Below, piece by piece: positions 1 to 31,438 of a stretch of DNA of 31,438 nucleotides. The position numbers were made by a program, and so were the translations under genes. Under the pieces are notes generated by a model. The model saw only the letters and a list, made by a program, of their open reading frames with translations. It was not told where the DNA came from and did no database searches. This DNA comes from a virus. Each line of letters opens with the position of its first letter. Positions within the stretch are counted from its first letter, which is position 1. The stretch is from positions 1 to 31,438 of the IMG/VR virus record IMGVR_UViG_3300045999_001639; one strand, written 5' to 3'.

Positions 1-1
1 A

Positions 2-787
2 ACTGTAGATTTTGGCGGCGCAGTATTCGCTGACACAATCGGTTATGGGCTTGCTGGTCTTTTAGGTTCAGTTGCAACTACAGGCGCATCAGCACCATAT
101 ACACACACAATTTCTCTAAAGAACAGCCTTGTATCAGGCGCAGATGACCAGCCAATTTCTTACACATTGACTGACTTCTATGCCGCAGATGTTCGCTCAT
201 ACCCAGGTTGCCAGTTCTCAGACTTCTCATTGAAGTTCAACGCAGACGGCATGTTGGAATATGACACAAAGACAACTGGTTGGGCATCAACAGCAGTTTC
301 AGACCCAACACCATCATTCTCAACAGTTCTTCCTACACCAGTATGGCGTGGCACTGTTTCAATCGGTGGTTCAGCAGTGTCTAATGCAATGACAGGCAAC
401 ATTGACATGAAGCGCAATGTGACACCTGTTTACGGCATTTCAAGCACACAAAATCCTTACAACATCTTCCTTGGTCCTATTGAAGTTATGGGCAAAATTA
501 CATTCATTATGGAAGATGACACAGAACTAACTCGCTTTCTAAGCAACTCACAACCAGCAATTGTTCTGAATTGGGCTTACGGCGCAGGAGCGGCGGCAGT
601 TCAAATCCAAGCAACAATTACTAAGGGTGCTTACACAGCCGCAGTAATTGAGCGTGGGGAAGATTTTGTTCAAGTAACAATTGACCTTAACGGTCAAGGC
701 AATACAACAGATGCAGGTTCAACTGGCGGTTTCTCACCTATTAAGTGGGTTCTCCAGAACGCTAAAGCATCTGGCACATACGCCTAA
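2..787 (+). CDS. Major tail tube protein, 5' end missing
   Basis: The frame is open from base 2, so the gene begins outside the window; 261 residues are present. The internal TTG at 167 is not a credible start because the protein continues in frame upstream. The sequence is rich in beta-strand, Thr, Ser and Gly, lacks cysteine-rich or helical regions, and ends in a run typical of tail tube subunits. It sits directly before a strong terminator and the tail-assembly chaperone pair, the normal place of the siphovirus tail tube gene. Function is inferred from position and overall character, with no diagnostic motif. It would polymerise into the tail tube around the tape measure protein. A separate decoration protein is less likely. 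Confidence 0.72.
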   Translation, partial: TVDFGGAVFADTIGYGLAGLLGSVATTGASAPYTHTISLKNSLVSGADDQPISYTLTDFYAADVRSYPGCQFSDFSLKFNADGMLEYDTKTTGWASTAVSDPTPSFSTVLPTPVWRGTVSIGGSAVSNAMTGNIDMKRNVTPVYGISSTQNPYNIFLGPIEVMGKITFIMEDDTELTRFLSNSQPAIVLNWAYGAGAAAVQIQATITKGAYTAAVIERGEDFVQVTIDLNGQGNTTDAGSTGGFSPIKWVLQNAKASGTYA

Positions 788-796
788 ATAGTTCCA

Positions 797-851
797 GAGT
801 AGATGGGTTGGTTGATAGCGAACGCCTTCCCGCTATCCCGCCCATCTACTC
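797..851 (+). terminator. Two-tier hairpin terminator after the tail tube gene
   Basis: An 11-bp perfect outer stem, GAGTAGATGGG (797-807) with CCCATCTACTC (841-851), encloses a 7-bp inner stem, GATAGCG (814-820) with CGCTATC (831-837). CCTTTT follows. It begins 10 bases after the tail tube stop codon, so it probably limits transcription past, or protects the 3' end of, an abundant structural mRNA. Confidence 0.82.
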
Positions 852-895
852 CTTTTAAGTTATGATGTAAGGAAGGCAAACTATTAGGAGGCAAA
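851..895 (+). promoter_or_regulatory. TATGATGTAA element and RBS before the tail-assembly chaperones
   Basis: Just after the terminator lies CTCCTTTT, then TTATGATGTAA (860-870), then AGGAGGCAAA before the ATG at 896. TATGAT (861-866) fits a -10 box, but no -35 box is visible because the hairpin occupies that place. Almost the same arrangement recurs at 13248-13294, which is the main support for a regulatory role. Confidence 0.5.
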
Positions 896-1249
896 ATGTC
901 AAAAAAAGTTACACTGCCATCAGGCGCAACAGTTACATTGAAAGACCCATCTTCACTACGCGTTAAAGACCGTAAGCGCGTTCTTAAATCAGCAGAAGTA
1001 GAAGGCGGCGATTTATCACGCGCTCTTGCTTTAGGTGATGCTCTTATTGCAATGCTTGTTGAAGATTGGTCATTTGATTTTCTTATTCCAGCAATTAAAA
1101 TTGACAATCTTGATGAATTAGAAATGAAAGATTATGACGCTTTAGTTGATGAAACTAAAGATGCTCAGAAGTTTTTGTTTCCTAACCTGGCTGAAACACC
1201 AGAAACAGAGGCAGACCCAAAAGCGCTTTCAGGCAACTCCAACGCCTAA
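896..1249 (+). CDS. Tail assembly chaperone, upstream frame (gpG-like)
   Basis: A 117-residue acidic protein starts at ATG 896 behind a strong AGGAGG site. Small acidic helical proteins between the tail tube and tape measure genes are the tail-assembly chaperones of siphoviruses; they bind the tape measure protein during tail assembly and are absent from the virion. Near its 3' end, at 1216-1222, is a canonical C-CCA-AAA slippery heptamer in the correct frame. Ribosomes slipping back one base there would read on into the next frame and make a longer G-T-type product. The family call rests on position, size and the frameshift signal. Confidence 0.8.
   Translation: MSKKVTLPSGATVTLKDPSSLRVKDRKRVLKSAEVEGGDLSRALALGDALIAMLVEDWSFDFLIPAIKIDNLDELEMKDYDALVDETKDAQKFLFPNLAETPETEADPKALSGNSNA
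1216..1222 (+). other. Programmed -1 frameshift site (CCCAAAA)
   Basis: Reading-frame codons here are GAC CCA AAA GCG, so the heptamer C CCA AAA fits X XXY YYZ. After slippage the codons read CCC AAA AGC GCT TTC, leading into an open -1 frame that runs to 1446. The zero frame stops at 1249. This matches the conserved tail-assembly chaperone frameshift of double-stranded DNA phages. Confidence 0.8.
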
Positions 1250-1446
1250 AGTGGATTTTGGAGGGTGGAGAACGCCATGAAGCGTTTGAATATCCTGATG
1301 AACAGATGTATTACTTTAATATGGCTGACCGCTTTGGGTGGACACCAGAACAGGTAGATAATCTTCCAGCAGGAACGGCAGATTGGTTATTAGCAATTGC
1401 TAATACTGTAGAGAGCGTAAAGGCAGACAGGTCTAGAGGTGAGTAA
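1222..1446 (+). CDS. Tail assembly chaperone, -1 frame extension (gpT-like)
   Basis: This is the -1 frame segment expected to be fused to residue 109 of the upstream chaperone, adding 74 residues for a product of about 183. An independent start would have to be the TTG at 1258 within TTTTGGAGGG, with no separate Shine-Dalgarno site upstream, which favours frameshift expression. The segment carries aromatic and acidic residues such as EQMYYFNMADRFGWTPEQV and ends SRGE, reminiscent of T-type domains that bind the tape measure. Its stop overlaps the next start (TAATG). Confidence 0.75.
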   Translation, partial: SAFRQLQRLKWILEGGERHEAFEYPDEQMYYFNMADRFGWTPEQVDNLPAGTADWLLAIANTVESVKADRSRGE

Positions 1447-1877
1447 TGGCAGGTTCAGTCCGTATTACTAATCTAGCCCAAGTGCTTGCAGGCTTTGATG
1501 CTACAGAGGACCAATATGAAAAAGCCGCGCAATACGCAATTACCATAACTGGTTTGGCTGTTGAACGGCAGGCAAAAATAAATGCCAACACTGGCACACA
1601 TAAAAAAGGAGAACCGCGTTCTGGCGGCCCTGGCCCAAATGTTGTAACAGGTAATTTGCGCCGTTCTATTACAACGCAATCCCGTTACGGATTTGGCACT
1701 TACATTGCTGAAGTTAGTGCAACAATGTCTTACGCCCGTCATGTTGAATTAGGCGGCCCTAATTGGAAACCTGGCGTAAAATATCCATTCTTAGGTCCTG
1801 CGGCTAACTCACTGAAAGACAGTGGGAAATTGTCTAGAACCTTTACACTTGCACTTGCATCTAAACTGAGGGGATAA
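1446..1877 (+). CDS. HK97 gp10-like tail completion/neck protein
   Basis: The 143-residue protein has an N-terminal helical part, then a basic Gly/Pro-rich stretch and TGNLRRSI, and then SYARHVELGG...YPFLGPA. This last pattern (YA..VE.G followed by PFL.PA) is typical of the HK97 gp10 family of tail-completion or head-tail joining proteins. Its place after the chaperones and immediately before the tape measure is slightly unusual, since this family is more often found before the tail tube gene. The start ATG overlaps the preceding stop codon, implying translational coupling. Confidence 0.72.
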   Translation: MAGSVRITNLAQVLAGFDATEDQYEKAAQYAITITGLAVERQAKINANTGTHKKGEPRSGGPGPNVVTGNLRRSITTQSRYGFGTYIAEVSATMSYARHVELGGPNWKPGVKYPFLGPAANSLKDSGKLSRTFTLALASKLRG

Positions 1878-1880
1878 GGA

Positions 1881-4607
1881 ATGGCATCATCAATCCCACC
1901 AATCCTGGTCCAACTTCAAGCAGATGTATCTCAACTTAAAGCAGGAATGGCGCAGGCTGAGGCATCTCTTAAAGGTTTAGACGGAACCGTTGCTACAACA
2001 AGCAACAAAATGAGTTCTTTTGTAGGCAATCTTAAAAGAGTAGGCGCGGCTATGGGAGCCACATTTGCCGCTACCCAAGTTGTTTCTTTTGCTAAAGAAT
2101 CAATTATGGCGGCATCAAATACGGCTGAAGCACTTTCTAAAGTGGGCGTTGTCTTTGGCAATAACTCTAAAGAAATTGAAGAATGGGCGGCTGGCGCAAC
2201 TGCTAATTTTGGTATGTCAGAGCGTAGTGCGCTTACTGCCGTTGGAACTTTTGGTAACTTGTTTGACGCATTTGGCCTTGGTGAAGGCGATACAAAGAAT
2301 TTTGCTAAATCATTAACTGAACTTGCCGTTGATATGGCTTCATTCAATGATATGCCTGTTGATGACGCATTACAGGCTTTGCGTTCTGGTTTATCTGGTG
2401 AAACAGAACCTATGAAAAAGTTTGGTTCTGTTCTTTCTGAAACTCGCTTAAAAACTGAGGCTTTATCTCTTGGGCTTATTAAAAATACTAAAGAAGCGCT
2501 AGACCCTGCGGCTAAAGCGCAAGCGGCTTACGCATTGATTATGAAAGATACTGCTAGACAACAAGGCGATTATGACCGCACCGCAGGAGGAACCGCTAAC
2601 ACTATGCGCCGCGTTGCCGCAGAAATGGATAACGCTAAGGTTGCAATTGGTCAAGGCTTGCTTCCTGTATTTAACGCACTTCTAAAAGTTATGGAATTTG
2701 GAATTGTCCCTGTTCTTAAAGCAGTAGGAAAATTTCTCAAAGAAAACTCCACAGCAGTTGCAACATTTGGCGCGGTCTTAGCGGCTGGCGCTGTTATCTG
2801 GGGTGTTTACACATTGGCTATTAACGCGGCAACAATCGCTACTAAAGTTTGGACAGCAGTAACAAAAGCAAACCCTATTGGCCTTATTATTACAGCCGTT
2901 GCTCTACTTGCGGCTGGCATTGCAACTCTATGGAAACGCAGTGAAACATTTCGCAATGTAATTATTTCTGTAGCCAAAGTTGCTATCAAGGCTTTTGCTT
3001 CTATTGTGCCTATGGTTGGGCAAGTATTTGAAGCAATACTTAAAATAGTAACAGGACCTATGAGATTATTTTTAGGCGCTTTATCCAAATTACCTGGAGT
3101 GGGTAAATACGCTAAAGGCGCTTTAGACATGATAAATGGCGGCTTAAATGGCATTTCTGATTTTGCTGATAGCGCGGCTAAGAAAGCAACTGGCCTTATC
3201 GCAACCTTGGATAAAGTTGGTAAGCAAGCAGGCACAACCGCAGATAAAGTAAACAATGCAACCCAAGGTGTTAAAGACAAAGGCGCTGGCAAAGGCAAAG
3301 GCGGCGGCGTATCTACTAAAGATTTAGAGGCTATCAAAAAGGCTCAAACTGCTTTTGATGAGGACATGTTAAAAGCAAGAGAAAGATACGCAGAACAAAT
3401 TGCTGATGCTGAAAAAGATTACGCTAAAGCACAAATAGAAATACGCAAAGACAATGCCAAAGAACTTATTGACATTGCAAAAGATTATTCTGCAAAAGTT
3501 AAAGACATTGAGGCTAACCTTCAAGAGAAATTAACAAGCCTACGCGCTGACGCAGATAAGAAACGCGCTGACCTGACTAAGCAAGCGGCTGACAAACAAA
3601 TGTCTATTATTCAGCAATCTATTGACCGTTTGCGTGGGGCATTTGCTACGGGTGCGGCGTTTAGTATTTCTGATTTATTCAAAGGCAAGACATCTGGCGG
3701 CTTTTTAGAGTCAATGAAGAAGCAATTAGCAGATGCTAAAGCGCTACAAGAAGGTGCGGCTTTTCTATCAGGGCAAGGTTATGCACAAACATTTATTGAA
3801 GAAGTAGTAAAGGCTGGCCCTACTGCTGGCTTAGACATGATAAATGAACTTAAAAAGGCAACGCCAGAACAACAAAAAGTTATTCAAGAAACTTTTATGG
3901 ATTTGGAAAGTATTCAAGACACAGGTTTAGACTCACTTGCTAAGTCTATGAATAACGGCGCTAACCTGGCTACATCTCAATTGCGTGAGGCTTATGACCA
4001 AGTAGCAATTGACCTAAAAAATTCTTTGGCTGAAGTAGATGCTGAACTTAAAACAAGCATGGCTGAGGCTAACGCTGATTATTTGAAGGCTATGACTGAG
4101 GCGGCAACTGTTCGTGATGAACGCATTGCTGAGTCTATGGCTAAAATGGAAGAAGCGCTTGCGGCGGCTAAGGCTAAATATGATGAAGCGCTTGCTGATG
4201 CTTCTGCTACCTTACAAAAATCTCTTAATGAGGCTATGAAGGCTTTTGAAAAATCTATTGAGGCTACTAGCGTTTCAACAACTCAAAAAATTAAGTTACT
4301 TAAAACTCAACTTGCTGAAGTAGCGGCTTTGATGGCTTCATTACAAACTGCTCAGGCAAATGCGGCGGCTTTAGCATCTAAATCTGCTACTGACAAATAC
4401 GCTGACATTGGTTTCAAAAATGCCGCCGCTAACGCAACCAAATCTGCGCCTACAACCAATAACAACATTGCAATTACAGGTGTCAATATGGCTGACCCAA
4501 AAAAGATTGCATCAGATGTGGTAAACGGAATTAAATACGGTAGCGCAGTAACAGTAAATACACCTAGTAGAACATCTTCACAAATTGCCGCTTTAAGGGA
4601 CCGATAA
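1881..4607 (+). CDS. Tail tape measure protein
   Basis: At 908 residues this is the longest gene in the window. The N-terminal region is Ala-rich and helical and resembles phage TMP domains (LQADVSQLKAGMAQAEASL, GEALSKV-like repeats, SGLSGETEPMKKFGS). Two hydrophobic stretches at about residues 291-315 and 331-350 are the usual membrane-insertion segments. A Gly/Lys linker near 467 is followed by long charged coiled coils (about 480-590 and 700-850) rich in Ala, Lys, Asp and Glu. It sets tail length and helps DNA enter the cell. No peptidase or transglycosylase motif is obvious. The start ATG at 1881 has a GGGGATAAGGA ribosome site. Confidence 0.93.
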   Translation: MASSIPPILVQLQADVSQLKAGMAQAEASLKGLDGTVATTSNKMSSFVGNLKRVGAAMGATFAATQVVSFAKESIMAASNTAEALSKVGVVFGNNSKEIEEWAAGATANFGMSERSALTAVGTFGNLFDAFGLGEGDTKNFAKSLTELAVDMASFNDMPVDDALQALRSGLSGETEPMKKFGSVLSETRLKTEALSLGLIKNTKEALDPAAKAQAAYALIMKDTARQQGDYDRTAGGTANTMRRVAAEMDNAKVAIGQGLLPVFNALLKVMEFGIVPVLKAVGKFLKENSTAVATFGAVLAAGAVIWGVYTLAINAATIATKVWTAVTKANPIGLIITAVALLAAGIATLWKRSETFRNVIISVAKVAIKAFASIVPMVGQVFEAILKIVTGPMRLFLGALSKLPGVGKYAKGALDMINGGLNGISDFADSAAKKATGLIATLDKVGKQAGTTADKVNNATQGVKDKGAGKGKGGGVSTKDLEAIKKAQTAFDEDMLKARERYAEQIADAEKDYAKAQIEIRKDNAKELIDIAKDYSAKVKDIEANLQEKLTSLRADADKKRADLTKQAADKQMSIIQQSIDRLRGAFATGAAFSISDLFKGKTSGGFLESMKKQLADAKALQEGAAFLSGQGYAQTFIEEVVKAGPTAGLDMINELKKATPEQQKVIQETFMDLESIQDTGLDSLAKSMNNGANLATSQLREAYDQVAIDLKNSLAEVDAELKTSMAEANADYLKAMTEAATVRDERIAESMAKMEEALAAAKAKYDEALADASATLQKSLNEAMKAFEKSIEATSVSTTQKIKLLKTQLAEVAALMASLQTAQANAAALASKSATDKYADIGFKNAAANATKSAPTTNNNIAITGVNMADPKKIASDVVNGIKYGSAVTVNTPSRTSSQIAALRDR

Positions 4608-5465
4608 ATGCCAGCCGTAATTCAAAATTATTCATTTTCTTTTAACGGACAAGTTTTTGGTGGCACTGGTTCGCCTTATCAAATTCAATCTGTAGATGGT
4701 TTAGAAAGCCTGCCTAGTATCCGTAATCAAGATGACAACCGTGGTTACGCAGATGGCATGTTCTCAGGCCGTGATTTTTATGGTGGCAGAACTATTAGCA
4801 TAATCTTTCTTACTTTGGCTTCTTCTGGCGCTTCAGCCCAAGCCAATTACAACACCATTCAACAGGTCCTACAAGCCCAACAGAGCGGCACAACGCCTCT
4901 TTATTTCATATTGTCTAACGCGGCAGGTGAACAGGTCATAAACGCCCGTGTGCGCGGTCTTAGGACTACCGTGGACCCTGACTACACCTACGGATACATT
5001 GTTTCCCAAGTTGAATTTTTTTGCCCTGACCCGCTTTATTACAACAGTAATATTCAAACAGCCACATTGCTTTACACACCACCTACAGGCCGCATCTATG
5101 ACCGCACTTACAATGTAACTTATGGTGGCGGTTCCGTAATTATTTCCACAACAATTAGCAATACAGGTTGGGCAACTACTTATCCAACTATTGCAATTAG
5201 TGGACCTATTACTAACCCAACCGTAGGCAATACAACTGAGAACAAGGCGCTTAATTTTGTAGGCACATACAGTTCTTCAGATATTTTGCTTGTGGACCTG
5301 TATAACAGAGTAATCACACTCAATGGAAGCCCTGCGCGTAATACACTAATCTCTGGTGAATGGTTTTCTGCACAACCAGGTAATAATGAATTTTACCTGA
5401 CTGGAACAGGAACATTGGCTGGCACTACCCAAGCGGTTGTCACATGGCAATCAGCGTTTGTTTAG
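4608..5465 (+). CDS. Distal tail protein (Dit-like)
   Basis: This 285-residue beta-rich protein starts one base after the tape measure stop codon. The opening FSFNGQVFGG, a central GRDFYGGRTISIIF and the FFCPDPLYYNSN motif near residue 140 fit the siphovirus distal tail family: an N-terminal ring-forming half followed by a C-terminal jelly-roll. Dit forms the hub ring that joins the tail tube to the baseplate and fibres. The following genes are all candidate baseplate or fibre proteins, as expected. Confidence 0.82.
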   Translation: MPAVIQNYSFSFNGQVFGGTGSPYQIQSVDGLESLPSIRNQDDNRGYADGMFSGRDFYGGRTISIIFLTLASSGASAQANYNTIQQVLQAQQSGTTPLYFILSNAAGEQVINARVRGLRTTVDPDYTYGYIVSQVEFFCPDPLYYNSNIQTATLLYTPPTGRIYDRTYNVTYGGGSVIISTTISNTGWATTYPTIAISGPITNPTVGNTTENKALNFVGTYSSSDILLVDLYNRVITLNGSPARNTLISGEWFSAQPGNNEFYLTGTGTLAGTTQAVVTWQSAFV

Positions 5466-5473
5466 GAGAATAA

Positions 5474-6187
5474 ATGACACTTGTTACACCTCCAAGTTGG
5501 TTACAAGCGGGAAGTTATCCTGCTGAAAGTGACCGTCTTACTACACAGGCTCTTTATGCCACAACAGGCATCATTGGTTCTTCTTCTCTTGCTGTAACCC
5601 AAAACTCTCCTGCTGGTATGTCCGTCAGAGTTGCGGCAGGGTGGGCCGCAATTATTGGAACAACCCAAGCAAACATGGGCGCTTATGTTGCATACAATGA
5701 CGCACAAGCAACTCTTACCGTTACAACAGCAGACCCAACAAACCCACGCATTGACCGCGTAGTTGTCACAGTTCGTGATGCTTATTACACAGGCGCTTTT
5801 AATGATGTGATTTTTCAAGTTCTTGCTGGAACTCCTGCTGGTTCACCAACTGCGCCAGCCGTTCCTGCAAACTCAATTAGCCTTGCAACAATCGCAGTAG
5901 GAGCGGCAGTTACATCAATTCTTACTGCAAACATTACGGATACCCGTGTAGAAGTAACCACCAATTTACCTGTTGGTGACATTACTGCCGTAACAGCAGG
6001 AACAGGTTTAAGTGGTGGTGGAACAAGCGGTGCAGTTACACTTAACTTAGCCAATACAGCAGTATCAGCAGGAAGTTATACTACTGCCAACATAACTGTT
6101 GATGCACAAGGTAGAATTACTGCGGCTTCAACAGGAGTAGCCGCAACAGACGCAACACCAACCGTATTCATGCTGATGGGAGCATAA
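5474..6187 (+). CDS. Minor tail/baseplate protein with fibre-type C-terminus
   Basis: The protein has 237 residues and starts at ATG 5474 behind TTTAGGAGAATAA. Residues 1-165 form a compact beta-rich domain (WLQAGSYPAESDR, PRIDRVVVTVRD, ITDTRVE) that I recognise as a recurrent actinophage minor tail domain. The C-terminal part contains GDITAVTAGTGLSGGG, a common tail-fibre shaft motif, which recurs at residue level in the fibre gene at 28348. It probably sits at the tail tip. The exact role is not shown by sequence. Confidence 0.62.
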   Translation: MTLVTPPSWLQAGSYPAESDRLTTQALYATTGIIGSSSLAVTQNSPAGMSVRVAAGWAAIIGTTQANMGAYVAYNDAQATLTVTTADPTNPRIDRVVVTVRDAYYTGAFNDVIFQVLAGTPAGSPTAPAVPANSISLATIAVGAAVTSILTANITDTRVEVTTNLPVGDITAVTAGTGLSGGGTSGAVTLNLANTAVSAGSYTTANITVDAQGRITAASTGVAATDATPTVFMLMGA

Positions 6188-6190
6188 CAA

Positions 6191-6520
6191 ATGCCAACAA
6201 ATTACAAAGTGCTAGGGCAATCAAACCCAAGCGCCACAACTCTTACAACTCTTTACACAGTTCCTTCTGCAACTGAGGCTGTTATTTCTAGCATTGTTGT
6301 AGCCAACCTTGCGGCAACAACAGCAACATTTAGAATTGCTGTTCGCCCTGACGGTGCTTCAATTGCTAACTCTCAATATGTCGGTTATGACATCACTGTT
6401 GGTGCATCTGACTCAACAGTTCTTACACTAGGTATCACAATGAACGCGGCAGATGTTCTTTCTGTTTACGCTTCAACTGCTACCGTTACTTTCTCAGCGT
6501 TTGGTAGCGAGATTTCCTAA
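6191..6520 (+). CDS. Small beta-rich tail protein
   Basis: A 109-residue protein with almost no charged residues, rich in Ala, Thr, Val and Ser. Alternating hydrophobic strands (VLGQSNPSATTLTTLYTVPS, VISSIVVANLAA, TFRIAVRP, YDITVGASDSTVLTLG) suggest a single beta-sandwich. It lies between a minor tail protein and a glycine-rich fibre, so it is probably a virion-surface or fibre-associated component. I do not recognise a characterised family. Confidence 0.5.
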   Translation: MPTNYKVLGQSNPSATTLTTLYTVPSATEAVISSIVVANLAATTATFRIAVRPDGASIANSQYVGYDITVGASDSTVLTLGITMNAADVLSVYASTATVTFSAFGSEIS

Positions 6521-6523
6521 ACA

Positions 6524-7414
6524 ATGTCTATTAAATCCATCAAAAACGGAACCCGTAGCATTTCTATGCTAGTGGGTAATTCTGCATATATTCCTGTAGT
6601 TGCCGCAACTGGTGGAAATGAAATACAAACAATTGGTAGCACTAAATATCATGTGTTCACTTCATCAGGAACTTTTACTGTAACTAATGCTGGACCAGGA
6701 ACAATTAGTGTTATGTCTGCTGGTAGCGGTGGCGGTGGCGGTTCTGGTTATGGTGGTGGCGGCGGTGCTGGAGAATTAGATTTATTTGGAACAGTTGCTA
6801 TTACTGCTACTGGTTATTCTGTAACCATTGGTGCTGGTGGTGCTGGTGGTGCAAGTTATGGTTTAAGAGGAACATCAGGCAATACTTCAAGTTTTGCATC
6901 AAGCGTTACTTCTCTTGGTGGTGGTGGTGGTGGTGCTGATACTACAAAAAATGGAATTGCTGGAGGTTCAGGTGGAGGCGGTTCACAAACGCCTAGTGCT
7001 GGCGGTAGCGCAAGTGGTAGCAATACAAATGCTGGTGGAAGTGGATTAGGAGCGCCAGGTTACACAAGCGGTGGTGGTGGTGGCGCAACAGCCGCAGGAG
7101 CAAATGCTCCTTCTACTAGCACTTCAGGAGCAGGTGGTCAGGGTTACACTTTAACTGCAATTGACGCTAATTTAACAAGTGCAAATTTTACTTCTTTATC
7201 AGGAATGACTGTTATCAATTCAGGCGGTGGTGCAGGCGCGCAATCTGGTTACACAGCATCTTCAGGTGGAACAGGTGCAGGTAACGGTTCTTCAACATCA
7301 GGGGGAACTAATGCAACTTCTTATGGTTCAGGTGGCGGTGGCAGTGCAGGAGCATCAGGTTTAACTGGTGGTAACGGTCAATCAGGCGTTGTAATTATTA
7401 AGTATGCGGTTTAG
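6524..7414 (+). CDS. Glycine-rich tail fibre/adhesin-like protein 1
   Basis: The 296-residue protein starts with a short module (SIKNGTRSISMLVGNSAYIPVV) shared with the two other glycine-rich proteins at 7424 and 9508. A strand-rich segment (YHVFTSSGTFTVTNAG) follows, then about 200 residues of poly-Gly runs with Ser, Ala and Thr, ending SGVVIIKYAV. This is the glycine-rich domain of phage receptor-binding proteins, which packs polyglycine-II helices in distal adhesins. Location after Dit and minor tail genes supports a fibre role. Receptor and oligomeric state cannot be read from sequence. Confidence 0.72.
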   Translation: MSIKSIKNGTRSISMLVGNSAYIPVVAATGGNEIQTIGSTKYHVFTSSGTFTVTNAGPGTISVMSAGSGGGGGSGYGGGGGAGELDLFGTVAITATGYSVTIGAGGAGGASYGLRGTSGNTSSFASSVTSLGGGGGGADTTKNGIAGGSGGGGSQTPSAGGSASGSNTNAGGSGLGAPGYTSGGGGGATAAGANAPSTSTSGAGGQGYTLTAIDANLTSANFTSLSGMTVINSGGGAGAQSGYTASSGGTGAGNGSSTSGGTNATSYGSGGGGSAGASGLTGGNGQSGVVIIKYAV

Positions 7415-7423
7415 GGGACAACT

Positions 7424-8338
7424 ATGAGTATCTCTAGCGTAAAAACAGGTTTGATTGTTGATGAATTTTTAGCGGGTAACGCTTTCTATAATCCTGTTCC
7501 TCCAACAGTTACACTTTTGCAAATTGCAGGTGGTGGTGGCGGTGCTGGCGGTTCTTCATCTGGTGGATTAGGCGGCGGTGGCGGTGGCGCTGGCGGATAC
7601 ATTTCTACTACAGCCTCAATAACTTCTGGAACTACTTACACAATTACAGTTGGTGCTGGAGGCGCAGGAACAGCAAGAGATACTGGCGTAGGAGCAAACG
7701 GAAATAACAGTTCTGCTTTAGGTGCTACAACTTCTGTTGGTGGCGGCGGCGGCGGTTACGCTGGAGTTGGTCAAAACGGCGGTTCTGGTGGTGGTGGCGC
7801 GGCTGGCAACAACACAGTAAGGGCTGGCGGAACTGCTACATCAGGTCAAGGTTTTGCAGGAGGTAGCGGTGGTAGGGCTACTGGTGGTAACGGCGGTGCA
7901 GGTGGTGGAGGTGGTTCTAGCGCTGTAGGAGCAAGCACTTCACGGGCTTGTAACACTTATGGATATAACGGTGGCGCTGGAAGTGCATCATCAATTACTG
8001 GAACTTCTGTTACCCGCGCAGGTGGCGGTGGCGGCGGTTCTATGTGCGGTGATTTGGGCGGATTGGGCGGTTCAGGCGGGGGTGGAGTAGGCGGTAGGGG
8101 AGTTGCAAACTTAACTGCTGGAACGGCTGGAACAGTAAACACAGGCTCAGGCGGCGGTGGTGGTGGCGGTAGAGGTTGCAACGGTTCTTCTGCTGGCGGT
8201 AATGGCGGTTCAGGAATAATAGTTATTAGTTATTCTGATATTTATTCAAGCGCGTCTAGCGTTACTGGCGGAACTCTAACTACTTCAGGCGGCAACAAGA
8301 TTTATACTTTTTTAACATCAGGCTCAATAGTTTGGTAA
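7424..8338 (+). CDS. Glycine-rich tail fibre/adhesin-like protein 2
   Basis: A 304-residue paralogue of the preceding protein. It begins SISSVKTGLIVDEFLAGNAFYNPVPP, then poly-Gly tracts separated by short strand segments such as YTITVGAGGAG, and ends with a non-glycine cap (IIVISYSDIYSSA...GNKIYTFLTSGSIVW). The cap closely matches that of the third paralogue. Three cysteines in the glycine region are unusual for this type of domain. The N-terminal module probably docks on the tail while the polyglycine region binds the host surface. Confidence 0.72.
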   Translation: MSISSVKTGLIVDEFLAGNAFYNPVPPTVTLLQIAGGGGGAGGSSSGGLGGGGGGAGGYISTTASITSGTTYTITVGAGGAGTARDTGVGANGNNSSALGATTSVGGGGGGYAGVGQNGGSGGGGAAGNNTVRAGGTATSGQGFAGGSGGRATGGNGGAGGGGGSSAVGASTSRACNTYGYNGGAGSASSITGTSVTRAGGGGGGSMCGDLGGLGGSGGGGVGGRGVANLTAGTAGTVNTGSGGGGGGGRGCNGSSAGGNGGSGIIVISYSDIYSSASSVTGGTLTTSGGNKIYTFLTSGSIVW

Positions 8339-8402
8339 AAGCGGGGTTCTTTACTTATCATCTTTAAGAAGGTAAGTTTTGATAATGAACCTAGGAGGCG
8401 CT

Positions 8403-9104
8403 ATGAAAAAGATTGTATTTACCGATATTCACAACCCTGATGGAGTATTAAATAAACCTAAACCTGCATCAGAATACATACCTGAATGGTATAAAAAAGC
8501 AAAACCGTATGTTTCCCCTGACGGAAAAAAAGCACCAACATTAGACGGAACACCCACAGCAACTATAAAAAGGTGTATGCCTGTTTTTGACATGATGACT
8601 GCTGGATATATTATGGAAACACCGTATGACATTTATGTAAGGCAAACTGAAACAGGGCCTTATTTTCAATGGGTAGAACAACCTGCTGTAGCGTTTCAGG
8701 CTATGGCTCAATTTCAAAATCACCCTTATTCAAGGGACATAAATTACGCAGTGCGTATTGAAATTCCTTGGAGCATTAAAACTCCTAAAGGTTGGTCAAT
8801 TATGGTGATGGAACCTCAACACCATGAACAAGGCCCTATAGAATGTGCCAGTGGAATAGTAGATACAGACACTTTTTCATTACCTTTTAACATGTTTCTT
8901 AAATTACGGGACCCTAAATTTGAAGGCATGATACCCGCAGGCACACCATTTTTACAGATTATCCCGTTTAAGAGGGAGGCATGGCAATCAAGATTGGGCG
9001 GCAAGAAAGAAAGAGAGAAATATCAAGCCGACTGGCGAAAGTTTCTTACTGTATTCTTTGACCGTTACAAAAAATTTTGGTGGGTTAAAAAAGAATACAA
9101 GTAG
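8403..9104 (+). CDS. Conserved phage protein of unknown function
   Basis: ATG 8403 is preferred over ATG 8379 because AGGAGGCGCT lies directly before it; the product is 233 residues. It opens IVFTDIHNPDGV and contains IPEWYKKAKPY, IKRCMPVFDMMTAGYIM, IEIPWSIKTPKGWSIMV and GIVDTDTFSLPFN. I recall proteins with this series (C-P-x-x-D-x-x-x-x-GY, PW-x-I-x-TP-x-G-x-S, G-x-VDTD-x-F) from marine and freshwater phages, often near tail-fibre genes, without known function. No catalytic motif, signal peptide or membrane segment is evident. It splits the glycine-rich fibre cluster together with the next gene. Confidence 0.7.
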   Translation: MKKIVFTDIHNPDGVLNKPKPASEYIPEWYKKAKPYVSPDGKKAPTLDGTPTATIKRCMPVFDMMTAGYIMETPYDIYVRQTETGPYFQWVEQPAVAFQAMAQFQNHPYSRDINYAVRIEIPWSIKTPKGWSIMVMEPQHHEQGPIECASGIVDTDTFSLPFNMFLKLRDPKFEGMIPAGTPFLQIIPFKREAWQSRLGGKKEREKYQADWRKFLTVFFDRYKKFWWVKKEYK

Positions 9105-9136
9105 TAACTAGCACTTTATTTTAAGGAGAATAAACA

Positions 9137-9507
9137 ATGGCACATTTCGCACAATTAGATAACAGCAATACTGTTTTACAGGTAATTGTTGTTGCTAATG
9201 AAGAACTACTTCTTGATGGAGTAGAGTCAGAAGTTAAAGGCGTTATTTTCTGCAAGTCTTTATTTGGTGAAGATACTAAGTGGGTTCAAACTTCTTACAA
9301 CGGCAACAAGCGTAAAAATTACGCAGGCATTGGTTTTACTTATGACCCAATTGCTGACCATTTTTATGCGCCACAACCATTCCCATCATGGGTATTGAAT
9401 GATGATGCTCTTTGGGAAGCGCCAGTTGCTTGCCCAACAGACGGCAAAAAATACATTTGGAATGAAGATAATCAGGAGTGGGACCTAGTAACAACTGAAG
9501 GTGCGTA

Positions 9508-9508
<1 letters not shown>
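9137..9508 (+). CDS. Conserved aquatic-phage protein, probable virion or fibre accessory
   Basis: The 123-residue protein has the pattern AHFAQLDNSNTVLQVIVVAN, then GVIFCKSLFG, WVQTSYNGNKRKNYAGIGFTYD, a FYAPQPFPSWVLND segment, and a C-terminal YIWNEDNQEWD. I recognise this series from many marine and cyanobacterial phages, where it is a common accessory gene of unknown function near tail genes. It starts behind TTAAGGAGAATAAACA, and its TAA overlaps the ATG of the third glycine-rich protein, so the two are translationally coupled. That coupling supports a role in fibre assembly or host contact. Confidence 0.72.
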
Positions 9509-10356
<848 letters not shown>

Positions 10357-10368
10357 TTTAAGGAGAGA

Positions 10369-11490
10369 ATGGTGGCAACTACCTACCGTTATTTATTTGT
10401 AGATTTACTAAGCAATACAATTATTGGTGAACTCCCATTAACAGGAGTTGCTTTTACACAGCAATTAAACCAAGCAGGAACTTTTACTGGTCACCTGCTT
10501 TTGTCTGGCATTGACACAGATAAATTCAATGTAGATAACTCAACCATTCCTGGCAAATGCGGCCTTTATGTGGACCGTGATGGCATCTTGGTATGGGGCG
10601 GGGTTATTTGGGGCCGCACATATAACAGTTCTGAACAAACTCTTTCCATTACAGCCCGTGAATGGATTTCATATTTTGAGCGTAGAAGAATTACGCAGAC
10701 AGTTGATTTTGCTGGCATAGACCAATTAGTTGTGGCTAAGACTTTAATTGAAGATGCTCAGGCTGTTCCTTACGGTGACATTGGCATTGGCTATAACTCA
10801 GAAGGTGAAACAACTTCAGGCATTTTAATTGACCGCGTTTACTATTACTATGAATTAAAAAATGTATTTCAGGCTATTCAAGACCTATCCCGTCAATCAG
10901 ATGGCTTTGATTTTCATATTGATATTGCCTATGACGCTATTACAGATTTGCCTATTAAATCTTTTAACACTTACTACCCGCGCAGTGGCCTTGTTTATAG
11001 CGTTGGTGACATCAATGTGCCTGTATTTACTTTACCTGCTGGCAACATTGTTGAATATGAATACCCTGAAGATGGTTCAATTACTGCTAACTCAATTTAT
11101 GCAATTGGCGCTGGTTCAAATGAAGGCAAACTTATTTCTAACGCTCAACACCCAACTATTTTTACAGACGGTTGGGCGCTTTTAGAGGACCAAGTTAATT
11201 ACTCAGATGTTACTGACCAAACCGTTTTAGATAATCTGGCTATGGGCGCAATCAACGCTTTTGTTACACCGCCAATTACTATGAAAGTTGTAGTGCCTGC
11301 TTATGTGGACCCTGTTTACGGGACCTATGAAGTAGGAGATGATGCCCGCATTATTATTACTGATGACCGTTTTCCTAACGGCTTAGATGCCATTTACCGT
11401 ATTGTGGGTTCAAGTGTAGAACCTGGTGAAGATGGGCCTGAACGCGTTACGCTATCTTTAACTACTGGAACAGAAAGCGAAATTGTGTAA
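10369..11490 (+). CDS. Baseplate hub/minor tail protein (Gp37-like)
   Basis: The 373-residue protein begins YRYLFVDLLSNTIIGELPLTGV, followed by FTQQLNQAGTFTGHLLL, YVDRDGILVWGGVIWGRTYNS and ITAREWISYFERRRI. This order is characteristic of the siphovirus ReqiPepy6 Gp37-like family of actinophage minor tail proteins, related to baseplate hub and tail-associated lysin scaffolds. The C-terminal half (VVVPAYVDPVYGTYEVGDDARIII, YRIVGSS) has the usual OB-like beta domain. No hydrolase motif is apparent. RBS AGGAGAG precedes ATG 10369; the GTG at 10372 is an alternative start. Confidence 0.77.
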   Translation: MVATTYRYLFVDLLSNTIIGELPLTGVAFTQQLNQAGTFTGHLLLSGIDTDKFNVDNSTIPGKCGLYVDRDGILVWGGVIWGRTYNSSEQTLSITAREWISYFERRRITQTVDFAGIDQLVVAKTLIEDAQAVPYGDIGIGYNSEGETTSGILIDRVYYYYELKNVFQAIQDLSRQSDGFDFHIDIAYDAITDLPIKSFNTYYPRSGLVYSVGDINVPVFTLPAGNIVEYEYPEDGSITANSIYAIGAGSNEGKLISNAQHPTIFTDGWALLEDQVNYSDVTDQTVLDNLAMGAINAFVTPPITMKVVVPAYVDPVYGTYEVGDDARIIITDDRFPNGLDAIYRIVGSSVEPGEDGPERVTLSLTTGTESEIV

Positions 11491-11717
11491 TGGCATACAT
11501 CAATCAACCTGCTGATTTGCGTTCTTTGTTTACTGATTTAAGCAACCGTATTACTAAATTAGAAAACGCTACCCGTTTTACCGCTCCCAATGTAAACATT
11601 ACTACCAATGAACCTGACAACCCTAGAGTTGGGGATATATATTACGATTTAGAAGATGAAGTATTGGTGTATTGGAATGGGACTGATTGGTATAAATTAA
11701 CGCAATCAATTTATTGA
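11490..11717 (+). CDS. Small tail-associated protein
   Basis: A 75-residue protein whose ATG overlaps the stop of the hub-like gene (TAATGG). It has a short helix with heptad character (LRSLFTDLSNRITKLENA) followed by NPRVGDIYYDLEDEVLVYWNGTDWYKL. The second part is the GD-x-YY...YNG..W motif found on fibre-associated proteins, also present in this window at 28097 and 28798. It is therefore probably a minor virion protein that trimerises through the N-terminal coil. Confidence 0.62.
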   Translation: MAYINQPADLRSLFTDLSNRITKLENATRFTAPNVNITTNEPDNPRVGDIYYDLEDEVLVYWNGTDWYKLTQSIY

Positions 11718-11736
11718 TTTTGCTAACATTACTTTT

Positions 11737-11988
11737 ATGAACCTAACGCTTGATACTGCCCTTGCGCTTGCTCAACTTATTTCGCTTGTAATTCTTTTAC
11801 CTGCTGGAGCGTTCAAAGCGTGGCGCAAAATAGACATGCGTTTAACCTCCCAAGACACAAAATTAGCAAGAATTGAATACGCTTTATTTAATGAAGGCAG
11901 AGGTATGGAACAACAATTAAAAGAAGTTCACCGTAATCAACAAGCAGTAATTACGGACTTGGCGGTTTTGAAAGCCAAAAGTGCTTAG
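11737..11988 (+). CDS. Small membrane protein, holin/lysis accessory candidate
   Basis: The 83-residue protein has one hydrophobic segment (ALAQLISLVILLPAGAF) close to the N-terminus and a charged helical C-terminal part with coiled-coil character. One N-terminal membrane span plus a cytoplasmic helix resembles XhlA-type haemolysin accessory proteins, but I cannot assign it firmly. No Shine-Dalgarno site is visible; TAACAT (11724-11729) seven bases before the ATG could be the -10 box of a leaderless transcript. It overlaps the next gene by eight bases. Confidence 0.55.
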   Translation: MNLTLDTALALAQLISLVILLPAGAFKAWRKIDMRLTSQDTKLARIEYALFNEGRGMEQQLKEVHRNQQAVITDLAVLKAKSA

Positions 11989-12172
11989 GGTTTTAGTGGG
12001 AGGCATATTATTAACATCATTACTCACTGGTTGCAGTTATCAAGGGTGGGTGCGTTACCCATGTCAAGAATATGAAAACTGGGAAAAAGCACAATGTAAC
12101 CCGCCGCAATGTGAGGCACTTGGTCAATGCACAAAAGACTTACTTCCAGAAGTGGAGATTAACAATGGCTAG
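11981..12172 (+). CDS. Small phage lipoprotein
   Basis: Starting at GTG 11981, the 63-residue product has a short hydrophobic leader, LRVLVGGILLTSLL, then a lipobox LTGC, so Cys18 would be lipid-modified after signal peptidase II cleavage. The mature part has five further cysteines (YPCQEYENW, AQCNPPQCEALGQC). Similar Cys-rich lipoproteins occur in the lysis regions of aquatic phages. It could act as a spanin-like or envelope factor, but in an actinobacterial host without a classical outer membrane this is uncertain. Confidence 0.6.
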   Translation: MLRVLVGGILLTSLLTGCSYQGWVRYPCQEYENWEKAQCNPPQCEALGQCTKDLLPEVEINNG

Positions 12173-12449
12173 AAAGAGATTTACTCCTGAAGAATTACAC
12201 GCCCGTTTAATTGTAACTATTGGCATTGTGTTAGCGGTTGTGTTTGCTGTATCAGTAAGCAGTATGTTGTATGCGCTGTTATTTATTACACAGCCAATGG
12301 CCCAAGCGCCTAATGATGCGGCTTTTATTGACCTTGTTTCCACGCTAACCGTATTTTTAACTGGAACTCTCGCGGGCATAGTCAGCGCCAATGGGTTAAA
12401 ATCTAAGCCAAAGCCAAAGGAAGGTGAAATTGATGACTCAAGCAAATGA
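12165..12449 (+). CDS. Two-span membrane protein, holin candidate
   Basis: ATG 12165 lies behind GTGGAGATTAACA and is preferred to the ATG at 12072, which lies inside the lipoprotein gene. The product has 94 residues with two hydrophobic segments (LIVTIGIVLAVVFAVSVSSMLYALLFI and FIDLVSTLTVFLTGTLAGIV), a basic N-terminus and a basic/acidic C-terminus. Size, topology and the overlap with the endolysin gene are those of a class II holin. A second holin-like gene lies just after the endolysin at 12945, so which one is the holin remains open. Confidence 0.62.
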   Translation: MARKRFTPEELHARLIVTIGIVLAVVFAVSVSSMLYALLFITQPMAQAPNDAAFIDLVSTLTVFLTGTLAGIVSANGLKSKPKPKEGEIDDSSK

Positions 12450-12942
12450 GTTTATTGCTGTTGCACTTGCAGAAGTAGGGACCATTGAAGGCCCTAAAGA
12501 TAATGAAACAAAATATGGGAAATTTACTAAGGCTAATTTCTTACCTTGGTGTGGAAGTTTTGTTATGTGGTGCGCTAATGAGATAGGACTTAAAATTCCT
12601 AATTGCGTTTCAACTGTTGCTGGCGCTACTGCGTTTCAAAAGAATGGCAGATGGCAAGACGCTGAAACCGCTACTCCTGAGCCTGGAGATATTGTATTTT
12701 TTGATTTTCCTGGTGACGGCGTAACTGGCATTAGCCATGTAGGTATTGTAATTAAAGACAAAGGTGACGGAACTGTTGTTTGCGTTGAAGGTAATACTTC
12801 TTCTGATAAAAAAGGTAGCCAACGCAACGGCGGGGAAGTCTGTAAAAAGGTTCGCGCCTATAAAAAGAAGAACGGTAGCAAGGTTCTTCCTTCAAAACCC
12901 GTATCCGTAGTAGGCTTTGGCAAGCCAAAATTTAAGGAGTAA
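12433..12942 (+). CDS. Endolysin with CHAP amidase/peptidase domain
   Basis: ATG 12433 is favoured because AAGGAAGG ends eight bases upstream; GTG 12424 would add three residues. The 169-residue protein is essentially one CHAP domain. The catalytic Cys40 is in PWCGSFVMWC, the His102 in GISHVGIV, and Glu119/Asn121 in VEGN. EPGDIVFFDF between them is typical. It would cleave cell-wall peptide bonds for host lysis. The C-terminal 30 residues are basic (KKVRAYKKKNGSK) and may bind cell wall polymers; no recognisable separate binding domain is present. It overlaps the upstream holin-like gene by 17 bases. Confidence 0.88.
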   Translation: MTQANEFIAVALAEVGTIEGPKDNETKYGKFTKANFLPWCGSFVMWCANEIGLKIPNCVSTVAGATAFQKNGRWQDAETATPEPGDIVFFDFPGDGVTGISHVGIVIKDKGDGTVVCVEGNTSSDKKGSQRNGGEVCKKVRAYKKKNGSKVLPSKPVSVVGFGKPKFKE

Positions 12943-12944
12943 AA

Positions 12945-13199
12945 ATGAACGCAAAAATTAAATTAGCCCTAGAGTCATACGCCCGCTCATTTGTTGTAGC
13001 GGCTATTGCTGTTTACAGCGCTGGAGAAACAGACATTAAGGCAATTGCTATTGCTGGACTAGCCGCTATTGCGGGTCCTGCAATCCGCGCAATCAATCCA
13101 TCTGACCCTGCATTTGGTCTAATTGCTGACAAAGTAGATGTAGAAATTAAAGCGCTTGCTAAGAAATCTGCAAAGAAAGCAGTTAAGAAGAAGGCATAA
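12945..13199 (+). CDS. Holin-like small membrane protein
   Basis: An 84-residue product behind TTTAAGGAGTAAAA. It has two moderately hydrophobic Ala/Ile-rich stretches (ARSFVVAAIAVYSAG and IKAIAIAGLAAIAGPAI), then NPSDPAFGLIAD and a strongly basic tail ending AKKSAKKAVKKKA. Many phages carry a holin-type protein of this shape immediately next to the endolysin. The Lys-rich tail is the cytoplasmic C-terminal signature of holins. Function is inferred from topology and context. Confidence 0.65.
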   Translation: MNAKIKLALESYARSFVVAAIAVYSAGETDIKAIAIAGLAAIAGPAIRAINPSDPAFGLIADKVDVEIKALAKKSAKKAVKKKA

Positions 13200-13201
13200 A
13201 G

Positions 13202-13221
13202 TTTCCCGCCTCCATGGGAAA
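13202..13221 (+). terminator. Hairpin directly after the lysis module
   Basis: TTTCCC (13202-13207) pairs with GGGAAA (13216-13221) around an eight-base loop, two bases after the stop codon of the holin-like gene. There is no T-run directly after it, so it may work with the second hairpin at 13230. Confidence 0.5.
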
Positions 13222-13229
13222 GCACACCT

Positions 13230-13256
13230 GAGCATGTGTCTAAACTGCTCCTTTTT
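13230..13256 (+). terminator. Second hairpin with T-run after the lysis module
   Basis: GAGCA (13230-13234) pairs with TGCTC (13246-13250) and is followed by CTTTTTC. It has the shape of a weak intrinsic terminator closing the late tail and lysis operon. Confidence 0.5.
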
Positions 13257-13294
13257 CATTTTATGATGTAACCTTATGGTTGAGGCTAGGAGGC
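13248..13294 (+). promoter_or_regulatory. Second TATGATGTAA element with RBS
   Basis: CTCCTTTTTCATTTTATGATGTAA is followed by AGGAGGCA before ATG 13299. TATGAT (13262-13267) could be a -10 box. The match to 848-895 in order, spacing and sequence is close, and both copies follow a terminator hairpin. No -35 box is evident. Confidence 0.5.
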
Positions 13295-13298
13295 AATC

Positions 13299-13538
13299 AT
13301 GGGTTTAGCAGACCGTATGCAAGAAATAATAAAATCACAAAAGCCTGTAGGTATATGTTCTTATCAGGCTCTTTATGACTCACTTCCAATAACGGAACAA
13401 AAAGCATTAGATAGCGCAATTAAATTAAATTATTCTCAAAATGTAATTGTAAGAGCGTTAAGGGCTGAAGGCTATAAATGTAGTGCCGATAGTATGCGAG
13501 CGCATTTTAAGGGTCAATGTAAATGTCCAAAAGAGTAA
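13299..13538 (+). CDS. Small helix-turn-helix-like protein
   Basis: A 79-residue protein with a helical middle (ITEQKALDSAIKLNYSQNVIVRALRAEGYKCSADSMRAH) that looks like a small DNA-binding domain, followed by FKGQCKCPKE with two cysteines. Position at the head of a new operon after a terminator would suit a regulator, but the fold is a guess from helix spacing. The ATG follows TAGGAGGCAATC. Confidence 0.6.
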   Translation: MGLADRMQEIIKSQKPVGICSYQALYDSLPITEQKALDSAIKLNYSQNVIVRALRAEGYKCSADSMRAHFKGQCKCPKE

Positions 13539-13774
13539 ATGACATTCTTGCTGATAGGCAAGAAATTCATGGAGATGCTCACACCAATTTTGTAATGATT
13601 GGGCGCATCTGGGGAGCGCTTTTGCAAATAGAAAACATTCCTCCACATGTAGTAGCACTTATGTATGACGCTGGAAAATCAGTGCGTTGTATAGCAAACC
13701 CACAACATGAGGATAATTGGCTAGATAAGGCGGGTTATACCCATCACGGCATGGAGATAGCCAATGAGTCTTAA
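13523..13774 (+). CDS. DUF6378-like phage protein
   Basis: This 83-residue protein has the order ILADRQEIHGDAHTNFVMIGRIW, IPPHVVALMYDAGKSVRCIANPQHEDNWLDKAGY. The R-x-x-x-HGD opening, the central M-x-x-x-K-x-x-R, and DNW-x-D-x-AGY ending match the DUF6378 family, small phage proteins related in pattern to MazG-like all-alpha nucleotide pyrophosphohydrolases. Metal-ligand Glu residues of true MazG are not all visible, so activity is uncertain. It overlaps both neighbours, implying one operon. Confidence 0.68.
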   Translation: MSKRVNDILADRQEIHGDAHTNFVMIGRIWGALLQIENIPPHVVALMYDAGKSVRCIANPQHEDNWLDKAGYTHHGMEIANES

Positions 13775-14798
13775 AGACCAATTTGAAGAAATGCCAGATG
13801 GCATTGAGTCAGAAGATGTAAAAGAATTACGCAATGCGTTAATGCGCGTTCAAAAACAATTAAAACAATCTAAAGAACGCAATGAAGATTTAGTATTTGC
13901 TACAAAACAAGCGGCTTATGATGCCATGCTGACATTTGGCAAAGTTATGCCAGTGCCAGAAGTCAAAATTGATAAACGCAAAACCAAAGGTGAAATAGCC
14001 CTATGGCACATGACAGATTGGCAAGGTGCTAAACGCACCGTTTCATACAACTCAGAGATTATGCGTGACCGCGTTTTACAATTTGCTACAAAGGCTGTTG
14101 CAATTACAGAAATTCAAAGAGCAGACCACCCTGTTAAAGATGTAACTATTGCTTTTGGTGGTGACATGGTTGAAGGTTTGTTTAATTTTCCTACTCAAGC
14201 GTTTGAAGTTGATAGCACTTTGTTTGAACAATATGTAAATGTGTCGCGTTTGATTGTTGATGTAGTCCGTTTTGCGCTGGCTAATTATGAAAAGGTTACG
14301 GTAGTTCCTGAATGGGGAAATCACGGGCGCATTGGTTCCAAGCGTGACAATGTTCCGCGCTCAGATAATTTTGACCGCATGTGCTATGAACTAGCAAAGC
14401 AACTATTAGCAGGAGAAAAACGCCTTACCTGGCAAGATTGCCCTGAAGATATTCAACGCATTGAGATTGGCAATTACCGCGCATTGCTTATTCACGGTGA
14501 TGAAGTAGGCCGCAATGGTTTTGCTTCTCCTGGTGCAATTGTTAATCATGTGTCCCGTTGGCTTTCAGGTTCTTATGACTGGAATTTTAGAGATTGTTAC
14601 ATTGGGCATTACCACACGCACAATGAATGGGCGCTACCTAACGGGCTTGGTTCTGTTTACCAGACAGGTTCTACTGAGTCGGACAATCGCTACGCAGGTG
14701 TAATGCTTGCCGCTAGTGCTACGCCATCACAGCGTTTGCATTTTATTGACCCTGAAAAAGGCCGCGTTACTGCCGCTTACAAAGTTTGGCTTGATTAG
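13764..14798 (+). CDS. Calcineurin-like metallophosphoesterase
   Basis: The 344-residue protein has all blocks of the superfamily in order: HMTDWQGA (D85, with an H-x-x-D variant of the usual D-x-H), GGDMVEG (D134), WGNHGR (N186, H187), IHGDE (H244) and GHYHTH (H282, H284). The first 70 residues form a helical extension (RVQKQLKQSKERNEDL). Phage enzymes of this kind act as phosphodiesterases or DNA-end nucleases related to SbcD/Mre11. No partner SbcC-type ATPase is present. Its stop codon overlaps the stop of the convergent proteasome-like gene. Confidence 0.85.
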   Translation: MSLKDQFEEMPDGIESEDVKELRNALMRVQKQLKQSKERNEDLVFATKQAAYDAMLTFGKVMPVPEVKIDKRKTKGEIALWHMTDWQGAKRTVSYNSEIMRDRVLQFATKAVAITEIQRADHPVKDVTIAFGGDMVEGLFNFPTQAFEVDSTLFEQYVNVSRLIVDVVRFALANYEKVTVVPEWGNHGRIGSKRDNVPRSDNFDRMCYELAKQLLAGEKRLTWQDCPEDIQRIEIGNYRALLIHGDEVGRNGFASPGAIVNHVSRWLSGSYDWNFRDCYIGHYHTHNEWALPNGLGSVYQTGSTESDNRYAGVMLAASATPSQRLHFIDPEKGRVTAAYKVWLD

Positions 14799-15382
14799 TC
14801 CACATATTGAATTTCAATTACCACTGGCGGCGCACAAAAAGCGTTCCATTGGCAAGCAATTTCAACTGCTCTCTTAACAATTTTTCTTGCTTCTTTAGGA
14901 TTGTCTTTGCATTTATCAATTCCCAACGCAACCATTACGCCCAATGAAATATCTCCACCGCTACCAAAAACATAAGTTCCGCGTATATCTCTATCCCAAC
15001 CGTAATCAATATTTATTGGGTAAATAACTCCTTGCACTGCAACCAAAAATGCTGAGTCGGTCCAAGCCGCTTCACCTTCCCATTTAGAGTCAAAACCAGA
15101 GTCAATAAAATGGTCACGCAATTCAGGAATAAAACCCTGGGTCATAAACTCATCTAACTTTTGAATAGAAGTAAACTCAGGTGGCGCGGGTGGAACCCAA
15201 CCTTGTTGAATGAGATTGCCGCCACGGGTAGCGCCAGTAATTGCAAAAATGTAATCACCTTCATTGTCCCAAGACACTTTTGGATTAGAAAGAATGATGT
15301 GGCTTCCATTGTCATCTGTAGCCCGTGAGTCAGCGCCAATAATGGCAAACCCGTTGCCCTGGAACGCGGCAAGTGTGGTCAT
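14795..15382 (-). CDS. Proteasome beta/HslV-like Ntn-hydrolase
   Basis: The only minus-strand gene; ATG at 15382 follows GGGAGGCCCA, giving 195 residues. After Met1 the protein reads TTLAAF...GFAIIGADSRAT. Taking Thr2 as the mature Thr1 nucleophile puts Asp18 exactly at the Asp17 position of proteasome beta subunits; Lys35 falls at 34, one off the canonical Lys33. GSGG at 140-143 corresponds to the SGG that contributes the Ser129-type residue. There is no long propeptide, as in HslV and some archaeal-type subunits. It could form a peptidase ring or interfere with the host proteasome. It lacks an adjacent ATPase or tagging gene. Family recognition is firm, substrate unknown. Confidence 0.82.
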   Translation of the reverse strand: MTTLAAFQGNGFAIIGADSRATDDNGSHIILSNPKVSWDNEGDYIFAITGATRGGNLIQQGWVPPAPPEFTSIQKLDEFMTQGFIPELRDHFIDSGFDSKWEGEAAWTDSAFLVAVQGVIYPINIDYGWDRDIRGTYVFGSGGDISLGVMVALGIDKCKDNPKEARKIVKRAVEIACQWNAFCAPPVVIEIQYVD

Positions 15383-15433
15383 TGGGCCTCCCTAAATAGG
15401 TGTAAATCTTCTCACGCCACGCCGTTTTTTGCA
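15383..15433. promoter_or_regulatory. Divergent intergenic space
   Basis: This stretch separates the minus-strand proteasome-like gene from the early rightward operon. It carries the minus-strand RBS and should carry its promoter, but I can see no convincing -35/-10 pair. CCACGCCGTTTTTTG (15416-15430) has a T-run without a clear stem. Confidence 0.3.
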
Positions 15434-15492
15434 GGTGCTTGTATTTGTCAGTAGGGGTCTATACATTACGCCTTAACCAGAGCCACAGGCTC
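15434..15492 (+). promoter_or_regulatory. Early promoter unit C with 5' hairpin
   Basis: GGTGCTTGTATTTGT (15434-15448) is shared with units at 20007 and 20969. TTGTAT (15439-15444) is a possible -35 box, and TATACATT (15460-15467) a -10 at slightly short spacing. About 42 bases after CTTGTA lies a hairpin GAGCC-ACA-GGCTC (15480-15492), then TGGAGGAATAG before ATG 15515. The hairpin would be at the very start of the transcript. Confidence 0.6.
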
Positions 15493-15514
15493 ACTACAAA
15501 TGGAGGAATAGATT

Positions 15515-16114
15515 ATGGCAAATTACAAAGGACCATTGGATTACATTGATGTGGCAACCCGCATTGTTGAATTCCGTGAAAAGTTTCCGCAGGGTTCATT
15601 ACAACCATGGAAAGACCCTTATGTTGAAAAGGTAGAAATGCCTGATGGCAAAATTAAATCTTTTATGGTTTACAGCGCGGCGGCTTATCGCTCACCAGAT
15701 GACAAACTGCCTGGTGTTGGTTATGCCTGGGAACCAATTCCAGGACCAACCAATTTTACCCGTGACTCAGAATTACAAAATGCAGAAACAGCCGCATGGG
15801 GTCGCGCAATGGTGGCGGCGCTTGCAGTAGATACAAAGAAAGGCATTGCATCTTCTGAAGAAGTTCGCAACCGTCAGACTTCTGCTCCTGCGCCAGTAGA
15901 AAAAAAGATTACGGTAGCCCGCGTTTATACTAATGAAGAAATAAATATGGCTGTTGCAACAATTACTGCTGTATCAGTGTGTGATGATGTTGAACAACTA
16001 CGCACCATCTGGCAAACAAATGTTGATTTGTTAGATGCGGCTACACCTGAAGGAACATTGAAAGATGCAATTAACACACGCAAATCCATACTAGATGCAA
16101 AGGAAAATGCTTAA
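15515..16114 (+). CDS. Probable single-strand annealing recombinase (ERF/Sak-like)
   Basis: A 199-residue protein, first gene of the early operon. Residues 1-40 read YKGPLDYIDVATRIVEFREKFP; the core contains SAAAYRSPDDKLPGVGYAWE, then SELQNAETAAWGRAMVAALAVDTKKGIASSEEVRNRQ. The ETAAWGRA-x-x-AL block resembles the conserved helix of ERF/Sak single-strand annealing proteins. A C-terminal domain (TNEEINMAVATITA) follows a Pro/Ala linker. A RecB-like nuclease (17078), RusA (19579) and SSB (24277) support a recombination role. It is not identified beyond this pattern. Confidence 0.65.
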   Translation: MANYKGPLDYIDVATRIVEFREKFPQGSLQPWKDPYVEKVEMPDGKIKSFMVYSAAAYRSPDDKLPGVGYAWEPIPGPTNFTRDSELQNAETAAWGRAMVAALAVDTKKGIASSEEVRNRQTSAPAPVEKKITVARVYTNEEINMAVATITAVSVCDDVEQLRTIWQTNVDLLDAATPEGTLKDAINTRKSILDAKENA

Positions 16115-16395
16115 TGAGTAAAAAAGAAAACAAGTTTCAACCGTCAGCAGGATTTGTTGTTGCGGTTCACATGAATTCATTAGGTATTAGAGCCGTTGCT
16201 AAAGAACTAGATATTTTTCCTGAAGTTCTTGGTGAGGCTATGGACCGCGCAGGTTTTCAGTTTGCGGCAGACCCATTTAATTTAACCAGTGATGCAACTG
16301 GACTTATCAAACTACAAGCCCGCCATGAAACAGAAGGCCTACAAGTTGTAAGGGAGGAATCTGATGACTCAGATAGTGACACCAGCACAAATTGA
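16114..16395 (+). CDS. Hypothetical phage protein
   Basis: The 93-residue product starts with the ATG of TAATGAG overlapping the preceding stop. A central helical section (MNSLGIRAVAKELDIFPEVLGEAMDRAGF) has HTH-like spacing; the C-terminus is an acidic Asp/Ser tail (EESDDSDSDTSTN), part of which is encoded in DNA shared with the next gene. Function not recognised. Confidence 0.6.
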   Translation: MSKKENKFQPSAGFVVAVHMNSLGIRAVAKELDIFPEVLGEAMDRAGFQFAADPFNLTSDATGLIKLQARHETEGLQVVREESDDSDSDTSTN

Positions 16396-16732
16396 GGCCC
16401 GTCTTTATGCGCTATCAAAAGAAATTGATGAGGCGCATGAAGAAATGGCTAAGGCTGAGGCTGATTACAACCAGGCTAAATCTCAGTATGAAATTTCTAT
16501 GGCTAAAAGCCGTATGACTTATGCTTCTAAATCTTCACCAACTGGCAAGAATTACACAGTCCAAGAGCGTGATGATTTAGCCCTAATTGATAATGAACAA
16601 TTACACATGCACATTGGTATTACAGAGGCCATTGTTAAAGCCGCTCGCGCCAATGCTTCCCGCATTAAGACCCAAGTAGAAATTGCTCGCTCTATTGGCA
16701 CATCAGTGCGAACAAGTATGGATTTAACATGA
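16364..16732 (+). CDS. Coiled-coil phage protein of unknown function
   Basis: ATG 16364 lies behind AAGGGAGGAATC and inside the end of the previous gene (32-base overlap). The 122-residue product is mostly helical, with heptad-like IEARLYALSKEIDEAHEEMAKAEADYNQAKSQYE, and a second helical part TEAIVKAARANASRIKTQVEIARSI. No cysteine or catalytic motif. Probably a structural or regulatory coiled-coil. Confidence 0.65.
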   Translation: MTQIVTPAQIEARLYALSKEIDEAHEEMAKAEADYNQAKSQYEISMAKSRMTYASKSSPTGKNYTVQERDDLALIDNEQLHMHIGITEAIVKAARANASRIKTQVEIARSIGTSVRTSMDLT

Positions 16733-16908
16733 TGACTATTCTTGCTTTAGTAATTGGCATCATTGTTGGCTATCTTTGTTTTCACATTGGATTTAAGTTT
16801 GGTGTAATAGCGGCTATGGCTCGCATGGAAGCAATCCGCGTTCAAATGGAAAGCATCTTTAGGGACCTAGAGGACCTAAGTGGTCAATGGACAGAAGATG
16901 ATTTATGA
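16729..16908 (+). CDS. Small single-span membrane protein
   Basis: A 59-residue protein starting at ATG 16729, overlapping the preceding TGA by four bases. The hydrophobic segment ILALVIGIIVGYLCFHIGF is followed by a charged amphipathic tail (MARMEAIRVQMESIFRDLEDLSG). Topology suggests an inner-membrane peptide with a cytoplasmic coil. Function unknown; it lies among DNA-metabolism genes. Confidence 0.6.
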   Translation: MMTILALVIGIIVGYLCFHIGFKFGVIAAMARMEAIRVQMESIFRDLEDLSGQWTEDDL

Positions 16909-17081
16909 GCCACACAATAGAAGAACGCATAGAAACTTTTGCTGAAACCTTAAACAAGCGTTTTGGGTTTAAGAAAAAAGAAGCCAAAGCAATTGCCAAA
17001 GAAGCAATGGAACGGCTTGATAGATATGTAAATACACAAGAAATAATGATTAAAAGAGTTATGGAGAACCGCAAAAAATGA
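16905..17081 (+). CDS. Small basic helical protein
   Basis: The 58-residue product begins at ATG 16905, overlapping the previous stop, and its TGA overlaps the next ATG. It is highly charged and helical (RFGFKKKEAKAIAKEAMERLDRY) with a net positive charge. Tight coupling to the nuclease gene that follows makes it a candidate accessory or DNA-binding subunit, without direct evidence. Confidence 0.55.
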   Translation: MSHTIEERIETFAETLNKRFGFKKKEAKAIAKEAMERLDRYVNTQEIMIKRVMENRKK

Positions 17082-17746
17082 TTGACTTACATAGCGTAGT
17101 AACCAAATCGCTTACGGCTTATGACGGTTCCCGTGACAGGTCACAGCAGGTAGAAATTGGGCCTAGCAGTATTGGCGGTTGTTCTCGCCGTGTATGGCAT
17201 GACTTAAAACGCACACCAAAGGTTAATGAAACTGAGAAGTTAGCGGCAATCCTTGGAACTTTTATTCATGCTGGCATGGAAGAAGCAATTAAGCGTGAGG
17301 ACCCATTTGGTGACAATTACCTGATTGAAATTGAAGTGTCGCATGGAGATTTGAAAGGCCATTGTGACCTTTTTGTAAAAGATGAAGGCCTAGTTGTGGA
17401 TTGGAAAAGCATTAAAAAATCTGGCCTGCGTTACTTTGGGTCAGAACAACAGCGTTATCAAATACATGTTTATGGCTGGCTTTTAGAAAAAAACGGCTAT
17501 GAAGTAAAAGAGGTTTCTCTTGTTGGAATTCCCCGTGATGGCAAGATGGAAGAAATTAAAATTTTTCGTGAACCTTATGACCGCGCACTTGCTGAAGAAG
17601 GTTTGGCGTGGCTAGAAAACATAAAGCAACTTGTTGAAAACAATTCTCCTGCTCCAGCGCCAGAGAAGTTTGCAAAATTTTGTGCAGACTATTGCCCATA
17701 CTTTGACAGGACAGGAGAAGTAGGTTGCCCAAGTATGACGAAATAG
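17078..17746 (+). CDS. Cas4/RecB-like PD-(D/E)XK exonuclease with Fe-S cysteines
   Basis: The 222-residue protein has the nuclease core GHCDLF (His95, Asp97), VVDWKS (Asp108, Lys110) and a downstream QQRYQIHVYGWLL, that is, RecB-motif geometry H-x-D / D-x-K / Q-x-x-x-Y. Cys35 in SSIGGCSRRVW and Cys202, Cys206, Cys217 at the C-terminus form the four-cysteine pattern that holds a 4Fe-4S cluster in Cas4 and AddB. It would process DNA ends for recombination with the annealing protein at 15515. No cas genes or arrays are present, so a CRISPR role is unlikely. Confidence 0.83.
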   Translation: MIDLHSVVTKSLTAYDGSRDRSQQVEIGPSSIGGCSRRVWHDLKRTPKVNETEKLAAILGTFIHAGMEEAIKREDPFGDNYLIEIEVSHGDLKGHCDLFVKDEGLVVDWKSIKKSGLRYFGSEQQRYQIHVYGWLLEKNGYEVKEVSLVGIPRDGKMEEIKIFREPYDRALAEEGLAWLENIKQLVENNSPAPAPEKFAKFCADYCPYFDRTGEVGCPSMTK

Positions 17747-18081
17747 ATTGGGACCAGGCTGAATGTAGAGCGCTTGCAATTCCTACTGATTTATTTTATT
17801 CAGTAGAGGAAGAACGCTCTATCATGCAGTATGACTACATAAATTCATTACGGTCTATTTGCACTGCATGTCCGTTATGGAAAGACTGCCTGACATACGC
17901 TTTTGAACATGAGGATTACGGTGTATGGGGTGGACTTACAGGAGTTGAACGCGTATCTATGCAAAATTATTACAAGTATCCCAACCAGCGTTTACGCGCT
18001 CTAAAAAGCATGAAGGAATTTGGAATTACTTATGTAGAGATAAAGGAGTGCATTGATGGAGCCAATCAGACAGGTTTATAG
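17725..18081 (+). CDS. WhiB-family iron-sulphur transcription regulator
   Basis: Starting at TTG 17725 behind GGAGAAGTAGG, the product is 118 residues. Cys14, Cys46, Cys49 and Cys55 give C-x31-C-x2-C-x5-C, the WhiB iron-sulphur ligand set, followed by GVWGG at 66-70, the family turn that contacts the primary sigma factor. WhiB proteins are specific to Actinobacteria and their phages; phage copies can block or redirect host WhiB-sigma promoters. The basic C-terminus (PNQRLRALKSMKEFG) is a plausible DNA-contact tail. It overlaps the nuclease gene by 22 bases. Confidence 0.93.
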   Translation: MPKYDEIDWDQAECRALAIPTDLFYSVEEERSIMQYDYINSLRSICTACPLWKDCLTYAFEHEDYGVWGGLTGVERVSMQNYYKYPNQRLRALKSMKEFGITYVEIKECIDGANQTGL

Positions 18082-18514
18082 CGATAACCGCCGTGAACAC
18101 ATCATGGCTAATCATCTTTGTCAGATTTTGCCGTGGAAGTTATATGCCACGCCAAAGTTTTATTTTACTGATTTTCATATTCAACGCGTGTATGACAACG
18201 GGCGTGAGAATTACATAGGTGATTTAGAAATTAAATGGCTGAATAGTTCTAGTCAGTATCCCGCCATTTTTCCATACAATAAATTACAGCAAATGCTTAT
18301 TTCGCCACCATATACAGATAACCCTGAGTCCTATAACAGGATTTGTTTTAGGTTCTCAGATGGTCTTATGATGGTTCCAGCAAAAGCGCTTGCACACTTA
18401 GAACCAGTTTTGCATACGCGCAAAGATACAAATGAAACAGATTTTGTAATTTTTGTAAATGTTGCTGACTTTCAAAATTATTTTAGGAACATTGTTGTAA
18501 ACCAGGAGGCATAA
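18056..18514 (+). CDS. Hypothetical early phage protein
   Basis: ATG 18056 is chosen over TTG 18053 because AAAGGAG lies eight bases upstream; the product has 152 residues. It is mixed alpha/beta with several aromatic strands (YATPKFYFTDFHIQRVYDNG, YIGDLEIKWLN, CFRFSDGLMMVPAKALAHL, DFVIFVNVADF). No recognised motif. It begins inside the end of the WhiB gene and precedes the replication initiator, so it belongs to the same early transcript. Confidence 0.65.
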   Translation: MEPIRQVYSDNRREHIMANHLCQILPWKLYATPKFYFTDFHIQRVYDNGRENYIGDLEIKWLNSSSQYPAIFPYNKLQQMLISPPYTDNPESYNRICFRFSDGLMMVPAKALAHLEPVLHTRKDTNETDFVIFVNVADFQNYFRNIVVNQEA

Positions 18515-19327
18515 ATGAGCATCATAAGAAGCCCAAGATTAGAAAGTAATTTTTCCGTTATCTCAAATTCCGTCATTAGAGATAACCGCCTAAGTTATCG
18601 GGCGCGTGGAGTTCTTCTAGAGATACTTTCACGCCCTGATAATTGGCGCGTTTCAGGTGACTCATTGGCCCGTTCTGGCAAAGAAGGCCGTGATGCAATT
18701 TTGACTGCGTTAAAAGAATTACGGGATTGCGGCTACATACGCACTGTTGTTGAGCGCCTACCAAACGGAACTTTTGAAACCAAGAACTTTGTTTTTGATA
18801 CACCACAAGATGTAGTGCCGAACCCTGGAAATCCCACTACGGTTAGTGTTGCAGAACCGAACCCTGGAAAACCGAACCCTGGAAAACCGAAGTCGGATAA
18901 TCAGGGTTCTTTAGAAGAACTATCTAAGAAGAACTTAGATATAAACCAGTTTGATGAATTTTGGAAAATTTATCCTTTGAAGGTTGCAAAGCAAGCGGCA
19001 ATGAAAGCCTATGAAAAAGCATTGGCACACGCTTCACCAGAGATAATCATTAAAGGCGCTCAGGCCTATGCCACAGACGCGAACAGGGTTCCTGCCTATA
19101 CAGCCCACCCTGCTACTTGGTTAAACGCTCACAGGTGGCTTGATGACGCTTTACCTGCAAGAGAAAAAACTGTTGAAGAAAAGAAGTTAGAAGAATTACG
19201 GTTGTCCCGTGAAAAAGCAGAACGCGAGCGCTTAGAAACAGAACGCTGGAAACAAGAATTAGAGCAAGCCCGCCGTAATGCCGCGCCTATGCCAGAAACA
19301 TTACGGTCTTTATTAAAGAACATGTGA
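18515..19327 (+). CDS. Replication initiator/replisome organiser (winged-helix)
   Basis: The 270-residue protein starts at ATG 18515 after ACCAGGAGGCATAA. Residues 15-95 form a winged-helix domain (LSYRARGVLLEILSRPDNWRVSGDSLARSGKEGRDAILTALKELRDCGYI). Residues 105-125 are a Pro/Gly linker with NPGNP and NPGKPNPGKP repeats. Residues 143-212 (FDEFWKIYP, KAYEKAL, HPATWLNAHRWLD) are the usual C-terminal block of phage replication proteins, followed by a charged helix. It would bind the origin and load the host helicase. Repeats in the linker DNA look like origin iterons. Confidence 0.8.
   Translation: MSIIRSPRLESNFSVISNSVIRDNRLSYRARGVLLEILSRPDNWRVSGDSLARSGKEGRDAILTALKELRDCGYIRTVVERLPNGTFETKNFVFDTPQDVVPNPGNPTTVSVAEPNPGKPNPGKPKSDNQGSLEELSKKNLDINQFDEFWKIYPLKVAKQAAMKAYEKALAHASPEIIIKGAQAYATDANRVPAYTAHPATWLNAHRWLDDALPAREKTVEEKKLEELRLSREKAERERLETERWKQELEQARRNAAPMPETLRSLLKNM
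18818..18909 (+). repeat. Iteron-like repeats inside the initiator gene, candidate replication origin
   Basis: CCGAACCCTGGAAA occurs at 18818-18831, 18857-18870 and 18872-18885, the last two in a 15-base tandem. An inverted copy of its core (CAGGGTTC) is at 18902-18909, with another at 19084-19091. An A+T-rich stretch follows. Lambda-like phages have their origin as iterons within the initiator gene, between its DNA-binding and C-terminal domains, just as here. Confidence 0.55.
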
Positions 19328-19349
19328 GCCACGCATCAATTATGAATAA

Positions 19350-19386
19350 CAGTTACACTAATCCGTAATCATTATCCGTAAGGAGT
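19350..19386 (+). promoter_or_regulatory. CCGTAAT-containing leader before 19391
   Basis: ATCCGTAATCATTATCCGTAAGGAG contains ATCCGTAAT (19361-19369), the element also found in the promoter units at 20007 and 20969. No clear -35 box. CCGTAAGGAG at 19376-19385 supplies the RBS for ATG 19391. Confidence 0.35.
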
Positions 19387-19390
19387 AAGA

Positions 19391-19582
19391 ATGGCTACTG
19401 TAACTTCAATACCAGCATCTAATGTTATTTGCGGTGACAATGTTGTAATTAACAACAACACTTACACTGTTAAATACATTGATGGTCCAGACAAAATTGG
19501 AACCTATGACTTAAATGTTATTGACCAATTTGGAAATCCTCATATTGAAATAGTGACAGGTTTAGTTACAATTTCTTTGTGA
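19391..19582 (+). CDS. Small hypothetical protein
   Basis: A 63-residue product with alternating beta strands (NVICGDNVVINNNTYTVKYIDG, YDLNVIDQFGNPHIEIVTGLVTI), resembling a small SH3-like or beta-barrel fold. It is preceded by AAGGAGTAAGA and its TGA overlaps the GTG of rusA, so it is coupled to that gene. Function unknown. Confidence 0.6.
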   Translation: MATVTSIPASNVICGDNVVINNNTYTVKYIDGPDKIGTYDLNVIDQFGNPHIEIVTGLVTISL

Positions 19583-19968
19583 TAAATTTTAATGTAGATG
19601 GGCAACCTGTTCCGCAAGGTTCAATGAAAGTAATCAACGGACATGTTATTCATTCACAAGGTTCAGCGCTCGCCGCATGGCGTTCTGCAATAGCGCTATC
19701 CGCAAAATTGGCTGGAGCCAAACCACATCTTGAACCAGTAGAAATTGAGATGGATTTTACGGTGGCCCGCCCAAAGACCGTGACCCGTCAGGAGCCAACG
19801 GTTCCTCCTGATTTGGACAAATTGGTGCGTGGGGTTCTAGATGCCCTGACCGCCATTGCCTACCGTGATGACGCTCAGGTGACCCGTATAACGGCTTCTA
19901 AGGCCTATGGGGACACGCCTGGCGTGAGCGTGAGCGTAGGAGCCAGATTGCCTGAAAACCTGGCCTGA
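19579..19968 (+). CDS. rusA: RusA-family Holliday junction resolvase
   Basis: The 129-residue protein starts at GTG 19579. It has the RusA order: INFNVDGQPVPQGSM at the N-terminus, VARPKTVTRQEPTVPPDLDKLVRGVLDAL (Asp78, Asp80, Lys81, Asp88) and AYRDDAQV (Asp97, Asp98). These acidic residues are the metal ligands of the family, which cuts four-way DNA junctions. Length is within the usual 100-140 range. It would resolve recombination or replication intermediates before packaging. Confidence 0.87.
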   Translation: MINFNVDGQPVPQGSMKVINGHVIHSQGSALAAWRSAIALSAKLAGAKPHLEPVEIEMDFTVARPKTVTRQEPTVPPDLDKLVRGVLDALTAIAYRDDAQVTRITASKAYGDTPGVSVSVGARLPENLA

Positions 19969-20006
19969 ACCGTGTGACCAAGGACACATAAACATTTAAC
20001 ACAAAA

Positions 20007-20064
20007 GGTTCTTGTATTTGTGCCACATATCCGTAATACTTCTGCCATAGGAACAAGGAGTTCC
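20007..20064 (+). promoter_or_regulatory. Early promoter unit A with 5' hairpin
   Basis: GGTTCTTGTATTTGTGCCACATATCCGTAATACTT aligns with unit B at 20969 at most positions. TTGTAT (20012-20017) is a possible -35 box and TAATAC (20034-20039) a -10 at spacing 16. The hairpin GGAAC-AAGGA-GTTCC (20050-20064) lies 39 bases after CTTGTA, next to the expected transcript start. Confidence 0.62.
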
Positions 20065-20081
20065 AAGGAAGAAGGCGCAAG

Positions 20082-20441
20082 ATGAACACAGCAATTAACG
20101 GAACAGTTGGAACACATTTTAACCACACTACAAAAGCAGAATACCGTTGCTTTGAAACAGATAATTTGTTTGGTGAGAAATACCAAGCAAAACAAAACAA
20201 TACATTTGGACACACATTTTTATCTTGTGTGTTTTGTGGTCGCGACACATCAAAGCAAGGCAAATCAAGCGGCGTAATGGTTGGCGCAGGTGGCGCACTT
20301 ATTGTTCACCCTGAAGATTATGAAATTGCAACTGATGGCGGTGCAATGGGCTGGTTCCCAGTTGGTTCAGAATGTATCAAGTCAGTGCCAGCAGAATTCC
20401 GCATAGCCAATATTTATGATGACAAAGTGAATGGGGTGTGA
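20082..20441 (+). CDS. Hypothetical early protein with CxxC motif
   Basis: The 119-residue protein starts at ATG 20082, first gene after promoter unit A. It has SCVFCGRDTSKQGKSSGVMVGAGGALIVHPED and MGWFPVGSECIKSVP. The single C-x-x-C with a later Cys could bind a metal. The phrase GxEC....P with PVGSEC is common in phage early proteins of this kind. Its first 13 bases (ATGAACACAGCAA) are identical to those of the gene behind unit B. Confidence 0.62.
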   Translation: MNTAINGTVGTHFNHTTKAEYRCFETDNLFGEKYQAKQNNTFGHTFLSCVFCGRDTSKQGKSSGVMVGAGGALIVHPEDYEIATDGGAMGWFPVGSECIKSVPAEFRIANIYDDKVNGV

Positions 20442-20447
20442 TTAAAA

Positions 20448-20615
20448 ATGATTACTTACAAAGATAAAAACGGACAAACAAAATATTGGAAAACACAAGG
20501 CGGCGCTTGGAATTTTGCTAATAAATTGAATGAAGATTTAACAGATGGTATGTGGACATTTGAAAACGAATATCAAAAAGGTTTTTACCTTGAATTCAAG
20601 AAAGACGGTAACTAA
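20448..20615 (+). CDS. Small hypothetical protein
   Basis: A 55-residue product, basic and aromatic (ITYKDKNGQTKYWKTQGGAWNFANKLNEDL, MWTFENEYQKGFYLEFKK). No recognised motif. Clean start ATG 20448; the preceding gene ends at 20441. Codon use is like that of its neighbours. Confidence 0.55.
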   Translation: MITYKDKNGQTKYWKTQGGAWNFANKLNEDLTDGMWTFENEYQKGFYLEFKKDGN

Positions 20616-20617
20616 TT

Positions 20618-20758
20618 ATGGAGATGTGTGACCAATGCGGCAACAACGCTTACCTTTCTGTCACCTGGGGCAAATACCAGGACTCAGAAGGTAAGGCTAA
20701 ATTTTGGCGGGCGTTGCTTTGCGCCGATTGCAAGAAAGAGGTCCTGGCCCATGCGTGA
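20618..20758 (+). CDS. Small zinc-ribbon protein
   Basis: A 46-residue product beginning MEMCDQCGNNAYLSV and ending LLCADCKKEVLAHA. The two C-x-x-C pairs separated by 30 residues form a zinc-ribbon. Its last eight bases overlap the start of the next gene. Probably a nucleic acid or protein-binding peptide. Confidence 0.6.
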   Translation: MEMCDQCGNNAYLSVTWGKYQDSEGKAKFWRALLCADCKKEVLAHA

Positions 20759-20939
20759 GCGCACCTACATCTTCTATCCAGCGCCAGGAGGCGGCAAATG
20801 GCATACCGTGGACAGGATTACAGGCCAGGCCACCTGCCACAACGCCCTAATGGACACTCAGGCTGACCCAATCCATGTCAGCCCGTTCCAGACCGATTTC
20901 CACCCGCTTCTATGCCGCCGTTGCCTGGGCAAAAAGTGA
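20751..20939 (+). CDS. Small Cys-containing hypothetical protein
   Basis: ATG 20751 (ATGCGTGA overlap with the preceding stop) is the likely start rather than GTG 20628, which lies in the preceding gene. The 62-residue product includes CHNALMDTQADPIHV and ends LLCRRCLGKK. Base composition is more G+C-rich than its surroundings (20600-20940), a hint of separate origin. Confidence 0.58.
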   Translation: MRERTYIFYPAPGGGKWHTVDRITGQATCHNALMDTQADPIHVSPFQTDFHPLLCRRCLGKK

Positions 20940-20968
20940 CCCAACACACACCCTTAAATAGCACAAAT

Positions 20969-21027
20969 GGTGCTTGTAATTGTTCCAAAAATCCGTAATA
21001 CTTATCCCAACCAAAGGGCGCAGGCCC
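20969..21027 (+). promoter_or_regulatory. Early promoter unit B with 5' hairpin
   Basis: GGTGCTTGTAATTGTTCCAAAAATCCGTAATACTTATCC parallels unit A. TTGTAA (20974-20979) and TAATAC (20996-21001) lie 16 apart. The hairpin GGGC-GCAG-GCCC (21016-21027) starts 43 bases after CTTGTA. An RBS, CCAGGAGGCAACAA, and ATG 21048 follow. Confidence 0.62.
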
Positions 21028-21047
21028 ACTAGACCAGGAGGCAACAA

Positions 21048-21350
21048 ATGAACACAGCAACAGTAACAACAAAAGCAAACGCAACTGTAATTAGTAAACT
21101 TCTTAAAGCACAAGGTTTTCGCCGTAGCACATCAGCAACTACAAAAATTCGCGGATACCACATTGTTTCAGAAGGTTTTGAAGTAACACAATCTTTTAAC
21201 ACAGTAGTAGTTGAATATCATTACTCACGCACAAGTCAAGAATTTAACCAACTTGACCAAATTATGTTTTTTTTAGAAAACAAAGGTTATGCAGTTAAAG
21301 CATTTGGTGGTTCTTTTGTTAAGTTAGCGGTAACAAAGGTAGGTGCATAA
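21048..21350 (+). CDS. Hypothetical early protein
   Basis: A 100-residue protein, first gene after promoter unit B. It starts NTATVTTKANATVISKLLKAQGFRRSTSATTKIRGYHIVSEGFEV and continues with beta-strand sequence (VVVEYHYSRTSQEFNQLDQIMFFLENKGYAVKAFGG). The second half looks like a small alpha/beta domain. No family recognised. Confidence 0.62.
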   Translation: MNTATVTTKANATVISKLLKAQGFRRSTSATTKIRGYHIVSEGFEVTQSFNTVVVEYHYSRTSQEFNQLDQIMFFLENKGYAVKAFGGSFVKLAVTKVGA

Positions 21351-21352
21351 AC

Positions 21353-21499
21353 ATGGTTACAACAACACAAACAGTAAAGATTGATTTGAATGATGCCGCT
21401 TTTTTAGCGGCATTAGTCACACAATATATTGCAAAAGGAAATAACACAGACCATTTGCAAAAATTAGTTCAGCACCTAACACCAAAGGCAGGGTGCTAA
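21353..21499 (+). CDS. Small hypothetical protein
   Basis: A 48-residue product two bases after the preceding stop. Helical, with ITKYI-like sequence DAAFLAALVTQYIAKGNNTDHLQKLVQHL. Its coding sequence contains a perfect 7-bp inverted repeat with a T-run loop (21393-21413). Function unknown. Confidence 0.52.
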   Translation: MVTTTQTVKIDLNDAAFLAALVTQYIAKGNNTDHLQKLVQHLTPKAGC

Positions 21500-21501
21500 T
21501 A

Positions 21502-21798
21502 ATGGCAAGCAACATTATTAAAGACTTGCCAATAGATATTGGTGATGTCTATGAACTAATCAAGGAAGCGCTTACTGAAACAATTCAAAACATTGAGTTG
21601 TATGACATTGGTGATGATTGCAATTCCACTTTTGATACTGAAGAAGTTACGGTCAAATATAAAGACGGACAGTTTTTTGCAACCATAGCCTTGCAACGCA
21701 CTGAAGGTAAATTTGTAAGCAATGACGATATTGAAGAAGCGTTTATTGCGGCAATGGCTAATGAAAAAATGACAATAGATGTGGAGATACAGGCATGA
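21502..21798 (+). CDS. Hypothetical acidic early protein
   Basis: ATG 21502 is preferred to GTG 21493, which sits in the upstream gene; the product has 98 residues. It has a helical N-terminus (IGDVYELIKEALTETIQNIELYDIGDD) and a strand-rich middle (VTVKYKDGQFFATIALQR), then DDIEEAFIAAMANEKMTIDVEIQA. Strongly acidic overall. No motif recognised; could be a DNA mimic, without proof. Confidence 0.58.
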   Translation: MASNIIKDLPIDIGDVYELIKEALTETIQNIELYDIGDDCNSTFDTEEVTVKYKDGQFFATIALQRTEGKFVSNDDIEEAFIAAMANEKMTIDVEIQA

Positions 21799-21902
21799 AT
21801 TGTCCTATATGCAAAATAGATACAGCACCAACACAATTGCGCAAGGCTGGAATGTGTAAAGTTTGCGCAAAAAAACAACTAAAAAACATGGAGGCAAAAT
21901 AA
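21795..21902 (+). CDS. Very small zinc-ribbon protein
   Basis: A 35-residue product, MNCPICKIDT...GMCKVCAKKQLKNMEAK. Two C-x-x-C pairs separated by 14 residues make a compact zinc-ribbon. ATG overlaps the preceding TGA, and the stop overlaps the next ATG (TAATG), so three genes are coupled. Confidence 0.6.
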   Translation: MNCPICKIDTAPTQLRKAGMCKVCAKKQLKNMEAK

Positions 21903-22081
21903 TGCGGTTCAAAGTAGAAATGTTCATTGACAAGGAAGAATTTAATATTCCTATCAATAAATCTAAGTCAATGATTAACGCGCTACAGCGTGAGCAAATT
22001 CTAGAAATGGTTGAGCAAGCGCTACCTGGAGTTTGGGTAACCAAAGTCCGTAAGGTCCATGATGAACGGACATGTCAATGA
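21902..22081 (+). CDS. Small hypothetical protein
   Basis: ATG 21902 behind ATGGAGGCAAAATA gives 59 residues; the start at 21863 lies in the upstream gene. The sequence RFKVEMFIDKEEFNIPINKSKSMINALQREQILEMVEQALPGVWVTKVRKVHDE reads as beta-alpha-beta. No recognised family. Confidence 0.55.
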   Translation: MRFKVEMFIDKEEFNIPINKSKSMINALQREQILEMVEQALPGVWVTKVRKVHDERTCQ

Positions 22082-22227
22082 AACTTACAAAGCGTGGAAA
22101 ACGCGTAAGAGCAGTTTTAATCCTTGCGGCGGTTGTTGGTGGTTATTGGCTTCTTAACCACATTTGGTGGGTTGGTGACCACTACTGTTTTGGTGACATG
22201 GTTGAATGTTATTTTGGAGGCGAATAA
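22078..22227 (+). CDS. Small membrane protein
   Basis: A 49-residue product with a basic N-terminus (KLTKRGKRVRA), one span (VLILAAVVGGYWLL) and an aromatic C-terminus (NHIWWVGDHYCFGDMVECYFGGE). The ATGA and TAATG overlaps couple it to genes on either side. A membrane peptide next to a secreted protein gene suggests an envelope function. Confidence 0.55.
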   Translation: MKLTKRGKRVRAVLILAAVVGGYWLLNHIWWVGDHYCFGDMVECYFGGE

Positions 22228-22775
22228 TGAAAAAGATTATATTGGGAGTTGCTTTATCACTTATTTCAACACACGCTTGGGCTAATGACACAACAGCGCA
22301 AGGAGCATGGGTAAAGGTAGATGCCAACGGCAACGCTATAGGTGGAGCAATTGTCTGTTCTACAGATGTTTGCGGTGACAGCAATTCACCTTATGCAAAA
22401 GCAACGCTAGGTGCAGGTGAGCAATATGTTTTACAAGCCAAGGCTGACCCTGTAACTAACAATGTTGCAGGCATTGGCAACAACAATCCCAACACTCAGG
22501 TGCAAGTAAACATACCTACACAGGAATGGACAATTACACGGACAAATACAGTGACACCCGTAGAACCTGTAATTATTAACGGTCATCAAATAACTTCTTA
22601 CACTTTTGAAACAGTAGATAAATTTACTGCTGACACGGCTCCTTGGGTTTTTCCACCAGTTATTGATGTAGTAGCGCTTGAAACAACAACAGTTGTAAGC
22701 GCGTCAATTACATCAAAAACGCTAAATGCTAAAAAAATCAAATCAAAAACTAAAAAGAAGGCGGCAAAAAAATGA
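22227..22775 (+). CDS. Secreted phage protein with signal peptide
   Basis: ATG 22227 after GGAGGCGAATA is preferred over 22206. The 182-residue product begins with a signal peptide, KKIILGVALSLISTHAWA, with cleavage expected at AWA/ND. The mature N-terminal part (GAWVKVDANGNAIGGAIVCSTDVCGDSNSPYAKATLGAGEQYVLQAKAD) contains two cysteines that could form a disulphide. The C-terminus is Lys/Thr-rich and ends KSKTKKKAAKK. I recall similar proteins in aquatic phages but not their function. Confidence 0.65.
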   Translation: MKKIILGVALSLISTHAWANDTTAQGAWVKVDANGNAIGGAIVCSTDVCGDSNSPYAKATLGAGEQYVLQAKADPVTNNVAGIGNNNPNTQVQVNIPTQEWTITRTNTVTPVEPVIINGHQITSYTFETVDKFTADTAPWVFPPVIDVVALETTTVVSASITSKTLNAKKIKSKTKKKAAKK

Positions 22776-22957
22776 CAGACACAAATGTAGAAATGTTTTT
22801 ATTAGTCACAGGCAAGGCAATGATTAAAGCGGCTGAAAGCAATGACCCTGACATGCAACTTGATGTAATTAAAAACTTTAATAATGTTGCTCAAACTTGG
22901 GAGAACAAGGCTTTTAATGCGGCTTACAAAAACATGCTAGAAAGCAGGGAGTCATGA
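22772..22957 (+). CDS. Small hypothetical protein
   Basis: A 61-residue, helical product (VEMFLLVTGKAMIKAAESNDPDMQLDVIKNFNNVAQTWENKAFNAAYKNML). Start overlaps the previous stop. No motif recognised. Confidence 0.52.
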   Translation: MTDTNVEMFLLVTGKAMIKAAESNDPDMQLDVIKNFNNVAQTWENKAFNAAYKNMLESRES

Positions 22958-23172
22958 CACCAGGATTTAGCATGATGGGTTCTGGCATCTATTCCACAAC
23001 CGTAACTTTAGAAATTGTTTGCGCTGAGCAATGTAATGATTGTGCAGAAAATTACAGTTGCAAAGGGTTATGGGAAGAAGATTTTGAAACTGATGATTGG
23101 GGCAATGTTGAGCAAGAAGTGACATGCAAAGAATGTGAACACACCATAACCGTAAGAAGGGAAAGTGAATGA
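22954..23172 (+). CDS. Small Cys-rich zinc-finger-like protein
   Basis: A 72-residue product with CAEQCNDCAENYSC in the middle and EVTCKECEHTITVR near the end, six cysteines in all. Two knuckle-like pairs suggest metal binding. ATGA overlaps on both sides place it in the same translationally coupled string. Confidence 0.58.
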   Translation: MTPGFSMMGSGIYSTTVTLEIVCAEQCNDCAENYSCKGLWEEDFETDDWGNVEQEVTCKECEHTITVRRESE

Positions 23173-23375
23173 GTTATCAATTTATGTTACAAATTATTGA
23201 AGATGGTTCAATAGCCTTTTCTCAGCGTTATGACAACGCATTAGACGCGGTTAATGCTTACAACAAATGCGTTGATTACGGTAATTCACGCTTGTGGCGT
23301 GAAATTGTTTTACTAGAACCTAATGGCAAAGCCCACGCAAAAGTCTTTGAATACCCATTAGTAGGGGTAAACTAA
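23169..23375 (+). CDS. Small hypothetical protein
   Basis: A 68-residue alpha/beta product (QFMLQIIEDGSIAFSQRYDNALDAVNAYNKCVDYGNSRLWREIVLLEPNGKAHAKVF). Similar in shape to small phage proteins that adopt a ferredoxin-like fold, but unassigned. Start overlaps the previous stop. Confidence 0.55.
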   Translation: MSYQFMLQIIEDGSIAFSQRYDNALDAVNAYNKCVDYGNSRLWREIVLLEPNGKAHAKVFEYPLVGVN

Positions 23376-23410
23376 TCCTGGTCCAAAAACTACTCTTTAA
23401 GGGGGAACTC

Positions 23411-23503
23411 ATGGACAGCAATGTAAATAGATGTAATCAATGCGGCGGTTGGAAATACGGTGAAACCGCTTGTGGCTGTTGTGCCAAAGGAGCCAAAGGC
23501 TAA
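23411..23503 (+). CDS. Thirty-residue Cys-rich peptide
   Basis: MDSNVNRCNQCGGWKYGETACGCCAKGAKG contains C-x-x-C and C-x-CC. It starts behind TTTAAGGGGGAACTC, a strong ribosome site, so it is probably real despite its length. Its stop codon is immediately before the lytic transglycosylase open frame. Confidence 0.5.
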   Translation: MDSNVNRCNQCGGWKYGETACGCCAKGAKG

Positions 23504-23506
23504 AAC

Positions 23507-23944
23507 CTGAAGTTTTACCAACACGCTCTTTTAGTAGCCGTTTTTACGGTAGGGCTTGTTGCACTTCCACACGCTGAAGCGCAAGCGCCAGTAATGACGC
23601 AAGCGTTAAAAATTAAAGCAATGGCTCCTAAAGAATATGCGTTGCATTTAGTTAAACAGCAATGGAAAAACCATAAGCGTGAATTTGCCTGCCTGGAAAC
23701 GCTCTGGCACAAGGAAAGCGGCTGGAGGCCACACGCGGCTAATCCAACATCTACGGCATGGGGAATTCCTCAATTTCTCAATTCAACCTGGACAAATTAT
23801 GGTTATCCTGTAAGACCCAAAGACCCACAAATACAAGTAAAGGCTGGATTGCGTTACATCTATAAACGCTATTCAACTCCTTGCGGAGCGTGGGAATTTT
23901 GGAAAAAGAAGGCGGGACAGGACATGGTAGGCGGCTGGTATTGA
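23507..23944 (+). CDS. Secreted lytic transglycosylase, probable CTG start
   Basis: The frame is open back to 23504, and the only start before the catalytic domain that gives a leader is CTG 23507. That yields KFYQHALLVAVFTVGLVALPHAEAQA, a clear signal peptide, and a 145-residue protein. ATG 23594 would remove it and has no ribosome site, although AAAGGAG lies 13 bases before the CTG. The domain carries WHKESGWRP (catalytic Glu70), STAWGIPQFLNSTW and AGLRYIYKRYSTPCGAWEFW, the lysozyme-like SLT fold. It would cut peptidoglycan glycan strands outside the membrane during infection or release. Confidence 0.82.
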   Translation: MKFYQHALLVAVFTVGLVALPHAEAQAPVMTQALKIKAMAPKEYALHLVKQQWKNHKREFACLETLWHKESGWRPHAANPTSTAWGIPQFLNSTWTNYGYPVRPKDPQIQVKAGLRYIYKRYSTPCGAWEFWKKKAGQDMVGGWY

Positions 23945-24276
23945 TGGACAAAAAGGTTGTAGAGATTGTTCTCAACCGCGCTGGTGATTACTGCGAAACA
24001 TGCGGGTCACCAGCGCTACCTTCTATGGCCTTGCACCACCGTAAATTAAAATCACGCGGCGGCAAAGACACACCTGCAAACCTAATCAGGGTGCATCACG
24101 GTTGTCATAACTTACGCACTGATAGTATTCACCTCCAACCAGCAAGGGCTGAGTCAAAAGGCTGGATATGCCCAAGTTGGAGAGAACCAAATGAACACCC
24201 GTTTGTTAAACCAGATGGAACTATTGTTTTGTTACAAGATGATGGTTCTGAATTCACAATGATGGAAGGCGATTAA
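23944..24276 (+). CDS. HNH endonuclease
   Basis: Starting at ATG 23944, which overlaps the previous stop, the product has 110 residues. It has YCETCGSP (Cys17, Cys20), ALHHRKLKSRGG (His31/His32), Asn46 and RVHHGCHN (His51, Cys54, His55). This is the HNH metal-finger plus zinc-ligand set. Free-standing phage HNH proteins nick DNA and often assist terminase or act as homing enzymes. It lies in the early region well away from terminase, so its role is not clear. Confidence 0.82.
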   Translation: MDKKVVEIVLNRAGDYCETCGSPALPSMALHHRKLKSRGGKDTPANLIRVHHGCHNLRTDSIHLQPARAESKGWICPSWREPNEHPFVKPDGTIVLLQDDGSEFTMMEGD

Positions 24277-24642
24277 ATGAATATCACAGTAAAAGGCAAT
24301 GTAGGGCAAGAACCAGAATTAAAGTTTTCTAAATCAAATACTGCTTATGTAACATTTTCAATTGCTTACACACCACGCCAAAAGCAAGGTGACGCATGGG
24401 TTGATGGAGAAACTATGTGGTTCCGTGTTGTTCAGTTTGGCACAAAGGCTGAAGCAACAGTTGATTGCATTAAAAAAGGTGACTCTGTATTAGTTACAGG
24501 CGCATTAAAGCAATCCACATATACCGATAAAGAAGGCAAAGAAAAATCATCTATGGAAATTACTGCTGACCATATTGGGCTTGTGCCACGCACACAGAAG
24601 AATTACACTGCACCACAAACACAGGAGGAAGCACCATGGTAG
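24277..24642 (+). CDS. ssb: Single-stranded DNA-binding protein
   Basis: A 121-residue OB-fold protein starting next to the HNH gene: ITVKGNVGQEPELKFSKSNTAYVTFSIAYTP, WFRVVQFGTKAEATVDCIKKGDSVLVTGALKQ and EITADHIGLV. This is the bacterial SSB core without a long linker, ending in an acidic tip, QEEAPW, that resembles the partner-binding tail. It coats single-stranded DNA and would work with the annealing protein and replication initiator. Confidence 0.9.
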   Translation: MNITVKGNVGQEPELKFSKSNTAYVTFSIAYTPRQKQGDAWVDGETMWFRVVQFGTKAEATVDCIKKGDSVLVTGALKQSTYTDKEGKEKSSMEITADHIGLVPRTQKNYTAPQTQEEAPW

Positions 24643-24821
24643 AAGCAGGCTTAATTAGCGCTAAAGAAACAGCAGACATTTTAGGCATTAACATGAATAA
24701 CTTACGCCAGATACAACACCGCAAGACAATTGCATGGGTGGAAAAGTCAGGTCGCAATGTTTATTACAAGCGTGAAGATGTAGAAGCCTACAAAGCCAAA
24801 AGAGATGCCCGTATCAAATGA
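24636..24821 (+). CDS. MerR/excisionase-like HTH protein
   Basis: A 61-residue protein with LISAKETADILGINMNNLRQIQHRKTIAWVEKSGRNVYYKREDVEAYKAKR: a helix-turn-helix followed by a wing with YY-x-R-x-DVE-x-Y, typical of the HTH_17 excisionase/MerR-like group. Seven-base overlap with the ssb gene. No integrase is visible in this window, so a regulatory role is more likely than excision. Confidence 0.78.
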   Translation: MVEAGLISAKETADILGINMNNLRQIQHRKTIAWVEKSGRNVYYKREDVEAYKAKRDARIK

Positions 24822-24955
24822 ACAAAGAACTGATGGCAGGCAGATTTTGGGTGCATTACGGTTTTAGCAAACATCAATTTGGTCTAGGCATTGTTGTAAG
24901 CAAATGGCAATTAAACATTGACATTGGACCGTTTTGGTTTGGCTTAGAATGGTAA
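24818..24955 (+). CDS. Small hypothetical protein
   Basis: A 45-residue aromatic product, NKELMAGRFWVHYGFSKHQFGLGIVVSKWQLNIDIGPFWFGLEW. Coupled to the previous gene by an ATGA overlap. Strand-rich and probably a small beta-hairpin; similar short tail-end strings occur in other phage early regions. Confidence 0.5.
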   Translation: MNKELMAGRFWVHYGFSKHQFGLGIVVSKWQLNIDIGPFWFGLEW

Positions 24956-25113
24956 TTAGTGAGGACCCTGAAGTAGCCCTAGCGCTATCAATGTTTGGCG
25001 AAAGATTACGCGCAAAAGGAAAAGACAATCTTGCTTTCAAAATAGAAAACATTATTGAACTTGTGCGTGATGAAGTAGAAGCGGAATTAAAGCCAAAAGG
25101 CCGTAAGCAATAA
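24949..25113 (+). CDS. Small hypothetical helical protein
   Basis: A 54-residue product beginning with ATG 24949 within the end of the previous gene. Helical and charged (DPEVALALSMFGERLRAKGKDNLAFKIENIIELVRDEVEAEL), ending KPKGRKQ. No motif recognised. Confidence 0.5.
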   Translation: MVISEDPEVALALSMFGERLRAKGKDNLAFKIENIIELVRDEVEAELKPKGRKQ

Positions 25114-25125
25114 TAGTATGTAGCC

Positions 25126-25329
25126 ATGACAGTCCTATTAACAGAGGAAGTAACTCTGGAAGATATAGATGAAGCGCTGAAGCATGTCTATAACATGTTA
25201 AAGACTGACATCTACGGTGACCGCATGGATTGGCGCAAAAAAGAAATGTTGCAAACAAGCCTAGATGATTTGTTAGATGCTAGGTTCAATATGGTGAAGA
25301 ACGGCAATCCTTTTCCTGAAGATGAATAA
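25126..25329 (+). CDS. Small hypothetical acidic protein
   Basis: A 67-residue helical product (LTEEVTLEDIDEALKHVYNMLKTDIYGDRMDWRKKEMLQTSLDDLLDARFNMVK). No ribosome site is visible; TAGTAT (25114-25119) lies six bases before the ATG, so a leaderless transcript is possible. Confidence 0.58.
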   Translation: MTVLLTEEVTLEDIDEALKHVYNMLKTDIYGDRMDWRKKEMLQTSLDDLLDARFNMVKNGNPFPEDE

Positions 25330-25471
25330 CAGCAAAGAAGGCGGCTTTTGCGACATCTGCAAGCACCATGTATTAAAGAAAGATTACGAAAGCCACGCCG
25401 CCAAAAACCATTCAGGAACTTTATTTGAGAAGAAGTTCTATGAGGCTATAAGCATTACTGAATTAAGGTAG
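25322..25471 (+). CDS. Small C2H2-like protein
   Basis: A 49-residue product overlapping the previous stop. It contains FCDICKHHVLKKDYESHAAKNH: C-x2-C plus a later H-x4-H, a zinc-finger-like ligand set. It ends the early coupled gene string. Confidence 0.5.
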   Translation: MNNSKEGGFCDICKHHVLKKDYESHAAKNHSGTLFEKKFYEAISITELR

Positions 25472-25540
25472 TTGCAATAGACCGTAATAAGTTATAGATT
25501 TTGCTCACTGGTAGATGAAACATAAGTAATCTACTGAGTG
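25472..25540 (+). promoter_or_regulatory. Intergenic leader with CCGTAAT element and hairpin
   Basis: TTGCAA (25472-25477), CCGTAAT (25482-25488) and TATAGAT (25493-25499) are followed by a hairpin pairing GTAGAT (25511-25516) with ATCTAC (25529-25534), extended by CACT (25506-25509) with AGTG (25537-25540). This repeats the promoter-then-hairpin layout of the early units, but no gene follows directly and a terminator lies just beyond. It could express a short RNA or be a decayed unit. Confidence 0.35.
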
Positions 25541-25550
25541 CTGGACAACG

Positions 25551-25580
25551 CCTCTACATACTGCATGATGTAGGGGTTTT
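25551..25580 (+). terminator. Intrinsic terminator before the packaging genes
   Basis: CCTCTACAT (25551-25559) pairs with ATGTAGGGG (25568-25576), with one G-T pair and an eight-base loop, followed by TTTT. It closes the early transcript ahead of the terminase promoter. Confidence 0.78.
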
Positions 25581-25608
25581 GTTCTTTCCACATAATGTTA
25601 AACTCATT

Positions 25609-25643
25609 TTGCAAGATAATGTTTCCTCATTTATAGTGAACAC
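25609..25643 (+). promoter_or_regulatory. Promoter for a leaderless terminase transcript
   Basis: TTGCAA (25609-25614), 17 bases, then TATAGT (25632-25637). The ATG of the small terminase lies six bases after the -10 box, where transcription should start, and no Shine-Dalgarno site is present. Confidence 0.65.
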
Positions 25644-26141
25644 ATGGCAAGAAAAACACCTGAACCAGCGCAGATTGAAAAAGAGAACGCGGTATTAGCG
25701 TTACGCACTCAATCGCTAACCTGGCGCACTATCGCTGAGCAAACAGGTTATTCATCAGGCTCAGGAGCGCTAAAGGCTTATATGCGAGCCATTAAGCGCC
25801 AACAGAAAGAACCCACTGAAGCCGCTTTGTATATGGAGTTAGAGCGCTTAGATGTTTTGCAAGAGGTGTATTGGGAACCAGCCATACAAGGAAACATGCG
25901 AGCGGGTGAGTTTGTTCTACGCATTATGGATAGGCGGGCTAAATTCTTGGGCCTAGATGCGCCAACCAAGATACAAGCAGAAGTGGTGAACTATGACAGT
26001 GGAACAGGAAGCATTGACGCAGAAGTTGATAGAATTGCCAGACTCATTGATACATTTGAGTCAGGAAGTTCTGACGCAACCCTCATTGAACGCGAGAGTG
26101 CAGGCGAGCAGATATTTATGGAAGAACCGCCTAGCCCGTAA
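25644..26141 (+). CDS. terS: Terminase small subunit
   Basis: A 165-residue protein. The N-terminus is a HTH-like domain (ENAVLALRTQSLTWRTIAEQTGYSSGSGALKAYMRAIKR), followed by a helical oligomerisation region (LYMELERLDVLQEVYWEPAIQGNMRAGEFVLRIMDRRAKFLGLDAP) and an acidic tail. This matches small terminases, which recognise the packaging site. It overlaps the large subunit by 149 bases, which is long. ATG 25644 is six bases after a -10 box. Confidence 0.82.
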   Translation: MARKTPEPAQIEKENAVLALRTQSLTWRTIAEQTGYSSGSGALKAYMRAIKRQQKEPTEAALYMELERLDVLQEVYWEPAIQGNMRAGEFVLRIMDRRAKFLGLDAPTKIQAEVVNYDSGTGSIDAEVDRIARLIDTFESGSSDATLIERESAGEQIFMEEPPSP

Positions 26142-27420
26142 AGAACAGTTAGCGCCAGAAGGCGATTGGCACATTTGGCTGTATATGGCAGGCCGTGGTG
26201 CAGGCAAGACCAGGACAGCCGCAGAATGGCTTGCTTGGGAGGCTATAAGCCAACCTGAAACCCGTTGGGCCATTGTCGCACCTACATTCTCAGATGCTAG
26301 AGATACATGCGCTGAAGGCGAGTCAGGCGTTATTTCAGTGCTACGCAGATACCACATGCTTGAACACTGGAACCGTTCTATGGGTGAAATCCTTCTGGTA
26401 AACGGTTCAAAGATAAAACTCTTTTCCGCAGACCAACCAGAGCGTTTCCGTGGACCGCAACACCATGGAGCCTGGTGTGATGAATTAGGTGCATATAGAT
26501 ATTCAGATGCTTGGGACCAATTGCAGTTTGGATTACGCCTTGGAGATAAACCACGCGTTGTTGTTACAACCACACCAAGACCAACACCGCTTATCCGTAT
26601 GCTGGCGGGCCGCAAAGACGGCTCTATTGTCATCACACGCGGTTCAACATTTGATAACGCTAAAAACCTTGCGCCTAGCGCTCTTTTAGAATTACAGGCC
26701 CGCTACAACAACACCAGGCTTGGAAGGCAAGAACTTTATGGAGAAATTCTTGATGATGTTGAAGGCGCGTTATGGACCAAGGGAGTTATTGACCGTAACC
26801 GTGTGCAGAAAGCACCAGCAATGTCACGCGTCATTGTTTCCATTGACCCTGCCGTAACAAACACCAAGGACTCAGATGAAACAGGAATTATTGTTGCTGG
26901 TTGTGACACAGGCGGTAATGGCTATGTGATTGCTGACTACTCATTTAAGGGAAGCCCGCTTGAATGGGCTACAAAGGCCGTAGAAGTCTTTGACAAACAT
27001 AAGGCTGACTCAATCTTGGTAGAAGTAAACCAAGGTGGCGATATGGTCAGTGCAGTTCTTAAACAAGTGCGTAACTCTTTACCAGTTAGAGAAGTGCGAG
27101 CGCATGTGGGTAAGAAACTTAGAGCAGAACCAGTAGCGGCAATGTATGAACAAGGGCGTGTGCATCATGTTGGTGAGTTTGCAATGCTAGAGGACCAAAT
27201 GACAGTGTGGACACCACAAGACCCTGATAGCCCTGACCGTATTGATGCCATGGTGCAAGCGTTTTCTGATTTACTAGGAACATCAAGCGTCAGTAATTAT
27301 TTCAATGCAATTGCTAACATTTGCCCAAATTGCGGATTGCCTATGCCTAAATCAATGTCACATTGTTCAAAGTGTGGAACCGCTATAATCATTCCCACAC
27401 AGGTTGTTGAAGGAGTCTAA
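25993..27420 (+). CDS. terL: Terminase large subunit with C-terminal zinc ribbon
   Basis: The 475-residue protein has Walker A GRGAGKT at 67-73, a Walker B-type region ending WCDE (Asp163, Glu164), and the nuclease motif VSIDPAV with Asp285, followed by ILVEVNQGGD and DRIDAMVQAFSDLL. These are the ATPase and RNase H-like nuclease halves that package DNA. Past the usual end lies NICPNCGLPMPKSMSHCSKCG (Cys444, 447, 458, 461), a zinc ribbon not found in typical large terminases. The start inside terS lacks an obvious ribosome site, so a later start within the overlap cannot be excluded. Confidence 0.93.
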   Translation: MTVEQEALTQKLIELPDSLIHLSQEVLTQPSLNARVQASRYLWKNRLARKEQLAPEGDWHIWLYMAGRGAGKTRTAAEWLAWEAISQPETRWAIVAPTFSDARDTCAEGESGVISVLRRYHMLEHWNRSMGEILLVNGSKIKLFSADQPERFRGPQHHGAWCDELGAYRYSDAWDQLQFGLRLGDKPRVVVTTTPRPTPLIRMLAGRKDGSIVITRGSTFDNAKNLAPSALLELQARYNNTRLGRQELYGEILDDVEGALWTKGVIDRNRVQKAPAMSRVIVSIDPAVTNTKDSDETGIIVAGCDTGGNGYVIADYSFKGSPLEWATKAVEVFDKHKADSILVEVNQGGDMVSAVLKQVRNSLPVREVRAHVGKKLRAEPVAAMYEQGRVHHVGEFAMLEDQMTVWTPQDPDSPDRIDAMVQAFSDLLGTSSVSNYFNAIANICPNCGLPMPKSMSHCSKCGTAIIIPTQVVEGV

Positions 27421-27780
27421 ATGGCAGTCGCATACAATGTAGTAATTGACCAAGGTGCAGACTGGTTCTTAAATGTGAATTATGACAATCCCAACGGAAC
27501 GCCTGTAAATCTAACTGGTTATTCAGCCGCGCTACAACTGCGTTCATATCCTGACGCTCCAACTGCTGTTCTGTCATTAACATCTGCTGTAAACGGCGGT
27601 ATTACAATCACTGGCGCTACAGGCTTAGTTGCAATGCAAGCAACGGCTACACAAACAAGAGCAATTGATGAAGGCACTTATTATTATGATTTAGAAATAA
27701 CATCACCTGCTTCACCTACAGCAATTGTTACCCGTTTAATCCAAGGACAGGCAGTAGTTAGTGCTGAGGTGACACGCTAA
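27421..27780 (+). CDS. Beta-rich tail fibre/baseplate protein
   Basis: A 119-residue protein immediately after terL. It has IDQGADWFLNVNYDNPNGTPVNLTGYSAALQLRSYPDAPTAVLSL, an immunoglobulin-like start seen in phage BppU-type fibre-attachment proteins, then a second beta segment. It is coupled by TAATGG to the next gene. Probably anchors or decorates fibres. Confidence 0.62.
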   Translation: MAVAYNVVIDQGADWFLNVNYDNPNGTPVNLTGYSAALQLRSYPDAPTAVLSLTSAVNGGITITGATGLVAMQATATQTRAIDEGTYYYDLEITSPASPTAIVTRLIQGQAVVSAEVTR

Positions 27781-28097
27781 TGGCTGATGAGATTATTGTT
27801 GTAGAACCAATTATTCCCGTAATCAATGTCATCAATGAAACGCCAACAATCACCGTATCTGCACCAGGACCGCAAGGACCATCTGGTGAATTCACATCAT
27901 CTGACATTTTCTACACTCATACTCAGGCTGTATCCGCATCAGTGTGGACCATCAACCACAATCTAAACGGTTATCCAACAGCAGTAGTTTTGGACTCAGC
28001 AGGAACTATGTGTGAAGGCACTTTTAGTTACCCAACCGTTAATCAAATGATTATTACTTTTAGTTCAGCCTTTACAGGAACGGCCTACATAATCTAA
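27780..28097 (+). CDS. Tail fibre protein with collagen-like turn
   Basis: A 105-residue product: strand-rich N-terminus (IIVVEPIIPVINVINETPTITV), a short collagen-like GPQGPSG, then SVWTINHNLNGYPTAVVLDSAG...YPTVNQMIITFSSAFTGTAYII. The last domain matches the C-terminal domain of the fibre gene at 28798 (YTITHNLN...). These modules are usual in trimeric fibres. Confidence 0.68.
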   Translation: MADEIIVVEPIIPVINVINETPTITVSAPGPQGPSGEFTSSDIFYTHTQAVSASVWTINHNLNGYPTAVVLDSAGTMCEGTFSYPTVNQMIITFSSAFTGTAYII

Positions 28098-28351
28098 TGA
28101 GCAGATTAGCCTTAACACCTACCAATGTTCCTGTTAGTGCAACGGACATCAATACGCCAACACTTAGAACTGGCGATATGTATTACAACACCACAACAGG
28201 TTTAATGATTTATGACGGAACAGCATGGGTAGCCGTTTCTACATCTACGCCAACCAATCTTGATGCAGGCGTATTTGATAGCATTGCTCCATACCAGGGT
28301 GGAGAACCAACCACTACTGCTACCCAAACATTTAACGGGGGAACTCCATGA
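28097..28351 (+). CDS. Small fibre-associated protein
   Basis: An 84-residue product with TLRTGDMYYNTTTGLMIYDGTAWVAV, the GD-x-YYNT...YDG-x-AW fibre N-terminal motif also present at 28798 and 11490. The C-terminal 30 residues are Thr-rich. Overlaps on both sides are TAATG/ATGA, so five fibre genes are translated as one unit. Confidence 0.65.
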   Translation: MSRLALTPTNVPVSATDINTPTLRTGDMYYNTTTGLMIYDGTAWVAVSTSTPTNLDAGVFDSIAPYQGGEPTTTATQTFNGGTP

Positions 28352-28794
28352 GCGTAGTAACACAGATACAAGTAAGACGCGGCACTGCGGCACAATGGAC
28401 TTCTGCCAACCCAACTCTTGCGGCTGGCGAGATTGGTTTTGAAACTGACACAGGTTTAATGAAGTGCGGTAACGGTTCAACTGTTTGGACATCACTTGGT
28501 TACATTGGTGCAGGTGACATCACTGGAGTTACAGCAGGAACAGGACTTTCAGGCGGTGGAGCATCAGGAGCAGTAACGCTTTCAATTAACACAGCAGTCA
28601 CAGCAGACCTATCAACTGCACAAACTTTTACAAACAAAACAATCTCAGGAGCGTCAAATACGCTTAGCAATATTGGCAATTCAAGTCTTACTAATTCTGC
28701 CATCACAATTAACGGCTCAGCCGTATCATTGGGTGGTTCAGTAACAATTGTTGCCCAAACTTTTGCTCCTTCACTTATGTTAGGTGGTATGTAA
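28348..28794 (+). CDS. Tail fibre protein with tropism-determinant-like N-terminus
   Basis: The 148-residue product begins TQIQVRRGTAAQWTSANPTLAAGEIGFETDTGLMKCGNGSTVW. This is the N-terminal domain of major tropism determinant-type and related fibre proteins. It continues with GDITGVTAGTGLSGGGASGAVTLSI and a Ser/Asn/Thr-rich shaft ending LMLGGM. The same GDIT block occurs at 5474. There is no reverse transcriptase or template repeat, so not a diversity-generating element. Confidence 0.72.
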   Translation: MSVVTQIQVRRGTAAQWTSANPTLAAGEIGFETDTGLMKCGNGSTVWTSLGYIGAGDITGVTAGTGLSGGGASGAVTLSINTAVTADLSTAQTFTNKTISGASNTLSNIGNSSLTNSAITINGSAVSLGGSVTIVAQTFAPSLMLGGM

Positions 28795-28797
28795 TAA

Positions 28798-30291
28798 ATG
28801 GCCCGTAAATTTCTAGTAGGCATAGACCTCAATAAGAATGAACTTCAAAACGCAGTTATTCAAAATTTAGCCACCGCACCTGCTTCTCCTGCGGCTGGAC
28901 AAGTTTATTACAACACCACTGATAACCAACTTTACATTTACAACGGAACCCGTTGGGAAGTAGCGGGCAACGCAGTTCTATCAGGTTTGCTTTCATCACG
29001 GCCTGCGGCAAACAGCGTGGACTCAGGAACTATCTACTACGCAACAGACACTTACCTTTTCTATTACTCAGACGGTTCTACCTGGACACAGACAAACGCA
29101 TTTGGAACAGTAACCGCTCAGACAACATACGGTGCATCAAGCGGTAATGGTTCTGCTACTACTTATGCCCGCGCTGACCACACACACGGAACACCAGCAC
29201 TAGGAACATCTACACCTACTGCAATTACTGGCACTGCTTCTGCTGGTTCAGCAAGCGTTCCTTCTAAAGAGGACCACACACACGCATTTACACCTACCCA
29301 AAATTTGTCTATGGCAACATACAAACTTACAAATCTTGGAACTCCAACAGACGGAACAGATGCGGTAACAAAGACTTACGCAGACGGAAAACTTGCTTTA
29401 TCAGGCGGCACTATGACTGGTGCTATTGCTATGGGAGCAAACAAAATCACTGGCCTGGATACTCCAACCGCAGATACAGATGCGGCTAACAAAGGTTATG
29501 TAGATAGCGTTGCACAAGGATTAGATACAAAGGCTTCAGTAGTAGCCGCAACAACAACTAACGGAACGCTTGCTACTGCTTTTGCTGATGGTCAAATAAT
29601 TGATGGCGTTACATTGGCAACAGGCAACCGTATTCTTATTAAAAACCAAACAGATGAAACAGCCAACGGTATTTATGTAGTTGCCGCATCAGGAGCGCCT
29701 ACCCGTTCTGCTGATATGAACACTGGCTCAGAATTTCCAGGTGCTTATGTATTTGTAGAACAGGGAACAATTAACGCTGACAGTGGTTGGGTTTGCACAA
29801 ACAATTCACCAGTAACTCTTGGTTCAACCAACATTACTTTTACGCAATTTAGCGGTGCAGGCACTTACACAGCGTCAAACGGTGTATTGCTAACTGGCTC
29901 TAACTTTACTTTTGCGCCAGAGAGCGGCAAAGGCTTACAAACAAGCAGTTCAGGTGCGGCAATTAAACTTGCTACTACTTCAGGCCTCAATGTAACTACT
30001 GACCTAGCAGTAGGCGCTGGCAACGGTATTTCTGTTCTCACAAACACAGTAGCCATTGACTCAGCAGTTGTTGTATCTAAATATGCAACAAATGTGGGAG
30101 ATGCAACCAACACTTCTTACACAATCACACACAATCTCAACACTAGAGATGTAATTGTGACCCTTTATGACAATTCAAGCCCATACGCTGAAGTTATTTG
30201 TGATGTTCAACATGCAACCGTAAACACCATTACATTACTATTCTCAGTTGCACCTACTCTAAATCAATATAGAGTTGTAGTCCACGCATAA
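28798..30291 (+). CDS. Long tail fibre protein
   Basis: The 497-residue protein has the N-terminal module VYYNTTDNQLYIYNGTRW, a second copy-like segment IYYATDTYLFYYSDGSTW, a shaft with repeats (ADHTHG, EDHTHAF, KLTNLGTPTDGTDAVTKTYAD, KITGLDTPTADTDAANKGYVDSVAQGLDTK), a beta domain with GNRILIKNQTDETANGIYVV and a C-terminal YTITHNLNTRDVIVTLYD domain. The TPTDGTDAVTKTYAD and TPTADTDAANKGYVD repeats are the classic trimeric shaft motif. It is the best candidate for the main host-recognition fibre. Confidence 0.82.
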   Translation: MARKFLVGIDLNKNELQNAVIQNLATAPASPAAGQVYYNTTDNQLYIYNGTRWEVAGNAVLSGLLSSRPAANSVDSGTIYYATDTYLFYYSDGSTWTQTNAFGTVTAQTTYGASSGNGSATTYARADHTHGTPALGTSTPTAITGTASAGSASVPSKEDHTHAFTPTQNLSMATYKLTNLGTPTDGTDAVTKTYADGKLALSGGTMTGAIAMGANKITGLDTPTADTDAANKGYVDSVAQGLDTKASVVAATTTNGTLATAFADGQIIDGVTLATGNRILIKNQTDETANGIYVVAASGAPTRSADMNTGSEFPGAYVFVEQGTINADSGWVCTNNSPVTLGSTNITFTQFSGAGTYTASNGVLLTGSNFTFAPESGKGLQTSSSGAAIKLATTSGLNVTTDLAVGAGNGISVLTNTVAIDSAVVVSKYATNVGDATNTSYTITHNLNTRDVIVTLYDNSSPYAEVICDVQHATVNTITLLFSVAPTLNQYRVVVHA

Positions 30292-30329
30292 CTAACGCCT
30301 GAACCACAAGGGGCAAAAAGGAGATACAC

Positions 30330-31438
30330 ATGGGTCTAAGGGACCGTATCGCAAAAGCAATAGCAACTGGCAGTATTGAAAAGGCTCCAAACCTTCCTGC
30401 GGGTTCTACAGTGTTGTCACAAAATGACATGCTGGCTATAGCAAATCAGTTGCAACAGAATTACGGAAACACCAACCCGCTTCCACGCGCACCTTTTAGT
30501 GCATCAGTTCCTTTTGGCCCTGGTATGCCTATTACGCCAGGTGCAATTAACCCTGTAAATCCTGAAACTGGCAGACCAGAACCACGCCGTTATGAATACC
30601 AGGTTGCTCAGAACATCAATGTTACTGAAACGCGCCTTATACCTTTTAAGACATTACGCGCCGCCGCAGACCAGATTGATATTTTGCGCCGTTGTATTGA
30701 AGTAACTAAATCTAAACTTGTTGGACTTGATTGGGACATTACCCTTGGAACAGACGCGTCAGAAAAGATTGCGGCTGAAGCAGGTGGTGACCATGTTCGC
30801 GCTATGGCTAAAGCGCGTGAGAAATACACAGATGAAATTAACCGTGTGCGTGAATTTTGGGAAAACCCTGACAAAGCAAACGGATTAACATTTTCTGATT
30901 GGCTAATGATTGCCGCAGAAGAAATTCTTGTAATTGACGCTTGGGCTACATACCCATTAAAGACCGTAGGCGGGGATTTATACGCGTTTCAAATCCTAGA
31001 CGGTTCAACTATTAAGCCATTGATTGATGACCGTGGTATGCGCCCTATGTCACCTAATGCGGCCTTCCAACAAATCCTTTACGGCTTTCCACGCTCTGAG
31101 TTCAGCGCTACTGAGGAGGACCCAAAGGCAGACGGTGAATTTACTGCTGACCAACTTGCTTATTGTGTCCGTAACCGCCGCACAATCAGCGTATATGGCT
31201 TTTCTCCTGTAGAGCGAGCGCTTCCACTGGCTGACATTTACCTACGCCGCCAGCAATGGATACGCGCTGAATACACAGATGGTGTTTTGCCAGAACTTAT
31301 GTTTACAACTGATGAAGATTGGGGAACTAACCCTGACCTTCTACGCGCCTATGAAAACATTTTGAATGATGACCTTTCAGGCCAGACACAACAGCGTATG
31401 CGGGCAAGACTGCTACCAAAGGGTTTAACTCCTGTTCT
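30330..31438 (+). CDS. Portal protein, 3' end missing
   Basis: ATG 30330 follows AAAAAGGAGATACAC; 369 residues are present before the window ends. It contains TLRAAADQIDILRRCIEVTKSKLVGLDWDI, FSDWLMIAAEEILVIDAWATYPLKT, GDLYAFQILDGSTIKPLIDDRG, and VRNRRTISVYGFSPVERALPLADIYLRRQQW. This is the portal (SPP1/HK97 type) signature, with the conserved YGFSPVE loop. It forms the dodecameric DNA channel and anchors terminase. Position after terminase is normal, apart from the fibre block in between. Confidence 0.88.
   Translation, partial: MGLRDRIAKAIATGSIEKAPNLPAGSTVLSQNDMLAIANQLQQNYGNTNPLPRAPFSASVPFGPGMPITPGAINPVNPETGRPEPRRYEYQVAQNINVTETRLIPFKTLRAAADQIDILRRCIEVTKSKLVGLDWDITLGTDASEKIAAEAGGDHVRAMAKAREKYTDEINRVREFWENPDKANGLTFSDWLMIAAEEILVIDAWATYPLKTVGGDLYAFQILDGSTIKPLIDDRGMRPMSPNAAFQQILYGFPRSEFSATEEDPKADGEFTADQLAYCVRNRRTISVYGFSPVERALPLADIYLRRQQWIRAEYTDGVLPELMFTTDEDWGTNPDLLRAYENILNDDLSGQTQQRMRARLLPKGLTPV

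Follow-up and report, generated by a model that had tools for sequence, protein, structure and literature searches.

The stretch of DNA analysed here (the window) comprises the 31,438 nt of the viral record IMGVR_UViG_3300045999_001639. A preliminary description, made from the sequence alone, had picked out seven ORFs encoding proteins with pairs of cysteines, and all seven were found where it had placed them. They are named below by their first positions:

20082..20441, + strand, 119-aa protein; three of its four Cys are invariant (49, 52, 98)
20618..20758, + strand, 46-aa double-CxxC peptide; two homologues only, near-identical
20751..20939, + strand, 62-aa peptide; three invariant Cys
21795..21902, + strand, 35-aa double-CxxC peptide; four invariant Cys
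22954..23172, + strand, 72-aa peptide; six Cys and one His invariant
23411..23503, + strand, leader ORF for a 30-aa microprotein with a Cys pair; it starts at ATG and ends with TAA at 23501-23503
25322..25471, + strand, 49-aa CxxC...H...H peptide; two Cys invariant in four homologues, phrog_10717 at E 5e-4

The claim that most of these genes start within the stop of the previous gene holds for four of the seven: 20751, 21795, 22954 and 25322 each overlap their upstream neighbour. The other three, 20618, 23411 and 20082, are separated from it by 2, 35 and 113 nt, respectively. In the region from 19391 to 25471, 15 of the 24 gene junctions are overlapping or abutting. The same region contains eight CxxC genes among 25, compared with two among the 28 other called genes of the window. 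In 2000 shuffles of residues among those 25 proteins, CxxC genes averaged 0.9 and never exceeded 5; with the composition of the whole window, the average was 0.16 and the highest count 3. The small membrane proteins said to be mixed with the Cys ORFs are likewise present, as a membrane-like product (22072) and a secreted-like product (22227), both judged from sequence alone.

Four scans each contributed the best 80 of 597, 594, 263 and 575 relatives, and distinct homologues covering at least 60% of the query were counted among 228 fetched loci. The numbers of homologues were 81 for 23411 (pooled dN/dS 0.15), 30 for 22954 (0.18), 8 for 20082 (0.29), 6 for 21795 (0.32), 5 for 25322 (0.19) and 2 for 20618 (0.05); conservation of the last is weak because both homologues come from near-identical phages. 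For 20751, with 11 homologues, synonymous differences were saturated (pS 0.74, pN 0.21), so that no dN/dS was obtained. Pooled dN/dS was thus below 1 for every Cys ORF for which it was computable, and 20 of 24 cysteines were invariant in the homologues of the six ORFs other than 20618. A lack of conservation in relatives had been named in advance as grounds for rejecting these frames; conservation was found, and it supports the view that they are real genes, too short for routine gene calling. The data also support the prediction that the Cys ORFs are translated into peptides of a metal-binding type. Searches of Pfam and PHROGs with the Cys peptides, which had been proposed to act in host takeover or anti-defence, gave no match to a family of either kind, and the structure model of 22954 (pLDDT 69) had no significant match in the PDB. 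The Cys peptides other than 23411 may have a host-directed role. For 23411, the most conserved of them, the evidence points first to a role in cis: its translation would be coupled to that of a secreted wall enzyme whose non-canonical start persists where the Cys motif is gone.

The enzyme in question is an SLT transglycosylase, and its gene lies directly downstream of 23411. The junction and its surroundings contain the following features:

23399..23405, + strand, AAGGGGG, Shine-Dalgarno-like site of the 23411 microprotein
23495..23499, + strand, AAAGG in the microprotein tail, Shine-Dalgarno-like for the enzyme, 7 nt before the CTG; not in every relative
23507..23509, + strand, CTG at which the transglycosylase is proposed to start, 3 nt past the microprotein stop; the conserved frame begins here
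23507..23587, + strand, signal peptide, judged by eye from the sequence (LKFYQHALLVAVFTVGLVALPHAEAQA, then P), with purifying selection in frame
23507..23944, + strand, secreted SLT transglycosylase, 145 aa (PF01464, 4.8e-7; NF052397, 1e-21; frame dN/dS)
23944..24276, + strand, gene for an HNH endonuclease, which follows the enzyme gene and served as control; its start is canonical

The enzyme exceeded the curated cut-offs of both families (29.8 bits against 21.3 for PF01464, 77.2 against 40 for NF052397). Residues E71 and S72 were invariant in 16 of 16 aligned sequences, and we take the Glu of this E-S motif to be the catalytic residue. A standard gene call would start the enzyme at the ATG at 23594 and thereby lose the signal peptide. 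In 47 CTG-type loci, dN/dS of the microprotein was 0.42 (versus 1.19); in the signal-peptide frame it was 0.37, compared with 1.04 and 2.20 when that region was read in either alternative frame. Synonymous divergence was halved around the junction (0.34-0.36 versus 0.70). Both ORFs are therefore under coding selection.

The codon at the Met position of the enzyme was compared across 135 distinct short-ORF loci, six of which were anchored by hand (L127, L132, L150, L159, L162 and L354). It was CTG in 53, ATA in 45, GTT in 26, ATT in 7, TTT in 2 and ACG in 2, while ATG, GTG or TTG occurred in none of the 135. Each of the observed codons is a single base away from ATG, GTG or TTG. In 126 of the 135 loci, the Met position lay -3, +4, -2 or +1 nt from the end of the microprotein stop. 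Among 121 unique enzyme loci, the microprotein was recognized in 109 by the first pattern and in nine more by eye. The remaining three were set aside from the tree of these 118 loci; by eye, L125 and L155 have the microprotein and ATA, and L164 has ATG. On this tree, the Met-position codon changed about 23 times and never reached a canonical codon, although the tree rests on few columns and module swapping may inflate the number of changes.

Canonical codons are rare also in the vicinity of the enzyme start. None was present within -8 to +6 codons in 91 of 99 loci (one was present in the other 8), compared with 10 of 805 distinct starts of neighbour genes. Among 158 distinct loci, 100 with the microprotein lacked a canonical codon nearby and 19 had one, whereas 24 of the loci without it had such a codon and 15 did not; 24 further loci, which had no signal peptide by the rule applied, were left out of this comparison, and ten (L333-L342), which form a separate group, were omitted from the tree. 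In these 19 of the 119 zinc-type loci, the canonical codon lay between -18 and +1, counted in codons relative to the signal-peptide core, and in no case at the Met position. An upstream ATG could serve the enzyme in L122, L123, L126, L144 and L355. For the HNH gene, one alignment had suggested ATT starts, a reading that was rejected because nearly all cases have ATG, GTG or TTG only a few codons away; this gene was therefore taken as the control. The odd enzyme start was retained in 16 of 16 loci whose short ORF, as recognized by eye, has no Cys motif (L036 and L354 were classed among such ORFs). Enzyme homologues with no recognized upstream ORF had canonical starts in 13 of 13 cases.

The peptide itself is probably a zinc peptide. 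Four metal ligands (C4, C3H or HC3) were present in 85 of 85 distinct 23411-type peptides, a count that leaves out the 16 loci lacking the Cys motif. The ligand swap is complementary: a His four residues on was found in 24 of 24 peptides without the second Cys and in 0 of the 61 others. An AlphaFold2 model of 23411 (pLDDT 71) shows two short strands and one helix, and a comparison with annotated phages gave no credible match (best E 3).

On balance, we favor as the best explanation of 23411 a leader-dependent termination-reinitiation at the CTG, combined with a metal-binding peptide that acts in trans. Ribosomes would begin at the 23411 ATG, behind its strong Shine-Dalgarno site, and terminate at the TAA at 23501; a small share of them would then reinitiate at the CTG 3 nt further on, which would be too weak for good use on its own, yielding a low dose of the secreted transglycosylase. 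In trans, the peptide would fold around a metal, probably the zinc ion; for most lineages, a protein function of the peptide's own is proposed as well. Because the odd start was found in every short-ORF relative examined, we suggest that translating this small leader turns on low-level production of the enzyme. The weak start would keep scarce a presumably wall-cutting, possibly lytic, enzyme whose own signal peptide directs its export and which no holin restrains. A Shine-Dalgarno-like site for the enzyme is absent from some CTG loci. A hairpin over the stop/start junction, noticed by eye in most CTG loci (AGGC UAAA GCCU), was rejected: compensatory changes were seen in 0 of 4 pairs, the stem is broken in several loci, and folding of the junction was close to the shuffled level (mean z -0.44).

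The same observations can be read in other ways. Stop-codon readthrough or frameshifting could fuse the microprotein to the enzyme, so that the hydrophobic codon would specify an elongated residue and the zinc domain would be the cytoplasmic head of a signal-anchor enzyme. This idea arose from the loci in frame 0, in which a single stop codon lies between the two ORFs (73 of 111), and was dropped as the main reading when frames -1 (35 loci) and +1 (3 loci) were found; as all three frames occur, no single recoding event suffices. The T in the middle of the Met-position codon in 133 of 135 loci means that L, I, V or F is encoded, which elongation would also explain. However, Leu at this position is always encoded by CTG, although in the rest of the gene CTG makes up 67 of the 629 Leu codons of CTG-type loci; moreover, TAA, TAG and TGA are all in use as microprotein stops, and no slippery site was seen by eye in the -1 loci inspected. 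We consider such a fusion improbable. Somewhat less improbable, but still unlikely, is that the microprotein acts exclusively in trans, as a zinc regulator in host takeover or anti-defence, the odd start reflecting unrelated selection for low enzyme output. Such a role would fit the coding selection on the peptide and the swaps of its metal ligands, as well as the ordinary starts of the genes that follow the other Cys peptides of the operon; against it, the odd start occurs with an abutting short ORF, persists when the Cys motif is gone and gives way to canonical starts in the homologues with no such ORF recognized.

That the enzyme truly starts at a downstream ATG or GTG (23594 here), as a cytoplasmic or virion-borne protein with a relic signal peptide, appears very unlikely. 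Standard start codons are available, including a GTG inside the signal peptide in many relatives, and tape measure proteins carry related SLT domains; yet purifying selection acts in frame on the region of the signal peptide, its hydrophobic core aligns throughout, and many relatives have no ATG ahead of residue 35-48, or lack one altogether. Within the preferred reading of termination-reinitiation, a stronger version is tentative: ribosomes after termination may be nearly indifferent to the codon, with GUU, UUU and AUA serving as natural starts, and canonical starts may have been avoided through the approximately 23 changes so that the wall enzyme is made as a fixed fraction of leader output. 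These codons would be usable because the leader ORF delivers the ribosome, to which the zinc peptide might also bind and so assist. To our knowledge, GUU and UUU have no natural precedent as start codons. Both GTT and TTT are two bases away from ATG, whereas natural non-AUG starts are described, in the part of the source consulted, as one base from AUG (PMC6200909), a point that also counts against the preferred reading.

Several known systems resemble parts of this arrangement. The gene of IF3, infC, has a conserved, non-canonical AUU start that holds expression down; the enzyme here shares the conserved non-canonical start and, as proposed, the low expression. Unlike it, infC uses one codon, is self-regulated by IF3 and has no dedicated leader ORF. 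The catalytic domain is common to phage proteins with SLT/aggregation-promoting-factor domains (PF01464, NF052397). Homologues of the enzyme in Streptomyces camviruses also have a hydrophobic N-terminus, but two camvirus copies have annotated GTG starts, and the annotated gene preceding them is not a Cys microprotein. Expression of the MS2 lysis gene L involves about 5% reinitiation and a repressing hairpin, according to the part of the source consulted (PMC6071253). As proposed for the transglycosylase, L is an envelope-damaging gene expressed at a low level by ribosomes finishing the preceding gene. Gene pairs of this type have the stop of the first gene only a few nt from the start of the second, as do the 126 of 135 loci noted above. 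In MS2, however, the upstream gene encodes the coat protein and the product is an amurin, as opposed to a short, dedicated ORF, some 10-40 codons in length, and a secreted SLT enzyme; here, the start is never canonical, and neither covariation nor folding energy supports a hairpin masking it. Therefore, we propose that the junction works like the MS2 L type, not that it belongs to it. HF1-like haloviruses, as far as the consulted part of the report goes, are tailed viruses that encode, as here, many small CxxC proteins, unevenly spread and with none in the virion-gene half (PMC7230728). They are archaeal, that part reports no coupling to an odd-start gene, and the likeness is one of description.

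In the open-access literature, we found no report of such a leader-coupled non-canonical enzyme start. If the proposed mechanism is correct, the secreted wall enzyme of many, probably freshwater, phages starts at codons that gene finders disallow; when a gene call begins such an enzyme at its first ATG or GTG, the signal peptide is lost and with it the cell address. It would also mean that 30-codon ORFs missed by gene callers can be control elements, and that well over 100 sequences, which cover all three frames and include leaders both with and lacking the zinc motif, form a natural series for studying what a reinitiating bacterial ribosome needs.

Rfam gave no match in the window, and a DNA-level search of annotated phages with positions 15000-31438 returned one 103-base piece. 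The repeat ATCCGTAATACTT occurs in two exact copies in the window. Its interpretation as a module boundary was abandoned, TCCGTAA being no more common than its reverse complement in 76 relative regions (30 versus 39). The host of the phage probably belongs to the freshwater actinobacteria. The terminase scan yielded one 81% match, on an Actinomycetota MAG contig whose sequence begins inside the enzyme gene (L233), and the window contains a WhiB gene.

What is new here is the pairing of a short leader ORF with an enzyme gene that has an odd start, which would represent coupling of a known type in a new form. The two ORFs are:

23411–23503 (+), leader ORF 23411, a 30-residue Cys-pair microprotein
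23507–23944 (+), SLT transglycosylase gene, proposed start CTG 23507, 3 nt after the leader stop

The enzyme matches the profiles of SLT and of the aggregation-promoting-factor C-terminal domain. From ATG 23594, its frame remains open in the 5′ direction as far as the 23411 stop, and the extra 29 residues ahead of this ATG resemble a signal peptide. For 47 CTG-type loci of relatives in frame 0 (enzyme and short ORF in the same frame), dN/dS was 0.37 in the signal-peptide frame vs. 1.04 and 2.20 in the other two frames, and 0.12 at the mature end of the enzyme; for the 22 other frame-0 loci, the values were 0.52 vs. 0.76 and 1.27. Because dN/dS is low in this frame and higher in the other two, the signal-peptide region is very likely translated, although the Met position (the expected start codon) has no ATG, GTG, or TTG.

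The Met position was defined as the codon seven residues ahead of the first Leu in the signal-peptide core, which served as the anchor. In a first set, 120 of 121 loci could be anchored, and the codons were CTG (55), ATA (27), GTT (23), ATT (7), TTT (2), and ACG (1), with five further rows mis-anchored or unlike the others (L159, L162, L127, L125, and L164). In a larger set of 135 distinct loci with the short ORF, the counts, including six hand-corrected rows, were CTG 53, ATA 45, GTT 26, ATT 7, TTT 2, and ACG 2; thus, a canonical start was found at none of the 135. A canonical start was absent nearby for 91 of 99 enzyme genes, compared with 10 of 805 neighbor genes from the same loci. One leader-type relative (L355) has an ATG eight codons 5′ of the core, a possible canonical start. 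Across 69 bacterial genomes, 0.024% of ORFs start with CUG, according to an excerpt of PMC9845219. Natural non-AUG starts are one base away from AUG, as stated in a section of PMC6200909, a rule that GTT and TTT do not obey.

The stop of the short ORF ends at −3, −2, +1, or +4 nt relative to the Met-position codon in 126 of the 135 loci (negative values, ahead of the codon; positive values, into it or past it). Among frame-0 loci, the codon 3′ of the Met position is AAG in 59 of 69, and the codon 5′ of it is variable. On the tree of the catalytic part, 24 changes of codon (one being a mis-anchored row) and seven changes of frame were counted, numbers that may be inflated if signal peptides and catalytic domains have been recombined, as L023 suggests.

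These features fit termination-reinitiation: the leader seems to be well initiated, its stop lies next to a poor start, the frame does not matter, and the junction nucleotides are conserved (synonymous divergence 0.34–0.36 vs. 0.70). Ribosomes would initiate well on the leader, terminate next to the poor enzyme start, and reinitiate there, the relative frame being immaterial. The strongest counter-argument is that the Met-position codon has a middle T in 133 of 135 loci, and hence specifies a hydrophobic residue, which readthrough of the leader stop accounts for in frame 0 but leaves unexplained in the other frames. The nearest known case of termination-reinitiation is the MS2 lysis gene, with about 5% reinitiation (PMC6071253). 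Unlike there, the leader is dedicated, the product is different, and the start codons are never canonical; nor was there support for a hairpin at the junction, in contrast to MS2.

A low fixed dose of the putatively exported enzyme would be a sensible design because the enzyme uses its own signal peptide, so that there is no holin restraint. Candidate roles are lysis, wall loosening, or the exclusion of other phages. We tentatively favor an accessory role in lysis, because the likely endolysin, a CHAP-domain protein, is encoded by a separate gene at 12424.

All 13 homologues without a recognized short ORF have a canonical start in the n-region (ATG 10, GTG 2, TTG 1); this class was defined by motif search and by-eye reading of rows lacking a canonical start, with the upstream genes examined in part. 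In 16 further homologues, a short ORF is present without the Cys motif (e.g., 21-codon and 20-codon forms), and the Met-position codons are ATA (12), CTG (2), and ACG (2). These non-Cys forms correspond to four changes on the tree, at least two on well-supported branches. Direction was inferred for L036 only: its position among zinc-type relatives (nearest L046 and L055) suggests that the Cys motif was lost in this lineage.

The 118 loci with a 23411-type peptide yield 85 distinct sequences, typically C-x(1-2)-C-G-x-W-x-Y-G-x3-C-x2-C. The second Cys is replaced by Y, F, or L in 24 of the 85, and all 24 have a His four residues further, compared with none of the other 61, which comprise 58 listed peptides, a Cys-Cys form that was mis-parsed, and two peptides with His in place of the first Cys. 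The exchange may have had only a few origins on the tree. Judged from sequence, the exchange is as a putative metal site predicts, and the metal is probably zinc.

All seven Cys-pair ORFs of the preliminary description (20082, 20618, 20751, 21795, 22954, 23411, and 25322, named by start coordinate) are present as located, and all have homologues in the fetched loci, with dN/dS well below 1 where computable. The preliminary description was correct on the peptides as such; the role in host takeover or anti-defence that it proposed goes further than the evidence reaches. Pooled dN/dS was 0.29 for 20082, 0.32 for 21795, 0.18 for 22954, 0.15 for 23411, 0.19 for 25322, and 0.05 for 20618, the last from only two, near-identical homologues; for 20751, synonymous sites were saturated and no ratio was computable. 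The adjoining ORF without Cys, 21048, is a weak case (0.75, one homologue). All cysteines are invariant apart from a single one of the four in 20082 and, in 23411, three of its five (conserved at 93%, 72%, and 12%), and the mean conservation of non-Cys residues is 53–68% across families (98% in 20618, two homologues). CxxC-bearing genes make up 8 of 25 in the region, vs. a mean of 0.9 after shuffling. Between RusA and 21902, the length ranges from 478 to 2895 bases among 76 loci, and most peptides with a patchy distribution lie in this part (20082, 20618, 20751, and 21795); wide conservation is seen for 23411 and for the downstream genes of the enzyme, HNH, and SSB.

The 119-residue protein at 20082–20441 (CxxCGR...GWFPVGSEC) is conserved in eight distinct loci and had no match in Pfam or PHROGs. 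The 72-residue protein at 22954–23172 carries a TDDWGN motif as well as six Cys and one His that are invariant; no family was found for it, and a fold search gave no match. A 74% direct repeat (19974–20047 and 20936–21009) occupies both long intergenic gaps, ahead of 20082 and 21048; ATCCGTAATACTT is exact in both copies, with a similar site at 19361. From its sequence, the repeat resembles a promoter or the boundary of a cassette; its conservation was sought in relatives and not found.

The window covers the whole of a virus record in IMG/VR (31,438 bases), which is classified as linear. Profile matches identified WhiB (PF02467), RusA, SSB, an HTH_17 protein, a Cas4-like nuclease, and the CHAP-domain protein; an HNH gene and the terminase large subunit are also encoded. 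The closest relatives of the terminase reach 96% identity (L003), and an 81% match lies on a contig of an Actinomycetota MAG, which, together with the WhiB gene, points to an actinobacterial host. A whiB-like gene is common to all members of one Nanopelagicales phage family, according to an extract of PMC10202952. The terminase (25993–27420) has a C-terminal zinc-ribbon-like tail (CPNCG...CSKCG), similar to that in L233, and a terminator-like hairpin (25550–25585) separates the small-gene operon from the terminase genes. The distance from 25126 to the small terminase gene is about 0.3 kb here, vs. about 3–5 kb from the 25126 homologue in seven relatives (L022, L026, L027, L036, L046, L055, and L064). 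Among the tail genes, 6524–10356 encodes three long glycine-rich proteins, and the DNA there is highly repetitive.
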